From: Chryseobacterium binzhouense
GTDB lineage: Bacteria > Bacteroidota > Bacteroidia > Flavobacteriales > Weeksellaceae
Direction: 5' to 3'
Assembly (NCBI RefSeq): GCF_007474545.1
Contig: NZ_VKOG01000002.1
Coordinates: 434,001 to 498,000, forward strand
Length of the DNA: 64,000 bases
The translations under genes were made by a program, and so were the position numbers. This document shows positions 1 through 64,000 of the stretch, piece after piece. Every line of letters starts with the position of its first letter. The stretch's first letter is position 1. The notes under the pieces were generated by a model. That model saw only the letters and a program-made list of their open reading frames with translations, did no database searches and had not been told where the DNA came from.

Positions 1-2492
1 TGCGTTACCACCACCGCTTCTCCCCAAAATTTCCTCACCGTTTTATATAAATAAAGAATGTATCCACCCATCAATTTACTAGCAATGGCCTTCCATGCTT
101 CTTCGATTATTAAGGCTTTTCTGCGGTCTTTTCTGAGTCTCATTTTCTGAATGAAAGTGTCCATAATAATGAGCGTTACTATCGGAAAGAGCTTGGGATT
201 ATCTTTTACATTATCAATTTCAAAAACGATGAAAGATTCATCGAACAGCGTATTATCTGCACTTTCATTGAGCGTTGTTCCGTACCTTCCGCCTTTGTAA
301 AAATCTTTCAGTACAAATAAAAAGGTGCGCAGATTAAACTCTTTCTCTATAATATTATGTTTTTTATTATTCAGGTAAATAGGAAGAAATTGATCGCAAT
401 AATCATAAAACCCATTGAACGAAAGTTCTGTTACAACCAGCTTTTCTTCCAGTTCTTTTATTTTCCTGATGATGGCTTTTCTAAAGGATTCATTCCATTC
501 TTCTGCTGATCGGGGTTGCCTGATGATGTCATTCGACTTGATTAAAATCAACTGCGTTTCATTGTATATTTTCCTTCTTTCTTCATCGTTCAGCGTGTCA
601 TACGCTTCATACACTTTATAGAAATTTTCGCTTTCATATTCCGGGTTATTGATGTTCTTATCAGGATGATAGAATTTCAATAATTTTCTTCCCGCTTCCT
701 TTATTTCATCGGAACTGGCATCGAAAGTAATTCCCAAAATGTCATAGTAAGTATGCTGTCCTTTTGCTTCATTCTCATATTCCGTGAATAGATCATCTTC
801 GTGAATGTTGTATTTTCCGAGATATAGAATCAGTTCTTCAGAAGTTTTATTTTCATACCATCGAGTTCCAGCATTGAAATACCCGTGGTAAAACGACATC
901 AACACATTGTCTAAAATGGATTTTTGTGCGGAAGACATTGAAGAATCCGGACCTTGCCAAATCAAGAAGATCAGGTTGGTTAAAAATTCTATTTTTTCGA
1001 TATTAAATTCTTTTTGATCCATAAGAAAAGGATTCATCGTGATTGGTTTTTCTTCAGTGTATTGGATGTATCTGCCTCCCTTATATTTGCACGTTCCCGA
1101 ATACGAATCTCCTGTATCAACAATGACCACGTCATAATTGTAGGTCAAATACTGCTCAATAATATTGTTCATCAGGAATGATTTCCCCGAACCTGACGGT
1201 CCTAATACAAACTTGTTCCTGTTGTTTATTCTTCCTGTTTTCATCGGTAGATCCGATGGGTCAACTTTTAGCGGAACACCTTGTCTGTCGGTGAATCTCA
1301 GGTAGAAATTGGACTCTTCATTGACGGGGTAACTTTCCTTAAAAAAAAAACACAAGGCCGCTTCGCTTGTCGTCATAAATAAATCATACTCCCTAAGTTC
1401 TGTTCCATTGCCCGGAATAGCTGACCGAAAGAGTTCCAATTGGTTATAAGCGTTTTTAGAAACAATGATTCCTTTCGTAAAAAGCTTGTTTTCAATCATT
1501 GACTGAATATTTTCCATTTTCTCCAGTGTCTGTGCTGAAAAAAGGATTGAAAAATGAGCATTGACAACGAGCTGTCCGTCAATGGCTATGTTATGAAGCA
1601 GGGTCTGGATTTCATCTGCTATAATGGCGTTGGACGGAGAATTGTTGGCTGCTCCTTCGTGCTTTTTCTTTTTTTTGTCGAGTTCCCTCTGCTGTTGTGC
1701 CTGAAGCGGAATCGTAATGATCTGATTGTAGACAATGGTCTCATAATCTTCTAGTTCATTGATAAAACTAAAATTATCAACTGCTGTTTCTGCTGCTGCA
1801 CCGTTACCGCCGAGAACAGAGTAAGGCTCAATTTCTGAAGGAAGATCAATATTTTCTACATCCACGTAGGAAATATTTTTTACAAACCTGTTTCCGATCT
1901 GCAAAAATTCGTTGGTGCTTTTGATATTATCAAATATGGGAGAATCGGAAAATTGCATCGACAAAACACCTGATATATAATATTCAAAATCTTTCTCAAA
2001 CAAAAACTGCGGTTCACAGTCATTCTGCTTCAAAAGCATCAATACTTTCTGACATTTGTCCCGTAGTTCTTTATAGCTTTTTTCAGAGAAATTGTAATGC
2101 TTATTTTTCTTTTTCAGCTTGTCATCAATAATATCGGTAAAGAACAGAACCGTTTCAATGGTTTTGAAAAGTCTGCCGTCAAAATGTTCCGAATATTTTT
2201 GTTGTAGAAATTGGTTGGATTGTTCGGCTGAATATTTCTTTTTTGAAAAAATATCGAGCTTCTGAACAATTCTTCCTTCTCCAATGATTGATACCACCTG
2301 ATTTAAAACCGTGTGGAAAGTGAGATAGCTGTCAGGATCTGCCGAATATTGCTCGACAATGTTTTTTATCTTGATCCCGATAATAGGGTTTCCGTATTGT
2401 CCGAAAAGTACATCAAAATCCCAATTGAAATCCTTTCCAAGATCATATCCGATAAAAGGAATGCTAAATGCCTGTTTTTTTGTTGTTGCCAT
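1..2492 (-). CDS. traG: TraG-type conjugation ATPase with internal J-domain (3' end outside window)
   Basis: VirB4/TraG-family ATPase that powers assembly of the mating-pair apparatus at the inner membrane. The gene runs off the left edge; 830 codons are visible. Start ATG is chosen because it begins MATTKKQAF and overlaps the end of traF by 29 bases, as is usual in Bacteroidetes tra operons. Walker A reads GPSGSGKS (about residues 431-438, positions 1179-1202) and Walker B reads LIIEEAWKAI near residue 793. Between them, about residues 582-645 (positions 560-749), is a complete DnaJ J-domain: YYDILG, then the HPD motif in FYHPDKN (positions 660-668), then YDTLNDEERRKIYN. The J-domain insertion is seen directly; its role, perhaps recruiting DnaK to the machine, is inference. 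Confidence 0.93.
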   Translation of the reverse strand, partial: MATTKKQAFSIPFIGYDLGKDFNWDFDVLFGQYGNPIIGIKIKNIVEQYSADPDSYLTFHTVLNQVVSIIGEGRIVQKLDIFSKKKYSAEQSNQFLQQKYSEHFDGRLFKTIETVLFFTDIIDDKLKKKNKHYNFSEKSYKELRDKCQKVLMLLKQNDCEPQFLFEKDFEYYISGVLSMQFSDSPIFDNIKSTNEFLQIGNRFVKNISYVDVENIDLPSEIEPYSVLGGNGAAAETAVDNFSFINELEDYETIVYNQIITIPLQAQQQRELDKKKKKHEGAANNSPSNAIIADEIQTLLHNIAIDGQLVVNAHFSILFSAQTLEKMENIQSMIENKLFTKGIIVSKNAYNQLELFRSAIPGNGTELREYDLFMTTSEAALCFFFKESYPVNEESNFYLRFTDRQGVPLKVDPSDLPMKTGRINNRNKFVLGPSGSGKSFLMNNIIEQYLTYNYDVVIVDTGDSYSGTCKYKGGRYIQYTEEKPITMNPFLMDQKEFNIEKIEFLTNLIFLIWQGPDSSMSSAQKSILDNVLMSFYHGYFNAGTRWYENKTSEELILYLGKYNIHEDDLFTEYENEAKGQHTYYDILGITFDASSDEIKEAGRKLLKFYHPDKNINNPEYESENFYKVYEAYDTLNDEERRKIYNETQLILIKSNDIIRQPRSAEEWNESFRKAIIRKIKELEEKLVVTELSFNGFYDYCDQFLPIYLNNKKHNIIEKEFNLRTFLFVLKDFYKGGRYGTTLNESADNTLFDESFIVFEIDNVKDNPKLFPIVTLIIMDTFIQKMRLRKDRRKALIIEEAWKAIASKLMGGYILYLYKTVRKFWGEAVVVT

Positions 2493-2778
2493 TCTTTAAA
2501 AGTTTATTACTGTCTAACCTTTTGGGAAAAATTAAGATGTGATCGAAGTTTTTGGTTTTGTCATACAAACCATATTTGTCCTGTCTTCTGAAGATAAGAT
2601 AAACTCCGCCTGCGGTGACTGCAAGACCAAGTAAAGAGCCTAAGAGACCGAACTTCGAGAGTACCAATGCTGAAATGACCCCGCCTCCGATGACACCAAC
2701 TGCGTAAAAGATATATTTCCCTTTGAGTCCGAAGAATATAAGGGGCTTTTTCAGCCCCTTATAAAGGTAGAATCCCAT
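2464..2778 (-). CDS. traF: TraF-like DUF4133 conjugation membrane protein
   Basis: Small inner-membrane protein of the Bacteroidetes conjugation machine, DUF4133 family, normally encoded between traE and traG. About 104 residues, starting MGFYLYKGLKKPLIFFG, with two hydrophobic segments (about residues 19-35 and 37-55) followed by a basic cytoplasmic tail. An upstream TTG at 2787 is in frame but overlaps traE; the ATG one base after the traE stop is preferred. The 3' end overlaps traG by 29 bases, implying coupled translation. The family assignment rests on size, membrane pattern and position. Confidence 0.85.
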   Translation of the reverse strand: MGFYLYKGLKKPLIFFGLKGKYIFYAVGVIGGGVISALVLSKFGLLGSLLGLAVTAGGVYLIFRRQDKYGLYDKTKNFDHILIFPKRLDSNKLLKNGNNKKTGI

Positions 2779-2779
2779 A

Positions 2780-3103
2780 TTAGGCAAAGAATGCTGTTAC
2801 GAATTCCGGAACTACAATCAAGAAGATCATTGCTCCCCCATAACCAAGGATCTCTTTGTTGACGTCCTGGTCACCATTCGTCCATTTATTATACACTCGG
2901 AGACCTCCGATAAAACCGACCAATCCTCCTACTGCTTTCAAAATCAGCTTGACCGGATCCCAATAATCAGTGATATCACTTGCGGCATTTGAAATAGCGG
3001 TTGCACCACCTTGTGCAAATGCTGGAGTTATCGCCATAATTGCCAAGGCTAGGGTTAGAACTTTCTTTGTTGTCACGTTTTTTGTGAAAAAATTTTTCAT
3101 CAT
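2780..3103 (-). CDS. traE: TraE-like DUF4134 conjugation protein
   Basis: 107-residue inner-membrane protein of the tra operon, DUF4134 family. It has an N-terminal signal-like segment ending near AFAQGG, then a conserved DYWDPV stretch, a glycine-rich membrane span (VGGLVGFIGGLRVYNKW), and a C-terminal span. The layout is like VirB2 pilins (cleaved leader, two hydrophobic helices), so a pilin-like role is plausible but not proven. It lies directly upstream of traF. A second ATG lies one codon downstream (3100). Confidence 0.87.
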   Translation of the reverse strand: MMKNFFTKNVTTKKVLTLALAIMAITPAFAQGGATAISNAASDITDYWDPVKLILKAVGGLVGFIGGLRVYNKWTNGDQDVNKEILGYGGAMIFLIVVPEFVTAFFA

Positions 3104-3235
3104 AATTCAAAAAATTTATAAAGGGTTAATAATCAATTGAGTGTTAAATTTTGGGCATAGAAGTCCCGGACAACGGATGGAAATCCGCTGTTAAGTCTAA
3201 TAATCAGTACGTTAGATTTTGTTTAAGTTGACTAA

Positions 3236-3829
3236 CTACATAATGGATTGATAAACCTTATATCCATCGTGATTTGCAACCAATTGAACCAGGGTTTCAG
3301 AAAGATTCAGCATCGCCTTCCAATCTTTAATTCTGGAAGTTTTCTGGTCTGCACTAACCGTGATCGGGTTTTCGCTAATCACTTCATTAGGTTTCTGATT
3401 TTCCTTTTCGGTTGATATTTTTTCCTTTTGTTCAAAATACTCTTCGCTTGATTCAGCATTTTCAGGATGTGATTGGTTTTCAATTTCGGTAAAATCCTTT
3501 TTTGATGGATTATCGAATTCATCCAGATCTTGTTCAGATTCAAATTGTTTTCTTAAATACTCCAGATCTTGTCGTTCTTCATTTCCTTCAGTGATATCAG
3601 AATGGATTACATTTTTATTAAAGGACTTGGGAGTGTTGAGATTTTCTACATCTTCAATCCCTATAGTTGCAGTAAGATCTTCGTACTGTTCGGAAATTTC
3701 GGACAAAGAAAATTCCTCCGTCTCTTCTTTATAGGTTTCTTTTTCTTTCTTCAGAAACAGATCGTATACAATGTTACCTGCATAATACAACACGTAAACA
3801 GCCAGAATAGTAAGTGAAATTTTTATCAT
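3236..3829 (-). CDS. single-span membrane protein of the tra operon, acidic tail
   Basis: 197 residues. The N-terminal 20 residues form one membrane anchor (ISLTILAVYVLYYAGNIVYD), followed by a strongly acidic, Glu/Asp/Asn-rich low-complexity region to about residue 150 and a short ordered C-terminus. Its slot between the ParA gene and traE is where Bacteroidetes elements encode TraC/TraD-type proteins, so it is probably part of the transfer machinery. No catalytic motif is seen. The tail would face the cytoplasm if the anchor is N-out; orientation is not certain. Confidence 0.6.
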   Translation of the reverse strand: MIKISLTILAVYVLYYAGNIVYDLFLKKEKETYKEETEEFSLSEISEQYEDLTATIGIEDVENLNTPKSFNKNVIHSDITEGNEERQDLEYLRKQFESEQDLDEFDNPSKKDFTEIENQSHPENAESSEEYFEQKEKISTEKENQKPNEVISENPITVSADQKTSRIKDWKAMLNLSETLVQLVANHDGYKVYQSIM

Positions 3830-3890
3830 TTTTTATTGATTTAGTTGTCAGTCAATCGTTGTCGTTTGTTGGTATTGAATCTTTGATTTT

Positions 3891-4559
3891 TTACCTCTTT
3901 TTAATCACTTGTATTTTGATTTTTGAGGTTTCATTGATATATTTTATAAGTTCATCGAATGTATGTTCTACTGCATATTTTTGCTTGCCTATAAGGCTTC
4001 TGGTATTAATAGTTTGTAGGCAGTTTCTTTTAAATACCGGGCTTGGCAGCAGCATTCCATATTTTGCGAGCTCAATGTCCATTGCTTCCTGATTCAGATA
4101 CTTGTAGCCTTTATCATATTTGGAACGGATAAATATTCTTTCGGCCTCACTTTCCAGTAGTCCCAGCATATTGATGAAGACCAAAGTCGATTTTACAGAA
4201 ACATCGGAATACTCAAAAGGTGTTACGATAAAATCACTGTATATGAGCAAATCACTGTATTTTGCATCGAGCGTTCCGGCCAAATCAAAGAGATTGATCT
4301 CATCGCTTTCTTTTAAATTAATGAGAGTTTCAAAGTCTGAAAAAGGCTGCTCTTCTTCCTCGCCAATAATTTCTACATCGTACAATTTTGGAATGTCCAA
4401 TAGCTCATCTTCTTTCCATTTGTGATAGAATGATTTCTGATAATCAAAATCGAAAACATTGAGTTTTCTTTCTGAAAGTGCGGTAATGTAATTGGCAAAA
4501 GCGATGGCTAATGTCGTTTTTCCGGTTCCTCCTTTTTGGGTAGCAAATGTGATGATCAT
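3891..4559 (-). CDS. ParA-family ATPase of the conjugation module (TraA-like)
   Basis: Deviant Walker A P-loop ATPase of the ParA/MinD type, 222 residues. The N-terminus IITFATQKGGTGKTTLA carries the KGGTGKT motif, and LFDLAG further on is the likely Walker A' segment. In Bacteroidetes conjugative elements a ParA protein (often called TraA) is encoded between the relaxase genes and the tra operon; here it lies 48 bases downstream of the relaxase gene. It probably positions the element or coordinates transfer. No ParB is recognised next to it. Confidence 0.85.
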   Translation of the reverse strand: MIITFATQKGGTGKTTLAIAFANYITALSERKLNVFDFDYQKSFYHKWKEDELLDIPKLYDVEIIGEEEEQPFSDFETLINLKESDEINLFDLAGTLDAKYSDLLIYSDFIVTPFEYSDVSVKSTLVFINMLGLLESEAERIFIRSKYDKGYKYLNQEAMDIELAKYGMLLPSPVFKRNCLQTINTRSLIGKQKYAVEHTFDELIKYINETSKIKIQVIKKR

Positions 4560-4607
4560 AGGTTTTAGTTGATTTTTATTGGACTGAAGATGATTTTTCC
4601 ATCAACT

Positions 4608-6104
4608 TTATCGTCTCTTTTTTCGTCTTTTTTTGAGTTCATTTTCGGCAGGGTCTTTTGCAGTTCCCGAACTTTTCATCAACTCAAAAAGCATTTCGTT
4701 GACGGCTTTGTTTAATTCTGTTTTTTCATTATTTTCAGTCCGGTTTTCTGTCTGCACTTCATTGACGCTTATGGGATTCAGAAATTTTTGATATTCCTTT
4801 TCTCCGATTAATGGTTGAAGTTCACCCACGTAATGAAATCTGGTATGAACAGCATACAGCTTTCCATCTTCGCCTTTTGTTATAGAAATATCTTTTTTTT
4901 CATCATTTGTGTTTTTGTTATTTCTAATAAAGTCCTTTACTTCAAACTGGACTTTTCGGTAGGTTTCCAAATCTTTCTTCCCTCGGTTTTCAAAAAGCAT
5001 AAAGTCCTTGATTTCTGCTTCCGGATTATTCTTCTTAAAAAATTCAAGCAGGATCTTTTTTGTTTCCTGGCTGCGAATATTATAATCCTTCAGTATTTCA
5101 AAAGTCTTCTTATCCACCTTGTCAGAAGTAAATTCAAATACTTCATTCATTTTCATAATATCACTTCCTTTGTATACTTCTCCTGTTTTATGGTCGATCA
5201 CGGTGTAGCCGAAAGGATTTTTATCTTCTTTATGATGAAAAACCATATCGATCCCGAAAACATCTTTCAGCTTTTTTTGGAGCTCGCTTTCAAAGGCAAT
5301 CTTCATTTTTGAATCATTTCCTCCGTCAGTAGTCTTCTCTTTTGGAAGCACTGCTTCATTTTTTCTATTATCCACCACTTTAAAAACCTTATTGGAATAC
5401 AATTCTTTGTATTTGCTTAATATGGCTTTCATCTGCTTAGCCCTTTTTTCATTTTTGCTGTTATCAAAAACAATCTGATCCCCTCTAATAGATTTTTGGT
5501 TTACTCCGTTTTTTAAAATGTTAAAAGAATTTTCATCACTTGTGTTTTTGCCTATCTTGTAACCATTTCTGCTGAGTAGAGTTTCCAACTGATCAAGCGA
5601 ACTTATTTTGTAGTTCAGCAGCTTTTCCAGTTCTTCTTCCGGTTTCTGACCATATAATTTTTCCATTGTAACGCTTAATGCTTTTTGGGCTTTAAGCCTT
5701 TCATAACTGTCATTGATCTTTTTCCCTGTCTGTTTATCAACCCGGGTTGAAACAATGTGTACGTGATTATTATCTGTATCCTTATGAAAAACCACAATGA
5801 AAGGCTGTTCGCCATATTTCATTTCATCCATAAAATTCTCCGTTATCTTAGTAAGCTCTTCTTTCGAATGCCCTTGAAATTTTGTAGAGATCATCGCGTG
5901 AAATTGAGGCTTCAACACTTTTTTATTCCCGATTGAAATAGCTCTTAAATAGTTTCTTACTTCTTGCTTGCTGCTTGATTCGTTAATGAATGAAGGAAAA
6001 TTTTTCATCAGCATTAATTCTCCAATGCCTTTATCAATTTTCTTATCGTTATAATGAACTCCTGGAAAACTCGGACCTGCCGGATCCATGATCTTAACAA
6101 TCAT
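4608..6104 (-). CDS. relaxase / mobilisation nuclease (MobB-like)
   Basis: 498-residue relaxase that would nick oriT and pilot the strand into the recipient. The family's metal-binding histidine cluster is visible as FHKDTDNNHVHIVS (residues 106-119, with His107, His114 and His116), and His69 lies in FHAMIS. The C-terminal half is charged and likely helical, ending in a basic tail (LKKRRKKRR). Its ATG overlaps the stop of the upstream accessory gene by 4 bases. The Bacteroidetes MobA/MobB arrangement supports the call; the exact MOB class is not assigned. Confidence 0.88.
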   Translation of the reverse strand: MIVKIMDPAGPSFPGVHYNDKKIDKGIGELMLMKNFPSFINESSSKQEVRNYLRAISIGNKKVLKPQFHAMISTKFQGHSKEELTKITENFMDEMKYGEQPFIVVFHKDTDNNHVHIVSTRVDKQTGKKINDSYERLKAQKALSVTMEKLYGQKPEEELEKLLNYKISSLDQLETLLSRNGYKIGKNTSDENSFNILKNGVNQKSIRGDQIVFDNSKNEKRAKQMKAILSKYKELYSNKVFKVVDNRKNEAVLPKEKTTDGGNDSKMKIAFESELQKKLKDVFGIDMVFHHKEDKNPFGYTVIDHKTGEVYKGSDIMKMNEVFEFTSDKVDKKTFEILKDYNIRSQETKKILLEFFKKNNPEAEIKDFMLFENRGKKDLETYRKVQFEVKDFIRNNKNTNDEKKDISITKGEDGKLYAVHTRFHYVGELQPLIGEKEYQKFLNPISVNEVQTENRTENNEKTELNKAVNEMLFELMKSSGTAKDPAENELKKRRKKRR

Positions 6105-6463
6105 CTTGATAGCTTTGCATAGATTTTTGTAAAGATTTCGTTCTGTTCTTTTTTCAGAATTATGATCTCTGATAACTTATCCGAAAAATTTCTGAGTTTA
6201 TTTTCGCTGATAAATTTTTGACCATTTGCTATTTTTGCTACCTGATTGATATTATTTTCAATTTTTCCGAAGATGTTATCCTGTTTTTCAATGAACGCCA
6301 ATACTTTTCGTCTCTCGTCATCCATCATTCTATTCTCTACGGAATTGATGATTAGACTAGTCAGGGAAATTTGTTTATTGGAACAGATTTTTTTCCAATC
6401 TTTCTTCTTTTCACTCTTAATTCTGAAAAAAATAACTTCATCTTTTTGCTCATCAATATTCAT
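6101..6463 (-). CDS. relaxosome accessory protein (MobA/MobC-like)
   Basis: 120-residue DNA-binding accessory protein for the relaxase. The N-terminus resembles a ribbon-helix-helix (EVIFFRIKSEKKKDWKKIC) and the middle has the MobC-type segment GKIENNINQVAKIAN. It overlaps the relaxase gene by 4 bases, so the two are translationally coupled. The oriT it binds should be nearby, but the 37 bases upstream show no obvious inverted repeat, so no oriT is annotated. Confidence 0.82.
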   Translation of the reverse strand: MNIDEQKDEVIFFRIKSEKKKDWKKICSNKQISLTSLIINSVENRMMDDERRKVLAFIEKQDNIFGKIENNINQVAKIANGQKFISENKLRNFSDKLSEIIILKKEQNEIFTKIYAKLSR

Positions 6464-6500
6464 CTTTCAAATTCAAATTTGATTTTAAAAATGTTGTTTT

Positions 6501-6824
6501 CTATATTGGAACAAAGATGACCGCCGCAATTGCCATAATGCCTACAACGATAGAACTAACGACTTTTACTTTTTTCACTTCCCTGATTTGTTTTTTATCT
6601 ATTGAAATCGTCTCTCCTTTTTTGGAAATACCATAAATATTGTTGCCATCAACTGATGTGATTTTTATTTTGTGGATTTTTGCAGTGAAATCCTGAACGT
6701 CATATTTGTGATTTAATGCTAAAGAATTATCTTTTAATGGTTTGCCAGGATTCGAAACAATAGACCTACAAGATGTTAGTGAAAGAGTGATCATCAGGCA
6801 TAAAAATTTGAAAAAGTTTTTCAT
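6501..6824 (-). CDS. small lipoprotein, unknown function
   Basis: 107 residues with a lipoprotein signal peptide: MKNFFKFLCLMITLSLTSC, lipobox LTSC, Cys19 being the lipidated residue. The mature part is a small probably beta-rich domain (KIHKIKITSVDGNNIYGIS) followed by a C-terminal hydrophobic segment (VSSIVVGIMAIAAVIFV). It starts 9 bases after the secreted head-repeat protein gene, so the two are probably co-transcribed. No family recognised. Confidence 0.65.
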   Translation of the reverse strand: MKNFFKFLCLMITLSLTSCRSIVSNPGKPLKDNSLALNHKYDVQDFTAKIHKIKITSVDGNNIYGISKKGETISIDKKQIREVKKVKVVSSIVVGIMAIAAVIFVPI

Positions 6825-6833
6825 AGTTTATGA

Positions 6834-7925
6834 TTAAGGTGTTACCCAACTTGTCAAACCGTTTACGCTTTTTAGAATATATGTTCCGGTAGCAGGCGGA
6901 GTTGGAACTATCTCTGTTGCAAAACCAAATGAACCATCTGTTTTGGCAACTACTTTTTTCGTATAGGATGAATCTCCGTCTGCATTGGGCATTTGGGAAG
7001 GTGTAACGCTGAGCTTGCCATTGATATTTAACCATCTTTCAGAAAAATCCCCCGAAATCAAAGCAAATTTGTAATCCGTATAATTGTTCGTGATACTATC
7101 CCAAAAGCTGGTTGAACTTGTTGTAACGCGGGTTGAATGTATAGCTAGTTTATTACTTACGCTTCTGTTTCCTGTGGCCGGGCTACCAGCGCCAATGCCG
7201 ATGAAAATATTGTTAGACCCTGTTCGGTTTCCTGTTCCTGACAGATAGCCAATAGAGATGTTATCATTTCCTGAAGTAATGTAGGACATAGCTCCCGGAC
7301 CAATTCCAATATTTCTACTACCGGAGATTACGCCGTTTGCGATGCCATTCAAAGCAGAAACTCCTGCAGCATAATTAAGTTTGCCTGTAACTTCTCCTTG
7401 AGACATTGCATAAGCACTAGCGGAATTTCCTTTTCCAGAGGTTATATTAGAGTCGGTTGCAAAAATAGAATTGTAGTCACCGGTGATTGGACTTCTGGAA
7501 TTTCCCAGTATGTAATTTTCTTTCTCATCAAAATTAAGATGCAGACTGTTCTTGACAATAAGTTCAACCGTAGAAGTGTTGCCCTTGAGTGCAACTGTAT
7601 TTAGTGGGTCTTCTTTTATAAATGACTTCCATAGATCACCGTCAAAATAATACAACCCGGACTTTGTGATATGAATAACCTGACCGGATAAATTAGTAGC
7701 TGGAGATGTTACAAACACGACAGCTCCTTTTTTTGCAGATGAATATGTTTTTGCTGCGAGTTGGTTACCTGTAATCCTTGGAGGAATAATCCCGTCATAA
7801 TGATTGGTGTCATTTGGTTTCCCTACAACTTCTAAAGTAGCCTCGGGCGTCTGGGTGTTGATGCCAATCTGTCCCTGTATTGTTGTTGCTATGAAAGGCA
7901 GAAAAAAATAAATTAATGTTTTCAT
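6834..7925 (-). CDS. secreted tail-fibre/adhesin-like protein with head repeats
   Basis: 363 residues with a signal peptide ending near IQGQ. Residues about 19-105 form a module nearly identical to that of the neighbour at 8009-8803 (GINTQTPEATLEVVGKPND to SGLYYFDGDLW). Residues about 140-260 carry short repeats of the type seen in YadA-like heads and phage tail fibres (SRNIGIGPGAMSYITSGND, SIGYLSGTGNRTGSNNIFIG). The C-terminus is probably a small beta domain. It is likely displayed at or outside the cell surface; receptor and role are unknown. Similar GINT.TP..TLEV proteins are common in Flavobacteriia. Confidence 0.7.
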   Translation of the reverse strand: MKTLIYFFLPFIATTIQGQIGINTQTPEATLEVVGKPNDTNHYDGIIPPRITGNQLAAKTYSSAKKGAVVFVTSPATNLSGQVIHITKSGLYYFDGDLWKSFIKEDPLNTVALKGNTSTVELIVKNSLHLNFDEKENYILGNSRSPITGDYNSIFATDSNITSGKGNSASAYAMSQGEVTGKLNYAAGVSALNGIANGVISGSRNIGIGPGAMSYITSGNDNISIGYLSGTGNRTGSNNIFIGIGAGSPATGNRSVSNKLAIHSTRVTTSSTSFWDSITNNYTDYKFALISGDFSERWLNINGKLSVTPSQMPNADGDSSYTKKVVAKTDGSFGFATEIVPTPPATGTYILKSVNGLTSWVTP

Positions 7926-8008
7926 TTTATTTTTTATTAAAATTCATTTGGTCTTAAGAATCGTATTAACTGTGTATAATTTGTATTAATTGCTATAATT
8001 TTAGCGTC

Positions 8009-8803
8009 CTAGTGTAGATAGGGTCTGATCCAATTTGAGTAGCCCTGAACTTCTCCATAAGTATAATATGATGTTGATATTGCGCCTAAAGAAGCTTGAG
8101 GAATTTTTATGGTGAAATTTTCAAGCAAGGCAGGAATAAGCATTGTTGAATTCTCAGGATGTAAAAAAACAATCTGGTTAGGAATATACCCTATGTCACT
8201 AAAGATATCCGGAATATTTATAAGTGCGTCGGAAGTAATTGGTTCTGAATCAGTCGACCTGAATATTTGAAATTTTACATTGACGATACCATTAACTTTT
8301 CTGAATGATACGGATCCTTTTAAGCCTCCATAATTTTTGGTCCCAATGGTATAGTATTTAGAAGCGGTTAAATAATTATTTGTATTTCCATTATAATTAA
8401 CCGGAGCGGACCATGTAGAAGTTGCACTAAGAGCCGCAGTACTGGTATGGTCAAACGTCAATAGAATTCTATATTCAGTGGGTTGCTTTTCTTTTGAAAA
8501 TCTTTGCCACAAATTGCCATCAAAATAATATAATCCGGGTTCAGTTATTTGAATGACTTGTCCTGATAAATTGTTAGCCGGAGATGTTACAAAGACGACA
8601 GTTCCTTTTTTTGTAGATGAATATGTCTTTGCAGCGAGTTGATTTCCTGTAATTCGTGGAGGAATAATTCCGTCATAATGATTGACATCATTTGGTTTTC
8701 CTACCACTTCTAAAGTCGCCTCTGGAGTTTCGGTATTGATGCCGACCTGACCTTGGATTGATACTACTATTAATGCCAGTAGAAGATGACTCAATTTTTT
8801 CAT
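8009..8803 (-). CDS. secreted surface protein, paralogue of the downstream gene
   Basis: 264 residues with a signal peptide (MKKLSHLLLALIVVSIQGQ). The first about 105 residues match the neighbour at 6834-7925 almost residue for residue, starting VGINTETPEATLEVVGKPN and ending GLYYFDGNLW. The remaining about 155 residues are unrelated to the neighbour's C-terminus and look like an all-beta domain (YRILLTFDHTSTAALSATS). A gap of 83 bases separates the two genes. The shared front with a swapped back suggests modular diversification of surface-exposed ends. Confidence 0.65.
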   Translation of the reverse strand: MKKLSHLLLALIVVSIQGQVGINTETPEATLEVVGKPNDVNHYDGIIPPRITGNQLAAKTYSSTKKGTVVFVTSPANNLSGQVIQITEPGLYYFDGNLWQRFSKEKQPTEYRILLTFDHTSTAALSATSTWSAPVNYNGNTNNYLTASKYYTIGTKNYGGLKGSVSFRKVNGIVNVKFQIFRSTDSEPITSDALINIPDIFSDIGYIPNQIVFLHPENSTMLIPALLENFTIKIPQASLGAISTSYYTYGEVQGYSNWIRPYLH

Positions 8804-9274
8804 TAGTATTTTGATTAAAAATTCTGTGACAAAATTGGGCGTTAAAACCTTCTAAAACAATAGTATTCAATGGGTTTGGGCTAAATAAGAATAATCTGGA
8901 TTAGTTTGGAAACTTCCCAGGATTAAAAAAGAATGATTTGGATTAATTTGGATTCTTGTACCAAAATTTAATTAAAAACAAAAAAACAAGTTCCGCAGTT
9001 TTTTTCCCCTTTTTGAAAAAAAGGCAAGATCGTCTTTGGATATAAAACTTGAAAAGTTTGTATATACAAAGACACATCTTGCTCAAAAAAAGCCGCTTAT
9101 TTTTCGGAGTTCTGAAAAACGATTAATAGTATTGATAATCAGCAGTTTTGATTCTTTTATTGTTTTTATTGGAAATGTGTGGAAGTGAAGTCTGAGCATA
9201 CGAAAGTAAATAATAAATCCTTTCAAAGTGATAATTTATCTATCGTATTGTAGATCAAATCGTAAGGATTTTGA

Positions 9275-9442
9275 CCTGTACTTATCTTAAGCAGGTGACC
9301 TGTATATGATTTACGCAGGTATGAACTCCAGCTGTATGTGTATTACGCAGGTTTGATGATCGGCATGATTCTATTTTATGATGATGATCTGTATCTTATT
9401 TACACAGGTATGAATTTAAAGCTGTATTTATTTTATGCAGGT
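9275..9442. repeat. five copies of an imperfectly palindromic 22-bp motif
   Basis: Copies lie at 9275-9296, 9299-9320, 9331-9352, 9388-9409 and 9421-9442. Each has the form nCTGTAT, a variable AT-rich centre of about 7 bases, then TTAcGCAGGT. The ends CCTG and CAGG make each copy an imperfect palindrome. Spacing between copies is irregular (2, 10, 35 and 11 bases), unlike a microsatellite or CRISPR. A degenerate sixth copy may lie at about 9459-9479. Multiple protein-binding sites or a remnant structured repeat are both possible. Confidence 0.7.
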
Positions 9443-9850
9443 TGATGACTAGTATAATCCTTTTTATACAGTTTGCAGGGAAAGCTACAGCAGAGTTCAC
9501 AATACATTCCGTCAAATTAAAAAAGGGAAGAGAACCTGACATCCCCTCAAAGCTTTTTTGTTCGGAAAAACGTAGGACTTTAGACTTTGGAATTGCGTTT
9601 TGCAAAAAAGCGAAGTGGCTTTGAAAGGACATCCAACAAAACCAACCCTAAAAGCAACCGCCATCATTGCCCGGAAATCAACAACAGGATATCTTTACTG
9701 AATTACCGCCAGATAAAAATAAACATTGTAAATATTATTGAAAATGAAAAAGAGCGGATAAAAAAAATGATCCGAATTTGCAACATTTGGTGCAACAGGG
9801 GTAAACTTCACTAAATATTTTTTTAAACAATTTTGGTAGTTAAAATATTA

Positions 9851-9866
9851 ATCGTAATATTGCGAT
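9851..9866 (+). promoter_or_regulatory. putative ArsR operator upstream of arsR
   Basis: Near-perfect palindrome ATCGTAATATTGCGAT 19 bases before the arsR start codon, in the promoter region. A close match (14 of 16 bases) recurs at 10236-10251 in front of the next gene. The position fits autoregulation by the adjacent ArsR; binding is inferred. Confidence 0.55.
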
Positions 9867-9884
9867 GTATAATTTTTGATAAAA

Positions 9885-10214
9885 ATGGGAGTTACAAAAA
9901 CTGAAATATACACGGAACAGCAGAACCGTTTAGCAACTTCGCTAAAGGCATTGGCTCATCCTGCACGCATAGCTATCCTGCAATATATCATTAAACAAAA
10001 TGCCTGTATTTGTAATGACTTGGTAGAGGAATTGGGATTGGCACAAGCTACCATTTCGCAGCATTTGAAAGAACTAAAAAACATTGGTATTATCAAAGGA
10101 AATATAGAGGGAACCAGTGTATGCTACTGCATTGATGAAAATGTCTGGCAGCAGATTAAGAAGGAACTCAATACTTTCTTTGTTGACGATATAGGTATAG
10201 ATAAATGTTGCTAA
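9885..10214 (+). CDS. arsR: ArsR-family metalloregulator of the arsenic operon
   Basis: 109-residue winged-helix repressor that releases DNA on binding arsenite. The N-terminus MGVTKTEIYTEQQNRL leads into an ArsR HTH with LAHPARIAILQYI and QATISQHLKELKNIGII. Metal-binding cysteines lie in the CICNDL segment, and a second pair ends the protein (DKCC). An in-frame TTG at 9876 is possible but the ATG is preferred. It heads a plus-strand operon with the DUF6428, ArsC and ACR3 genes. Confidence 0.9.
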   Translation: MGVTKTEIYTEQQNRLATSLKALAHPARIAILQYIIKQNACICNDLVEELGLAQATISQHLKELKNIGIIKGNIEGTSVCYCIDENVWQQIKKELNTFFVDDIGIDKCC

Positions 10215-10235
10215 GCATTTATTTTAACCAAATCA

Positions 10236-10251
10236 ATCGTAATAATGCAAT
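10236..10251 (+). promoter_or_regulatory. second ArsR-like operator
   Basis: ATCGTAATAATGCAAT lies in the 59-base gap between arsR and the DUF6428 gene and matches the upstream palindrome at 14 of 16 positions. It suggests an internal, separately repressed promoter. The site is seen; its use is inferred. Confidence 0.4.
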
Positions 10252-10273
10252 ATAACAATTAAATAATGAAATT

Positions 10274-10738
10274 ATGAAACTATCAAAAATCAAAGAAATC
10301 TTACCAACATTAGAGCATGTTGAATTTCAATTAGAGAACGGAACGTTTGTTCCCGAACATTTCCACGTTACCGAAGTTGGGCAAATCAATAAAATTTTTA
10401 TTGATTGTGGTGGTGTAATCCGCAATGAAAAAGTTGTCAATTTCCAATTATGGAATGCTGACGATTACGAACATAGATTGAAGCCAACCAAACTATTAAA
10501 TATCATCAAACTATCCGAAGAAAAATTAGGTATGGAAGATGCCGAAATTGAAGTAGAATATCAAATTGATACTATCGGGAAATATGATTTGGATTTCAAC
10601 GGAAAAACATTCGTACTGAAAAGTAAAACAACAGCTTGTCTTGCTCAGGATGCTTGCGGTATTCCTGTCGAAAAGCAAAAAATAAAATTATCAGCGTTGA
10701 ATAATGCTTCCTGCACACCTAATTCAGGATGTTGTTAA
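10274..10738 (+). CDS. DUF6428 family protein of the arsenic operon
   Basis: 154 residues, soluble, no signal peptide. It starts MKLSKIKEILPTLEHVEFQL and has a His-containing segment (TFVPEHFHVTEVG), a DCGG motif, and cysteines near the C-terminus (CLAQDACG) with a terminal SGCC. This family (DUF6428) is regularly found beside arsR in Bacteroidetes; the conserved cysteines suggest arsenite or metal handling. Function is not established. Confidence 0.75.
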   Translation: MKLSKIKEILPTLEHVEFQLENGTFVPEHFHVTEVGQINKIFIDCGGVIRNEKVVNFQLWNADDYEHRLKPTKLLNIIKLSEEKLGMEDAEIEVEYQIDTIGKYDLDFNGKTFVLKSKTTACLAQDACGIPVEKQKIKLSALNNASCTPNSGCC

Positions 10739-10757
10739 ACCCTTTAAATCAATCAAA

Positions 10758-11372
10758 ATGTATAAGAATTTAGTTGAAACAATAAATAATGTTACTACTT
10801 TTCAAAACATCAGTGAAGAACGCAAAAATATATTACGACCACTGATAGATTTTGTACAGCAAAAAGTAAACAATAGTCAGGAAATAAGTATCAACTTCAT
10901 TTGTACCCACAATTCCCGAAGAAGCCATTTATCGCAGGTTTGGGCACAGGTAGCAGCAGCACACTATGTTATCCCAAAGGTACATTGTTATTCGGGTGGT
11001 ACAGAAGAAACGGCATTATTCCCGAAAGTGGCAGAAGCATTGACACATCAGGGATTAAGTATTTTCAAAATAGCAGATACCGACAATCCTGTATATGCCA
11101 TAAAGTATAGTGATAATTCTTTGCCGATTGTTGGTTTCTCCAAAAAATATGATAGCCCTTTCAATCCTGTATCAGCGTTTGCAGCTATTATGACCTGTTC
11201 ACAGGCAGACGGCGGATGCCCTTTTATTGCAGGAGCAGAAAAGAGAATACCTATCACATTTGAAGACCCTAAAATTTCAGACAATACACCGGAACAATCA
11301 AAGGTCTATGCTGATAGAAGTTTACAGATAGCAACGGAAATGTTCTATGTTTTTTCAATGATTAAAATGTAG
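10758..11372 (+). CDS. arsenate reductase-like low-molecular-weight phosphatase
   Basis: 204-residue LMW-PTP/ArsC-type protein expected to reduce arsenate to arsenite. The active-site loop is FICTHNSRRSHLSQ, a CX5R P-loop. Further cysteines (MTCSQADGGCPF) are candidates for the resolving pair. The ATG at 10758 (MYKNLVETINN) is chosen over an upstream in-frame start at 10704 that would overlap the preceding gene. It lies 3 bases ahead of the ACR3 gene. Confidence 0.85.
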   Translation: MYKNLVETINNVTTFQNISEERKNILRPLIDFVQQKVNNSQEISINFICTHNSRRSHLSQVWAQVAAAHYVIPKVHCYSGGTEETALFPKVAEALTHQGLSIFKIADTDNPVYAIKYSDNSLPIVGFSKKYDSPFNPVSAFAAIMTCSQADGGCPFIAGAEKRIPITFEDPKISDNTPEQSKVYADRSLQIATEMFYVFSMIKM

Positions 11373-11375
11373 CCG

Positions 11376-12419
11376 ATGCAACCAAAACTAAAATTCTTAG
11401 ACAGATACCTTACCTTATGGATATTCCTTGCAATGGCAGTAGGTATAGGATTGGGATATATTTTTCCCGGTATTTCAAAAATTACAAATGCGCTATCCGT
11501 AGGCACTACAAATATTCCGTTGGCAATAGGTTTAATATTGATGATGTATCCGCCATTAGCAAAGGTTGATTATTCATTATTGCCTATGGCGTTTAAGGAT
11601 AAAAAAGTAATTGGTATATCCTTATTGCTGAATTGGGTTATCGGTACAGTGCTAATGTTCGGGTTAGCCGTTTTATTTTTAAGGAATGAACCCGATTATA
11701 TGACAGGTTTGATACTGATAGGTTTGGCAAGATGTATCGCAATGGTAATCGTTTGGAGTGATTTAGCTAAAGCAAACAGAGAATATACAGCTATGTTAGT
11801 TGCATTAAACAGTATCTTCCAGATATTTACTTACAGTTTTTTAGTATGGTTATTCATCAACGTATTACCTGCAAAATTAGTATTAGCCAATTTCAATGTA
11901 AGCGTATCAATGAAAGATGTTACCGAAAGCGTATTGATATATTTAGGTATTCCTTTCTTGGCAGGTTTTTTAAGCCGATACATCCTTGTAAAATCAAAAG
12001 GTATAGAATGGTATAACCGGAAATTTGTACCCAAAATATCGCCCATTACATTGTATGCTTTACTGTTTACTATAGTATTGATGTTCAGTCTGAAAGGCGA
12101 TAAAATAGTAGAGTTGCCAATGGATGTAGTAAAAGTAGCAATACCGTTAATCATCTATTTTATACTTATGTTTTTCGTGAGCTTCTTTATCAATAAATCT
12201 CTTAAAGTTCCTTACGATAAAAACGCATCCATCGCATTTACAGCCACAGGAAACAATTTTGAATTGGCAATAGCCGTAGCAATATCGGTTTTCGGTATTC
12301 ATTCGCCACAGGCATTTGTGGGCGTTATCGGCCCATTGGTGGAAGTTCCTGTACTGATATTATTGGTACGTGCAAGTTTGTGGCTAAAGAAGAAATATTA
12401 TGACCAAAATGCTCATTGA
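11376..12419 (+). CDS. arsB: ACR3-family arsenite efflux transporter
   Basis: 347-residue inner-membrane transporter that exports arsenite. About ten hydrophobic helices are visible, starting [17 protein letters not shown]. The ACR3 signature [16 protein letters not shown] contains the conserved Cys, and [13 protein letters not shown] follows. It is the last gene of the ars operon. The symbol is used in the broad sense; the sequence is ACR3-type rather than E. coli ArsB-type. Confidence 0.92.
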
Positions 12420-12634
12420 TGCTTTGAATAAAGAAATGATATAAAGAAAGTCAGCAAACTACTTGACCAGTTTTTCATTTGGCAGATATAAATTTAAGCA
12501 ATATTAAAAATGAAGAATTGGACAACGCAGTGGATAAATACATCAATTGACAACTGTTCTACAATTACAAGAAAATATTAATTGTAATTTTATAGAGCTT
12601 ATTTTAAGCTAATTTCAAATAAAGCACAAAATAT
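12420..12634 (+). other. short intergenic stretch with possible decayed frame
   Basis: Broken open frames follow the ACR3 gene (for example VSKLLDQF in one frame, then HLADINLSNIKNEELDNAV in another at about 12475-12550), suggesting a frameshifted remnant; confidence is low. The 3' part holds an inverted repeat AATTACAA/TTGTAATT (12563-12570 and 12582-12589) that could be an operator for the downstream regulator. Confidence 0.3.
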
Positions 12635-13198
12635 ATGACAACACTCTTTATAAAAAATATGGTTTGCAACCGTTGTATTATGGTAGTGCAGAATGAATTG
12701 GAGAAGCTTGGATTGACTGTGAAAAATATAAAGCTGGGAGAAGTTACCTTGGATAAAGAATTAGCTGAAAACGTTAAAACCAATTTAGTGCAAGCACTGA
12801 CTGTATTAGGTTTTGAATTAATAGATGATAAAAAAAGCCGAATTATAGAAAAAATAAAAAATATTATTATTGACCTCGTTCATCATCAGGATGGCGAAAC
12901 AAAATACAATTTGTCGGATGTTTTAAATAGCAAGATACACCACGACTATAATTATCTCTCTAATTTATTTTCAGAAATTGAAGGCACTACTATCGAAAAA
13001 TATTTTATTGCCCAAAAAATAGAGAAGGTAAAAGAATTATTGGTATATGATGAACTATCTTTGAGTGAAATTGCTTTCCGTTTAAATTACTCAAGTGTAG
13101 CCTATTTAAGCAACCAATTCAAAAAGGTAACAGGACTTACCCCAAGTTATTTCAAGCGAATACGAGAGGATAAAAGAAAACCTTTGGATAAGGTCTAA
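12635..13198 (+). CDS. AraC-type regulator with N-terminal HMA-like metal-binding domain
   Basis: 187 residues. Residues 1-65 resemble a heavy-metal-associated fold with a CXXC metal site (KNMVCNRCIMVV). Residues about 80-185 carry an AraC/XylS DNA-binding domain, with LSLSEIAFRLNYSSVAYLS and the FKKVTGLTPSYFK helix. It sits 83 bases upstream of the copper ATPase and probably senses copper directly and controls the following genes. The combination is a common Bacteroidetes arrangement; regulation of this operon is inferred. Confidence 0.85.
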   Translation: MTTLFIKNMVCNRCIMVVQNELEKLGLTVKNIKLGEVTLDKELAENVKTNLVQALTVLGFELIDDKKSRIIEKIKNIIIDLVHHQDGETKYNLSDVLNSKIHHDYNYLSNLFSEIEGTTIEKYFIAQKIEKVKELLVYDELSLSEIAFRLNYSSVAYLSNQFKKVTGLTPSYFKRIREDKRKPLDKV

Positions 13199-13281
13199 GT
13201 AAATCTTACAAATCATTCCCAAAATTCCACAACGAAAAAATGGAAACAATACGGAACTTTGTATCATAAAACTCATACAAA

Positions 13282-15822
13282 ATGGTACACAAATATCAAG
13301 TAACAGGTATGACCTGTGGAGGTTGCGAAGCAAAGGTGAAATCAGCTTTATTAAAGGTTGAAAATGTGACAAATGTTGAAGTTTCAAAAGATGAAAACTC
13401 AGCTACCCTGACAATGGATAAACACATTCCAACTACACAATTGCAAAAAGCATTAACCGCTGTTGGAAAATATACCATAGAAATGAGCAATAACAAAAGC
13501 CCACAACATACCACGACAAATGAACCAGTGGCAAAATCCTGCTGCTCTGCTCATTCTCACGATGATAAAAAAACAATCGAAGTGACTAGCAATATAAAAG
13601 GCAAATACTATTGTCCAATGCATTGTGAAGGCGATAAAACTTATGATAAAGCTGGCGATTGCCCTGTTTGTGGAATGCATTTGGTAAAAGAAGCAGAATT
13701 GAATGTAAAGAAAACGATGTACACCTGCCCAATGCATCCCGAAGTTATTCAAGATAGTCCGGGTTCATGTCCTATATGCGGAATGGATTTAGTACCCATG
13801 GAACCAAGCGATTCCGAAGAAAAAAAAACCTATCTGGATTTGCTTAAAAAAATGAAAATTGCAACCCTCTTTACGGTGCCAATTTTTATTATTGCCATGA
13901 TGGAAATGGTACATAACAATCCGTTATTTCAAATAAGGGACAGCAACATGTGGAACTGGGTGCAATTTCTGTTTTCAATTCCTGTTGTTTTCTATGCTGG
14001 TTGGATGTTTTTTGTACGAGCTTGGAAATCCATAATCACTTGGAATCTAAATATGTTTACCCTTATCGGAATAGGAACTGGAGTTGCATTTTTGTTTAGT
14101 ATTGTAGGAATGCTGATTCCGAATATCTTTCCGGAAGAATTTAAAACCGAACACGGAACCATTCATCTTTATTTTGAAGCAGCAACAGTAATCATTACAC
14201 TGGTCTTGTTGGGACAATTGTTAGAAGCAAGAGCACATAGCCAAACCAGTGGAGCTATAAAAGCGTTATTACAATTAGCACCAACCGAAGCTACTTTGAT
14301 TGGTGAAGGGGGCGATAAAGTGATTTCCATTCATGATATTAAGAAAGGTGATTTATTACGCGTAAAACCAGGAGATAAAATTCCAGTTGACGGAAAAATA
14401 ACCGATGGTGAAAGCAGTATTGATGAAGCAATGATTACAGGAGAACCAATTCCCGTTGACAAAAAGAAAGACGATAATGTAATTTCGGGAACAATCAACG
14501 GGAACAAATCATTTGTAATGATGGCCGAAAAAGTAGGTTCTGAAACATTACTTTCTCAAATTGTACAAATGGTTAACGATGCTTCTCGTTCAAGAGCACC
14601 CATTCAAAAATTAGCCGATAGTATTTCTAAATATTTTGTACCCATTGTAGTAATCATTTCAGTAATTACCTTTTTTGTTTGGGCACTATTTGGTCCAGAA
14701 CCAGCGAAGGTTTATGGATTTATAAATGCCATTGCAGTTTTAATCATAGCTTGTCCTTGTGCTTTAGGTTTAGCCACGCCGATGTCTGTGATGGTGGGTG
14801 TGGGCAAAGGAGCACAATCTGGAGTATTAATTAAAAATGCCGAAGCCTTAGAAAATATGAATAAGGTGGATGTTTTAATAACAGATAAAACAGGAACGCT
14901 AACTGAGGGAAAACCTTCTGTAGAAAAAATTTACGCATCAACTAATAACGAGGATGATTTATTGCAAAATATAGCTTCCTTAAACCAATACAGTGAACAT
15001 CCATTGGCACAAGCAGTAGTCAATTATGCCAAAACAAAATCTATTTCATTAATTGGAGTCAAAGATTTTGAAAATGTTACAGGAAAAGGAGTTACAGGAA
15101 CGGTTACCAATAGAAAAGTAGCATTAGGCAATAAAAAACTAATGGAACAGGTTAAGGCAACTATTTCTGACGATTTAGAAACCAAAATTATTGCAGAACA
15201 AAAACTTGGTAAAACGGTTTCTTACATTGCTGTTGATGATGTTACAGTTGGTTTTGTTTCAATTACCGATGCGATAAAAACTTCGAGTGCAGCAGCGATA
15301 AAAGAACTAATGCTCCAAGGTGTAGAAGTAATTATGCTTACTGGCGACAATGTTAATACAGCCAAAGCAGTAGCGGATGAATTAGGTTTATCTTCCTATA
15401 AAGCAGGATGCTTACCCGAAGATAAACTCAACGAAATTAAACGTTTACAAGCAGAAGGGAAAATTGTAGCTATGGCTGGTGATGGTATAAATGATGCTCC
15501 GGCATTAGCACAAGCCAATATCGGAATAGCTATGGGAACTGGAACTGATGTAGCCATAGAAAGTGCCAAAATAACTTTAGTAAAAGGCGATTTATTAGGT
15601 ATCGTTAAAGCAAAAAATTTGAGCCATGCTGTTATGAAAAACATCAAGCAAAATTTATTCTTTGCCTTTTTCTACAATGTGCTTGGTGTTCCAATTGCAG
15701 CAGGTATTTTATATCCGTTTTTCGGAATTTTATTATCTCCAATGATTGCAGCTTTAGCAATGTCTTTAAGTTCTGTATCGGTAATCGTAAATGCATTGCG
15801 ATTACGCAGTTTTAAACTTTAA
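13282..15822 (+). CDS. copA: copper-exporting P1B-type ATPase
   Basis: 846-residue inner-membrane pump. N-terminal HMA domain with GMTCGGCEAKV (residues about 10-20), then a Cys/His linker, then two heavy-metal-binding zinc-ribbon-like repeats (YYCPMHCEGD and YTCPMHPEVI, each ending CGMxLV). The P-type core follows: TGEP, CPC motif in IACPCALGLATP, phosphorylation site DKTGTLTEG, SEHPLAQ and GDGINDAPAL. Copper specificity follows from the CPC motif and neighbours. Confidence 0.94.
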   Translation: MVHKYQVTGMTCGGCEAKVKSALLKVENVTNVEVSKDENSATLTMDKHIPTTQLQKALTAVGKYTIEMSNNKSPQHTTTNEPVAKSCCSAHSHDDKKTIEVTSNIKGKYYCPMHCEGDKTYDKAGDCPVCGMHLVKEAELNVKKTMYTCPMHPEVIQDSPGSCPICGMDLVPMEPSDSEEKKTYLDLLKKMKIATLFTVPIFIIAMMEMVHNNPLFQIRDSNMWNWVQFLFSIPVVFYAGWMFFVRAWKSIITWNLNMFTLIGIGTGVAFLFSIVGMLIPNIFPEEFKTEHGTIHLYFEAATVIITLVLLGQLLEARAHSQTSGAIKALLQLAPTEATLIGEGGDKVISIHDIKKGDLLRVKPGDKIPVDGKITDGESSIDEAMITGEPIPVDKKKDDNVISGTINGNKSFVMMAEKVGSETLLSQIVQMVNDASRSRAPIQKLADSISKYFVPIVVIISVITFFVWALFGPEPAKVYGFINAIAVLIIACPCALGLATPMSVMVGVGKGAQSGVLIKNAEALENMNKVDVLITDKTGTLTEGKPSVEKIYASTNNEDDLLQNIASLNQYSEHPLAQAVVNYAKTKSISLIGVKDFENVTGKGVTGTVTNRKVALGNKKLMEQVKATISDDLETKIIAEQKLGKTVSYIAVDDVTVGFVSITDAIKTSSAAAIKELMLQGVEVIMLTGDNVNTAKAVADELGLSSYKAGCLPEDKLNEIKRLQAEGKIVAMAGDGINDAPALAQANIGIAMGTGTDVAIESAKITLVKGDLLGIVKAKNLSHAVMKNIKQNLFFAFFYNVLGVPIAAGILYPFFGILLSPMIAALAMSLSSVSVIVNALRLRSFKL

Positions 15823-15843
15823 ATGAATTATTCAATAAACAAA

Positions 15844-16106
15844 ATGGAAAAGAATAATCAAGACTTACGATTCAAAACAAATATTAACTGTGGTGGATGT
15901 GTAGCATCTGTAAAACCTCATTTGGATAATACCATGGTATAATATGCCATTGGGAAGTAGATACAACTAAAGACAAGGTGCTTACCGTAAAATCAGAAGG
16001 AATTACACAAGAACAGGTAATTGAAACTGTACAGAAAGCAGGTTTTAAGATAGAACCATTAAACAAAGATAATTTCCTTATCCTAATAACCTGTTTAGTT
16101 ATTTAA
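15844..16106 (+). pseudogene. frameshifted copZ-like HMA protein
   Basis: Starts MEKNNQDLRFKTNINCGGCV, an HMA metal-binding CXXC, 21 bases after copA. It stops at TAA 15940-15942 after 32 codons. The rest of an HMA fold continues in another frame: HWEVDTTKDKVLTVKSEG and QVIETVQKAGFKIEPL to a stop at 16104-16106. An indel around 15935-15950 best explains this. Intact relatives are small cytosolic copper chaperones partnered with CopA. Confidence 0.75.
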
Positions 16107-16258
16107 CTTATAACAAACACTTTAGGTAATTAACTGTATATTTATTTTAATAAGCATAAAAAGGACTATGCAGACTAGTGATTTAGATATTTTATCTATA
16201 ATTCTGTGTTTGCAGTTCACGAAAGTGCAAAATATAGCAATTAAAAGAAATAATTTCA

Positions 16259-16266
16259 TAATTTTG
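16259..16266 (+). promoter_or_regulatory. putative Bacteroidetes -7 box
   Basis: TAATTTTG matches TAnnTTTG and lies only 2 bases before the GTG and 5 bases before the TTG candidate starts of the next gene. No clear -33 TTG is seen at the expected distance. It implies a very short or absent leader. Confidence 0.4.
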
Positions 16267-16268
16267 TA

Positions 16269-16661
16269 GTGTTGAAAAATTTGAGTAAACATATCAGCTT
16301 TGTCATCTTACTATGTTTGGGCTTTTTCCTAATGCCAAGCATAAGCTATGCTTGTGCAAAAAAAACAACTAAGACAGAGCAAAAGTCCTGCTCAAAAGAT
16401 CAATCTGCAAAAGCAGAACATAAAAGCAGTTGCAAGGACAAGTCCTGTAAAAAATGCAAAAATGGTCACGACTGCGACGGCAATTGTAAGCACAGTTCAT
16501 GTGGATGTATCACTTCTTCATCTTCTGTAAGCTTACCAATACCAATAGATTTAAAAACAGCTAACCCTTTTGCTGAAATTAAAAAGCAAAAATTCGGTTT
16601 CAAAGAAGCCTACTATTCTTCAGGCTACTCTTCCATTTGGCAACCACCTAAAATAAGCTAA
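16269..16661 (+). CDS. Cys/Lys-rich secreted metal-associated protein
   Basis: About 130 residues with an N-terminal signal peptide (FVILLCLGFFLMPSISYACA). The mature N-terminal half is rich in Cys, Lys and His (KSSCKDKSCKKCKNGHDC, KHSSCGC), consistent with metal binding in the periplasm. The C-terminal 45 residues lack cysteines. No ATG is available; GTG 16269, TTG 16272 and TTG 16284 are candidate starts. No named family recognised. It lies between copper genes. Confidence 0.6.
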   Translation: MLKNLSKHISFVILLCLGFFLMPSISYACAKKTTKTEQKSCSKDQSAKAEHKSSCKDKSCKKCKNGHDCDGNCKHSSCGCITSSSSVSLPIPIDLKTANPFAEIKKQKFGFKEAYYSSGYSSIWQPPKIS

Positions 16662-16756
16662 AACGATGGCTTGTTAGCCATACGTGTGCCTTGTCGAAAG
16701 CTGAATCCAGTTTTCGCAAACTCTTCGTATATCTTATTAAATTAAAAAAAATAAAA

Positions 16757-17641
16757 ATGAAATCAATATCAAAAATATTGATGGTAATCATCGTATTACT
16801 ATCAGCCGTAAACAGTTTTGCACAAATCAAAAATGCAAAAACAGAAACTGTAAAAATATATGGCAACTGCGAAATGTGTAAAACAACCATCGAAAAAGCA
16901 GGAAATTTAAAAAATGTAGCCACGGTAGATTGGAATAAAGATACCAAGATTGCTACACTCAACTATGATGGTAAAAAAACAAATCAGGACGAAATATTGA
17001 AACGCATTGCCTTAGCAGGTTATGACAGTGAGAAATTTTTGGCTCCAGATGATGTATATGCAAAATTATCCGACTGTTGCCAGTATAAAAGGGAACTAAA
17101 ACCAGTTGCAAAAACCAGAGATGCAGGTATGGATATGAAAAATGAACACGCCAACCATAACCAAAGCGATATAGCTCAAAAAAATACCACTGAAACACAA
17201 AATGTACCGCAATTAAAAGCCGTTTTCAATAACTATTTTTCAGTGAAAGATGCGTTGGTAAAAACTGATGCAGGTACTTCTTCCGCAAAAGCTACCGAAT
17301 TGGTAAAAGCCATTAAAGCAGTAGAAATGACAAAACTTTCCAACGAAGAACATACCGTTTGGATGAAAGTAATGAAAGATTTAACTGCTAATGCAGAAAA
17401 AATTGCTATAGCAAAAGATGTTACCAAACAAAGAGAAATTTTCGCTTTACTGGCTAATAATATGTACGAATTAGCCAAAGTTTCAAAACAAGAAACACCT
17501 GTTTATTATCAACATTGCCCAATGTACAATAATGGTAAAGGAGCAAATTGGCTAAGCAAAGAAGAAGCAATTAAAAACCCGTATTACGGCTCCAAAATGC
17601 TTACTTGCGGTAGCGTACAGGAAACTATTAATAACAAATAA
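16757..17641 (+). CDS. periplasmic HMA-DUF3347 fusion protein
   Basis: 294 residues with a signal peptide (SKILMVIIVLLSAVNSFAQ). Residues about 25-95 are an HMA-like domain with the metal site in YGNCEMCKTTIEKAG. A His/Met-rich linker (MDMKNEHANHNQ) leads to a DUF3347 domain ending HCPMYNNGKGANWLS and NPYYGSKMLTCGSV, the latter also found in the gene at 18215. ATG 16757 is chosen because it places the signal peptide at the N-terminus. Likely periplasmic copper carrier or sensor. Confidence 0.82.
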   Translation: MKSISKILMVIIVLLSAVNSFAQIKNAKTETVKIYGNCEMCKTTIEKAGNLKNVATVDWNKDTKIATLNYDGKKTNQDEILKRIALAGYDSEKFLAPDDVYAKLSDCCQYKRELKPVAKTRDAGMDMKNEHANHNQSDIAQKNTTETQNVPQLKAVFNNYFSVKDALVKTDAGTSSAKATELVKAIKAVEMTKLSNEEHTVWMKVMKDLTANAEKIAIAKDVTKQREIFALLANNMYELAKVSKQETPVYYQHCPMYNNGKGANWLSKEEAIKNPYYGSKMLTCGSVQETINNK

Positions 17642-17653
17642 AACGCTATTGTT

Positions 17654-18175
17654 ATGGAAAGTATGGAAAACCAACACGAAATGCAACATAACCATAAGAA
17701 TGAAAAGCATAATACTAATCACTCTTTAGCAATGTACAAACGCTTTGCTGTAATGGCTGTTGCTATGTTCATAGCTATGTACTTCATTATGTATGCTATG
17801 ATTGACGGCTTACAGAACCTTATCCTGAACATCAATAATTTGTATATGACTTTGCTGATGGTTTCTGCAATGTTGATTATAGAACTATTGATAATGAAAG
17901 GAATGTATGAAAGCAAAAAAATCAACTGGGCAATCATAACGGTTTCCCTTGCGATTGGTATCTTTTCTTGGTTTGGTATTCGGGAGCAATTATTTGTGGG
18001 AAATAAAGAGTTTGTAAAAGGTATGATACCGCATCACGCAGCAGCAGTATTGATGTCTGAAAAAGCTAAGCTTACCGACCCCGAATTGATACAGTTACAA
18101 AAAAACATACTGGAAACACAGGCACAAGAAATCGAATTTATGAAGCGTAAGCTAAATGAATTTGAAAACAAATAA
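17654..18175 (+). CDS. DUF305 family membrane protein
   Basis: 173 residues. The N-terminus is His-rich (NQHEMQHNHKNEKHNTNHS), followed by three hydrophobic helices (about residues 28-50, 58-78 and 90-110). A short DUF305-type region follows with VKGMIPHHAAAVLMSEKA. The HH motif and Met/His content suggest copper binding at the periplasmic face. It lies 12 bases after the HMA-DUF3347 gene. Confidence 0.78.
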   Translation: MESMENQHEMQHNHKNEKHNTNHSLAMYKRFAVMAVAMFIAMYFIMYAMIDGLQNLILNINNLYMTLLMVSAMLIIELLIMKGMYESKKINWAIITVSLAIGIFSWFGIREQLFVGNKEFVKGMIPHHAAAVLMSEKAKLTDPELIQLQKNILETQAQEIEFMKRKLNEFENK

Positions 18176-18214
18176 ATAAGACAAATTTCTTCAATAATAT
18201 CAAAAATAAATAAA

Positions 18215-18874
18215 ATGAAAAATATAATTTTCTCAATCATTACATTAGTAACAGTTGCAGCGGTAACAATTTCCTGCAATCAATCTTCAAATAAAAATAG
18301 CGACCAGCAAGCTAATGATAGCACAACAATTGCTGCAACTCCGGAGTTACAATCACCTACACACAATGATACGGTAGCAACTGTTACTTCAACGGATACA
18401 TCTTCTCAAGAGGCAGAAAAGTCCGATGTGAAGCAAGCTCAAAAGTTTACTGTCGCACCTATAATTAAGGATTATTTGGCTTTAAAAAATGCACTTGTTG
18501 AAGATAATGACAAAGCAGCGGCTAATGCAGGAAAGCAATTGTTTACTACCTTAAAAAATGTGGATATGAACGCTATCCCAGCGAATAAACATAAAGAATA
18601 TATGGAAATAGCGGAAAATGCCAAAGAAAATGCAGAGCATATTAGTGACAATGCTGGTAAAATAGACCACCAGAGAGAGCATTTAGCATCGCTAAGTAAA
18701 GACGTTTCTGACCTTATCACATTATTTGGAACTACCCAAAAATTATATCAGGACTACTGCCCAATGTACAATGATGGTAAAGGTGCGGTTTGGATTAACG
18801 AAGCTAAGACTATCAAAAATCCTTATTATGGCAGCAAGATGCTTACCTGTGGCTCTGTAAAAAAAGAGTTCTAA
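18215..18874 (+). CDS. DUF3347 lipoprotein
   Basis: 219 residues with a lipoprotein signal (IITLVTVAAVTISC, Cys at about residue 21). A Ser/Thr/Gln/Asp-rich linker precedes a DUF3347 domain (about residues 85-215), ending DYCPMYNDGKGAVW and NPYYGSKMLTCGSV. It shares the C-terminal signature with the 16757 gene, so the two are paralogues, one free and one membrane-anchored. Probable periplasmic copper protein. Confidence 0.82.
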   Translation: MKNIIFSIITLVTVAAVTISCNQSSNKNSDQQANDSTTIAATPELQSPTHNDTVATVTSTDTSSQEAEKSDVKQAQKFTVAPIIKDYLALKNALVEDNDKAAANAGKQLFTTLKNVDMNAIPANKHKEYMEIAENAKENAEHISDNAGKIDHQREHLASLSKDVSDLITLFGTTQKLYQDYCPMYNDGKGAVWINEAKTIKNPYYGSKMLTCGSVKKEF

Positions 18875-18876
18875 AA

Positions 18877-19326
18877 ATGAAGAGAGTATTAAAGATAATG
18901 TTGACAATAGTGCTGTTTATTTTTATTGCTATTCAATTTTATCAGCCTGCCCTTAATGTAGATAAAGGGCAGGTTTACACAACCGATTTTACCCAAGCGT
19001 ATAAAATGCCTGTTGAAGTAAAAGCGATGCTTCAAACCTCTTGCTACGATTGTCATAGTAACAATACTAATTATGTTTGGTACGACTATGTGCAACCTAT
19101 GAGAGCATTAGTAGAAAACCACATAAAAAACGCAAAAGAGGATTTGAATTTCAACGAATGGGGTACATACTCAAATAGGAAGCAGGAAAGATTATTAAAC
19201 TCAATTAAAGAACAAATCGAAACTAAACAAATGCCCTTAGCATCATATACAATGATGCATAAAAACACAAAACTGAATGATGAGCAAATCAAAGTTTTAA
19301 CCAATTGGCTAAAAGAGCAGGATTAA
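18877..19326 (+). CDS. haem-binding domain protein (cytochrome-like)
   Basis: 149 residues with an N-terminal anchor or signal (VLKIMLTIVLFIFIAIQF). The single c-type haem motif is CYDCH, residues about 52-56, typical of the Haem_bd family. It starts 2 bases after the DUF3347 lipoprotein gene. It probably works with the downstream multicopper oxidase in periplasmic redox chemistry; this is inferred from adjacency. Confidence 0.83.
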   Translation: MKRVLKIMLTIVLFIFIAIQFYQPALNVDKGQVYTTDFTQAYKMPVEVKAMLQTSCYDCHSNNTNYVWYDYVQPMRALVENHIKNAKEDLNFNEWGTYSNRKQERLLNSIKEQIETKQMPLASYTMMHKNTKLNDEQIKVLTNWLKEQD

Positions 19327-19349
19327 GTTTCAAGAAAAAAAATATCAAA

Positions 19350-21620
19350 ATGAATATACCTAAAAATGTTACGATCAGGTTGCTGCAAGCAGTTTTTATA
19401 CTGTTATGTTCGCAATCTCTCTTTGCACAAAAAGTAGTTCGTTACGAGTTGTATGTAAAAGATACGCTTGTAAACTACGCAGGCAAAGAAAAAAGAGCCA
19501 TTTCCGTAAATGGTCAAATACCAATGCCAACGCTCACTTTTACCGAAGGCGATACAGCCGAAATCGTTGTACATAACCAATTAAAAGAAAGTACCTCATT
19601 GCATTGGCACGGAGTGTTCCTGCCCAACAAAGAAGATGGTGTGCCCTGGCTTACACAAAAACCTATTAAGGCAGGCACAACCTATACCTATCGCTTCCCA
19701 ATTATCCAACACGGAACGCATTGGTATCACTCACATTCTGGTTTGCAGGAGCAAATTGGGATGTATGGCAGTTTTATAATGAAGAAAAAGGATGATGATA
19801 AAACCTTTAGAAAAGGAATTGACGATTTGCCGACTGTACCCATCATTTTAAGCGAGTGGACAAATCTTAATCCCGACAACATCAACAGGATGCTGCATAA
19901 TGCCAACGATTGGGCAGCTATTAAAAAAAATGCAACACAGTCTTATGCAGAAGCTATTAGAGAAGGACATTTCAAAACAAAACTAACCAACGAATGGAAA
20001 CGGATGTTGGCAATGGATGTAAGCGATGTGTATTATGACAAAATTTTAATCAATGGAAACCATACGACCGATTTAAAAAAGGTGGACGGCAAAACGCTAA
20101 AAGCGGGCGATAAAGTACGATTGCGAGTTTCAAACGGTGGTGCTTCGTCCTATTTTTGGTTGCGGTATGCAGGCGGTAAAATTACCGTAGTTGCAAATGA
20201 CGGTAATGATGTAGAACCTGTGGAAGTAGATAGATTAATCATTGCGGTTTCTGAAACTTACGATATTGTAGTAACAATTCCTGAAGATGGTGTTGCTTAT
20301 CAGTTTCTAGCTACTACTGAAGACAGAACACAATCCGCAAGTTATTTTGTGGGCAATGGCATCAAACAATTAATATCACCACTTCCTAAATTAAAATATT
20401 TTGAAGGGATGAAGATGATGAACGATATGATGAAGATGAATGGAGATTTGGACGATATGGGAATGAAAATGAGCCTGAACCAAATGGATATGAACGTGGT
20501 AATGTATCCTGAAATTACTGGAGAGGCAAAACCAAAAGAAGACCATAGTCAACACAATATGAATATGGAAAATGATCCCAACCGTTACAATGCAAATGCT
20601 TTGGGAGAAATCAAAACGCTGAATTATGCAATGCTACAATCTCCTTCCAATACGGAACTTCCTAAAGATGCGCCAGTAAAAGAATTGAAATTTACCCTTA
20701 CCGGAAATATGAACCGTTATGTGTGGAGTATGGATAATAAAATACTTTCAGAAGTTGATAAAATACCTGTGAAAAAAGGAGAAATTCTACGAATTACCAT
20801 TCATAATAACTCAATGATGCGCCATCCAATGCACTTGCACGGTTTTGATTTCAGGGTAATCAATGGCAAAGGCGAAAAATCACCACTAAAAAATGTTATA
20901 GATATAATGCCAATGGAAACTGATACCATTGAGTTTTTAGCAAACGAAGAAGGAGATTGGTTTTTCCACTGTCATATCCTTTATCATATGATGTCAGGAA
21001 TGAACAGGGTATTTGCAGTTGACGATTATCAAAATCCGAATTTACCTAACAAAAAACAAGCATATAATATGTTGCAAAGAGAAAGCAATATGCCACACTT
21101 AATGGCTCAGAATGATTTTGCTAGCAATGGAAATGATGGTGATGCGATGCTTCAGAATTCAAGATGGAGTTTAGGGACAGAATGGCGATTAGGCTATAAC
21201 GATATGCACGGTTATGAAGTAGAAACACATTTAGGAAGGTACATTGGAAAAATGCAATGGTTTATGCCGTTTATAGGTTTTGATTGGAGGTATCGTAAAA
21301 TGGGTATGGATGAACACGAAACCAATTTATTCGGACAGAAAAATGAAAAAGATACACGTAGAGCTATTAGCTTGGGCTTTATGTACACATTACCAATGTT
21401 AGTAAACTTTCAGGCAGAGGTATATCACGATGGAATTGTACGTCTTTCTTTAATGCGTGAAGATATTCCCATCACAAAGAGATTGAGGGCTGGTTTTATG
21501 GTCAACACCGATATGGAATATATGACAGAGCTAAAATATATTATCAATAAAAATGTGGGTATTCGTACACATTATGATAGCGATATGGGCTGGGGTATTG
21601 GGTTATCTTTAAATTATTAA
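19350..21620 (+). CDS. periplasmic multicopper oxidase (CopA/PcoA type)
   Basis: 756 residues with a signal peptide (LLQAVFILLCSQSLFAQ). Copper ligand clusters are visible: LHWHGVFLP, HWYHSHSGLQ, RHPMHLHGFDF and FFHCHILYHMMSGMNRV. A Met/His-rich stretch (about residues 350-410) resembles the copper-binding insert of PcoA/CopA oxidases. The C-terminal about 160 residues, after the oxidase core, look like a beta-barrel of the CopB type (RYIGKMQWFMPFIGFDWRY), so the protein may be an oxidase-CopB fusion. ATG 19350 places the signal peptide correctly. Confidence 0.88.
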   Translation: MNIPKNVTIRLLQAVFILLCSQSLFAQKVVRYELYVKDTLVNYAGKEKRAISVNGQIPMPTLTFTEGDTAEIVVHNQLKESTSLHWHGVFLPNKEDGVPWLTQKPIKAGTTYTYRFPIIQHGTHWYHSHSGLQEQIGMYGSFIMKKKDDDKTFRKGIDDLPTVPIILSEWTNLNPDNINRMLHNANDWAAIKKNATQSYAEAIREGHFKTKLTNEWKRMLAMDVSDVYYDKILINGNHTTDLKKVDGKTLKAGDKVRLRVSNGGASSYFWLRYAGGKITVVANDGNDVEPVEVDRLIIAVSETYDIVVTIPEDGVAYQFLATTEDRTQSASYFVGNGIKQLISPLPKLKYFEGMKMMNDMMKMNGDLDDMGMKMSLNQMDMNVVMYPEITGEAKPKEDHSQHNMNMENDPNRYNANALGEIKTLNYAMLQSPSNTELPKDAPVKELKFTLTGNMNRYVWSMDNKILSEVDKIPVKKGEILRITIHNNSMMRHPMHLHGFDFRVINGKGEKSPLKNVIDIMPMETDTIEFLANEEGDWFFHCHILYHMMSGMNRVFAVDDYQNPNLPNKKQAYNMLQRESNMPHLMAQNDFASNGNDGDAMLQNSRWSLGTEWRLGYNDMHGYEVETHLGRYIGKMQWFMPFIGFDWRYRKMGMDEHETNLFGQKNEKDTRRAISLGFMYTLPMLVNFQAEVYHDGIVRLSLMREDIPITKRLRAGFMVNTDMEYMTELKYIINKNVGIRTHYDSDMGWGIGLSLNY

Positions 21621-21720
21621 AACAAAGGATAAACAGCTAAGCCAGGAAACCGAAAACGTTTTTTCAATCCGTTTGAGCTGTCTCAACTATTTACCACAAT
21701 ATTACAATTTAAAATTGCAC

Positions 21721-22140
21721 ATGACAATGATAGAACTGATAAAGGCAACACCCGCATTTCCTGTCAGGGAAATTGACAAAGCAGTTCAATTTTACAAAGA
21801 CAAATTTGGTTTTGATTGTCGGCACAAGGAAGACACTTTTGCAATTTTGGTTCGGGGCAACATAGAACTGCATTTGTGGGCTTCCTGCAATTATAGTTGG
21901 AAATGGAAAAGCATTTTTCTATTTCTAAAACCGATTAGTAGTGGGGCAGAAAGCTTTTTAGCAGGAACACACAGTTGCAGAATTGAAGTAAAAGGAGTTG
22001 AAGAGCTGTATAAAGAGCTAAAAGAAAAAGAGGTGCTTCACAATGAAAAAACAGAGATAGAAAGTACCTATTATGGCACAAGAGAATTTGCAGCATTAGA
22101 CTTATACGGAAATCTTTTATCCTTTTATGAAAATGTATAA
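21721..22140 (+). CDS. VOC-fold protein, bleomycin-resistance-like
   Basis: 139-residue glyoxalase/bleomycin-resistance (VOC) fold. It starts MTMIELIKATPAFPVREIDK, with VQFYKDKFGF, IELHLW and the C-terminal FAALDLYGNLLSFYE. Proteins of this form often bind and sequester glycopeptide drugs; the substrate here is not known. Upstream in-frame ATG at 21673 would add an unrelated hydrophobic stretch and is not favoured. Confidence 0.78.
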   Translation: MTMIELIKATPAFPVREIDKAVQFYKDKFGFDCRHKEDTFAILVRGNIELHLWASCNYSWKWKSIFLFLKPISSGAESFLAGTHSCRIEVKGVEELYKELKEKEVLHNEKTEIESTYYGTREFAALDLYGNLLSFYENV

Positions 22141-22162
22141 AAAGATGTTTTTGTATTTTAGT

Positions 22163-22194
22163 ATTTGCTTAAATAAACAATTTGCTTATCTTTG
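22163..22194 (+). promoter_or_regulatory. promoter and operator of the second ArsR gene
   Basis: A -7 box TATCTTTG (22187-22194) is preceded by a TTG (22165-22167) at the expected 19-base spacing. Two direct copies of ATTTGCTTA (22163-22171 and 22180-22188), 17 bases apart, overlap both elements and are a likely repressor site. Transcription would start at about the ATG at 22200, giving a leaderless mRNA. Confidence 0.55.
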
Positions 22195-22199
22195 TACTT

Positions 22200-22574
22200 A
22201 TGGATAATCTTTCTTGTATAAGGCAGCAGGCGGACGTTAAGCAGATAATGCGTTGCAAAGACCGGATTAGTGAAATCAAAGGGACAGTTGATTATTTATC
22301 CAGCGGACTTGAGTTAGCGGGTAACAATGTAAGACTGAAAATACTTTTTCTTCTTTATGAAGAAAAGAAACTTTGTGTTTGCGACCTAAGCGATATTCTC
22401 AGTATGACCATTTCGGCAGTTTCTCAGCACTTGCGAAAACTCAAAGACAGAAAACTCATTGAAACGGAAAGACAAGCGCAAACTATTTTCTATTCGTTGG
22501 CAAAAGAGTATGAAAAAATGCTCAAACCTTTTTTCAAAATCCTTAACGAAAACAAAATTTTGGAAGCAATATGA
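22200..22574 (+). CDS. ArsR/SmtB-family metalloregulator of the mer-like operon
   Basis: 124 residues. The winged helix contains NNVRLKILFLLYEEKKLCVCDL, where CVC is the thiolate metal-sensing site, then SMTISAVSQHLRKLKDRKLI. It overlaps the downstream transporter by 4 bases. The first ATG after the -7 box is used. The partner metal, mercury or another thiophilic ion, is inferred from the transporter. Confidence 0.88.
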   Translation: MDNLSCIRQQADVKQIMRCKDRISEIKGTVDYLSSGLELAGNNVRLKILFLLYEEKKLCVCDLSDILSMTISAVSQHLRKLKDRKLIETERQAQTIFYSLAKEYEKMLKPFFKILNENKILEAI

Positions 22575-23173
22575 AAACAGAAAAAAAATTAATCGGTGCA
22601 GGACTTTTGACAGCAATTGCTTCGTCCTTGTGCTGTATTACGCCAATTTTGGCTATAGTTGCGGGTTCAAGCGGAATTGCTTCTACCTTTTCGTGGCTCG
22701 AACCTTTTCGACCTTATTTTATTGGTATGACTGTTTTAGTTCTTGGCTTTGCTTGGTATCAAAAACTGAAACCTCAAAAACAAATTGACTGTAATTGTGA
22801 AACAAATCAAAAACAAAATTTTATGCAAACGAAATCATTGTTAGGAAGTATTACCGTAATATCAGTTTTACTTCTATCATTTCCGAGTTATGCTCACATC
22901 TTTGTTCCGAAGACAAAAATCACGGCAATTGTTACTTCGACTTCTAAAATTCAGAAAGTTGAATTTACTATTAAAGGAATGACTTGTTCAGGATGTGAAC
23001 ATCATGTAAAGACAGAAATTAGCAAACTAAAAGGCATTGTTGAAGTTATTGTTTCTTACGAAAAAGGCAACGCAATTGTAAAGTTCGACAACAAACAAAC
23101 CAGCATCGAGCAAATCGAAAAAGCTATCAACTCTACTGGTTACAAATCACTAAAAAGCAAAATTATTTCATAA
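22571..23173 (+). CDS. merT: MerT-P-like mercuric ion transporter fusion
   Basis: 200 residues combining a MerT-like membrane unit and a C-terminal HMA domain. The first helix carries a Cys pair (IASSLCCITPILAIV). Two more helices follow, then a periplasmic or cytosolic HMA domain with KGMTCSGCEHHVK. It brings Hg(II) across the inner membrane in mer operons. No MerA reductase is encoded in the window, so the purpose here is unclear. Confidence 0.83.
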   Translation: MKTEKKLIGAGLLTAIASSLCCITPILAIVAGSSGIASTFSWLEPFRPYFIGMTVLVLGFAWYQKLKPQKQIDCNCETNQKQNFMQTKSLLGSITVISVLLLSFPSYAHIFVPKTKITAIVTSTSKIQKVEFTIKGMTCSGCEHHVKTEISKLKGIVEVIVSYEKGNAIVKFDNKQTSIEQIEKAINSTGYKSLKSKIIS

Positions 23174-23382
23174 TGGACATCATTTTAATATCCGAAATAA
23201 CTTGTCCAACCTGCGGACATAAGAAATCCGAAGAAATGCCAACTGATGCTTGTCAATTTTTCTATCAGTGTGAGAGTTGCAAAACAACTCTAAAACCTAT
23301 AAAGGGAGATTGTTGCGTGTTTTGTAGTTACGGTACAGTAAAGTGCCCACCTATTCAAGAGGGAAATGCTTGTTGTAAATAA
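23173..23382 (+). CDS. GDCCVxC domain protein of the mer-like operon
   Basis: 69-residue Cys-rich protein with ITCPTCGHKKSEEMP, ACQFFYQCESC and the family signature KGDCCVFCSYGTVKCPP. It has eleven cysteines and no signal peptide, so it is cytosolic. Proteins of this family accompany MerT-type transporters and probably bind the imported metal. The start codon touches the merT stop. Confidence 0.8.
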   Translation: MDIILISEITCPTCGHKKSEEMPTDACQFFYQCESCKTTLKPIKGDCCVFCSYGTVKCPPIQEGNACCK

Positions 23383-23390
23383 CTAAACCA

Positions 23391-23594
23391 CTATGGACTT
23401 TCAGTCCATAGATTTGAACAACGAATGAAATTCGTTTAAAAAACTCCACAGATGCACAGATAATAAAATATTAAAAAATTCATTTTATTATCTGTGCATC
23501 TGTGTCGAATAAAAAATTTATAGAAACTGAAATTCTTGCACTGAAAGTGCATAGTTTCAACTAACTATTTTAATGCTTAATTGAAACTATGCAC
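23391..23594. repeat. cluster of three strong inverted repeats
   Basis: Three hairpins follow the mer-like operon: arms CTATGGACT/AGTCCATAG (23391-23399 and 23403-23411); 23-base perfect arms beginning CACAGATGCACAG (23447-23469 and 23482-23504, loop 12); and 14-base perfect arms GTGCATAGTTTCAA/TTGAAACTATGCAC (23547-23560 and 23581-23594). The core of a fourth, GCACT-gaa-AGTGC, sits at 23538-23550. The GACTGAAAGTC-type core recurs in opposite orientation, like REP or palindromic elements. Confidence 0.75.
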
Positions 23595-23764
23595 AACGAG
23601 TTTTCTATAGTCAGTTAATACTTACAACCTTTTTTCTAAAACAAACCAAAGCCAAAGTCCGGAATTGTTTTAGAAATGGGGTTGTTCCGCTTTCCGCAAA
23701 AATACGTTTCCGACCGCAGGGAGGAATTGCATTTTTGCCGCCCAACTTTTGGTCAGGCGGTTTT
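23595..23764 (+). terminator. probable terminator of the metal cargo
   Basis: At 23738-23767 a hairpin CCGCC to GGCGG (arms 23738-23742 and 23756-23760) is followed by a run of T (23761-23766). It points rightward and converges on the ThiF gene ending at 23765. The rest of the stretch shows no gene. Confidence 0.5.
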
Positions 23765-24574
23765 TTATATTTTTATCAGTTGAGAATGGAAATTTTTTAG
23801 ATTAAGGAAAAAACCTCTGTTTTCAGTCAGTCCGTTGCGAAACAAGTTCCACAATAGAGAACATCCCATTTGTGCTAATGTAGAATTAATAAACAAATCC
23901 TGCTTTTCTAATGCTTCTGCTAAACTGCAACTTGGTGTATCATCTTGCGTTTCAGACTGCAAAAGCAGTTCTCCAAATTCTTCCGTCACATAAGGAAGAT
24001 TCGACGTTGTTTGATATTTTTCGGAATCAGGTTGTTTTATATTCTCAACTGTAGAAAGCAAAACCTGTCCAGAATATCGGTTGTTGCCAAAATCCATCCA
24101 ATATTTAGCCTGGTTTCTGTATAATCTCCTACCCTCTTTCAATTCATTCAGAATATCAGCAATTTCAAATCGTGATTTGACATTATCAACACACGACATA
24201 TAAATTGCGGACTGCATATTCTCTTGGATTCTTCCTAAAGAATCTCTTTCAAACTTTCTGACTTCGGCTTTCCAATTCGTTCCAGACCATCGGTTTGCCC
24301 GATTTATCAGTGCAACTGCCTTTGGTAATCCTACTTCACATTCTGCAAAACGCTGTCTGCCTTGATTCGCTTCTGTGACAATATCATCATCCCACAACCG
24401 CACCTGTAATCCTGCGTGTCCCAATTCAATCAATGAATGGTTCATTTCGATCAAGGCGGTCAATACTTTAGAACCTGTACCACCTGCACCTATGAGGTTT
24501 ACCATTACAGGATTGGTAGGATTTAAAAGGCTATCATCGGTAAAATGGACTTTTGTTTTTTCAGATTGTATCAT
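23765..24574 (-). CDS. PRTRC system ThiF-family protein
   Basis: 269-residue E1-like adenylating-fold protein. The nucleotide-binding motif is GAGGTGSKVL near residue 28, with LWDDDIVTEANQGRQRF (Asp pair and the Arg of E1 enzymes) after it. No catalytic CxxC hook is evident. This is the ThiF member of the ParB-Related, ThiF-Related Cassette, a plasmid/ICE-associated gene set of unknown function. Its start overlaps the end of the protein B gene by one base. Confidence 0.88.
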   Translation of the reverse strand: MIQSEKTKVHFTDDSLLNPTNPVMVNLIGAGGTGSKVLTALIEMNHSLIELGHAGLQVRLWDDDIVTEANQGRQRFAECEVGLPKAVALINRANRWSGTNWKAEVRKFERDSLGRIQENMQSAIYMSCVDNVKSRFEIADILNELKEGRRLYRNQAKYWMDFGNNRYSGQVLLSTVENIKQPDSEKYQTTSNLPYVTEEFGELLLQSETQDDTPSCSLAEALEKQDLFINSTLAQMGCSLLWNLFRNGLTENRGFFLNLKNFHSQLIKI

Positions 24575-25320
24575 TAGAGTAGATTTTTTAAAGTTAGATT
24601 TGAATTGATTAGAATATCTGTCGGAAACGGCTCTTTTGAATCAATAAGGCTTTTCCAAAGGATTACCAAGTTTCCTTTAATCGGATTATGGCTGTTGACC
24701 AAATGGCTGAAATAAGAATTGAAAAAATAGTTTTCCCATTTCTTAGTAAACTCTTCGAGTGATGCGGAACTTTTAATGTTTACGTCGACCGTTCCCATAC
24801 AAACACTTCCGCTTTCGTAAACATTAAAGAACGGAGCGTGAAATAGTGGTGTATCTGTATTGGGGCGTTGGTCTGTCTCCAATGCGAATATTTTCATTCC
24901 CTGCTTATTGGCACACCATAGCAAAGGTGGCACATTCGCTAAATCATTTGGAATGGAAAGCTTTTCGGTAAATAGTAACTGTCGTTCCTGTGCTTTTGTG
25001 TACCAGACCACTTTTCCATTTTCCGATGTATCTATAAATAGTACAGTTTCAGAAATAATACCACTTGGTCTTAGAAAATCTTTTTCTTTCTTATTTTGAA
25101 TATTTAAAGATTTGGAGAGTCGTTGTGCCTCCCTTACAGTCAAAGGGTGGGCATTGACAGGGTTTCCATTAGGGTCAATATCAAAATGTTCAACATAACC
25201 ATCGCGATTATAATCTTCTGTCTCATAAAAGACCAGTGCTGATTTAGGATAGTAAAGTGTTCCAAAATTATTGGTTATGTCGGTTTCTTCGTTCTTAATT
25301 GTATTGGCTGTATTTCTCAT
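24574..25320 (-). CDS. PRTRC system protein B
   Basis: 248 residues, soluble. Recognised by order and by conserved segments PKSALVFYE, HPLTVREAQRLSKSL, LLWCANKQGMKIFALE and VYESGSVCMGTV. It sits between the ThiF and F-position genes. The biochemical function is unknown; co-occurrence with ThiF suggests a ubiquitin-like or conjugation-related role, which is inference. Confidence 0.83.
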   Translation of the reverse strand: MRNTANTIKNEETDITNNFGTLYYPKSALVFYETEDYNRDGYVEHFDIDPNGNPVNAHPLTVREAQRLSKSLNIQNKKEKDFLRPSGIISETVLFIDTSENGKVVWYTKAQERQLLFTEKLSIPNDLANVPPLLWCANKQGMKIFALETDQRPNTDTPLFHAPFFNVYESGSVCMGTVDVNIKSSASLEEFTKKWENYFFNSYFSHLVNSHNPIKGNLVILWKSLIDSKEPFPTDILINSNLTLKNLL

Positions 25321-25364
25321 AGCTTGTTTTTATAATTGAATTATTTGCGCCGTGTATGCACAGA

Positions 25365-26540
25365 TTAGTTGAGCAATCGGCACAATTCGTTTAAGACCTT
25401 AAACAACTGATTTTCAAAATCAAGGTTTTTATCCAATATATCACTTCCGTCAAAGGTTTTAAAAATCATTGGTTGCTGTGTTTCAGCATATTCGTTGAAC
25501 TCATTATTGACCATACTCGTTAGATTATCATAAATCAATCCGTCACTCTCGGCAAAAAAGGAAATATATTTATCCATTGCGATAACAGTTTCCTCATTAT
25601 AATTGTCATCTCCCTCCATTTCTGAGGGCTTGTTTGCATTATTATAGTGGGCATTTCTGAAAATGCTTTCATTAGGGTAATCACAATAAAGTTTAAAGGT
25701 TTTTTCTGCCAATTGAAGGCATTCTTTATCAAACCTGTTTTTCGGTATAAAACGTTTCAAGCGTTGCTCAAAAAAAAGAAGATTCTTAGCATTGGAAATT
25801 TTTTGTCCCATCATATCTCCGATGATTTCCGCCCTTTGAAGTTCTTTTTTGCAGATGTGGTTATCTTCTATTTCTTCGTCCTGCTCTATCCAATCAGTAA
25901 GCATTTCGTAATTCCAATAGAGATAAGAATCTTCCTGTCTGTAATATGGAATATCTACATTTCTATACAGATAAGTGCATACGGACAATAGTAAGCAAGC
26001 TGCTTTTCTGTGTACCTTATTGCGGAGCAATTGATAAAGCGGTACGACGGGAACATAAAACAAGGTTGCCCCTGTGTTGCATCTTTCTTCTATTGCAAAG
26101 CAAGTCTTACTCCCTTTTTCTATCAGCCTAACACTCTGCCAATTTTCAGTCTTGGTTTTCAACTGCGTTTCAATATCTCTCAAAGCAAGGCTGATATTGT
26201 ATGGATAATTAAAATGCTGTGTCGGCATTGGGGTTATATCATAATGCTTTGCTAATTGAGAAAGGGACTTATAAAAATCCCTTTCTGTTTTAGCAGACTT
26301 ACGTTTGCCCTGTGTTATTGTTATTTCATTCTCCTTTAATTTCGGCATAAAGCAGGTTCTCAGAAAAGCATTGGAAGTTGGGAGATTGGAACGGATTTCC
26401 GTTGGTCTTTCTGAACTTCCGAACTGTCTTTTATCTGATGCATCCATTGTGCGTATTCCCTCAATTGTAAGTGAAGTTGCCTTTGTTTTTTTTCTTCGGG
26501 AGGTTGAATTGTCCCCGATATGGTTTTTCGTTGCATTCAT
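25365..26540 (-). CDS. PRTRC-cassette protein in the protein F position
   Basis: 391 residues, no signal peptide or membrane span. The N-terminal 35 residues are basic and disordered. The body is likely helical with an acidic segment (DEEIEDNHICKKELQRAEI). No catalytic motif recognised. It lies between protein C and protein B, and gaps to both are under 100 bases, so it is treated as part of the cassette. Confidence 0.55.
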   Translation of the reverse strand: MNATKNHIGDNSTSRRKKTKATSLTIEGIRTMDASDKRQFGSSERPTEIRSNLPTSNAFLRTCFMPKLKENEITITQGKRKSAKTERDFYKSLSQLAKHYDITPMPTQHFNYPYNISLALRDIETQLKTKTENWQSVRLIEKGSKTCFAIEERCNTGATLFYVPVVPLYQLLRNKVHRKAACLLLSVCTYLYRNVDIPYYRQEDSYLYWNYEMLTDWIEQDEEIEDNHICKKELQRAEIIGDMMGQKISNAKNLLFFEQRLKRFIPKNRFDKECLQLAEKTFKLYCDYPNESIFRNAHYNNANKPSEMEGDDNYNEETVIAMDKYISFFAESDGLIYDNLTSMVNNEFNEYAETQQPMIFKTFDGSDILDKNLDFENQLFKVLNELCRLLN

Positions 26541-26630
26541 TTTATTTTTGTTTGTCAGTTTATGGTTGATGGTTGTTAGCTTTTAGATTGTAATTCTATC
26601 AACTGTCAACCAAAAACCATCAACTATTTA

Positions 26631-26849
26631 TTATCCTTTTGTTCCCATCACACTTTCAAATTGATATTCAACAGCATCATCCTTGATTTTCGGTGCTGAA
26701 ATTTTTGAAGTGGTCAGTATCGGGTACGTGTTGGCGTAAAAGTTCATTACTGATTCTACGCTCCATTTTGGTTCAGGGTCAGGTAAACGTATTTCCTGTC
26801 CGTTATCTTTGAGTATAAAAACTCGGTCTAATAGGGTTGCAAGTAACAT
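26631..26849 (-). CDS. PRTRC system protein C
   Basis: 72-residue protein. Conserved features are RVFILKDNGQEIRLPDP and the Trp/Tyr segment SVESVMNFYANTYPIL. It has a small ubiquitin-like or beta-grasp look, fitting a ThiF partner, but no terminal diglycine is present (it ends MGTKG). Start ATG lies 11 bases downstream of the protein E stop. Confidence 0.85.
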   Translation of the reverse strand: MLLATLLDRVFILKDNGQEIRLPDPEPKWSVESVMNFYANTYPILTTSKISAPKIKDDAVEYQFESVMGTKG

Positions 26850-26860
26850 TTATAATATTT

Positions 26861-27403
26861 TTAAGATTCAACATTTTCATTGGTCGTTTCAGAGAATAGG
26901 CTTGGTGCAAAATGTTTCTCATATTCATCCTGCTTTTTGCGGATGATTTCAGCATAATCGGGAAATTCCGATACTTTTGGAAGAGCTGACCACGCTTCTT
27001 TGTATTTGCCGTCTTTTTCGAGTTCTTCGGCTTTTTGCAAGGCTTCTTTGTACTTTTTATCTTTGCCTTCCTTTTCTTTTTTCTCCTTGTCGGATTTCTC
27101 CTTTTCCATTGCCGATTTCTTCTTGGCTTCTTCGACCTGTTTCATAAAACTTTCCATATCTACCATTAAGCCCGATGCGGTCTGCAATGGTGTCGAAATA
27201 CTTTCAAAAAATCCGTTGTCCAATTCTTCCGCTGTCCCCCTTAAATTGAGTGGCGGAATCGTTTTCCTTGCCTCGTCTCCGCATTGCTCATTGTTGAGCA
27301 ATACGGAAAGAACGAAACTGTTTTCTGCCCCTTGTCGGAGTGTGATTTGCAAATCTCCTGTAAGATTGAGTTTGCCTATCTGTCTGAAAAAATTGGTTTG
27401 CAT
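26861..27403 (-). CDS. PRTRC system protein E
   Basis: 180 residues. The N-terminal domain starts MQTNFFRQIGKLNLTGDLQI and includes NEQCGDEARKTIPPLNL. A long charged coiled-coil of Lys and Glu follows (EKEKSDKEKKEKEGKDKKYK), then a helical repeat-like C-terminus. The protein E identity rests on the N-terminal domain and on adjacency to protein C. Confidence 0.83.
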   Translation of the reverse strand: MQTNFFRQIGKLNLTGDLQITLRQGAENSFVLSVLLNNEQCGDEARKTIPPLNLRGTAEELDNGFFESISTPLQTASGLMVDMESFMKQVEEAKKKSAMEKEKSDKEKKEKEGKDKKYKEALQKAEELEKDGKYKEAWSALPKVSEFPDYAEIIRKKQDEYEKHFAPSLFSETTNENVES

Positions 27404-27618
27404 AATTTTGTTTTTAAAATTGATTTTTTACTATTTCTGTTATAATTAATTTTATATTCATTATTTTGAATAATGCTCTGTAATAGGTTTCTTGCGTTTG
27501 TGGCATTCCAATCATCTTCTTTGGTCATATCCAAATAGTGTAATTTTTCATATTGTTTTACCATTTTGGCAATAATGTTCAATGCTTTATACTCCGTTTT
27601 GTCTGCGAGATTGCTCAT
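27376..27618 (-). CDS. small hypothetical protein of the PRTRC operon
   Basis: 80 residues starting MSNLADKTEYKALNIIAKMV. It is charged and helical with no recognisable domain. Its 3' end overlaps the protein E start by 28 bases, so it belongs to the same transcript. It has a complete frame, unlike its two broken upstream neighbours. Function unknown. Confidence 0.5.
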   Translation of the reverse strand: MSNLADKTEYKALNIIAKMVKQYEKLHYLDMTKEDDWNATNARNLLQSIIQNNEYKINYNRNSKKSILKTKLCKPIFSDR

Positions 27619-27794
27619 ATTGTTTTGATTTTAGTAGTTTTCCGTACATATCTTTCCAAAACCTTCTCAGTCTTTTATCTAATTCTGAAAATTCTTTGTT
27701 TGTATGTTCATATTCCTTACTCTGCTGTAATTTGGATAGCTTCATCAAGATTGGTTACTTTAATCTTGCAACCGTTTAAGTCTGTTACTCTCAT
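27587..27794 (-). pseudogene. frameshifted small helical protein gene
   Basis: Reading starts MRVTDLNGCKIKVTNLDEAI and meets a TAA at 27717-27719 after 25 codons. A coding-looking frame continues at once in another phase: SKEYEHTNKEFSELDKRLRR and FWKDMYGKLLK to a stop at 27587-27589. A loss of two bases or gain of one near 27717-27720 would join them into about 69 residues. An ATG at 27745 could also start a separate 52-codon frame. Its ATG overlaps the upstream TGA (ATGA). Confidence 0.6.
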
Positions 27795-28234
27795 TGTTGT
27801 TGAGTTAATTGATATAATGAAAATTCTTCTGTCCAAAATTCTTCGCCTGTCTGTTTTCCAAAAGCGTTGTAAATGGCATTTCCGTTTTTATAGACTTGCA
27901 TTTGGTAGCAATTCAGATTATTTTCGGGTTGCAAAAATTTTTTCAAATCCTCTTTTTCCAATTCGATAAAAATCCTGCTTCTCTCCGAAAGCCATTCTTC
28001 AACTTAGGGATAATTTTCTTCCGAAAATTTGAAAAACTCTACATTGGTATCGGCATAATTCAGCCATTTTAAATCATAGTCATTTTCCAAAGGCTTTACG
28101 GCTTCGAGCCTTTTCTTTTGGATTTCTTTCCATTCTCCCGTAATGTGGATAATGGCAAAATCGCCATTATCCCATTCACTGTTGGTCATTGATTTTATCA
28201 GTAAATATTCTGTTTGTTGAAGTGATGTTTTCAT
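27791..28234 (-). pseudogene. 147-codon gene split by an in-frame TAA
   Basis: Starts MKTSLQQTEYLLIKSMTNSE and runs 76 codons to TAA at 28004-28006. The same frame continues without a break for another 70 coding-quality codons (VEEWLSERSRIFIELEKEDL, then YQMQVYKNGNAIYNAFGKQT) to TGA at 27791-27793, which overlaps the next gene's ATG. A single-base nonsense change is the simplest reading; readthrough is the alternative. It starts directly after the DUF1281-like gene. Function unknown. Confidence 0.75.
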
Positions 28235-28948
28235 TTATGCAATTTTTTGTTTGTTATTATTTATTTTCCTGTCTAATAGGATTGTCATAATCTCCTCTTT
28301 GTAATCGTAATTTTCACCTTCGAATTCGTAACAATCTGTATCTACATTGTAGATGAAGTCTTGAAAGTCACATTGATTGAGAAAATAATCCTGTAAGATT
28401 TGGTTTTCGCATATGGTCTTGCCAAAAACCATACAGCCAGATTCTTCGTAATCCAATACAAATCCGACATCGTAATGATTTGCAACAATCCATAATGCTT
28501 CGATATTTGGGCTCCATCTTGTCTCATAATGGAAAGAACATTCATCTGTTTCACTTCGATAAATTTCACAGAAGTAACCGTTTTTGCTCTTGACAAAATC
28601 GGGCAGTTGCCCAATATTTCCCTTAGTTTCCTTTTCTATCATTTCTTGAAATACATTCGAGACTTTGTCCAAAACCTCTCGATTTCCTGTGAATGTTACT
28701 TTATTGTTGCACCAATTTGCCATAATATTTGTTGTATAATTGTTGTTTTCGTAAATGTATGTTCCGCTTGTTTTGAAAGGTTCTTTTCCCTCTGTAAGGC
28801 GGATTTCTGATTTGAATTTTCTTGAAAGACTTTTTGCATACCGTATTGCTGTCGTTCTCTCGCAATAGAATTGGGAAAAGATTTCCACCTTTTCCCAATC
28901 ATTCTTATCACTTTTCGGCTTCATTTGAAAGTTATATTGTGCTTCCAT
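28235..28948 (-). CDS. DUF1281-like ferredoxin-fold protein
   Basis: 237 residues. An N-terminal about 75-residue region (MEAQYNFQMKPKSDKNDWEK) precedes the DUF1281/YubB-type domain beginning MANWCNNKVTFTGNREVLDK, with the typical THYETRW-like segment (SFHYETRWSPNIEALWIVAN). Such proteins are plasmid-encoded and of unknown function. The ATG at 28948 is chosen because the upstream start at 29002 overlaps ssb by 41 bases. A separate start at the internal MANW is also possible. Confidence 0.72.
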   Translation of the reverse strand: MEAQYNFQMKPKSDKNDWEKVEIFSQFYCERTTAIRYAKSLSRKFKSEIRLTEGKEPFKTSGTYIYENNNYTTNIMANWCNNKVTFTGNREVLDKVSNVFQEMIEKETKGNIGQLPDFVKSKNGYFCEIYRSETDECSFHYETRWSPNIEALWIVANHYDVGFVLDYEESGCMVFGKTICENQILQDYFLNQCDFQDFIYNVDTDCYEFEGENYDYKEEIMTILLDRKINNNKQKIA

Positions 28949-28961
28949 ATTTTGAATGCTT

Positions 28962-29357
28962 TTAGAATGGTAAATCATCGTCCGTATCTTCCGCAAAAGC
29001 ATTGGATTTCTGTGGCTGTGAAGCTGGTTGTTCTTCTGTGTCAGACTTTTTTCCGCCTCCGTGTACTTTGATGTTAGAAGTATGGAAATTCAACCCCGAT
29101 TTTATTTCTCCATCTTTTCCAATCCACGCACTCGCACTTGCTCTGCCTGTAAGCTCTACTAATGTTCCCTTCGTTAAAATCTTAGCTACGTTGGCACTTA
29201 GCCAATAGGAGCAGTTATAATAAGTGGTCTGTTCTCTTAGTTCGCCTTGTTTGGTTTTAAATCTGTCATTAATGGCTAGTGAAAAATTCACGACCTGTTT
29301 GTCATTTTTTAAAGTGTTGATTTCTGCGTTTTTTGTAATTCTGCCTACGATGTTCAT
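28962..29357 (-). CDS. ssb: single-stranded DNA-binding protein
   Basis: 131-residue OB-fold SSB. It starts MNIVGRITKNAEINTLKNDK, with VNFSLAINDRFK and WLSANVAKILTKGTLVELTG, a Gln/Ser-rich linker and the acidic tip DDDLPF that recruits partner proteins. Mobile-element SSBs of this type protect transferred single strands. First gene of the tight minus-strand operon. Confidence 0.92.
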   Translation of the reverse strand: MNIVGRITKNAEINTLKNDKQVVNFSLAINDRFKTKQGELREQTTYYNCSYWLSANVAKILTKGTLVELTGRASASAWIGKDGEIKSGLNFHTSNIKVHGGGKKSDTEEQPASQPQKSNAFAEDTDDDLPF

Positions 29358-29927
29358 AATGTTAATTTTTGATTGTTAATAATTGATTTTCGAGTTTGTT
29401 AAAATTTTCGATTTGATTGATTTGGTTTCGAGGACACTCGTTTTTTTTTCTGCTTATATCCAATTGGAAAAGCAGAATTATTTGTTGTTTTATTTTGTTG
29501 TTTTTTCCGTTGATGTCAAAGACCGTCTGCGATTTAATTGATTCGTATAACTGAGGTTCCGTCTTTTTCTTTGCCGATGATCATAGGAAAGTATCAGGCA
29601 TATAAAACCACAATCCTCCAAAGCTTTGGAGGATTGTGGCTCGAAATATTTTTGTCCGAAGGATTCAGGAGTGTCTGAAAAAATTATTGGAACTCGTGGA
29701 AAGAATTTTTATAGAAACCCAAAAATATTTTTTTAGGTGAATGATGCTGTCCTACATTTGCAATAGTAAAAAGCCAAACATCAGTTAGAAGTGATTAAAT
29801 AGACGGTTTTGATAGTAGGAAAAATAGAAAATCGAACATTAGCTAATCTGTTTTTTTAAGGTTTAACCAGTTTTATCATTCTTAAAATATAATTTCTCGT
29901 TAAAATTATTTTCAGAATTTTTACATT
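29358..29927. other. 570-base gap between primase and ssb with perfect palindrome
   Basis: No gene recognised. It contains the 32-base perfect palindrome at 29608-29639 and AT-rich sequence near both ends. The palindrome on the minus strand is followed by TTTTAT, so it can end primase transcription before ssb. Confidence 0.5.
29608..29639 (-). terminator. perfect 32-base palindrome, terminator-like
   Basis: Sixteen-base arms meet with no unpaired loop: CCACAATCCTCCAAAG followed by its exact reverse complement. On the minus strand it is followed by TTTTAT, as for an intrinsic terminator downstream of the primase gene. A perfect symmetric site may also be a resolution or partition site. Confidence 0.5.
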
Positions 29928-30770
29928 TTACTTTGTTGCACAAAACCACTCGTTCAAATCCTTAAAATCTTTGTACAGCAAAGAGCAATCTTCAACATTT
30001 TTATAGTTTTTCCGGATAACCTGTTTGATTGTAATTCCATTATCATCATTATCCAGGAAAAGTGAGATTTTGTCATATTCTCTAAGTTTATCATCGACTT
30101 TAAAAAGCATTGCTGTAGAATTGAGAACCAAACAATCTGAAATTGAACTTTCTGCACTTTCCAAATTTTTAAAAGTCAGATAATCAAAAAAACCTTCAAA
30201 AACCACAATTTCATTAGAACTATTCAAATCATTTTTCATCAAAGTGACATCTTTTTTGCCCAAACATATTTTTGAATACTTACTTCGGATTTCAACACCT
30301 CCGGAATTATTGAAAAATCCAATCCCGAAATATTTCTTACCATTCAACCGGTACTCAATTTCTTTTACCAAATCTTTTTGTACACACACTTTTCGGGATT
30401 TCAAATATTGAATTAAAGCAGGGTGCTGAATTTGATTTACTTTTATGATTTGATAACTTTTGACTTTGTCGACATCTTCAATCTGGGTATTATTTTGAAC
30501 TGAGAAGTCAAATTTCTCAAGATATTTCAAAGCATCAGAAACTGAACATCGATTCATTTGCTGAACAATTGAAATAACATCATAACTTTTCCCAGTTCCG
30601 AAATCAAATGCTTTATTTTTTACGAAATCAACCGAAAAACTCGGTATTTTTTCTTCCCTGTCGAGCGCAAAGTAAAATGCAGTTTTCCGATTCTCTTTAA
30701 CAGGAAAAAGGCTGAACGATTCCAAAACTGTTCTTATATTGACTTTTTCTTTTACTTCTTTACAATTCAT
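29928..30770 (-). CDS. toprim-domain DNA primase-like protein
   Basis: 280 residues. The N-terminal zinc-binding-like domain has lost clear CHC2 cysteines but keeps the IPSFSVDFVKNKAFDFGTG pattern of primases. The C-terminal toprim fold has IVVFEGFFDYLTF (Glu) and ISLFLDNDDNG (DxD). Small primases of this type occur beside the replication or mobilisation genes of Bacteroidetes elements. It is 134 bases from the iteron array. Confidence 0.8.
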   Translation of the reverse strand: MNCKEVKEKVNIRTVLESFSLFPVKENRKTAFYFALDREEKIPSFSVDFVKNKAFDFGTGKSYDVISIVQQMNRCSVSDALKYLEKFDFSVQNNTQIEDVDKVKSYQIIKVNQIQHPALIQYLKSRKVCVQKDLVKEIEYRLNGKKYFGIGFFNNSGGVEIRSKYSKICLGKKDVTLMKNDLNSSNEIVVFEGFFDYLTFKNLESAESSISDCLVLNSTAMLFKVDDKLREYDKISLFLDNDDNGITIKQVIRKNYKNVEDCSLLYKDFKDLNEWFCATK

Positions 30771-30796
30771 TTTTTTTCTTTTTTAAAGCAAATTTT

Positions 30797-31198
30797 TTAT
30801 CCACATTTTCCTTTTTAATAAAAAAAGACTTTTTAACTACTTTTAATATACTTTTAATGAGGCATTGCATCCTCTTATAGCAAAGGTTTTAAGGCACTTT
30901 TTCGGTGAGCGCAATTCCGAATTCCAGTGAGCGCAATTCCGAAAGTAGAGTGACCGCAATTCCGAAAAAACAACAGTTTTCGGGTGAGTGCAATTCCGAA
31001 TTCAACTTTCTATTTTCATTCATTTTTAATATTATACTCGTAGTTATCCACATTTTTTTATGATTATCCATATTTCTAGTGGGTTTTGAATTTCGGAGTG
31101 AGCGCAATTCCGAAATCTCAATCAAAAGTTTCGGAATTTTAACATTTTCTTAACTTCAGTGACCGCAATTCCGAATTGCGGGTGAGCGCAATTCCGAA
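30797..31198. other. replication origin with seven iterons and DnaA boxes
   Basis: Seven copies of a 17-base iteron GTGASCGCAATTCCGAA lie at 30905-30921, 30927-30943, 30950-30966, 30984-31000 (GTGAGTG variant), 31098-31114, 31159-31175 and 31182-31198. Between copies 4 and 5 are a perfect DnaA box TTATCCACA (31044-31052) and a one-off TTATCCATA (31064-31072). Another perfect box is at 30797-30805, next to AT-rich sequence. Iterons begin directly after the rep stop codon. The arrangement is that of an iteron-controlled plasmid origin. Confidence 0.85.
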
Positions 31199-31199
31199 T

Positions 31200-32330
31200 T
31201 CAAATAATTATCGGATAACCATTTGGTAATAATTCTCCCATTTTTGTACGCCGATAAATCTGTATGAGATGTTCCTGAATTTCATTCAGAAATAATTTTC
31301 CTTGAAATTCCGTAGATTTAATTTCTTTCAATCGAGCCGTTCGGATAAATTCTTTGAATGCCATTTCTATCAAAACTCTGGTTTGTGGAACGTTTCTGTA
31401 TTGATGGGAAAACTGGAGCATTTCATTTTCGTGCAGACCATATCTTTTTCTGATGTAACTTAATCTCTGGGCAATTTTTTCCCTATGGTCAAGATACGCT
31501 TCGCTTGGTTCCAAATGTTCTCTTGTGGTTTGAGATGAATTGTTGTTCAAAATGGTTTTAGTGAAATAAGGAATAATAAAGATTGCATCGCCTCTGTACT
31601 TGTAATTGAAGGAAAGCGTATTAAATCTATTCAAACTGATTCTTGCAGGTTTTAAAAATTTGAAACAAAAATCCTTGGAAGTTTTATACTTCAATCCAAA
31701 TTTCTTGTTCAGTGTTGAGAGTTTTAAAAAGGCTCCGTTTTCAGGTAGCTTTGCAAGCCAGATAGCGAAAATAATATGCTTATTGTTCCTGATATTGTAC
31801 ACCAAATTGTACAAAACGTAATTATATTCCGGAATAACCATTAGTTTTTTAAGCCAATAACTGCTGATTAAAAACGTGGTGTAACCTCTCTGGTCATAAC
31901 TAGGTATAGAAATTAGTCCTCCAAAAGTTTTGATTTCCTTGCCTTTGGAATTAGTGGATTTGTACCAGCTCATTTTGAATTTCGTAAGAAATTCGTAAGC
32001 ATCTACCACTTGCTTAGTAGAACCGCTTGGCGAAATTTTGCTATTCCTGATTTTTAAGGAAGCGAAAATATTGTTCTCGGTTTCAAACTCCTCATCAAAC
32101 AAGGAGAGTTGCTTAGGTCGGTCTTCCGGACGAAATTGCTCATTACTGATGGTAGAAACAATATTAAATATCACCCTAAGAGCATTGATGGGAATATCCG
32201 CAGCCTCGTGACCTTCGAAAATAAAATCGTCCACGAAATGGTTTCCCAACCGAATTCTCTCAGGACTTACTTCATTATTACTTTCAAAATTCTTGCGGAT
32301 CAACCGTAAATCCTTTTCCGGTACAGCCAT
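31200..32330 (-). CDS. Rep_3-like plasmid replication initiator
   Basis: 376 residues. It resembles RepB/Rep_3 initiators: an N-terminal winged-helix region (LFDEEFETENNIFASLKI, VVDAYEFLTKFKMSWYKS) and a second one (FLKLSTLNKKFGLKYKTSKD), followed by a basic helical C-terminus. It would bind the iterons directly downstream. The stop codon is 2 bases from the last iteron. No partner gene for copy control is recognised. Confidence 0.85.
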   Translation of the reverse strand: MAVPEKDLRLIRKNFESNNEVSPERIRLGNHFVDDFIFEGHEAADIPINALRVIFNIVSTISNEQFRPEDRPKQLSLFDEEFETENNIFASLKIRNSKISPSGSTKQVVDAYEFLTKFKMSWYKSTNSKGKEIKTFGGLISIPSYDQRGYTTFLISSYWLKKLMVIPEYNYVLYNLVYNIRNNKHIIFAIWLAKLPENGAFLKLSTLNKKFGLKYKTSKDFCFKFLKPARISLNRFNTLSFNYKYRGDAIFIIPYFTKTILNNNSSQTTREHLEPSEAYLDHREKIAQRLSYIRKRYGLHENEMLQFSHQYRNVPQTRVLIEMAFKEFIRTARLKEIKSTEFQGKLFLNEIQEHLIQIYRRTKMGELLPNGYPIII

Positions 32331-32412
32331 AATAATGCTTCAATTTGGTTTAAAATTTCAGTCTTTATTTTCCTTCCTTATATTCTAAATTGATTAAAAT
32401 CGATTTGTAATT

Positions 32413-32619
32413 TTATATCAACTTGATTATCTCGCTTTCGAGCGTTTTAGTACCGTCCGCAATACTGTAATATTTGTAAATATTAATTCCTTCACCTTGA
32501 AAGACCCTTTTCTCGATTTTACCGAAATTTGGGATCTTCACTTTTTGAATTCCTTTGTACTCGGCAAGCATTCCGTTAATGGTTACTTTTTGACCGGGTT
32601 TTAAATCTGATAGTGTCAT
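32413..32619 (-). CDS. small beta-rich hypothetical protein near rep
   Basis: 68 residues, starting MTLSDLKPGQKVTINGMLAE. It has SH3-like or KOW-like features (KVTINGMLAEYKGIQKV) but no named domain. It sits 82 bases upstream of rep on the same strand. Function unknown. Confidence 0.5.
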   Translation of the reverse strand: MTLSDLKPGQKVTINGMLAEYKGIQKVKIPNFGKIEKRVFQGEGINIYKYYSIADGTKTLESEIIKLI

Positions 32620-32666
32620 AATTCAATTTTTTTAGTGGATTTTTATCGTAGACATTTGCCGAGCTT

Positions 32667-33419
32667 TCAAAGGTTGCCGTTTTGTGATTTTGGACGTTTT
32701 ATATCCGGAATGGATTGAAGTGAAAGTTGATGACTTTCCATTTGACCTTTCATAAAAGGTAACGTACTTTTCAATGAAGATTTCCAATTGGTAATGGGTC
32801 TATCAGAACTATTTTTCCAGCCATTGTTTTTCCAGTTTTCATATTTCGATTGTATTTCAGAATCTAACTCAGCAGCGTAAATTTTTAATGTTTCCGCATA
32901 CGTCATAAATTCTTCCAAAGAAGGAATATTTTCATTGTTACCTTTTTGAGTTGTTGGTTGTGGTTGTAAGGATTGTATCGATTGCGATAAATGGCTTTCA
33001 ATTTCCTGATCATTGGTGTTTTCAGAAAGATTTTGAACGGGACGACCTGTAAGTAATGAAACTCCGAATTCTACTATTTTTTGAATAGATTCGTCCTTTC
33101 CAATTTCTTCTTTATGCACAATTTCAGGGCTAGAAATATGTGAAGGATAATCTTCTATTAACCTGTATTTACACGCAAGTCCGCTTGTTGTTTGGTATTG
33201 AATTAATCCTAAATTCCGGAGTTTTTCTTTAGTGGATTTTACCGTTTTTCGAGTGACTCCTAATTCTATGCTTATGACAACATCAGAAATTTGAAAATCA
33301 CAAGAGTCATTGTCAGAACCAATTTTCAGCAGGTACAAGTACATTGAAATTCCCGTTGTTCCAATTGATGTTTTTTGGTTAAAATCCCAAAACCGCTGCA
33401 CTAATTCAAGGTAATGCAT
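32667..33419 (-). CDS. winged-helix replication-associated protein
   Basis: 250 residues. Residues about 1-110 form a winged helix (SIGTTGISMYLYLLKIGSD, ELGVTRKTVKSTKEKLRNLG). A Ser/Gln-rich linker follows. The C-terminal tail has the W-rich motif YENWKNNGWKN, RPITNWKSSLKS, also seen in the gene at 33680-34222. Such proteins often regulate or load plasmid replication. Function inferred only by domain. Confidence 0.55.
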   Translation of the reverse strand: MHYLELVQRFWDFNQKTSIGTTGISMYLYLLKIGSDNDSCDFQISDVVISIELGVTRKTVKSTKEKLRNLGLIQYQTTSGLACKYRLIEDYPSHISSPEIVHKEEIGKDESIQKIVEFGVSLLTGRPVQNLSENTNDQEIESHLSQSIQSLQPQPTTQKGNNENIPSLEEFMTYAETLKIYAAELDSEIQSKYENWKNNGWKNSSDRPITNWKSSLKSTLPFMKGQMESHQLSLQSIPDIKRPKSQNGNL

Positions 33420-33421
33420 CT

Positions 33422-33673
33422 TTATTTTTGTGCAAAAAGCGCTAATGCCTTTTCCTTATCAATTATGATAATGTTTCCTTTTTGAATGATGGCGTCATCT
33501 AACAGTCCTGAAGATTTTATTTCCGAGGCTTTCGAAATAGAACATCCCAGCATTTTCGCCAGACCTTTCAATCCATATTCATATTTTTTTTCCGAATTAA
33601 TTTCTTTGGAAACCTCCAAAAATTCTTCAACAGTTAGTCGCCATATCGGAGTTTTGGGATCTATATTCTTCAT
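33422..33673 (-). CDS. DUF3853-like small protein
   Basis: 83 residues, starting MKNIDPKTPIWRLTVEEFLE, with a helix-turn-helix-like centre (YGLKGLAKMLGCSISKASEI). Proteins of this family occur in Bacteroidetes mobile elements beside excisionase-type genes. It starts 6 bases after the next gene's stop. Likely DNA-binding. Confidence 0.65.
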   Translation of the reverse strand: MKNIDPKTPIWRLTVEEFLEVSKEINSEKKYEYGLKGLAKMLGCSISKASEIKSSGLLDDAIIQKGNIIIIDKEKALALFAQK

Positions 33674-33679
33674 TTGTTC

Positions 33680-34222
33680 TTAATTTATAGATTTTTTCAA
33701 TTCAGAGATCCAATTCCTCGCAGCAGCCTGCCAGCATTTCATTGGTTTCTCATTACTCAATTTCCAGTTTTTAGATCGATAAAAAGAGAAAAAACGATCT
33801 GCTTCAGCAGATGGAAGATCCCGCTCAGTAAAATATAACTCAACTTCATTGAACACCGGAACTAAAAACCGAATCTCATCTTGTAGTAAGAAATTTTGAT
33901 TTTGAGATATTTTTTTTTCACCTGCTTTTTCAGTGTCAAAATCAATGATCTCGACCAAGCTTCCTTTGTATGAGTTATAACTTGGTGAATAACGTATAAA
34001 TCCTGCGCGATAAAGTTCTCTGATGCATTTATGGTAGGTAGCGATTGACCTGATCTTACTTAACTTCATCACATCTTCCCTGCTGATCCGAAAAGGATTC
34101 TGAAACCGGTTCAAACTCCAGAACTGGAAAAGAGACACATACATACTTATATGAGAGGGATACAATCGCTCATCTTCAATAACACGCTCAAAAAAGCCGA
34201 TGATATTTTTATTATTCTTCAT
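33680..34222 (-). CDS. winged-helix replication-associated protein, paralogue
   Basis: 180 residues. Residues about 10-100 form a winged helix (YPSHISMYVSLFQFWSLNRF, ISREDVMKLSKIRSIATY). The C-terminus carries RSKNWKLSNEKPMKCWQAAARNW, matching in spacing the W-rich tail of the 32667 gene. Both look like diverged copies of a replication or regulatory protein. Partner of the excisionase-like gene 17 bases upstream. Confidence 0.55.
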   Translation of the reverse strand: MKNNKNIIGFFERVIEDERLYPSHISMYVSLFQFWSLNRFQNPFRISREDVMKLSKIRSIATYHKCIRELYRAGFIRYSPSYNSYKGSLVEIIDFDTEKAGEKKISQNQNFLLQDEIRFLVPVFNEVELYFTERDLPSAEADRFFSFYRSKNWKLSNEKPMKCWQAAARNWISELKKSIN

Positions 34223-34238
34223 AATTCCGTATTAAAAA

Positions 34239-34502
34239 TTAATGTTTTTTATCCGTGAGTAATTTTTGGATGTCTTTATAATTATAATACAAGGAGCCCC
34301 CTATCTTGCTGTACGATAATGTTCCGTTGACCCTCAGATTTTGTAAGGTTCCTGAAGATATATTAAGAAGCTTCTTGACCTCAGAACTCCGAAGCCATAA
34401 TTTTTGCTCTGTCGTCTTACCCTTGAGTAATATTTCAATGCCTTCCAATAGTTCAATTTTGAATTGCTGAAGGTCTTCTTTGGTGATAATAGATATTGCC
34501 AT
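34239..34502 (-). CDS. excisionase-like HTH_17 protein
   Basis: 87 residues. N-terminal coiled-coil-like region, then a MerR-type HTH_17 domain (LWLRSSEVKKLLNISSGTLQ, LRVNGTLSYSKIGGSLYYN). This type of small HTH protein controls excision or transfer genes in Bacteroidetes ICEs. A short palindrome lies 10 bases upstream. Confidence 0.82.
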   Translation of the reverse strand: MAISIITKEDLQQFKIELLEGIEILLKGKTTEQKLWLRSSEVKKLLNISSGTLQNLRVNGTLSYSKIGGSLYYNYKDIQKLLTDKKH

Positions 34503-34511
34503 TTGTCAATT

Positions 34512-34528
34512 ATTTTGTTCGACAAAAT
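34512..34528 (-). promoter_or_regulatory. palindromic operator candidate of the excisionase-like gene
   Basis: ATTTTGT-tcg-ACAAAAT, 7-base perfect arms with a 3-base centre, begins 10 bases before the ATG at 34502. A position overlapping the promoter fits autoregulation. Binding is inferred. Confidence 0.4.
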
Positions 34529-34546
34529 TTCAAAATCACGCTTTAT

Positions 34547-34580
34547 ATCTTTCGGTAGTTTCTCGGTACTACCGAAAGAT
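34547..34580. repeat. palindrome copy 1, CTTTCGGTAG type
   Basis: Arms ATCTTTCGGTAGT (34547-34559) and ACTACCGAAAGAT (34568-34580) match perfectly over 13 bases around an 8-base spacer. It is repeated at 34886-34919. Confidence 0.75.
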
Positions 34581-34885
34581 TCTCCTGTACATCCTTTGAA
34601 TACTGAGTTTTAGATCAATGGTTAATGGTGATTAAACTGATTTTTTTTGAAATTGTAAAATAAACATCCCATCCATTGCGATAAGCAACACTTTTATTGG
34701 ATTATCATTCAATATTTATATAAATTTTTTATTTCTTGCCATTAAGACTATAGTTTTCCCGACATTTTTAAGAATTATCTTGATCGAATTCAAATTAGCT
34801 TGAAATACTTTTAAAGATCATCTAAGTAGCAATCTCGCTGATAATGGTGTATAGAAAGCTGCTCTATGAATAAATCACACAGAAG

Positions 34886-34919
34886 ATCTTTCGGTAGCTT
34901 ATCGATACTACCGAAAGAT
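34886..34919. repeat. palindrome copy 2, CTTTCGGTAG type
   Basis: Arms ATCTTTCGGTAG (34886-34897) and CTACCGAAAGAT (34908-34919), 12 bases perfect, around a 10-base spacer. The arms are identical to copy 1; spacers differ, which suggests paired binding sites for one protein or an att-like sequence. Confidence 0.75.
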
Positions 34920-35105
34920 TTACAATTACAAGTCCTATGATATGCTATTTCATAAGTCAATTGTTGAAATTATAAACTTTAAGGACTCTGAATTAATAGT
35001 CCGTCAATATTAAGGCAGCTTAAAGTATTATATGTTTTTAATGGTGAAATAGAAGATGGTCTTATTTGAAATTGGAGAATTTTGTGTAGAAACTAATTGT
35101 TCTCC

Positions 35106-35951
35106 TTACAGGTCTAAGTCATCCAAATACTGATTAAAATTTTGCTGAAGCAATGACAAAAATTTAGTTCTATCCGTTTTTCTTAACCTGATTTCGCTGA
35201 GTGTTTTATGATAATTCCCTAAACTAATATTTAATGAATTTTCTGCCCAGCGGAAAATTTCCGCCAGATCTGAATGACCTCCATTAAAACACTTCGTTTG
35301 ATGAAGTGCATACAACAGCTCAATAAGGGCAACTTTCGGGGCTGTCCATTCCAGATTCTTAATATGGTCAATAGAGTTTTCTTTACTGTCGTTTGAATCA
35401 ATTTTATTTGTTAAATATTGTTCTAAAAGATCATTTGCCATTATTTGAGACACAATATGGTCGTGGGAAGTGGAAAATTCCTCATCATAACTATACAGTT
35501 CAGGACTGAGCTTCAATTTAAAATCAAATTTGAACCGAACGAAATATTTTTTGTCCAAGTATGTCGATTTACGACGATAATAACTGATGAATTCTCTTTG
35601 CTCATTATAGAAATATAAAAGATTGGATCTCTCATTTTCATAATACGATCTTAACGACTGCGAATCAGCATAGGGTTTTGAGGCTTCTAAAGCTAACACT
35701 TTGGAGTAGTAAATATAAACTGCTACGAACTGCGGTTTGGTATTTTTAAAGAAATATATTTCGTTACTCCAGTCCGGAAATTGATATTGGCGCAATAGGT
35801 CTTTCAATTGTCTTATAGAAGCGTCTGTTTCCATCAGAATTTCTTCTGCCCGAATCACAATATCATTCTCACTTCTGTTGATCTGATATACTGCTGTTGT
35901 AAGATTTTTCCAAAGTTGATCAACTTTTTTTTTAAAATTTTGTCCGTTCAT
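35106..35951 (-). CDS. RteC domain protein
   Basis: 281 residues. RteC-family regulator, which in CTnDOT-like elements activates excision gene expression. Recognisable stretches are YQFPDWSNEIYFFKNTKPQF, FYNEQREFISYYRR and the C-terminal VALIELLYALHQTKCFNGG. It stands alone on the minus strand, separated from the excisionase-like gene by the paired palindromes, which may be its sites. Confidence 0.82.
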   Translation of the reverse strand: MNGQNFKKKVDQLWKNLTTAVYQINRSENDIVIRAEEILMETDASIRQLKDLLRQYQFPDWSNEIYFFKNTKPQFVAVYIYYSKVLALEASKPYADSQSLRSYYENERSNLLYFYNEQREFISYYRRKSTYLDKKYFVRFKFDFKLKLSPELYSYDEEFSTSHDHIVSQIMANDLLEQYLTNKIDSNDSKENSIDHIKNLEWTAPKVALIELLYALHQTKCFNGGHSDLAEIFRWAENSLNISLGNYHKTLSEIRLRKTDRTKFLSLLQQNFNQYLDDLDL

Positions 35952-36002
35952 ACGTTTTTCAATTTATTGTTAACGTAAAAATCGGGCTAAAAAATAAAAA
36001 AG

Positions 36003-37712
36003 TCAGGTCTTCTTTAATTCTTCCTGTCTCATTCTGATAAAATCTCTAGGCCTGATACTGTTGATCTCGAGAAAGTGTGCTGAGAAGATCTGCCTGTTCG
36101 CCATCCCGCATATTTTTGCGAGTGTTTCAATTTTATAACTAAGATATTTAGTATCCTCTACAAGCAAATTGGTTATATATCTGATTCTTAAAGCTTTAAG
36201 GTATGTTGGAAATGTTACATCAAAGTGTACATTGAGTACATGCGATAAATGGGTGCGGTTGCTTCCTATCATTTTGGCAACAATGTCAAGTGTTAAATTC
36301 TGCTGAAGAAATTGTTTTTCGTCTTCAAAAATCTTTAGATTTGTTTTGATGTCCTCGATAATTTCTGAACTGTATAAGTCTAAACTGTTTTCATCAGATG
36401 AAGCGGGTGGTATGACGTCGAAACTAATGGTTTCTTTTGAGGTATTTAATTTTTCAAGCACTTCCTGATACCTGGCATTCAATTCCTTTTCTCTTTTCCT
36501 GAACCTCCAAATTAAAAAAAACAAGATTACCAGTCCCGCACCAATGGAAGAATATAAAATAACTTGATGACCTCTGATCATCTGCTTCTTCTCTTCTATT
36601 AAATTGTCCGTATCATAATCGCTATAAATTTTGTCCGTGAGCATCACAAAGTCAGCATTAATAATTGAGTCGGCCTTTAACAACTGGTCCGAGTAATAAA
36701 TCTTCCGTTCAGAATTCCTATTTTTTTTAGCATCACCGATCAGATACAGGTAACTTGATCTGATCTCAGGGGTAATAAACCAAAATTTATTGACCAGCGA
36801 ATCAACTTTATTAAAATATTTTAACGATTCAGCTTTGTTTCCCTTTGATCTATATAGTTTCCCTATATAAAAATAGACGCTCGTCAATGAAGCGTAATCC
36901 TGATTGCTGCTCAGAATATCTTGAGACACTTTAAAGTGCTTCAATGCTTCATCTGCTTTTCCCTTTCTAAGTAACTGCACTCCCTTTCCTTTCTGGAAGT
37001 ACCCAAACTCAATCACCTGCTCGCTGTTGTTATGAAGCCTTTCCAGCCCAATATTTATGAGGGAGTCTTCCTTATTATATAATTTTAGATTTCTATAACA
37101 AGTGCTTAAGCGATAAATACTGTTAAAATAACCTGATTCATTATTGAACCTAATGTTCCGATCTAAACTCTCTTTGGCATTTTTTTCAAAAAAATCAGCT
37201 GTCTCTTCAAAATGTACGGCTGCATATTTATAGTATCCCAAATAGCTTTTGATCATTCCCAAATGATAGATAATCTTATTTTTAAGGTAACCATCTTTTG
37301 AATTTTTTGAATATTTGAATGCTATCAAATATTCTTCTAAAGCTTTTTTATATTGTCTTAGATTATAGTAATAAATAATTCCTTTTCCTGCGTAGGCTCT
37401 TGCGATCTGATCCTGGTCGTTTGATTTGGTTGCAGTGATAATGGCACTGTCAGCGTAAGATAATTTCCTGCTGGTTTTTTTGCTATAATAGATGGCTTCT
37501 TCGTAACCTCGGATCAGTTTTTTAAGGTTATGGTCATTTTTTGCTTTGTCAATGTACATTTTGACAAAAACCATTGCCCTTTCATCATTCTCAGAATAAG
37601 AATCAATCAATCGGGAAATCTCCTTGTAAGATTGTTGCTGCATCTCTTGACCTTGTGTCATAAACACAAACAAAGTGAATAATAGCGTTAAAACTCCATT
37701 ATAATAATGCAT
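36003..37712 (-). CDS. membrane-anchored TPR-AraC transcription regulator
   Basis: 569 residues. N-terminal signal-like segment, then TPR-type helical repeats (about residues 60-350, for example KSKGNKAESLKYFNKVDSLV pattern), one membrane span (VILYSSIGAGLVILFFLIW, about residues 385-405), and a C-terminal AraC domain (LDIVAKMIGSNRTHLSHVLN). It would sense an envelope signal through the TPR part and control the divergent operon at 37968. Adjacency is the basis for the target. Confidence 0.85.
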   Translation of the reverse strand: MHYYNGVLTLLFTLFVFMTQGQEMQQQSYKEISRLIDSYSENDERAMVFVKMYIDKAKNDHNLKKLIRGYEEAIYYSKKTSRKLSYADSAIITATKSNDQDQIARAYAGKGIIYYYNLRQYKKALEEYLIAFKYSKNSKDGYLKNKIIYHLGMIKSYLGYYKYAAVHFEETADFFEKNAKESLDRNIRFNNESGYFNSIYRLSTCYRNLKLYNKEDSLINIGLERLHNNSEQVIEFGYFQKGKGVQLLRKGKADEALKHFKVSQDILSSNQDYASLTSVYFYIGKLYRSKGNKAESLKYFNKVDSLVNKFWFITPEIRSSYLYLIGDAKKNRNSERKIYYSDQLLKADSIINADFVMLTDKIYSDYDTDNLIEEKKQMIRGHQVILYSSIGAGLVILFFLIWRFRKREKELNARYQEVLEKLNTSKETISFDVIPPASSDENSLDLYSSEIIEDIKTNLKIFEDEKQFLQQNLTLDIVAKMIGSNRTHLSHVLNVHFDVTFPTYLKALRIRYITNLLVEDTKYLSYKIETLAKICGMANRQIFSAHFLEINSIRPRDFIRMRQEELKKT

Positions 37713-37967
37713 TATGATAAGATATATACAAATTTAACAAAAAATCCACAATCAAACGCTTGTTCAAACTTTACACTCAAAACAACTAACTGATTACCAA
37801 TACGATACACCTTAATTTTGTTGGTAGAATTGATCAATAGTTACATTTAATGTATCAATTGATGCAACAATAGTTTTTTTAATTCCCTAACCCTCCTAAT
37901 TTCGACATCAGAATTCTAATCAATATCAAAAACCGGCCGGGATAACTTTAAAACCATTGTTAAAAAA

Positions 37968-38219
37968 ATGAAAAAGTATATCTCACTTTTAAGTCTAATG
38001 ACTGCATTCTTTATGCAGTCTTGTGAAAGATCTGAGTCTGATTTAAATACAACAGAACAGAAACAACAAAATATGAAAGTTCAAAGCAATAAAGAATCTG
38101 CAAGGATTCAAAATGGCATTGCAGAAGAAAAAGGTTCTGACAATATGGATACAGGTGATGACGATGAACCGAAAAAGGATAAGCAGCACTGGAGGATAGT
38201 GCAGGATACGATCTGGTAA
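37968..38219 (+). CDS. small lipoprotein-like peptide, N-terminal part of a possible frameshifted gene
   Basis: 83 residues with a lipoprotein signal (ISLLSLMTAFFMQSC). The mature part is charged and low-complexity, ending RIVQDTIW. A second coding-quality frame follows at 38254-38418 in a different phase. It lies opposite the TPR-AraC gene, 255 bases away, and heads the plus-strand operon. Function unknown. Confidence 0.5.
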   Translation: MKKYISLLSLMTAFFMQSCERSESDLNTTEQKQQNMKVQSNKESARIQNGIAEEKGSDNMDTGDDDEPKKDKQHWRIVQDTIW

Positions 38220-38253
38220 GGATGATTTCTGCTCAACTGATACAGTTTCAAAA

Positions 38254-38418
38254 ATGGAAAATCAGAAAGTCATCTTAAATACAGGAAAGAAATGTACCGT
38301 AAGTGGAGAATGGGAAATTGAAGGAAGTATAAGCACTGTAGTTTATGTTTCAAAAGGCGAAGTAATGCCCGCCTACTGCGGTAAAAACGTCAAATGGATT
38401 TTAGTCAGAAAAGGATAA
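38254..38418 (+). CDS. small ORF, probable C-terminal part of a frameshifted gene
   Basis: 54 codons, MENQKVILNTGKKCTVSGEW and VSKGEVMPAYCGKNVKWIL. The pattern C..SG.W then G..MP...G..V.W is like that of small secreted or immunity-type domains. The frame is open upstream to about 38221 (FCSTDTVSK), so it may be the end of the preceding peptide gene split by an indel at about 38215-38225. Too short to be certain. Confidence 0.45.
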   Translation: MENQKVILNTGKKCTVSGEWEIEGSISTVVYVSKGEVMPAYCGKNVKWILVRKG

Positions 38419-38429
38419 ATAACAGAACT

Positions 38430-39944
38430 ATGAAAACCATCAGAACAAGATTTGTAGAATTCGTGCGCTATTTTTTTATACTACTCTTCTGCTATGCGAG
38501 TATCAGTAAATTAATGGATTTTGAGAATTTTCAAATCCAAATTGGTCAGTCACCATTGTTAAGTGCTTACGCAGGAATAGTTTCTTATTCCGTCATCATT
38601 GTTGAGATCTTAATTTCTATACTCCTGATATTTGAAAGAACAAGGATTTCTGCTCTCTATGCGGCAACAGCTTTGATGTCCGCCTTTACGATCTATATCT
38701 ATCTGATTCTGAATTACAGTGATTTTGTTCCATGTTCTTGCGGTGGCATACTTGAAGATCTGGGATGGACCGAACATCTCATTTTTAATATTTCTTGTGT
38801 TGTACTTGGTGCAGCATCTGTTATCTTACATGAAAGAAATAAGACCAATGGACTGGGACGAAGTGTTTTTTTGTTATTGATTTCCAATTTACTGAGCTGT
38901 CTGTTTATTGTTGTATTATTTTTTTCGTCTGAGCACATCATTAAGAAAGAAAATAATTTTACAAGAAGATTTCTGATCCATCCCGTTATTGAAGAAAACA
39001 AGCTGGATCTTAAAGTCAATTCGTATTATTTTGCAGGTGAACATAATGGATATATCTATCTCGGAAATTATACTTCGCCCTTTACGCTCAGCATCGTAGA
39101 TAATAGCTTTAATACAATTCAGCAGTATCAGCTTGTTCCTCCAAAGAGCAAACTCATTCTTAAAAATCTGAAGATGGTCGTACGATTTCCTTTCGTTTAT
39201 CTGGCTGACGGAAGCGCACCAATTATCTACCGGGCAAAATTAGGAAGTTCAGCCTTGAATGTTTACAGTTTTAAAGATGTTTATTTTAATGACTATGTGG
39301 TTCCCGATAGCACATCAATTGTTTTCAGAGCAAAAAGCTCAAAAAGCGACAAGCATGTTTTAGGGCTTCTGAAAATAAAAGATTCCAAAAGTGTGGTCAT
39401 CAATAATGATATGATCTTATCGGACGGAGACGGAGTCTTTTCAACAGATGGAAAATTACTGTACAGTTCAGATGCAGACAAATTAATATTTATCCATTAT
39501 TACAAAAATACTTTTAGTGTAAGCAACCCTGATTTCTCAGGACTTCAACATCTTAAAACGATTGATACTTTAAACAGCACGAAACTTAAGATTGTAACCA
39601 AGCAGAATGGTCATCGCAAAATGGCAGCGCCGCCAGTGATCGTCAATGTTAATGCTTCTGCTTACGACGATGTCCTTTTTAACCAATCTAACATCAAAGG
39701 TAAATTTGAGTCGCAGAAACTCTGGAAGAAATCCAGTGTCGTTGATATGTATAATATCAGTAAACAGGAATATTTCGGTAGTTTTTATATCAGCAACAAA
39801 AACAATTCAGGAATGAGCCAGATGCTTGCAACACAAAAATACTTCTATACCATTACAGAAAATGAAATTGTGAGATACAGATATGCGCAGTCAGTATCGA
39901 AACATTTTCAGACAGGGAAAGCTGAAAACCTGAAAAAAGAGTAA
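38430..39944 (+). CDS. MauE/DoxX-like membrane protein fused to a propeller-like domain
   Basis: 504 residues. Residues about 1-145 are four membrane helices of the MauE/DoxX redox family (FFILLFCYASISKLMDF), with a CSCGG motif in a loop (VPCSCGGILEDLG). After another helix, residues about 180-490 are an exported region with repeated beta-strand pairs, like a small propeller (YYFAGEHNGYIYLGNYTS). MauE-type proteins transfer electrons for disulphide formation; the likely partner is the Cys-rich peptide directly downstream. ATG 38430 is the first in-frame ATG after the preceding stop. Confidence 0.72.
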   Translation: MKTIRTRFVEFVRYFFILLFCYASISKLMDFENFQIQIGQSPLLSAYAGIVSYSVIIVEILISILLIFERTRISALYAATALMSAFTIYIYLILNYSDFVPCSCGGILEDLGWTEHLIFNISCVVLGAASVILHERNKTNGLGRSVFLLLISNLLSCLFIVVLFFSSEHIIKKENNFTRRFLIHPVIEENKLDLKVNSYYFAGEHNGYIYLGNYTSPFTLSIVDNSFNTIQQYQLVPPKSKLILKNLKMVVRFPFVYLADGSAPIIYRAKLGSSALNVYSFKDVYFNDYVVPDSTSIVFRAKSSKSDKHVLGLLKIKDSKSVVINNDMILSDGDGVFSTDGKLLYSSDADKLIFIHYYKNTFSVSNPDFSGLQHLKTIDTLNSTKLKIVTKQNGHRKMAAPPVIVNVNASAYDDVLFNQSNIKGKFESQKLWKKSSVVDMYNISKQEYFGSFYISNKNNSGMSQMLATQKYFYTITENEIVRYRYAQSVSKHFQTGKAENLKKE

Positions 39945-39968
39945 GCACAATCATTTAATACTTTTATT

Positions 39969-40229
39969 ATGAAAAAATTCATTTTACCCGCATTTGTGAT
40001 CCTTATGGGTTCAGGTGCAGCTTTTGTCACACAAAGTTTTAAAACAGCTGACAAAGCAATTGTTGACGGATACAGAATCGATGAGTCTGATCCGGAAAAT
40101 CCAACCTGTGAAAACATGCATGTCGCATGTTCAGACGTTGCTACTCCTTTCATATGTGAGGACACAGTAGGAAACCAGCTTTTTGAACTTCAGGGAACGA
40201 GCTGCCCTGAGCAATTATTCAAACCTTAA
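39969..40229 (+). CDS. DUF6520 Cys-containing secreted peptide
   Basis: 86 residues with a signal-like N-terminus (KKFILPAFVILMGSGAAFV). The C-terminal half has four cysteines (TCENMHVACSD, FICEDTV, TSCPEQ). It follows the MauE-like gene by 24 bases. The family DUF6520 is a small extracytoplasmic peptide of unknown function; an intramolecular disulphide pair is plausible. Confidence 0.68.
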   Translation: MKKFILPAFVILMGSGAAFVTQSFKTADKAIVDGYRIDESDPENPTCENMHVACSDVATPFICEDTVGNQLFELQGTSCPEQLFKP

Positions 40230-40237
40230 ATCAATCT

Positions 40238-40259
40238 GGCTGTCTCACAAAAGGCAGCC
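40238..40259 (+). terminator. terminator of the plus-strand MauE/DUF6520 operon
   Basis: GGCTGTC (40238-40244) and GGCAGCC (40253-40259) form a 7-bp stem, followed by TTTCTTTTG. Located right after the DUF6520 stop. Confidence 0.6.
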
Positions 40260-40303
40260 TTTCTTTTGTTTAGGATTTTGAAATTGATCAATATCCTTAC
40301 AAA

Positions 40304-40339
40304 AATAAATACGCAGTCCTTTTGGGCTGCGTATTTATT
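40304..40339. terminator. bidirectional terminator between convergent operons
   Basis: Thirteen-base perfect arms AATAAATACGCAG and CTGCGTATTTATT (40304-40316, 40327-40339) around a 10-base loop. T-runs lie on both sides when read on each strand, and the element sits between the plus operon ending 40229 and the minus S9 peptidase ending 40359. Confidence 0.65.
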
Positions 40340-40358
40340 AAGAACATTATAGTAATAT

Positions 40359-42857
40359 CTACTTTTTCAGGTACTTATTAAACCACTCTCCTATTTTAAT
40401 TGTTGCCTGTATCTGATTTGATGGTCTCTGCAAAGCGTGACCGTCTTTCGGAAACAGTATAAGTTCTGCTGGTTTTGCCAGGCCTTTCAATGCAATAAAC
40501 ATCGCAACGCTTTGTTCCCAGTCAACGTGGTTGTCTTCTTTTCCTGTCCATATCAACAAAGGGGTATCAATACGGTCGGCATGAAAAACCGGATTTTGCT
40601 TGATGTAAACATCTTTCAGCTCATAAAAATTCCCCGAAAACCTGAAGCTCTGATCCGTATACCGCCAAATATCGGGACGAAGGTATTTTTTACTCATCGA
40701 AAAGTACGATGCCGTAATATCTGAAAGCGACACACCACTTACAGCTGCTCGAAACATCTTTGTATTGGCTATGATATAATTGACCTCAAACCCGCCAAAA
40801 GACTCGCCGATTATACCTAGTCTATTTCTATCAATGCTGTATTTTTCTGCGGTTTTATTCACAGCATCTTCCACCGCTTCTAATGCAGACTCTCCGGGTT
40901 TATTGATCTGATAGAATATTCTGGGCATAATAACGATATAGCCGTCCATTGCTACCAACGATCTGTTGAATCCGGGCTGATTATAAAATGATGGCGAGAG
41001 AAATTTCTTTACCGACGAAGCTGTATTTTCATAAACACGTACAATCGCAGGATATTTTTTAGCAGGGTCATAATCCGGTGGTAGAATCACCGCAGTGTAA
41101 GTTTCGTTTCCGTGCTTGTCCGTAAAATAGATCAAATCTGAGGCAGGCAGTGCCATACTTGTCAGATTGCTCTCATTTGAAGAATAAACTGATTTTAACT
41201 TTTTCTTTTTGAGATCGTACATCTTTAATTCCTGCGGAAGTCTTGAGTTTTCTATGGTATAGGAAATACAATTATCTTCGATCACCACATTGTCGATCTG
41301 TATAATTTGAGGTCCTTCTATGACTGTTATTTTTTTGTTCCTCACAACGATAAGACCTTCCTGTAATTGATCTTGATGCAATGTTTTTATTAACAGCCAG
41401 TCTTCTTTGATAGTATTAAACTCTGTCCATTTCATTTTTTCTATCAGCTCGGAAGACCTGTTTAAGATCCCAAAAGAAATATTTTTGTCTTTTGACTGTG
41501 TAAGATTGGTAAATCTGCCCGTTCCCGTATCCATTTTCCAGATATTATTTTTACCTGTTACATATGCGGTTTGCTGATCTTCGGAAAAATGAAGATCGCC
41601 TATGGGTAAGGTTGATTTAATATTCTGCCTGTTGTATGAAAAAAACTGGTCATCAATTTCTGCTGTTAGATTTCGTTTGACTTTCAGCACCGGATCATAC
41701 ATCCACCAGTCTTTCCCTTCAAAATAGAAAAGTTTTCCTGTTTTGGTCGGAATATATGATGGAGACCGCTGAACTGAGAATTCCACTACACCACTGCTGA
41801 GATTTTTAAGCCTGATGCCCGGTATCAAATGTTCATCCGTAAAATTTTCATTGGCATAAGCCATCACTTCGAGCAAGTATTGATCACCGAAGACCAGCAT
41901 TACATCTGTTACGCCTTCCGTATATGGAAAAGAAACTGTTGTTTTCTTAACCGGAGCAATAATTAATGCATCGAAAGACTGACCCTCGCGTTTGTTAAGA
42001 TTGGCTCCGAGTGCCAGATCATCCGTTTTCCAAACCTCAATGCTGTCCTGCAATTTTTTTGCAGACCTCGATCGTATGGCAATCAATTGACCACTATCCG
42101 TGAATCCTGTAAGTCTGTATTCCTTTCCGGGATTTTTAACATCAATTTCTTTGATCAAAATTCCGTTCTTATCATACGTGACCATTTTATAATTATTTCC
42201 CGTTGTAATCAGAATATCAAATTTTGCAGTCGACGAAATTAGATTCCACCGAACGAAATTAGATTTATCGACCAACCCTAGATTCCTTCTAATTCCAGTT
42301 TCTAGTTCTATAAGAAGAGAACTCTGATCAGACATCGCCAGCATCCATTTCTTATCCGAAGATATCTCAAGTCTGCCGATATTTTTTGCAATCTGAACAT
42401 ATTTTAACTGGTCAGCTTTCATCATATTGAGTTGTCCATCATTCATTAACAAGTAACAACTGTTACTATTTTCAGAAATGTAAAAATCTTTGACTTGATC
42501 TATTTTTAAACGCTTTTCATTTTTCAGGTTGATGACATCCAATACTCCGTTTGAATCCAACGCAATAAAAAAATCGCGACCGAAGCCGCTTTTCACCGCC
42601 AGACCGCTTACTATTTTCTCGCCAGTCACATTATTTAACAGTACAGCATCTCTTTTCCTGTCATCATACTTTCGTATAAAATAGCTGTATTTCCCGTAAT
42701 CGCTGACGGATATGTTACCCAGTTGGTACCACTGCTTAAAAGTATCAGGTGCAAATCGCTGCTGGGCTTTGAAGAAACTGATTGGGAGGATCATCAAAGC
42801 GATCATTGAAAGAGCCTTTACTTTCCTTCCTACTTTTCTGATATTAGTATCCCTCAT
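40359..42857 (-). CDS. S9-family serine peptidase (prolyl-oligopeptidase-like)
   Basis: 832 residues. A signal peptide (VKALSMIALMILPISFFKAQ) leads to a long beta-propeller-like N-terminal region and a C-terminal alpha/beta-hydrolase. The nucleophile is in GESFGGFE (about residue 685); the catalytic acid is probably in GKEDNHVDW and the His in FPKDGHAL (about residue 805). It would act in the periplasm on short peptides. The start overlaps the SusD gene end by 14 bases, so it is in one operon with SusD and SusC. Confidence 0.85.
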   Translation of the reverse strand: MRDTNIRKVGRKVKALSMIALMILPISFFKAQQRFAPDTFKQWYQLGNISVSDYGKYSYFIRKYDDRKRDAVLLNNVTGEKIVSGLAVKSGFGRDFFIALDSNGVLDVINLKNEKRLKIDQVKDFYISENSNSCYLLMNDGQLNMMKADQLKYVQIAKNIGRLEISSDKKWMLAMSDQSSLLIELETGIRRNLGLVDKSNFVRWNLISSTAKFDILITTGNNYKMVTYDKNGILIKEIDVKNPGKEYRLTGFTDSGQLIAIRSRSAKKLQDSIEVWKTDDLALGANLNKREGQSFDALIIAPVKKTTVSFPYTEGVTDVMLVFGDQYLLEVMAYANENFTDEHLIPGIRLKNLSSGVVEFSVQRSPSYIPTKTGKLFYFEGKDWWMYDPVLKVKRNLTAEIDDQFFSYNRQNIKSTLPIGDLHFSEDQQTAYVTGKNNIWKMDTGTGRFTNLTQSKDKNISFGILNRSSELIEKMKWTEFNTIKEDWLLIKTLHQDQLQEGLIVVRNKKITVIEGPQIIQIDNVVIEDNCISYTIENSRLPQELKMYDLKKKKLKSVYSSNESNLTSMALPASDLIYFTDKHGNETYTAVILPPDYDPAKKYPAIVRVYENTASSVKKFLSPSFYNQPGFNRSLVAMDGYIVIMPRIFYQINKPGESALEAVEDAVNKTAEKYSIDRNRLGIIGESFGGFEVNYIIANTKMFRAAVSGVSLSDITASYFSMSKKYLRPDIWRYTDQSFRFSGNFYELKDVYIKQNPVFHADRIDTPLLIWTGKEDNHVDWEQSVAMFIALKGLAKPAELILFPKDGHALQRPSNQIQATIKIGEWFNKYLKK

Positions 42858-44259
42858 TTTGCGGATTTAGTTTTGGGTTGGCAAATAGTTCTCTTTCCGG
42901 TAAAGGCAGCAGTTTTCGGAAGTTTTGCCAAGCCGGCTTTAATGGAGATAGGGTATTATCTAACAAGCCTTTTCTTTTCAGGTCAAAAAAGCGGTGTCCG
43001 TACTCTGTAAACAGTTCGTGACGTCTCTCATCCAAGATCGCCGTTCTGAGCTGTTGTTGAGAAAGTCCACTCAGTGCAGTTAGTCCGGCACGGGTTCGCA
43101 ATTTGTTGACTGCAATAAGTGCTGACCCTGTGTTCCCCAGTTCATTTTCTGATTCCGCAAGAATAAGATATGCTTCTTCAATTCGTAGTACCACCGAATA
43201 TTCCAATGATGTGGTCGAGGTTTTATTGTACTGCTTGTACTTGTAAGCGTGGGAATAGCTCACTTGGGAATTGGACAATTTCTTTGTCCACTGTACTTTT
43301 CTCTGATCTCCGGCTTCAAAAGAATTAAGAAGGCTCTGCGACAGGACCACATTGGCTGGCGGAAGAGTCAAAAATGTATAATACTGACCTTCTAAAGTGT
43401 TGATCCCTGCATCTACTGGCATAAACTGCCAAACGGCACTTTTCGAATCTTTTAAAAATGTTTTGCTGAGGTCCTGTTCCACGGAATACGCAGGATTCTG
43501 AATGACCAGTGATGCATAATTCCTCGCTTCTGACCATTTGTTTTGATACAGGTATAGTCTTGCGAGGGAAAGCCTTAGCCCTGAACGGTTGATATGGGTG
43601 CGGTTAGCACTTGGATAGGTATCAGTTAACATGGTTTCAGCCTTTCTCAGATCCTCCTCGATTCTTAAGTACACTTCGCTAACAGACATTCTTGATACCG
43701 ATTGATTGATATTGTAATCAGTCGTTGAAACATAAGGAATATCACCATACAGTTCGACCATATAGAAATGAAGCAATCCCCTGATAAAATAGGCTTCCCC
43801 TAAGATCTGAAGCATCGTACTCTCATCAAGGTAGGCAACACTCCGCAAAACCCCTTCGATGATGCTGTTCACAGCATAGATCTGTTTGTACGAATTGACC
43901 CAAAGGGTATTGACCGTAGGGGTATTGGGCTGAACACCTAATTCGTAAAAGCTTCTGAAATCGACAGGCTGATTGCTCACAGAGGTCAGCTCATCGGTAT
44001 AGCACCCCATTAATGTTCCCACACCCGCTAGTCCTCCATTCAGCAGAGTATTACTTCGCAGGTTGGAATAAACATCGGAAAGTGCCGCATACGCCAGTTT
44101 CTTGTCTTTAAACACCATGCTTTGAGAGATCTGATTCTGAGGTTCATCCACTTCGAGGAATTTCTCACAGCCGACTGAGGAGATCAATACCGCTACTGCT
44201 CCAACTACAAACAGCTTTTTGCCGATATGTTTCTTGATATAGTTTGTTTCTGTTTTCAT
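42844..44259 (-). CDS. susD: RagB/SusD-family outer-membrane nutrient-binding lipoprotein
   Basis: 471 residues. Lipobox in VLISSVGCEKFLEV (Cys at about residue 30). SusD-type TPR helices and conserved stretches NSIIEGVLRSVAYLDES, AYLILAESENELGN and YGHRFFDLKR. It partners the TonB-linked SusC transporter encoded immediately upstream, 3 bases apart. Confidence 0.9.
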   Translation of the reverse strand: MKTETNYIKKHIGKKLFVVGAVAVLISSVGCEKFLEVDEPQNQISQSMVFKDKKLAYAALSDVYSNLRSNTLLNGGLAGVGTLMGCYTDELTSVSNQPVDFRSFYELGVQPNTPTVNTLWVNSYKQIYAVNSIIEGVLRSVAYLDESTMLQILGEAYFIRGLLHFYMVELYGDIPYVSTTDYNINQSVSRMSVSEVYLRIEEDLRKAETMLTDTYPSANRTHINRSGLRLSLARLYLYQNKWSEARNYASLVIQNPAYSVEQDLSKTFLKDSKSAVWQFMPVDAGINTLEGQYYTFLTLPPANVVLSQSLLNSFEAGDQRKVQWTKKLSNSQVSYSHAYKYKQYNKTSTTSLEYSVVLRIEEAYLILAESENELGNTGSALIAVNKLRTRAGLTALSGLSQQQLRTAILDERRHELFTEYGHRFFDLKRKGLLDNTLSPLKPAWQNFRKLLPLPERELFANPKLNPQNEGY

Positions 44260-44262
44260 AAC

Positions 44263-47247
44263 TTAAAATTTAAGGGTGGCACTTAATGAGTACGATTTAA
44301 TGGAAGGCAGGTAAAAGCCGGCAACTTCGGGATCCAAACCTTTGTATCCTGTGATCGTGAAAAGGTTCTGCGCCTGTGCCTGTAATGTAAGGTCGCGAAT
44401 GAGACCTTCTTTTAATGGAATCTTATAACTTAGCTGAACATTGTTGAGCCTGATAAATGAAGCGTCAACAATGACCGCATCACTGCTTTGGTATAGGGAA
44501 TGAGCACGGGTCACATCGGAATTGGTTCCTGTGCCGGGACGCTGATAACGTGCATCCCTGTTTTCGGGTGTCCAGTAGTCTAGCATATAAGAAGGGACGT
44601 TGGACATAATACCCAAGAGTGAAATGCTGTAATCCAGGCTGTATTGCCGTTGTTTAACTCCTTGGATCAAAAAGGCAAATGACCAGTTCTTATAGTTGAT
44701 TTGGCTGCTGAGCCCTCCGAAGAATTTCATTCCAATATCAACTACTTTGATCCTGTCATTCAGATCGATCTTCCCGTCACCGTTCAGATCACTGAACTCA
44801 TATACACCAGTATCCGGATTTACACCTTTTAACTCATACACCTTTTTAATATTCATTGAACGCCCAACCTCGTACATCGTTGCATAAGAGGTGGATTCAA
44901 TGTTTTCAAATTCGAGGAGTTTCGTTCGGGGAACCGTTAGATTGGCTGCGACTGACCATCGGAAGTCTTTCTTACGGATAAGATTGACATTCAACTCTGC
45001 TTCCGCACCTGCGTTCTGCACCTTTGCAGGAAAATTGCTCTGCACGGTTAAAAACCCTGTGGTGGCTGCCAAAGGTAGACCTACCAGCTGATTGGATGAT
45101 CGGTTTTGGTAATATGCCACGGTCAGGTTGACCTTATCTTTGAACAGGCCTAATTCCAATGCTGTTTCCATCTTTGTTGTCTTTTCCCAACTGAAATTAG
45201 GATTGAAAAGCCTCGACGGGTATATTCCCGAAACACCATCATAGATCTGGGTGGTGGTGGTATAGGTATCCATAAATTGGTAGTCCCCGATCAAATCGCT
45301 TCCGGCAGTTCCTAAGCTCATTCTCAGTTTTCCGAAGTTCAGCCACGAAGTGTTTTCCAGAAAAGACTCTTTCGAAAAGATCCACGCTGCTCCTACCGCT
45401 CCAAAGTTGGCAAATCTTTTCTGCGGACCAAATCGGCTTGAACCATCCCTTCTGGCAGTTAAGTTCACAATATATTTTCCCGAATAATCATAATTAAACC
45501 TCCCGAAAAAGGCATTGTAACGGTATTGTACTTCATTATCGTCCAGAACCTTTTGTACTTTGGCATTGGAAAGATTACCGATAAGGTCATTGGAAGAAAA
45601 ATCGTTTCCCTGAAGACGCAGGATCCGATCCTTCCTTTCCTCTACGGTCATTCCTGCCAATGCACTTAACTTATGATGAGTCCATTTTTTATTCCAGTGA
45701 AGCTGTGGTTCAATGATCCAGCTGTCTCGTACAACGACTCCATCGTATCTCATTGATGTACTGCTGTTGGCTCCGGTGGACGGATTAAACGCAGTCGACG
45801 GATTGAGACGGGATTCATTCTGCTCCGTAAGCGTGTATCCGGCATTGAGCTTTAGTGACCAATCTTCAAACACCTGATAATCAACATTCATATTAGATGT
45901 CAGGGTTTTGATCTTTGAACTGTACTTATTTTCAAGCTTTGCGAGTGGATTGGCAAATGTGTTGTTTTCCCAATTCAGCTGACCATTCGGATTGTACAAG
46001 ACTGGTGCATTCGGTGCAAGGAGAATCTGCCTTGTCAGATCGGCATCATTCAGAGTATTGTCCTGAACCGTATAATAAATGGTCGGGCTGATTTTCAGCT
46101 TTCTGTCTTCCGTAGAATAGGTATTGCTTAAATTGAACCCCGATCTTTTATAGCCCATCCCATTTCCGAAAGCTGTGCCCTGTTCCTGATGATGGATTCC
46201 TAAATGGTATTGATTCTGTGAATTTCCACCTGAATATGAAAGCTGTTGCTGTTGGCTAAGGAATGTATCTCCGATAAAAGTTTTGTACCAGTCTATTTCC
46301 CGTGACTGATTCCATTTGCCATTGAGATCATATGCCGTTACAGGATATGCAGAAATATTATCGTTTTTAAAAGCATCCTTCCTCAACTGCAGGTATTGTG
46401 AAGTATTCGCCATTTCAATAAATTGATTCACTTTGGAAATGGTCGTATTCATTGTAAATTCAAGTGAAGCCTTGCGGAAACTTCCCTTTTTTGTAGTAAT
46501 GATCACAACGCCGTTAGCACCTCTTGAACCGTATATTGCTGTCGCATCGGCATCTTTCAATACCTCCATACTCTCAATATCATTTGGATTGATGGAGTTA
46601 AGCGGGCTTGCCTCTCCTTTTGATAGAATACCAACCGAAAGTGAGGTAAGCGCATTGGATTGCGAATTCAAGGGAACGCCGTCAACAATATAAAGAGGAT
46701 AATTTCCTTCAGGACGAAGGCTGTTCTTTCCTCTGATCTGGACATCGAATCCTCCGCCTGCGGTTCCCGAGTTTTGGGTAATGCTGACACCTGCCATTCT
46801 GCCCTGTGCAGAAGCAAGAATGTTTGTTACTGGTTGATTTTCGATGTCTTTGGCTGAGATCTTGGCAATGCTTCCTGTTCTTTCTTTGTCTTTGACCTTA
46901 TAATAACCTGCATTGAGAACAACTTCCTCAATTTCTTTTTCTTTACCTAATGAGATATTGACGGTTATCCTGCTGCCTAAAGTGATTTTTCTTTCGGGAT
47001 AGTCCGGATGGCGGTAAATGATTATCGGGTTTTCTCCCGATACCTGAACACGGTAAACGCCTGATGCATTGGTCACAGCCACTTCATTACTACCCTCCTG
47101 GAATACGGAAACGCCTTTGAGTGGCTGGTTATTTTCTGTGACAGTGCCTGTAATGGTGCGCATCTGCCCTATTGCTACGCCGGAGACGAGCAAGGTGAAG
47201 CCAAAAGCCAATTGAAGATGACTTAGGCTGCAAAAGTTTTTTTTCAT
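44263..47247 (-). CDS. susC: SusC/RagA-family TonB-linked outer-membrane transporter
   Basis: 994 residues. Signal peptide, then a carboxypeptidase-D2-like domain (TITGTVTENNQPLKGVSV), TonB plug (LYIVDGVPLNSQ, MEVLKDADATAIYGSRGANG) and a C-terminal barrel ending LSATLKF. Substrate not known; the S9 peptidase partner suggests a peptide. First gene of the operon. Confidence 0.93.
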   Translation of the reverse strand: MKKNFCSLSHLQLAFGFTLLVSGVAIGQMRTITGTVTENNQPLKGVSVFQEGSNEVAVTNASGVYRVQVSGENPIIIYRHPDYPERKITLGSRITVNISLGKEKEIEEVVLNAGYYKVKDKERTGSIAKISAKDIENQPVTNILASAQGRMAGVSITQNSGTAGGGFDVQIRGKNSLRPEGNYPLYIVDGVPLNSQSNALTSLSVGILSKGEASPLNSINPNDIESMEVLKDADATAIYGSRGANGVVIITTKKGSFRKASLEFTMNTTISKVNQFIEMANTSQYLQLRKDAFKNDNISAYPVTAYDLNGKWNQSREIDWYKTFIGDTFLSQQQQLSYSGGNSQNQYHLGIHHQEQGTAFGNGMGYKRSGFNLSNTYSTEDRKLKISPTIYYTVQDNTLNDADLTRQILLAPNAPVLYNPNGQLNWENNTFANPLAKLENKYSSKIKTLTSNMNVDYQVFEDWSLKLNAGYTLTEQNESRLNPSTAFNPSTGANSSTSMRYDGVVVRDSWIIEPQLHWNKKWTHHKLSALAGMTVEERKDRILRLQGNDFSSNDLIGNLSNAKVQKVLDDNEVQYRYNAFFGRFNYDYSGKYIVNLTARRDGSSRFGPQKRFANFGAVGAAWIFSKESFLENTSWLNFGKLRMSLGTAGSDLIGDYQFMDTYTTTTQIYDGVSGIYPSRLFNPNFSWEKTTKMETALELGLFKDKVNLTVAYYQNRSSNQLVGLPLAATTGFLTVQSNFPAKVQNAGAEAELNVNLIRKKDFRWSVAANLTVPRTKLLEFENIESTSYATMYEVGRSMNIKKVYELKGVNPDTGVYEFSDLNGDGKIDLNDRIKVVDIGMKFFGGLSSQINYKNWSFAFLIQGVKQRQYSLDYSISLLGIMSNVPSYMLDYWTPENRDARYQRPGTGTNSDVTRAHSLYQSSDAVIVDASFIRLNNVQLSYKIPLKEGLIRDLTLQAQAQNLFTITGYKGLDPEVAGFYLPSIKSYSLSATLKF

Positions 47248-47887
47248 ACTTTTGAATAGGTTTAATTCGTTAGACTTTGCTCTTTCCTACGCTAGCAGTC
47301 AACTTTTGTGGAAAGGGCTTTTGTTTTTCTATGGTTACGTTACACTTTCTGTTTCTTGAATATGTTTTTAGCGTTTCTATTTGATGATGCTTGGGAGGAA
47401 GCTTCAGTAAGGACATAGCAAAACCTCCTGCCCCAGCACATCTTGAAATAATATGAATGAAATTGTGTCCCGTCAAAGCTGTAAGGCCGCAATGGATTGT
47501 ACTCCCCATTGTATCGTGCAGTCTGATACTGTATTTTGTGGAAGCGGCTTAGAATGTAGAGCGAACGAACAGCATTGGAATAAAAACAGCGTGGAACTCA
47601 CTACATCATCGCTTGTACTAGAGGTATCGCCAAACACCTTGCAACAAACTCCGTAAGTGAGCCCACGCCGAAGCGTGAGCTACTTTACTTATGGTCTCGT
47701 TGCATTGTTTTGAAAATTGGCGATTTTCTAGTACGAGGTTCTAAGCAATAGCTTCTATAATTCTTTGAAGTATCGCAAAATTACGTATTATAACGTAAAA
47801 AGCAAATATAAATATAAAATCCAATACATCCAAATATGGATGTGTGTATTTTTTAAATATTGTTGTAATTGGGGGGAAATATTAAAA
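47248..47887. other. 640-base non-coding stretch with nested inverted repeat
   Basis: Open frames at 47270-47509 and 47453-47656 lack support and are not called. The stretch 47612-47737 forms a large nested inverted repeat. It marks the left edge of an AT-rich island whose genes lie mostly on the plus strand. Confidence 0.5.
47612..47737. repeat. 126-base nested inverted repeat
   Basis: Outer arms of about 22 bases (47612-47633 with core GTACTAGA...ATCGCCAA, and 47717-47737) match at about 18 positions in inverted orientation. Inside are TGCAAC/GTTGCA (47640-47645 and 47699-47704) and a tip CACGC-cgaa-GCGTG (47664-47677). The nesting would form one long branched stem. Possible attachment, cassette or structured RNA element. 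Confidence 0.65.
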
Positions 47888-48316
47888 ATGGTGGACGGTA
47901 AAATTGTTGAAATTATTATATCTGAGCTTGATCTCTTTATGATTGATATAATTAGGGAATACAGAGGAAGAGCGGACAAATACATATCTCAGGTAGAGCT
48001 ATCACAAAGAATGGGTTTTGCAGATGGTTATGTAGGTAAAGTTGAAAATTTCGGCTCGAACGCTCGTTATAACATTAGAAAGTTGCATCTTGCTGCGAAG
48101 GCTTTGGGATTAAGTTCTTATACTAAACTCTTACCTGAAAAAATTTTAAGTAATGATCTTGTTTTATTGCGAATTCAAGTAAATAGAAGGAAAAATGACA
48201 CCGTTGATTTTGACAAGAATGGTAAGGTAATTAAAAACTATGTCATACTTGAAAAAAGGGTATTAACCGAAGACGAAGTTAAACTACATAATAACCGAAG
48301 AAGTAGAAAAAACTGA
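47888..48316 (+). CDS. XRE-like HTH protein at island edge
   Basis: 142 residues. An HTH-like helix pair appears at about residues 32-55 (SQVELSQRMGFADGYVGKVE), then a basic C-terminal domain (KLLPEKILSNDLVLLRIQVN, NRRSRKN). ATG 47888 is used rather than an upstream start at 47765 that would add an unsupported leader. Probably a regulator of the island. Confidence 0.6.
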   Translation: MVDGKIVEIIISELDLFMIDIIREYRGRADKYISQVELSQRMGFADGYVGKVENFGSNARYNIRKLHLAAKALGLSSYTKLLPEKILSNDLVLLRIQVNRRKNDTVDFDKNGKVIKNYVILEKRVLTEDEVKLHNNRRSRKN

Positions 48317-48645
48317 TAACAGCAGTTTGTTTTGAAAATTTGAAATTATCCCTTTTAGTTTCTAGCATTTATAAAGTTGCTATGATTTACTATTTATTGT
48401 CCTGATCGTCATAATCCACTTCTACATAGAAGATGTATAATCGGTACAGTGTAAATTTTATATTATTTTTTGTTGAAGATTTTATAAATTCTTCTTTAGT
48501 AAAAGCAATATTACATTGCCAATATTGAGGCAATAGTAAATTCATAGAAAGAAAACTGACTAATTAAAACTCTTATTGGTACTGAAGAATATATAAACAT
48601 TAGATTGATTGCTATTTTAAAACCATTTCTTTTAATGTAAATTTA

Positions 48646-48725
48646 TATATTTGCAATGATCCCCAGTTAATCTGAGTTTCATGGTTATTAGTTTTTAGTC
48701 CCCGATTTATTCGAGGACTTTTTTT
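48646..48725 (+). ncRNA. candidate small RNA: promoter, short body, terminator
   Basis: A -7 box TATATTTG (48646-48653) is followed about 44 bases later by a hairpin, AGTCCCCGA and TCGAGGACT (48697-48705 and 48711-48719, one mismatch), then seven T (48719-48725). The transcript would be about 60-70 nt with no usable ORF (the only short frame ends after four codons). No -33 match at standard spacing. No RNA family recognised. Confidence 0.45.
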
Positions 48726-48861
48726 GGACTCCTTTCAAAAAGAAAAGTTGCAGATAATTATAGTTTAAATAGCTAAGATTACAAATCTGTTAGCCTTAAA
48801 AACATATTTTAACTATTAATAAATATTTATATTTACTTACTAATATTTGAAAGACATAACC

Positions 48862-49569
48862 ATGAACGATTTATTACAAATAGCTCGAAATGATATTAAT
48901 ACTGCAGAGTTGCTTTTTAATAACAAAATATACAGTAATGCAATATATTTTTATCATCAAGCAGTCGAAAAAGCAGTAAAATATCTTGGCTTAAGAATAG
49001 GAGTTATTGACACTGATGATTTAAGACGAAAAATCAGCCATAATCCTATAAAAGTTTTTAAGATTTTAGATGAAAAAGAAAACATATTTGGTGGTCAGGG
49101 AATTGATAACTTTGCATCGATCATAAAGCAGCTAACAGATGAACAACTTGTGAATAATACTTTGTCCGAAATTGAAAAAAGCACAAGAAATTTGTATGAT
49201 TTAGATAGCAATATATCATCTTTTCAGAATTTTAAAAATTATATTGTTGATAAAAATTTTGAAGAAAAGGAATCATTACTTTCTATAGAGGAAAATGCGT
49301 ATTACAACAAAATGGCTTCGGATTTCTTTAATCAGTTAAATGTAGGTGCAACAATAATGAGAATGTTGTTTTTAAATTCTTGTTTATGCACAAAATATAG
49401 TCTAGATAGTTACAGATATTCAAGTACTGAAGTCGGTGATCCTATCGAATATTTTTCAATAAATAATCCTATCATATTAAAACTAGATATTTTCATCAAA
49501 TCTGTAAAGATATGCCTATCACAATTAAATGTCATTAAATGGGAAAATGAAAAATACAGTCAAACATAG
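48862..49569 (+). CDS. HEPN-domain protein
   Basis: 235 residues. The first about 70 residues resemble a HEPN domain (DINTAELLFNNKIYSNAIYF, HQAVEKAVKYLGLR). The rest is helical without a named motif. HEPN proteins are frequent RNases in toxin-antitoxin and abortive-infection systems, but the canonical RxxxxH is not evident in the remaining sequence, so activity is uncertain. No nucleotidyltransferase partner is seen. Confidence 0.6.
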   Translation: MNDLLQIARNDINTAELLFNNKIYSNAIYFYHQAVEKAVKYLGLRIGVIDTDDLRRKISHNPIKVFKILDEKENIFGGQGIDNFASIIKQLTDEQLVNNTLSEIEKSTRNLYDLDSNISSFQNFKNYIVDKNFEEKESLLSIEENAYYNKMASDFFNQLNVGATIMRMLFLNSCLCTKYSLDSYRYSSTEVGDPIEYFSINNPIILKLDIFIKSVKICLSQLNVIKWENEKYSQT

Positions 49570-49647
49570 TTAAGCATGTACTCGACTTACATCATAGATT
49601 TGGTTTTAAAAATAAAATTTTATTAAAATTTAATAATAGATTCAAAG

Positions 49648-50655
49648 ATGAATTGGCTAACACAAAAATTTGGAATCATTGATCATCACAAAAATACTGA
49701 TTTTGGTACACAACCAATTAGGGTTTTACATTATATGATTGTGTTTATGTTCAATAATACCAATAAAGATTTTTTTTTAAATTTACAAAAACTTATAAGG
49801 GAGGGAAAATTTAATTCAGAATTAAATTTTGAATTTGGGGAAGAACCAATAATGATTGAGAACGGCAGATTTAGAACTCCTTATGCAAATCTTCATACTA
49901 AACAAATAACAATTCATGAAACCTTTTTATCTTACATATGGTGTATAACTTATTCAATTTATGTAATCTACTTGGAAGAAATAGATTTCCCAAAGTACAA
50001 CAAATTACATAATCGAGAAGTATATCCAATAAAAGAAGAGAACAAACAGCTTGCATACGAAATGTTCAACTATGCTAAACATTTGATTGTTGATTATACG
50101 CCTTGGGAAAAAGATATTCTACCAAATCCTGAGAGATTTTTAGCCGAAAACAGATTATATATTGAACAGACTAATGGTTTTTACACTGAAGCTGTAAAAT
50201 TTATTTTTTGTCATGAGATCATTCATTTAGAATTGCATTTTGACAAAATAACTTCTGAGACTACTGATAGTCATTATTTAGAATATGAGATTGAGGCAGA
50301 CAGTAAAGCTATTGAGAGTATTAAGGCAGGGCTAAGTGATGTTCAAAGTCCTTTTGAAATTGCGAAAAAAACTGTTGTTAGTGTTGGAGCGGTAATCGGT
50401 GTTTTATCAATGTTTTTTTTCAAAGCCACGACAGAAGGAAAACAGCATCCAAATTCTGAAGATAGACTAACAAATATACTCGAGATGTTTAATTTTCATG
50501 ATTCTCATGAGATTTGGGGTATTGCTTGTGTTGGATTAAAATTTTGGGATAATCAGTTCGGTCATAATTTTAATTGGTTAGAAAATCCAACATCTTACAA
50601 AGAAGAATATTATAGTATTGTTGAACAAATAAAATCTAGGAATATCTTAAAGTAA
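49648..50655 (+). CDS. Lit/U49-like metalloprotease
   Basis: 335 residues. HExxH at residues 189-193 (FIFCHEIIHLEL) with a downstream EIEAD segment (about 214-218), which probably supplies the third zinc ligand. A hydrophobic helix (VSVGAVIGVLSMFFF) and the HPNSEDRL segment follow, the pattern seen in peptidase U49 (Lit-type phage-exclusion) proteins. It starts 78 bases after the HEPN gene. The target is not known. Confidence 0.6.
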   Translation: MNWLTQKFGIIDHHKNTDFGTQPIRVLHYMIVFMFNNTNKDFFLNLQKLIREGKFNSELNFEFGEEPIMIENGRFRTPYANLHTKQITIHETFLSYIWCITYSIYVIYLEEIDFPKYNKLHNREVYPIKEENKQLAYEMFNYAKHLIVDYTPWEKDILPNPERFLAENRLYIEQTNGFYTEAVKFIFCHEIIHLELHFDKITSETTDSHYLEYEIEADSKAIESIKAGLSDVQSPFEIAKKTVVSVGAVIGVLSMFFFKATTEGKQHPNSEDRLTNILEMFNFHDSHEIWGIACVGLKFWDNQFGHNFNWLENPTSYKEEYYSIVEQIKSRNILK

Positions 50656-50951
50656 AAGAACTTTCTGCTTGTAACGAAGTCCATTTTAGGTATTAAACTT
50701 TGATTATTTTTAAATCTGGACTACTTGTTTGTAACAAAAGACGTTCAAATAGTAAGCATAATCTAATGTTATAAGATATTTTAAAACGTAAAATTCATAA
50801 AGGATTTCAATTACATAAAAGAGTAATATTTTTAAAATTTCATATAAGCATTATAAGAATCTATAACTTTTTTGTATAAAGTTTTTAGTATACATTTTAA
50901 ATCACAAAATCACAAATTATAACTAATAAACGAAAACTTCTTAAATTAAAT

Positions 50952-51917
50952 ATGCAAAAAGGGATTTTATATAACGATATCGAATTGGGTTATTCTGCTA
51001 TTAGTGCTTACCATCTAAGTCTATTAACTCGTGACAAAAACTTCTATAAAAATGTTATTGACAGTCACTTATATATTATTGTACAAAGAAAGGAGATCAC
51101 ATTTCATAAATTCTCTTTCTCGAACAAGCGTATACTAAAATTTGAAATTCATCAGGAAGGTATTAGCAAGATTATTGCCTGTGAACTACCTTTAAATCAA
51201 GAAAGTTTTAAACTAGATTTTAAAAAAGAAATACAGCTTCGAACACATGACAGGAGAAATACTTTAGAAAAACAAATTCAATACCCTTTTGATGGAATCC
51301 AAGCATTTTCCATTTTGGAGAGGGATGTATTAACGCAAAAGAGCGAATTGGCAGTTTGGTTTTCTCCTGATAAACTTTTTTATCATCATTGGAAAGGAAA
51401 TCTTTATGCTCAATTTTCAGATGATTATCAAGATATGCTCAATTATAAAATACACTACGTCGGCAAATCAACAGAGCAGAATATTTGCAAAAGATTATCA
51501 AATCATTCAACTTTTCAGGAAATATTAATCAATGAAACTCCTTTTAGTTTTGGTAACATTCCGTCCAATGAGATTATGGTGTTGCTTATGAGAATATGCG
51601 ATAATAATAGTATTGTTAGCTGGGGTAAAGAGGCTACACCGGAAGAAATGGCTGACTTTATCCTAAATTATAAACTTCCTAGTGACAAGACGGTTTCACT
51701 AGATGCAGAGAAAGCATTAATCAAACATCTGCAGCCCCACTACAATAAAATTCTTTACCACTCTTTTCCTCAAAATAATGATCTTGTTAATACTGATTAT
51801 CATTCTGTAATTTTATACGCTTTTTGTGATCCGATTTCTTTAATCTACAATCAAGGAATCATAAAAGGGGGGAAACTTGGAGAAGAAAGAGATTTTATTG
51901 CAGTAGAAAGAATTTGA
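50952..51917 (+). CDS. protein with GIY-YIG-like domain
   Basis: 321 residues. The C-terminal half carries a GIY-YIG-like core (HYVGKSTEQNICKRLSNHST) at about residues 167-187, with a conserved-looking LIKHLQPHYNK near residue 255. The N-terminal half has no recognised fold. A 296-base AT-rich gap precedes it. It may act as a nuclease together with the adjacent protease. Confidence 0.5.
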   Translation: MQKGILYNDIELGYSAISAYHLSLLTRDKNFYKNVIDSHLYIIVQRKEITFHKFSFSNKRILKFEIHQEGISKIIACELPLNQESFKLDFKKEIQLRTHDRRNTLEKQIQYPFDGIQAFSILERDVLTQKSELAVWFSPDKLFYHHWKGNLYAQFSDDYQDMLNYKIHYVGKSTEQNICKRLSNHSTFQEILINETPFSFGNIPSNEIMVLLMRICDNNSIVSWGKEATPEEMADFILNYKLPSDKTVSLDAEKALIKHLQPHYNKILYHSFPQNNDLVNTDYHSVILYAFCDPISLIYNQGIIKGGKLGEERDFIAVERI

Positions 51918-51980
51918 TTAAAATAACTTTTACTCACAAATTTTAAGTTAAATAATGCGAATGTTATTATTATAATTGAT

Positions 51981-52832
51981 ATGAATAAAGACCTTATTAA
52001 ACTATTCCCGAGCATAAATAATGCAATTCTTAACCATACCCCAGTAATCCTGACACCTGCACCCCCCTCGGCTAAACCCGTTGGTTGTGGAATTTATTTA
52101 AAAACACAAAAATCCAGATATTTAATTAGCGCTGGGCATCTTTTAAATATACAAGACTGGAAAGGTTTGATAGTTCCGTCAGGGGGAACTAAGGTTTTGA
52201 ATTTAAATGGAGTACTAGCTACAACTTTTCAAGATGGTAATCAATCTGATGATATAGACTTTTCTCTTTTTAAGTTTTCCCCACGTATGAACAAACACTT
52301 TGATGATCAACAATGGAAATTTATTACTCCAGAACAGATCAGTACAAATCATATATTAGATGATGAAGGATATTATTTCATTTCTGGATATCCTGTAAGC
52401 GGCGTTAAGAAAGTTGCTGGTAAAGCTGAATTTAAACCAATTCCTGTTAAATTTATTACTGAAACAGTTGATCAAAAAACGTATGAAAAATTTGGTTTCA
52501 ATAGAGATAATTTTATTTTGGTCAAGTATAAAAGAAAAGTAATACCTCTAAATTCTAATTTACCACAGATAACAAAAGAATTGAAAGGGATTAGTGGTAG
52601 TGGCCTCTGGCATGTTCCTGATTTTAACGATAAAGATGAAAACGGAATTTCTAAATATTATCTTGTTGGAATTATGACCGAGAATCATAAAGATAAAGGC
52701 TTTCTAGTTGCAGTAAAAATTGATTTTGTAACTGAATTAATAATACAACTTTTTCAAGACCTTTCATTTGAACATACGAAATTCAATATAACTGATAAAC
52801 TAAGGGAGATTATTATTGATCATGATTTATAA
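51981..52832 (+). CDS. trypsin-like serine protease
   Basis: 283 residues, no signal peptide, so cytosolic. Catalytic triad candidates: His53 in LISAGHLL, Asp93 in DDIDFSLFKF, Ser205 in LKGISGSGLWH. Fold recognised from these three motifs. A cytosolic trypsin-like protease next to a GIY-YIG-like gene (63 bases) and downstream of HEPN and metalloprotease genes suggests a defence effector. Confidence 0.62.
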   Translation: MNKDLIKLFPSINNAILNHTPVILTPAPPSAKPVGCGIYLKTQKSRYLISAGHLLNIQDWKGLIVPSGGTKVLNLNGVLATTFQDGNQSDDIDFSLFKFSPRMNKHFDDQQWKFITPEQISTNHILDDEGYYFISGYPVSGVKKVAGKAEFKPIPVKFITETVDQKTYEKFGFNRDNFILVKYKRKVIPLNSNLPQITKELKGISGSGLWHVPDFNDKDENGISKYYLVGIMTENHKDKGFLVAVKIDFVTELIIQLFQDLSFEHTKFNITDKLREIIIDHDL

Positions 52833-52905
52833 AATTTAAGCCTAATACTTTCCTTACAACCAGAAAAATAATCTTACAACAATTTATATTGAAATAGTAA
52901 TTATT

Positions 52906-53181
52906 TCAAAATGGCAAATTAGTATTAGCGGAGACTTCACCAATTAAAGTTGTAATTATTTTTTTCACAAACAAATTTAATTTTTCAACAATGAGTTGAC
53001 TGAAAACTTTGAGTTCAAGATGAGGCGAATTATTTGTTAAAGGAGGTTTAAATAAGGTAATTAAGTAGTTACCTGGTGCACTGAAAGGTATAAACTTATT
53101 TCCAAATTCAAAAGATAGTAACGCATTACAAAAATGCGTAAAAATATCAGAATTGAAACGTGACCAATCAATTGTTTTCAT
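52906..53181 (-). pseudogene. truncated restriction-endonuclease-like N-terminus
   Basis: 91 codons starting MKTIDWSRFNSDIFTHFCNA. This resembles the N-terminus of REase-like (Mrr/NACHT-associated) proteins, where a PDGGID-type motif should follow FSAPG; here the sequence diverges after SAPGNYLITL. The remaining half is a likely unrelated fusion or out-of-frame stretch. A decayed remnant of a defence gene is most probable. Confidence 0.4.
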
Positions 53182-53319
53182 TCACATCTAATGATTAATA
53201 TATGAAACTAAAGATAGAAATATAAAGCGAAATATTGCATAAGATGTAATTTTTAATATTGCTACAAATTATTTATTAAATCCAATCCTATTTTGACAAG
53301 GCCAGTAATTATATATATA

Positions 53320-53934
53320 TTAACTTTCACGAATCATTCGAAATGTCAGATTAATTCGTTCTTTCATTGGTATAGTAGATTTGGCAATCCGATGTTCCCA
53401 GTTTTCCTGTAAATCCCCTTTCATAATCAGTAATGAACCGTTTGGAAGTGGCAGACTGTATTTGCTCTGATGATGGTCTTTTTTTCTGAAATCAAAGTTT
53501 CTGGTCTGTCCAAGGCTGATAGATGCAATAACAGGTCTTTTTCCATATCTGCTTTCCTTATCTCTGTGCCAAGCTACTGAATCATTTTGGTCACGATAAA
53601 GGTTTAATAGAACCCCATTGAACCTACAACCAAATTCTTGTTCAATTCTTTCTTTTAATGCCAGCAACTCCGGAGTCCAGGGATTGGTACTTGAAGTATT
53701 ATTATCAGCCGATTCGTAAGATTTTTTGTCATTACCATACCAGGCGGTTAGTCGTGGGGTTATGACTGTCTTATCATACATTTTCTGGGTACGTTGTTCC
53801 CATGGAGCCGTTTTAAACAGATGGTCTTTCAATCGATCCGCCTCTTCCCTGCTCAAGAAATTTTCTTTATATTCCAAAAGGTCTTTTGGAAATTCGTAAA
53901 ATTCTTCAGTATCAAATAAAGTCAGCTGGCCCAT
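53320..53934 (-). CDS. alkB: AlkB-like Fe(II)/2-oxoglutarate DNA dealkylase
   Basis: 204 residues. Iron ligands are visible: HxD in VAWHRDKES (His123, Asp125) and a distal His181 in WEHRIAKS, with 2-oxoglutarate-binding Arg in LTFRMIRES. It begins MGQLTLFDTE; QLTLF resembles a sliding-clamp-binding motif. Repairs N-alkyl lesions on DNA. Confidence 0.9.
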   Translation of the reverse strand: MGQLTLFDTEEFYEFPKDLLEYKENFLSREEADRLKDHLFKTAPWEQRTQKMYDKTVITPRLTAWYGNDKKSYESADNNTSSTNPWTPELLALKERIEQEFGCRFNGVLLNLYRDQNDSVAWHRDKESRYGKRPVIASISLGQTRNFDFRKKDHHQSKYSLPLPNGSLLIMKGDLQENWEHRIAKSTIPMKERINLTFRMIRES

Positions 53935-54049
53935 TGCAATTTTCTTTTAAAATATTTTTCTTTATGCTATCCCATTTCTATGGGATATTTTTTTATCATT
54001 TGTGTTTTTAATTTTCTTTTTGGGAAGGTCTTTAATTAACAGACTATGT

Positions 54050-54826
54050 TTAAAAACTAGAAACCTTATTTTCCAGGTTAAGAATCGTGGTCTTCAAATC
54101 CCCAATCATCATTTTTAAATTGGCATAATCCGGCATTAAAGGTTTATAGTCTTTAGGTAAAATTCCCATTACATAACTCCATATTTCAACTATATCCCCT
54201 AATGCAATGTCATAAGGTTCATAAAATAAATTATCAGCTGCTACCATAATTGATTTTTTATTTCTCTTTAAAAATGTCTTATAAGTGATACCTTCCTTAG
54301 TCACAAAAACATAATCCTTATCAGGTTTAAGGTCATCCAGTTTTTCAACATATTCTCCGATAATTATAGATTGATCGGCAAAAGGTGGCATTGAATCGCC
54401 GTCTGCCAGAAAGCCTCTGTATTTTCCATTTTTTAAAAATGGCAGAAGAATCCTCATAAGTTTTTCAATATAGCCAGGATCATTGAAGCCTTTCAAATAA
54501 CCCATTGAAACTTTTTGTGGAACGATCTCAATGTAATTATTACCATCCTTATCCACAACAATAGGTAAGACTACCCGATTATTGGGCAGATTCAAAATAT
54601 CATCAATTGGATATTTTCGAATGTCAACAGTAACTAAAAGATCAATGCTGATATTGTAATATTTGGAGATCCTTATCAACACATCAATTGGCGGTTCTGC
54701 CTTTTCATACTCATAAGAAACATATCTCGATCTGGTAAGAATGAGTTCATCCGCCAGCTTCTGCTGCGTTAGATTTTTCTTACCTCTTAAAAACACGATG
54801 TTATCTGCAAAAATTGACATTGTCAT
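54050..54826 (-). CDS. XRE-S24 repressor (LexA/CI-like)
   Basis: 258 residues. N-terminal XRE helix-turn-helix (LTQQKLADELILTRSRYVSY). C-terminal S24 peptidase-like domain: Ser in DGDSMPPF and the likely Lys in GITYKTFLKR, so it could self-cleave in response to DNA damage. Two ATGs, 54826 and 54820, both fall within or at the edge of the 19-bp palindrome. It is divergent from dinB. Confidence 0.85.
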   Translation of the reverse strand: MTMSIFADNIVFLRGKKNLTQQKLADELILTRSRYVSYEYEKAEPPIDVLIRISKYYNISIDLLVTVDIRKYPIDDILNLPNNRVVLPIVVDKDGNNYIEIVPQKVSMGYLKGFNDPGYIEKLMRILLPFLKNGKYRGFLADGDSMPPFADQSIIIGEYVEKLDDLKPDKDYVFVTKEGITYKTFLKRNKKSIMVAADNLFYEPYDIALGDIVEIWSYVMGILPKDYKPLMPDYANLKMMIGDLKTTILNLENKVSSF

Positions 54827-54857
54827 AATTTATGACAACAAATATACATAATTTGTT
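54820..54857. promoter_or_regulatory. repressor operator and promoter between S24 gene and dinB
   Basis: Perfect 19-base palindrome TTGTCATAATTTATGACAA at 54820-54838 overlaps the repressor start codons. Beside it, AACAAAT/ATTTGTT (54837-54843 and 54851-54857) forms a second dyad. The minus-strand -7 box TATATTTG lies at 54839-54846. This fits tight autoregulation and control of dinB from the same sites. Confidence 0.6.
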
Positions 54858-54869
54858 TAAAAACGTGAC

Positions 54870-54877
54870 TAAGTTTG
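54870..54877 (+). promoter_or_regulatory. dinB -7 box, short or absent leader
   Basis: TAAGTTTG matches TAnnTTTG and ends 5 bases before the dinB ATG at 54882, so the transcript would start at or next to the start codon. A proper -33 TTG is not clear at 19 bases. Confidence 0.45.
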
Positions 54878-54881
54878 CAGT

Positions 54882-56024
54882 ATGGAAAGAGCAATTGCAC
54901 ATATGGACCTGGACACATTTTTCGTATCCTGTGAGCGGCTGAAAAACTCTGTGTTGGAGAAACAGCCCGTGATCATTGGAGGCGGTGACCGTGGTGTGGT
55001 GGCATCCTGCTCGTATGAGGCGAGGGAATTCGGTGTCCGCTCGGCAATGCCCATTAGGATGGCTTTGAGGTTATGTCCTGAAGCCAGAGTGATCAAAGGT
55101 GATATGGAATATTATTCCAATATGTCACATGTGGTGACCGAGGTCATTCAGGAAAAAGTACCGGTATTGGAAAAAGCAAGCATTGATGAATTTTATCTGG
55201 ATCTTTCAGGAATGGATAAATTCTTTGGCTGTTACCAATGGACGAATGAAGTTGCCGATGCCGTGATGAAAAATACAGGCTTGCCGATCAGCTTTGCCCT
55301 TTCTACCAATAAGACGGTCTCCAAGATCGGGACGGGTGAATCCAAGCCTATTGGGAAATTGGAGGTAAAAGCATTGGATGTCCAGCCTTTCTTAAATCCG
55401 TTATCGATAAAAAAGATCCCGATGGTGGGGCCTGAGACCTTCCAGTTGTTTTCCAGATTAGGTGTCAAGACCATAAAGACCCTTTCTGAGATGCCGGTCG
55501 ATGTATTACAGGAACTGGTCGGAAAGAATGGAACGGTACTTTGGAAGAAAGCACACGGTATCGATGAAACGCCGGTCATACCCTATTGTGAAAGAAAATC
55601 GATCTCGACGGAGAATACATTTTCTCAGGACACTATCGATATTCAGAATATCAGAAGTGTATTGTCAGGAATGGTTGAAAAGCTCTGTTATCAGCTGAGG
55701 CACGAAAAATGGCTGACCTCAACGGTTTCCATTAAGATCAGGTATGCCAATTTTGATACGGAGACCAAACAATGCAGGATCCCCTATACTTCGGCTGACC
55801 ATACCTTATTGCGGTATGTTTTGGAACTGTTCAATAAGGTCTACACAAGAAGAATGAGGATCCGATTGATCGGTGTCAGGTTTACCGGTCTGGTTCATGG
55901 CCTTCATCAGATGGATCTTTTTGAAGATACGGAAGAACTGATCTCTTTGTATCAGACAATGGATCATCTGAAGGACAGGTTCGGTCCATCCAGTGTCGGG
56001 AGAGCATCAGGTCTATTACTTTAA
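54882..56024 (+). CDS. dinB: Y-family DNA polymerase (DinB)
   Basis: 380 residues. Catalytic residues are present: HMDLDTFF (Asp9, Asp11) and ASIDEFYLDLSG (Asp102, Glu103). KTVSKIGTGESKPIG is the little finger-proximal loop. A clamp-binding motif QMDLF occupies residues 343-347. It overlaps no gene and is 9 bases upstream of dnaE2. Translesion synthesis. Confidence 0.92.
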   Translation: MERAIAHMDLDTFFVSCERLKNSVLEKQPVIIGGGDRGVVASCSYEAREFGVRSAMPIRMALRLCPEARVIKGDMEYYSNMSHVVTEVIQEKVPVLEKASIDEFYLDLSGMDKFFGCYQWTNEVADAVMKNTGLPISFALSTNKTVSKIGTGESKPIGKLEVKALDVQPFLNPLSIKKIPMVGPETFQLFSRLGVKTIKTLSEMPVDVLQELVGKNGTVLWKKAHGIDETPVIPYCERKSISTENTFSQDTIDIQNIRSVLSGMVEKLCYQLRHEKWLTSTVSIKIRYANFDTETKQCRIPYTSADHTLLRYVLELFNKVYTRRMRIRLIGVRFTGLVHGLHQMDLFEDTEELISLYQTMDHLKDRFGPSSVGRASGLLL

Positions 56025-56033
56025 TATTTTATT

Positions 56034-59000
56034 ATGTTTCTGAATTGCCATTCATATCACAGTTTACGTTACGGAACCATCTCTATTGAAGATCTGGTCC
56101 AGCTGGCTGTTGACCATCGATTAAAGGTTTTGGCACTGAGTGATATCAATACGGTTACCGGTATCTACCAGTTTTACAGGCTTTGTCAGGATAATGGAAT
56201 CAAACCGATCGTCGGTGTTGATGTACGGATTGAGAATGAACAGTATTATATATGTCTTGCAAAAAACCCAAAAGGTATCGCAGAGATCAACAGGCTTTTG
56301 ACCAATTATAATTGTGAAGGAATTGAGATTCCTAAAGCTAATCCTGAACTGGAAAATACTTTTGTGATCTATCCTTTAAAAAATATTCCTGAACAACTGC
56401 TGGACCATGAATTTATAGGAATAAGACAGGATGAGATAAACCTGCTGTTCAATCCTGAACTAAAAGCTCTGATCCATAAAATGGTCATCCTGCAACCGGT
56501 CACTTTTAAGACAGATGAGGAATATGAACTGCATAAAGTTTTACGGGCAATAGCAGGAAATACTTTATTCAGCAAACTTACAGAAGATGACTACTGTAAA
56601 AGCAATGAGACCTTTATTGGTAAAAGAGGACTGTTAGACAAGTATTCCCAATATCCGGAGATCGTTGAAAACACCAAATATATTGTCAATGCTTGCAGTT
56701 TCGATTTTGACTTCAAGACACCAAAAAATAAAAAATATTATACCAATAGCAAAGAAAATGATTTCAAACTGCTGAATCAGTTGGCTTTTGAAGGCTTATG
56801 TGATCGCTATTCTCTTGATAATGGGCAAGCCAGGGAAAGAATGGAAAAAGAATTGGCAGTTATTGACCAGTTGAATTTTTGCGGTTACTTTTTAATTACC
56901 TGGGATATTGTACAATACAGCAAAAGTGTAGGATTTATGCATGTCGGAAGAGGAAGCGGTGCCAACTCCATTGTCAGCTACTGCATCGGGATCACTGACA
57001 TATGTCCTTTGGAACTGGATCTTTATTTTGAGAGGTTTCTGAATCTTAACCGGAAGACACCTCCTGACTTCGATATCGACTGGAGCTGGAAGAACAGAGA
57101 TGCCATATTGGAATATATCTTTAAAAAATATGGAAAAGACCATGTGGCATTCTGTGGGACCAATGTAGAATTTAAAAGCAGATCTAGATTCAGGGAACTG
57201 GGCAAAGTATTCGGATTGCCAAAAGATGAACTCGATCAGCTCTCCAAAAGACCGAAAGATCAGCATGATCAGAATTCCATCGTTCAGGAGATCTACAAAT
57301 ATGAGAAATTACTGATAGGTTTTCCTAACCAAAGAAGTATGCATTCCTGTGGGATCCTGATCTCAGAGGAACCGATCACGAACTATTCTGCCTTGGAATT
57401 TCCCCCAAAGGAATTCCCGATCGTACAATTTGATATGCATACCGCAGAGGAGATCGGTCTCGAAAAATTTGATATTCTATCACAAAGAGGATTGGGAACC
57501 ATAAAAGATACGGTCAGACTGATCGAAGAAAAAAGAGGGATCACTGTCGACATTGAGGATACAAGGATCTCAAAAAATGAGGCCAAGTGCAACGAATATC
57601 TGAGTATCGGAAAGACGATTGGCTGTTTCTATATTGAATCGCCTGCTATGCGGGGCTTGTTGAGAAGATTGAAGTGTGAGAATTACAAGGTTTTGGTGGC
57701 TGCCTCATCCATTATCCGTCCCGGTGTGGCACAGAGCGGGATGATGCGGGAGTATATCTTTCGGCATAACCATCCTGATCAGTTTGAATATTTTCACGAG
57801 GTTTTTGAAAAGGAATTGGGAGAAACCTATGGAATCATGGTCTATCAGGAGGATGTCATCAAAATTGCCCTTCATTTCGGTGGTGTTTCTGCAGAAAACG
57901 GTGATGTCTTGCGCAGAGCCATGAGTGGCAAAGGCCGTTCTTTATCTGCATTGCAGAAACTAAAAGATGAATTCTTTGAGTCTTGCAGGAAAAAAGGACA
58001 TCCTGAACAATTGTCCCAGGAAGTATATCGCCAGATCGAATCTTTTGCTGGGTATTCATTCTGCAAGGCACATTCCGCTTCCTATGCCGTAGAAAGCTAT
58101 CAGAGTCTCTATCTAAAGGTTTACTACCCTATTGAATTTATGGTCTCAGCCATCAACAACGGTGGTGGATTTTACCGGACGGAAGTATATGTTCACGAGG
58201 CAAAAATGGCAGGAGCGACCATTCATAATCCCTGTGTTAACCTCAGCGAATTTCAGACGACAGTGTATGGAACAGACGTATACCTGGGTTTTATGCACAT
58301 TGAAAAACTGGAAGCCTCGCTCAAGCAGCTCATTACTGACGAACGAAGAAACAATGGAGATTATACATCACTTGAGGATTTTATTAAAAGAGTGCCCATC
58401 GGTATAGAGTCACTGCAGATACTCATTTTTATTGGCGCCTTCAGATCTACAGGGAAACAAAAACATGAATTGCTGATCGAAGCCAGATTTCTATTGTCTA
58501 AAGGGCAATATAGAATAAAAGTCATTTCTTTATTTGATGAGCCGCAGAAGGATTATCAACTGCCGGTTATTGAACGGAATCAATTTGAAGATGCTTTTGA
58601 TGAAATTGAGATATTGGGCTTTCCTGTCTCCTTTTCTATGTTTGACCTGCTGAAAACTAAGTACAGAGGCCATGTGCTGGTGAGGGATCTGCTGAAATAT
58701 CATAAAAAACAGGTCAAGATGCTGGCCTATTTGATCTCCAGAAAGCATGTGCCCATTAAAAAGAAAGATCATCCCGGAAAGAAAGATGATATGTATTTCG
58801 GAACCTGGATCGATGCTGAAGGGGAATATTTTGATACCGCCCATTTTCCGGACAGCCTGAGAAGGTTTCCTTTTAAAGAAGGTGGGATCTACCTATTACT
58901 GGGAACGGTTGAGGTCGATTATCATTTTCCTACAGTAACCATTACCAAGATGGCAAAGATGCCGCTGATCGCAGATCCACGTTATTCAATGGACAAGTAT

Positions 59001-59111
59001 AAAGCCCACGAAATAGAAAGGAGCCTTCGTGAAGATGTGAGCTTAACTTTTAGGGAACCTTATCCGCATGAAAAAGAGATCGGATTGCCCCGACATAAAA
59101 TGTTACGATAA
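56034..59111 (+). CDS. dnaE2: error-prone DNA polymerase III alpha (DnaE2-type)
   Basis: 1025 residues, shorter than replicative DnaE. N-terminal PHP domain (CHSYHSLRYGTISIEDLV), then the palm: HVGRGSGANSIVSYC near residue 303 and the catalytic aspartates in PPDFDIDW near residues 343-350. GxSG-rich fingers and an OB/tau-like C-terminus follow. Paired with dinB, this is the Bacteroidetes form of a mutagenic SOS cassette; no imuA or imuB is present. Confidence 0.9.
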   Translation: MFLNCHSYHSLRYGTISIEDLVQLAVDHRLKVLALSDINTVTGIYQFYRLCQDNGIKPIVGVDVRIENEQYYICLAKNPKGIAEINRLLTNYNCEGIEIPKANPELENTFVIYPLKNIPEQLLDHEFIGIRQDEINLLFNPELKALIHKMVILQPVTFKTDEEYELHKVLRAIAGNTLFSKLTEDDYCKSNETFIGKRGLLDKYSQYPEIVENTKYIVNACSFDFDFKTPKNKKYYTNSKENDFKLLNQLAFEGLCDRYSLDNGQARERMEKELAVIDQLNFCGYFLITWDIVQYSKSVGFMHVGRGSGANSIVSYCIGITDICPLELDLYFERFLNLNRKTPPDFDIDWSWKNRDAILEYIFKKYGKDHVAFCGTNVEFKSRSRFRELGKVFGLPKDELDQLSKRPKDQHDQNSIVQEIYKYEKLLIGFPNQRSMHSCGILISEEPITNYSALEFPPKEFPIVQFDMHTAEEIGLEKFDILSQRGLGTIKDTVRLIEEKRGITVDIEDTRISKNEAKCNEYLSIGKTIGCFYIESPAMRGLLRRLKCENYKVLVAASSIIRPGVAQSGMMREYIFRHNHPDQFEYFHEVFEKELGETYGIMVYQEDVIKIALHFGGVSAENGDVLRRAMSGKGRSLSALQKLKDEFFESCRKKGHPEQLSQEVYRQIESFAGYSFCKAHSASYAVESYQSLYLKVYYPIEFMVSAINNGGGFYRTEVYVHEAKMAGATIHNPCVNLSEFQTTVYGTDVYLGFMHIEKLEASLKQLITDERRNNGDYTSLEDFIKRVPIGIESLQILIFIGAFRSTGKQKHELLIEARFLLSKGQYRIKVISLFDEPQKDYQLPVIERNQFEDAFDEIEILGFPVSFSMFDLLKTKYRGHVLVRDLLKYHKKQVKMLAYLISRKHVPIKKKDHPGKKDDMYFGTWIDAEGEYFDTAHFPDSLRRFPFKEGGIYLLLGTVEVDYHFPTVTITKMAKMPLIADPRYSMDKYKAHEIERSLREDVSLTFREPYPHEKEIGLPRHKMLR

Positions 59112-59229
59112 CGCACGAGCCTATTTGGAGCAATATTATAAAAATTTAATCAGAATAAAATTCGTGATAAAAGACTGACCTTCAATAATAATGATCTGAT
59201 CTACAAAATATATTACTAATTTTATAATT

Positions 59230-59883
59230 ATGAGTAACACCATCCATATCAACAGAAACCAACTTGAAAGTCCTCTGGAAGAAATTTTCATCCAGCAATT
59301 TGAAAAGTTTGTGAATGACCGTTTTGAGATCATACCACAATATGAGATCCGAAATTCCGCCGGACTTTTTCGCTTGGACTTTTTATTGAGATCTAATGAC
59401 TATCTGGTTGCCATCGAGCTTGACGGTAAAGAATTTCATGACGAGTGGAGAGACGAATGGAGAGATGCACTGATGCTGGGAAATAAACAGATCGATTGTA
59501 TTTATCGTTTTCGTGGAAAAGATATAACAACTTATATTCATGAATGTCTCTATTCAATATTTATGAATGACCGTCAACTTTTTGACAGTCGTTACGCCCA
59601 GGTATCGAAATCGCTTATTGATACGGAGATATTTGATCACTCGGAGTTTCATCATTTGGCTGATTATCTGATCTACTCAATTCCTACGACCGATGAATAT
59701 GGAGAAGCAACAGGAAGACATCACGATATTCGAATTGTCAGAAGACATAAAAATGACAGTTCTCAATATTGGAACAAGCTTTATGAATTTTCAAAAAAAT
59801 ATACCGGCAAAAATATAGATGAACTGATCGATATTCGAAAGGGAGATCAAAGGTTCGGAAAAGGTCTCTCAGATATTATTTAA
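59230..59883 (+). CDS. PD-(D/E)XK nuclease-like protein (DUF559 type)
   Basis: 217 residues. The core matches Vsr/DUF559-like nuclease signatures: RLDFLLRSNDYLVAIELDGK, followed by HDEWRDEWRDALMLGNKQID. Glu/Asp/Lys candidates for metal binding lie in this stretch. The C-terminal about 70 residues are charged without a named fold. It follows dnaE2 by 118 bases. Target not known. Confidence 0.68.
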   Translation: MSNTIHINRNQLESPLEEIFIQQFEKFVNDRFEIIPQYEIRNSAGLFRLDFLLRSNDYLVAIELDGKEFHDEWRDEWRDALMLGNKQIDCIYRFRGKDITTYIHECLYSIFMNDRQLFDSRYAQVSKSLIDTEIFDHSEFHHLADYLIYSIPTTDEYGEATGRHHDIRIVRRHKNDSSQYWNKLYEFSKKYTGKNIDELIDIRKGDQRFGKGLSDII

Positions 59884-59935
59884 AATAGTTTCTAAATAAA
59901 CTTTGATTATATCATGTTTATTAGGTTAGTTTCTA

Positions 59936-60060
59936 TATATTTGTGTAGGTCTACTCTACAGAGCCTGCCACCCACTAGTAGCAAAGCTGATAAGCACTGT
60001 AATTCTTTTTAATTGAATAACTTTTGTTTCATACACAAGAGTAGTGGTTAGTGGGTGACA
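59936..60060 (+). promoter_or_regulatory. promoter with hairpin-forming leader
   Basis: A -7 box TATATTTG (59936-59943) starts a leader of about 140 bases. Within it TGCCACCCACTA and TAGTGGGTGACA (59966-59977 and 60049-60060, one mismatch) form a long-range inverted repeat. Structured leader suggested; the regulatory ligand is unknown. Confidence 0.45.
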
Positions 60061-60091
60061 TTTATTTCTTGTGAAATAAAAGAGAAATTCA

Positions 60092-60802
60092 ATGGAACCG
60101 AACAATCATACGATCAGTTTTTATAAACTACAAGCAAAAAAGCTTAAAAGAGAACTTGGAATTCAGCATACTGAGGCTTTGGATATTACTGCCAAAAAAT
60201 ATGGATTTTCAAACTGGAAACACTGCCTTAGGAGTTTTGATGCAGAGCCACAACCATCTCATACCATTGTAGCACATCTAACATTCACCGATTGGTTGAG
60301 CAAACAGGTCAACAGGGATTCACCGCTAGGCGATCTGGCCAGAGACGTGAAAACGGATAGCACATGGCCGTCATTTGACAATCTTGAGAACTATGAATCA
60401 TATTTAGGATCAAAAAGTGCTGCAAGAGAAGCTGTCAATGCTTTGAAAAATGCGTGGAAAAGCTACAATGCAAATATTAAACGCAGTCTGCAGCCAAATA
60501 AGGATAAAATAGTAACAAAAACACCAACACCTAAAAATGATATTAGAAAAATCGTTTTCGTGAAAAATGTTATTCCTTTACACTACAGCAAAAGAGTACC
60601 AGAGAAGTTTAATGTCGGAGATGAGGCCTGGATCTCCAATGATGGACGTAAAGCCATACCTGTAGTTATTACAGAGGTGGATGAACGGCACTATTCCTTT
60701 AGGGTAGAAAGACCTTTGAAAAATGCCGGAGATGAATATTACTATCGGCTAGACGAGGTTCGTAGTACTCCGGAACTTGCTTGTCTGAATCGATTGGCAT
60801 AA
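60092..60802 (+). CDS. YozE-SAM-like domain protein
   Basis: 236 residues. N-terminal helical region (KLQAKKLKRELGIQHTEALD), then a YozE-SAM-like domain (TFTDWLSKQVNRDSPLGDLA). The C-terminal 70 residues carry a beta-rich segment (EAWISNDGRKAIPVVITEVD). No enzymatic motif. Function unknown. Confidence 0.6.
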   Translation: MEPNNHTISFYKLQAKKLKRELGIQHTEALDITAKKYGFSNWKHCLRSFDAEPQPSHTIVAHLTFTDWLSKQVNRDSPLGDLARDVKTDSTWPSFDNLENYESYLGSKSAAREAVNALKNAWKSYNANIKRSLQPNKDKIVTKTPTPKNDIRKIVFVKNVIPLHYSKRVPEKFNVGDEAWISNDGRKAIPVVITEVDERHYSFRVERPLKNAGDEYYYRLDEVRSTPELACLNRLA

Positions 60803-60862
60803 TAACTTTGATATCTTCCTTCTGTACCTATAATGAAGTGGAAGTTTTATTAACATTAAAGA

Positions 60863-60894
60863 TGTCCTTGGATCTGTAACCAAGGGCATTTTTT
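60863..60894 (+). terminator. terminator after the YozE-like gene
   Basis: TGTCCTTGG (60863-60871) and CCAAGGGCA (60880-60888) form a stem, loop 8, followed by T-run (60889-60894). One weak pair inside. Confidence 0.6.
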
Positions 60895-61074
60895 ATGACT
60901 GCAGTTTTCCCTTCTGACCATTTTCATCACTGATGGAAGCTTCTATTTCCTGTCATTCCTTGATTCACCAAAATATTTCTACATTATTGAGAATTATCGT
61001 AATTAAGATTTTTAAAAAACAGAAAGTGCAGGACACTCCATCAGTATGTTCGCACTAATTTCGCTATAAATCAA

Positions 61075-62331
61075 ATGGCTATGTTTTGGAAAATATCTCT
61101 ATCCTTCATTTTATGTTCTTTCAATTTGATGATCAATGCGCAACAGCTGGCCTTTCCTGGAGCAGAAGGCTTTGGGCGCTTTGCATCGGGTGGTCGTGGT
61201 GGAACTGTTTATCGCGTTACCAATCTTAACGATACAGGCAGTGGTTCATTCAGGGATGCGGTAAGCCAAACCGGTAGGACTGTTGTTTTTGATGTTGCCG
61301 GTGTGATCAAGATCAAAGAAAAGATTGCAGCAGCTCCAGGAATTACTATTGCCGCGCAAACTGCACCAGGTTCCGGAATCACTGTATATGGTAATGGTAT
61401 CTCCTTTGGCGGAAATTCTATCATCAGGTTTATAAGGTTCAGAGGAAGTATTGATATGCCCAAAGGTGCTTGTACTGTAGTGGCGGATGACCTGAAGGAT
61501 ATTATTTTTGATCATGTTTCCATTCAATGGGGCAGATGGGACAACCTGCATATAAAGAACAGTACTAATATTACCCTGCAATATTGTCTTATTGGTGAAG
61601 GTATCGATCCGCAGCGTTTCGGCGCCTTGTTGGAAAATCCTGTCGATATAACAGTACACCATTGCCTGTGGACAGGCAATCAAAGCCGGAATCCCAAAGC
61701 AAAAGCAAAAATTGAATATATTAACAATGTCGTGTACAACTGGGGCAAAAGTGCTTTCGTTGGAGGACATTCGGCGACAGATCATTATCAGGACCTTGTA
61801 GGTAATTATTTTATTGCCGGACCGAGTTCGACCGATCATTTCCTAGATATGTTCACTGCTACCGATCATGTTTATCACAAAGATAATTATGTAGACCTCA
61901 ATAAAGATGGCAAAGTAAACGGGCGGTTGGTCACTGATGAAGATTTTATCAAACAAACTGCAACGCTTGTAAAAGAACCATCTGCAATATCAAGAAGTAA
62001 TGTTACGATCAGTGCCGCCGTAGAAGCATGGAAAGTGGTCTTGGCGCAAGCTGGGTCTTCTTTAAAACGGGATGCGGTTGATAAACGGATCATCGGATAT
62101 TTTAAAAGCCTTGGAAAGAAAGGCCAGATCTTTAAAACGGAAGTCGATGCCGGAGGGCAACCGGAAGTGAAGCAGGAGACATCAAAGCTGAAAGATACAG
62201 ACGGCGACGGCATACCTGATGACTGGGAAAATAAAAACAGACTGAACTTGAATGATGCCGCAGACGGATCGGTCATCACTCTAACAGGATTTACTAATCT
62301 GGAAAACTTTATCAATAGCCTGATCAAATAG
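61075..62331 (+). CDS. secreted pectate lyase-like (PL1) protein
   Basis: 418 residues with a signal peptide (LSFILCSFNLMINAQ). Right-handed parallel beta-helix: AFPGAEGFGRFASGGRGGTV, VVFDVAGVI, RFIRFRG and DHVSIQWGRWDNL, then NQSRNPKAKAKIEY with EYINNVVYNWG. The C-terminus has a Ca-binding-type repeat DTDGDGIPDDWE. Expected to cleave pectate outside the cell. An alternative start is ATG 61081. Confidence 0.88.
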   Translation: MAMFWKISLSFILCSFNLMINAQQLAFPGAEGFGRFASGGRGGTVYRVTNLNDTGSGSFRDAVSQTGRTVVFDVAGVIKIKEKIAAAPGITIAAQTAPGSGITVYGNGISFGGNSIIRFIRFRGSIDMPKGACTVVADDLKDIIFDHVSIQWGRWDNLHIKNSTNITLQYCLIGEGIDPQRFGALLENPVDITVHHCLWTGNQSRNPKAKAKIEYINNVVYNWGKSAFVGGHSATDHYQDLVGNYFIAGPSSTDHFLDMFTATDHVYHKDNYVDLNKDGKVNGRLVTDEDFIKQTATLVKEPSAISRSNVTISAAVEAWKVVLAQAGSSLKRDAVDKRIIGYFKSLGKKGQIFKTEVDAGGQPEVKQETSKLKDTDGDGIPDDWENKNRLNLNDAADGSVITLTGFTNLENFINSLIK

Positions 62332-62369
62332 CAACATTCAATCATCGGAATTGCCCAGCACATAAAATA

Positions 62370-62401
62370 AAAGGCAGAGGATCTTCGGATCTTCTGCCTT
62401 T
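62370..62401. terminator. bidirectional UUCG-loop terminator
   Basis: Fourteen-base arms (62370-62383 and 62388-62401) with one mismatch around a TTCG tetraloop; T-rich on both sides. It separates the convergent pectate lyase and metallophosphatase genes. Confidence 0.7.
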
Positions 62402-62404
62402 ATT

Positions 62405-63829
62405 TCAGACCAAAAGAAAAGAATCTTCAGATCTTTTAATGTTAAAATTATTCTCAAGATAATATGTCATTGCTGTTATGGCATTAGATCCTGTCTCTGT
62501 GCGGTTTTTTCCATATTTCTTTGGAACACCCTGCTCGGTGAGGAAAGCAACTTTGTAAACCTTGTCTTTTTGTAAATGTCTTCCCTGAAAATAGATTTCC
62601 TGAATTCTGTAACCCGGCGGATTTTCAATGCGCATCAAAATTCTCAATCCGTTGCAACGCTTAACATAGCCTCCCATTTGTTTCATCGGCTCTGCGCAAA
62701 AGGTCCTCTCCAGATTTTCTTCTAACATTTCGAAGATCTCTTTTCCAGTAAGCTCTGTGGTGGAAATAGGCGGATTCATCGGTACGATTTTGTATAAGTC
62801 CCATAGGGTAATATTTCCGACATCTATAGGTGCACCATAGCGCCATCCATTGGAAAAGGAGATATCAACGTCCGTGGCAAAATTGACGGCAGACAGAAGA
62901 AAGTCATCCATAGTAGAAGACAGCGTGGAATAGCGGTGCAAAATATGTTCTGTCGTCCCCAATACTGTACTTTTCATTTCAGAAAAAGACTGTAAACTTT
63001 TTTCAACCATATCTTTAACTTCTACATCTTCATCAAGACTGTCGTCAGTTTCAATGAGCTTGTAATCAAAATGTGTAATCATTCCATTTTCGACATCAAG
63101 CTTTAGATGTCCTACAAATGATCCGTGGCAGCCACATTGGATGATAATGCAGTTTCCTGCTTTTTCTGCTTCGTACATCCTCTTATGGGTGTGTGCACTG
63201 AGACAAATATCGATTCCTTCCACTTTTTTGAGCAGTTCGATATCTTGCGGATAACCATTGTGCGACAAAAGAATAATAATGTCCACAGCATCCTCTCTTA
63301 ATTCTCTGACGCATTGATTTGTCTCTTCAATTCCATCGGTCACCGTTATGCCTTCACTGAACTTCTCCGGCATTGTCTTATCGATAATATTGGAACAGAT
63401 CCCGATAATACCAATTACGAGTCCTCCAATTTCAGATATTTTGTAAGGTAGCAGAAATCGTTTTCCCTGCTCATCAAAAACATTGCAGCCCAAGACGGGA
63501 TAATTGAGCTGGCTTTCCAATTTTAACAGATGTCTTGGTGTATAGGCAAAGTCCCAGTGTCCTACCATTGCATCAAATCCAAGTTGGTTAAGTATGGGAA
63601 TCAAGACCTCTCCTTTCGACTGTACCACCGGAACTGTTCCGTGAAACGTATCCCCTCCGTCGAAGAGCAATGCGTTCGGATTTTCTGCCCTGATCTTTTT
63701 GAAGATGGTCTGAATTCTGGCATAACCTCCTGCACTTTTAACATATTCTTTCTGATAGTCATAAAACAGCTCTGGATGGGGTTCCATATAGCCGTGCACA
63801 TCGTTGATGAATCCTATTGATAATTTCAT
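62405..63829 (-). CDS. SoxB/5'-nucleotidase-like metallophosphatase
   Basis: 474 residues. Metallophosphatase motifs: NDVHG (residues 9-13), GGDTFHG and GHWDF (90-94), LLSHNG and SAHTHKRM, then the 5'-nucleotidase C-terminal domain (WRYGAPIDVGNI). The GHWDF replacing the common GNHEFD is the form found in SoxB thiosulfohydrolases. The ATG at 63829 is used rather than a TTG at 63838. No signal peptide. It is 11 bases after the DsrE-like gene. Confidence 0.82.
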   Translation of the reverse strand: MKLSIGFINDVHGYMEPHPELFYDYQKEYVKSAGGYARIQTIFKKIRAENPNALLFDGGDTFHGTVPVVQSKGEVLIPILNQLGFDAMVGHWDFAYTPRHLLKLESQLNYPVLGCNVFDEQGKRFLLPYKISEIGGLVIGIIGICSNIIDKTMPEKFSEGITVTDGIEETNQCVRELREDAVDIIILLSHNGYPQDIELLKKVEGIDICLSAHTHKRMYEAEKAGNCIIIQCGCHGSFVGHLKLDVENGMITHFDYKLIETDDSLDEDVEVKDMVEKSLQSFSEMKSTVLGTTEHILHRYSTLSSTMDDFLLSAVNFATDVDISFSNGWRYGAPIDVGNITLWDLYKIVPMNPPISTTELTGKEIFEMLEENLERTFCAEPMKQMGGYVKRCNGLRILMRIENPPGYRIQEIYFQGRHLQKDKVYKVAFLTEQGVPKKYGKNRTETGSNAITAMTYYLENNFNIKRSEDSFLLV

Positions 63830-63840
63830 AATTTCCAATA

Positions 63841-64000
63841 TTATGGTTTAACTATTGCCCATCCTTCATCCTGTCTCAAAATCATCTCCCCATTTCCGCT
63901 GGGGGTGTAATTTACAAACTCAAATAATTCGGACTTTTCGATCTTTTTTTCACGAAGGGTATTTTCGCACTGTACCATCACTACCCCCTTATCTTGCAGA
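63841..64000 (-). CDS. DsrE-like sulfur-relay protein (5' end outside window)
   Basis: Only the last 52 codons are present. They include KGVVMVQCENTLREKKIEKS with Cys in the DsrE-like position and ASP-like ending NGEMILRQDEGWAIVKP. Likely DsrE/F family. It is immediately upstream of the SoxB-like phosphatase and probably co-transcribed with it. Confidence 0.7.
   Translation of the reverse strand, partial: LQDKGVVMVQCENTLREKKIEKSELFEFVNYTPSGNGEMILRQDEGWAIVKP

Follow-up and report, generated by a model that had tools for sequence, protein, structure and literature searches.

What is the run of AT-rich genes that lies beside a SusC/SusD operon in Chryseobacterium binzhouense? We analyzed a 64,000-nt stretch of its genome (GCF_007474545.1, contig NZ_VKOG01000002.1, positions 434,001 to 498,000; hereafter, the window), in which an earlier sequence-only reading had proposed a candidate defense island. 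On balance, we read positions 47785 to ~53308 as a strain-variable, defense-type island of separately acquired units, placed beside an RNA–HTH arrangement at the head of the SusC/SusD operon.

A Variable, AT-Rich Region beside a SusC/SusD Operon

The five consecutive plus-strand genes of the sequence-only reading are real and were mostly read correctly, as the ORF listing confirms (Table 1); the start of the first was taken at an ATG internal to the listed ORF. The gaps between them are, in order, 530, 78, 296, and 63 bp. A GC profile in 500-base windows bears out the claim that the region is more AT-rich than its neighbors: GC is 24–34% over 47,750–53,250 and 40–45% to the left (42,750–47,500). 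Rightward, it is 31–37% over 53,250–55,000, 42–45% over 55,000–56,250, and 34 to 44% beyond. The region is also variable. A congener, genome G124, lacks 12.1 kb of the window (47785–59930): its alignment covers 37572–47784 at 91% and, after an interval of 1.6 kb, resumes at about 85% from position 59930. The SusC/RagA receptor is 95.9% identical in the same genome.

Table 1. Features of the window at and around the proposed island
Feature	Position	Strand	Evidence
S9 peptidase, after SusD in operon	40359–42857	-	Pfam Peptidase_S9
SusD, after SusC in operon	42844–44259	-	Pfam SusD_RagB
SusC/RagA-type TonB-dependent receptor	44263–47247	-	Pfam Plug, TonB barrel
Structured RNA, ~340 nt, TAnnTTTG box at 5' end	47450–47812	-	21-copy alignment A8, covariation; model R1
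Predicted Bacteroidota promoter of RNA, TTG-N-TAnnTTTG	47803–47833	-	Motif match
Palindrome ACATCCA-AATA-TGGATGT, possible operator of adjacent HTH protein	47826–47843		Read off sequence
Small XRE/HTH-like protein, 142 aa, divergent partner of RNA	47888–48316	+	ORF, weak Pfam, position in relatives
HEPN protein, 240 aa, R-x4-H motif RRKISH at residues 60–65	48847–49569	+	PF05168, E 3.8e-10
Lit-like Peptidase_U49, 335 aa, HEIIH 189–193	49648–50655	+	Pfam, NCBIfam, PADLOC, motif
Divergent GIY-YIG nuclease-like protein, 321 aa	50952–51917	+	Alignments; low-confidence AlphaFold2 model
Stand-alone trypsin-like serine protease, 283 aa, triad H53/D93/S205	51981–52832	+	Family alignment
Short ORF, origin not assigned	52906–53181	-	No relevant match
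Second unit: AlkB-like gene, HTH regulator, dinB-type polymerase, 1,025-aa gene	53320–59111		Pfam, first three

The same variable region holds a second unit, which ends in a 1,025-aa gene that is presumably dnaE2-like (Table 1). This unit is found at other places in genomes G249, G683, and G687; in G159, its regulator, dinB, and 1,025-aa genes adjoin a trypsin-like gene and a 414-aa gene. A tRNA- or integrase-driven insertion was considered and rejected, as the window contains no tRNA, none of the nine proteins scanned (47888–56021) matched an integrase in Pfam, and no repeat joins both island edges among the 20 of 38 repeat families listed. The latter two results also count against the island reading. 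The short minus-strand ORF that follows the five genes had been called a truncated REase-like remnant, a label we drop: it has no Pfam, PADLOC, or plasmid match, and NCBIfam gives one irrelevant match (E 0.014).

How common are these genes in the family? Relatives of the GIY-YIG-like, trypsin-like, Lit-like, and HEPN genes occur in 6/297, 11/297, 5/247, and 2/198 family genomes, respectively, counts that include the genome itself and, where drawn, near-identical genomes. The last two counts led us to reject HEPN–Lit as a conserved unit. Such rarity would also fit an alternative in which the SusC operon merely adjoins a plastic site, whose genes are cargo that is neutral or in decay. We consider this unlikely, since all four ORFs are open and retain the residues that are invariant in alignments (for HEPN, judged by motif only).

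The Lit-Like and HEPN Genes

Which island proteins resemble known defense proteins? PADLOC gives a strong match to a named defense protein for the Lit-like protein alone (Lit, E 7.5e-24), which weighs against the island reading. The HExxH U49 protease recognized earlier is well founded: the protein scores 35.2 bits against Peptidase_U49 (PF10463; gathering score 23.9), and H189, E190, and H193 of its HEIIH motif are invariant in five aligned sequences. It shares with Lit, the phage exclusion protein, the U49 profile, HEIIH, downstream E/D residues, and a roughly equal length, but its 114.3 bits against the NCBIfam Lit equivalog fall below the cut-off of 274, and it is 24% identical to a Spirosoma Lit-family protein. 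Judged by these scores, the protein is a relative of Lit rather than a Lit equivalog. Lit of Escherichia coli cleaves EF-Tu when triggered by a phage capsid peptide; the protein here would cleave a host target upon sensing a phage protein. Among the neighbors of Lit relatives elsewhere, a DUF4145 match in one locus (L083) is below the gathering score, and a protein in another (L084) carries RNEIAH and has no Pfam match; neither was counted.

The HEPN gene was likewise read correctly, with 40.4 bits against PF05168 (cut-off 22) and the R-x4-H motif RRKISH. This profile and motif are common to HEPN proteins of the family, from which the locus differs in that a nucleotidyltransferase partner is absent among the scanned neighbor proteins. 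The protein may act as an RNase.

A GIY-YIG–Like Protein and a Stand-Alone Protease

Is the third protein a GIY-YIG nuclease? It consists of a beta-rich N-terminal region and a C-terminal core of the form YVG...R...H...E...N. Six residues to which we assign active-site roles—Y169, G171, R181, H185, E253, and N265—are invariant in eight aligned sequences (window included), and in a second alignment R181, H185, E253, and N265 are lost only in the truncated L053. The claim of a GIY-YIG–like protein stands as far as these residues go and in that two of the eight aligned members match GIY_YIG_2 (best E 7.8e-4). It does not extend to a Pfam GIY family match for the window protein, which yields only a weak RE_Eco29kI match (E 0.065) and in which the canonical first GIY motif was not seen by eye. 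A PDB search with the family profile returned nothing meaningful, and the AlphaFold2 model is of low confidence (pLDDT 61.8).

Relatives of this protein are 32–39% identical to it, and in 9 of 11 loci of different genera, they are 71–95% identical to one another, with unrelated neighbors—a combination that suggests horizontal transfer of a lone gene. None were found in viral contigs. In the island reading, the protein would act as a solo DNA nuclease. A rival reading takes it for a restriction system complete in a single gene, with the N-terminal region serving to sense DNA or a DNA modification. Both the lone-gene transfer and the conserved active-site residues favor this reading. So does a published precedent of similar logic, CMoRE (PD-T4-3), a single-gene GIY-YIG defense system (PMC12923530), which by its description there also combines a GIY-YIG protein with an extra domain. 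However, the nuclease core here is C-terminal (169–265 of 321), whereas the GIY domain of CMoRE-type proteins is described as N-terminal; moreover, the window protein has no CMoRE-like PADLOC match (only PDC-M02A, E 0.005) and no GIYxY motif by eye, and the scanned neighbors of its relatives are mostly genes of other kinds than defense. We hold this reading to be possible but doubtful.

The protease assignment is firmer in its catalytic residues. H53, D93, and S205, already proposed as a plausible triad, lie in GH and GxSGxG contexts and do not vary across 11 aligned sequences, the window protein's among them. Five of the 11 match Trypsin_2 (best E 5.3e-7), the window protein not being among them, and a PDB search with the trypsin profile gave nothing meaningful. 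The family alignment spans the protein almost end to end, with no fused sensing enzyme. Its closest relatives adjoin a 414-aa RNxxxH (HEPN-like) gene, and the two genes together form a 2.27-kb block that two species share at 99.1% identity while the flanks otherwise differ. Nuclease-like neighbors of protease relatives comprise RNxxxH (L029 and L030), PIN_12 (L033), and Mrr-M78 (L030) proteins. Several other relatives lie amid metabolic or metal-resistance genes, and a single viral contig, found twice, carries one.

Do the two genes work together? The GIY-YIG–like gene lies immediately upstream of the protease gene on the same strand, and the pair had been proposed as a two-gene sensor-protease system. 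Outside three nearly identical Chryseobacterium genomes, which these counts exclude, none of the 18 further GIY loci fetched has a trypsin-family match, and none of the 15 further trypsin loci fetched has a GIY match (relatives H3, H8, G570, and G369 are outside this set). We therefore rejected the pair as a conserved two-gene unit, and its pairing looks like a chance neighborhood. A variant of the idea, that the protease activates the nuclease, has a validated analogue in the MBL-nuclease/trypsin-like protease pairs of Hachiman, AVAST, Lamassu, and DRT systems (Tuck et al. 2025, PMC12799240), where the nuclease gene is likewise described as immediately upstream of the trypsin-like gene; the 63-bp spacing and the nuclease-like genes adjoining some protease relatives are in keeping with it. 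Yet the nuclease here is GIY-YIG–like rather than of the MBL fold, the protease is unfused where the trypsin systems described in that source carry a fused sensor, the GIY relatives examined have no common neighbor, and the pairing is not conserved across the fetched loci, all of which makes this variant quite improbable. An older partner of the protease is more likely to have been the RNxxxH protein than the GIY nuclease, and the protease itself would activate or destroy a neighboring protein.

The occurrence of trypsin and GIY relatives amid non-defense genes suggests that both proteins may have other roles and weighs against the island reading, which nonetheless remains the one we prefer. 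The earlier designation of a defense island is supported by the Lit/U49 homologue, the HEPN gene, the nuclease-like gene, the AT-richness, and the 12.1 kb missing from G124; to these, our reading adds the catalytic motifs and the RNA–HTH arrangement, with each gene identity held at the strength given above.

A Structured RNA and a Divergent HTH Gene at the Island Edge

What lies between the island and the operon? A dispersed DNA element upstream of SusC was considered as a transposon or a gene and rejected as either: inverted termini were not apparent by eye, and a peptide resembling the window's small ORF was listed in 2 of 20 copies. Because its 21-copy alignment shows covariation, the element is better explained as an RNA. 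It points at the SusC operon, and we take its promoter pattern, TTG-N-TAnnTTTG, to be a Bacteroidota promoter motif; a laxer form is present in 21/21 copies. Rfam, with any match up to E 1 considered, gave one unrelated sub-threshold match (E 0.33) outside the RNA in window positions 46500–55000 and no match in five other RNA loci. The RNA probably serves this operon as a long leader or else is an independent RNA. Structured noncoding RNAs are known from the same order, for example the Rfp RNAs of Flavobacterium psychrophilum, some of which are conserved in Flavobacterium (PMC9723704); compared by description rather than by sequence, they differ in that the account given there does not describe a divergent HTH partner.

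The first of the five genes, which diverges from this RNA, had been read as an XRE gene. Its own best Pfam HTH match is weak (E 0.068), and the assignment leans on its position-matched relatives, which mostly match HTH models; among the ten least clear regulator proteins checked, L112 had no HTH match and L141 one at only E 0.051. A small divergent ORF follows the RNA in 20/20 other Chryseobacterium copies fetched, L112 among them, and in 12/14 further RNA-model hits. Relative to the G124 breakpoint, the gene falls within the variable part, and the corresponding site in G124 holds a different HTH gene. We favor reading it not as a defense gene but as the gene that partners, and diverges from, the RNA next to the SusC operon. 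The likely target of its product is the palindrome that separates this gene from the RNA; bound there, the protein would regulate its own expression as well as the RNA/SusC leader. For 9 of the 20 other copies, no more than 5% of shuffles contain a palindrome as long as the longest one present.

How widespread is this arrangement? In sampled genomes of the order, the RNA model matched 28/128 at E 0.001 or better (8/56 genera) and 21/128, in four genera, at E 1e-9 or better. The inspected strong matches are followed by a divergent small regulator gene and then by variable cargo. Across 35 loci, matches were strong in L027, L033, L071, and L072, weak in L085 (E 6.4e-6) and L030 (E 2.2e-5), and absent from 29. 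First-round counts of the element are lower bounds, because nine candidates were scored per genome, and some of these matches cover only the SusC leader. The fetched copies were 20 of the better-scoring listed matches plus seven regions, rather than a random draw, and 14 of the 72 RNA-model matches listed were fetched with other genera favored; blastn pieces of 100 nt or less and ORFs under 55–80 aa were dropped. The cargo scan covered 53 of the 64 ORFs next downstream, after exclusion of seven shorter than 120 aa and four that came from L148/L149. It matches PtuA, KwaB, ResIII, M.Eco57I, D12 methyltransferase, reverse transcriptase, and HNH, with the Septu, Kiwa, and restriction matches standing beside unrelated genes. 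Such cargo also includes a lantibiotic dehydratase, an efflux protein, and a transposase, which weighs against the island reading. Overall, the RNA plus HTH regulator arrangement of Flavobacteriales is apparently undescribed and recurs beside variable genes in related bacteria.

Does the RNA–HTH arrangement link the operon to the island? It might be a unit of ~700 bp, with the RNA facing the SusC operon and the HTH gene, site-variable and with its own palindromes, facing cargo that is often of defense type, such that it could couple receptor and defense-gene expression. We put this forward only speculatively. Its odds are lowered because the RNA model finds no match at two SusC sites, L075 and L076, whose flank carries an HTH-like gene, and because the HTH gene of L114/L147 stays with the SusC operon rather than with the cargo, their common block being HTH, RNA, and receptor operon. 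The two SusC sites also count against the RNA–HTH part of the island reading, as does L112.

On its own, the five-gene island adds to a known kind of locus a Lit relative, a HEPN protein, a GIY-YIG–like nuclease, and a protease; the RNA–HTH arrangement at its edge matters more. If the coupling is real, a surface receptor, and possible phage entry point, would be tied to the expression of adjacent defense genes. If the arrangement is general, variable islands in Bacteroidota could be sought through it, and it would be a case in which linked control of a surface receptor and its neighbors can be tested directly.

The RNA and its divergent regulator

What kind of element marks the left edge of the candidate defence island? 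Read on the minus strand, all 21 copies open with TAnnTTTG, and every one has TTG ahead of such a box at a distance of 16–22 bases, an arrangement we take to be a promoter motif. In 6 kb, a slightly stricter pattern was expected 0.375 times per strand (shuffled) and was observed three times on the minus strand, once at the RNA start. The consensus fold has 69 pairs, with one hairpin added by hand, and 96.8% of cells are standard pairs. Two-sided changes occur at 11 pairs (shuffled mean, 5.1; reached in 0 of 500 shuffles) and the covariation score is 0.111, versus 0.081 for shuffled alignments and 0.025–0.039 for slid partners, values biased toward the fold because it was derived from the alignment of related sequences on which it was scored. 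The number of further pair types was unexceptional (52/500 shuffles). The program missed one helix, NNNNAC/GTNNNN, which in 21/21 copies has five or more pairs in a row, counting G-U, with 14 different 5' hexamers; a script picked the best partner no more than 75 nt away, and the positions are consistent. No relevant family match was found in Rfam.

How widespread is this arrangement? In the genus, at least 49 of 60 genomes (the window's own and a near-identical one among them) have DNA matches to window 47250–47880, at up to six places each; some of these matches span the SusC leader alone. At all 20 fetched places, a small ORF (73–135 aa) on the same strand starts 12–109 bp past the element. 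At E 0.001, an RNA search model of 100 positions, run with strict filters, matched 28 of 128 genomes of the order; 21 of these, spread over four genera, reached 1e-9 or better. The divergent small gene is present at 12 of 14 fetched model matches; the two that lack it, possibly false, are weak hits (L148, E 6.5e-8; L149, E 2.3e-6). Conversely, L075 and L076, SusC sites bearing an HTH-like gene, gave no RNA-model match. Among 33 regulator proteins from both sets, the window included, Pfam found HTH_3 in 23 and HTH_26 in 23 (E 0.01). Of the ten that we judged least clear, eight have an HTH-model match of E 0.01 or lower, the L141 regulator reaches only E 0.051, and the L112 regulator has no HTH match.

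To the left of the element, the first sizeable gene is on the opposite strand and points away in 19 of the 20 places; by eye, none was found for L104. Also by eye (n = 20), these genes encode SusC-type receptors (8), TlpA-like proteins (3), and a 173–203-aa family (8), two members of which had no Pfam match. Among the 12 model matches with a regulator, the left operon has a SusC-like gene in ten (by eye) and a sigma-factor-like gene in two (L146 by Pfam, L150 by eye). Apart from short pieces, four of seven compared locus pairs share just the element and regulator gene; the other three have further DNA in common. In one of these three, L114/L147, from two genera, the common block comprises regulator, RNA, and receptor operon and ends at the cargo (3.7-kb match, 70% of DNA; 89 of 93 regulator residues the same). 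The F. psychrophilum RNAs of PMC9723704 could include this RNA.

Palindromes in 9 of the 20 other copies exceed 95% of shuffles. Most probably, the HTH protein would bind the palindrome lying between the divergent promoters and repress either or both of them; the RNA would act as a long SusC-operon leader or be processed from such a leader as a small RNA.

What lies beyond the regulator? We scanned 53 proteins from the two ORFs following the regulator gene. The families listed (first 25 of 56 for Pfam, first 25 of 347 for PADLOC, whose AAA matches can be generic) include PtuA (Septu), KwaB, AbiEii-type AAA, ResIII, M.Eco57I, D12 methyltransferase, reverse transcriptase, and HNH, as well as lantibiotic dehydratase, an efflux protein, and a transposase. 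The cargo gives the impression of being defence-rich.

Locations of features
Feature	Location	Content	Occurrence
Structured RNA + small divergent regulator gene	window 47450–47843 with 47888–48316; L098–L117; L138–L147, L150, L151		Flavobacteriales, beside SusC-type operons and variable cargo
Palindrome	window 47826–47843		
Pairs sharing the element–regulator block alone	L103/L108, L104/L116, L107/L117, L111/L115	~700–780 bp	
173–203-aa family	L108:5450–5977; L115:5595–6116; six other loci	first gene on RNA's 3' side	8/20 copies
Weak RNA-model matches	L085:2559–2662; L030:1338–1447	E 6.4e-6; E 2.2e-5	
AlkB/HTH/dinB/polymerase cassette	window 53320–59111		own unit at L070, L073, L074; most of it adjoins trypsin gene in G159 (L030)
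Neighbourhood of Lit relatives	L083:7031–7783; L084:10074–11180	nearby proteins with weak DUF4145 match / RNxxxH motif	
GIY-YIG relatives, 71–95% identical across genera	L043–L050, L053, L026		
2.27-kb cassette	L029:9483–11752; L030:8022–10290	trypsin-like protease + 414-aa RNKVVH protein	two species
Trypsin relative between two genes	L037:4947–5738		viral-collection contig

The island genes

Over 20 kb centred on the island, the window is 99.99% identical to G281 and 99.97% to G250; these three genomes were treated as one evolutionary instance and never counted as independent. C. limigenitum SUR2 gave a 100% protein match. In another genome, G124, a left flank matching window 37572–47784 (91%) is followed, after a 1.6-kb stretch bearing another small HTH gene, by a right flank matching 59930 onward (85–86%). 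That stretch stands where the window has 12.1 kb, including all five island genes together with the alkB/regulator/dinB/polymerase cassette. The left breakpoint, at 47784, coincides with one end of a dispersed element. In G249, G683, and G687 the cassette recurs as a unit of its own, and its match stops somewhere between 53308 and 53339.

Much of the sequence-only reading of the five genes was borne out. The ORFs, their strands and their spacings are as first described, and GC content in 500-base windows is 24–34% at 47,750–53,250 versus 40–45% at 42,750–47,500 and 42–45% at 55,000–56,250. The HEPN gene matches PF05168 (40.4 bits) and has R-x4-H; the Lit-like gene matches Peptidase_U49 (35.2 bits) and PADLOC Lit (E 7.5e-24), with HExxH unvarying across five aligned sequences and an NCBIfam Lit score of 114 bits, under the model cut-off of 274. 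A recurring Lit–HEPN-like neighbourhood is possible (L083, L084). The proposed protease triad, H53, D93, and S205, is unvarying in 11 aligned sequences, five of which—the window protein not among them—match Trypsin_2; no signal peptide was evident by eye in the window protein. The GIY-YIG assignment is weaker: the protein itself has no Pfam GIY match, but Y169, G171, R181, H185, E253, and N265 are kept in eight aligned sequences (Bacteroidota and Proteobacteria, window included), two of which match GIY_YIG_2. Its pattern, Y-V-G-K ... R-L-x-x-H ... E-K-A-L-I-K ... P-x-Y-N, resembles a UvrC-type core. The AlphaFold2 model is too uncertain to use (mean pLDDT 61.8), its strand/helix order being compatible with a GIY-YIG fold. 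The island genes would act independently, as abortive-infection or restriction effectors.

The GIY-YIG-like and trypsin-like genes

Do these two adjacent genes form a two-gene system, as had been proposed? Among other fetched loci, with flanks of mostly 4–10 kb each side (less at L051, at L063, and at L053, which reaches a contig end), 0 of 18 GIY loci had a trypsin-family match and 0 of 15 trypsin loci a GIY match. The counts do not take in L042, which duplicates the window locus and has both genes, or the relatives H3, H8, G570, and G369. No conserved GIY–trypsin unit was found in these loci, and the pairing looks recent, perhaps accidental. Among the open-licence PubMed Central papers listed (at most 8–20 per search), neither this pair nor the RNA–HTH arrangement is described.

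Of 297 family genomes, 6 carried GIY relatives, and three of these 6 belong to the window's strain cluster; a profile search of 395 phylum genomes gave 3 (own genome included), and a scan of genome contigs gave 12 loci, C. limigenitum among them. In nine of the 11 others, best matches are 71–95% identical across genera (41–44% for L051 and L052); the window protein is only 31–38% identical to those 11. The compared loci have no recurrent neighbour, bar a 37% AAA match (L043-plasmid locus) and weaker ones. Ten neighbours from seven loci comprised GH97, alcohol dehydrogenase, macroglobulin, CorA, dimethylarginine hydrolase, a HATPase protein, a cytochrome-c/HEAT protein, and three without a match. 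Such identity across genera, without a common neighbour, suggests a lone, horizontally moving gene. Just upstream of the L026 relative is a gene we take to be tyrosine-recombinase-like.

Among the 297 family genomes, 11 have trypsin relatives, as do 6 of 296 at phylum level (own genome included). The closest two (about 62%), in G231 and G159, lie within a 2.27-kb block that is 99.1% identical between these genomes and whose flanks otherwise differ save for short repeated pieces. RNKVVH in its 414-aa protein is an RNxxxH signature; in Pfam, this protein has a sub-threshold MauJ match alone. An Mrr-M78 gene precedes the block in G159, and a PIN_12 gene lies ahead of the protease gene at L033; other relatives adjoin ppk/ppx, dehydrogenase, esterase, or metal-resistance genes. 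The genes enclosing the L037 relative, on a viral-collection contig, are by our reading integrase-like, so the family can ride mobile elements. With nuclease-like genes (RNxxxH, Mrr-M78, and PIN_12) beside trypsin relatives, a protease partnering varied nucleases is possible by analogy with the pairs of Tuck et al. 2025 (PMC12799240). The cassette of trypsin-like protease and 414-aa RNxxxH protein is a candidate protease–RNase system that deserves its own test.
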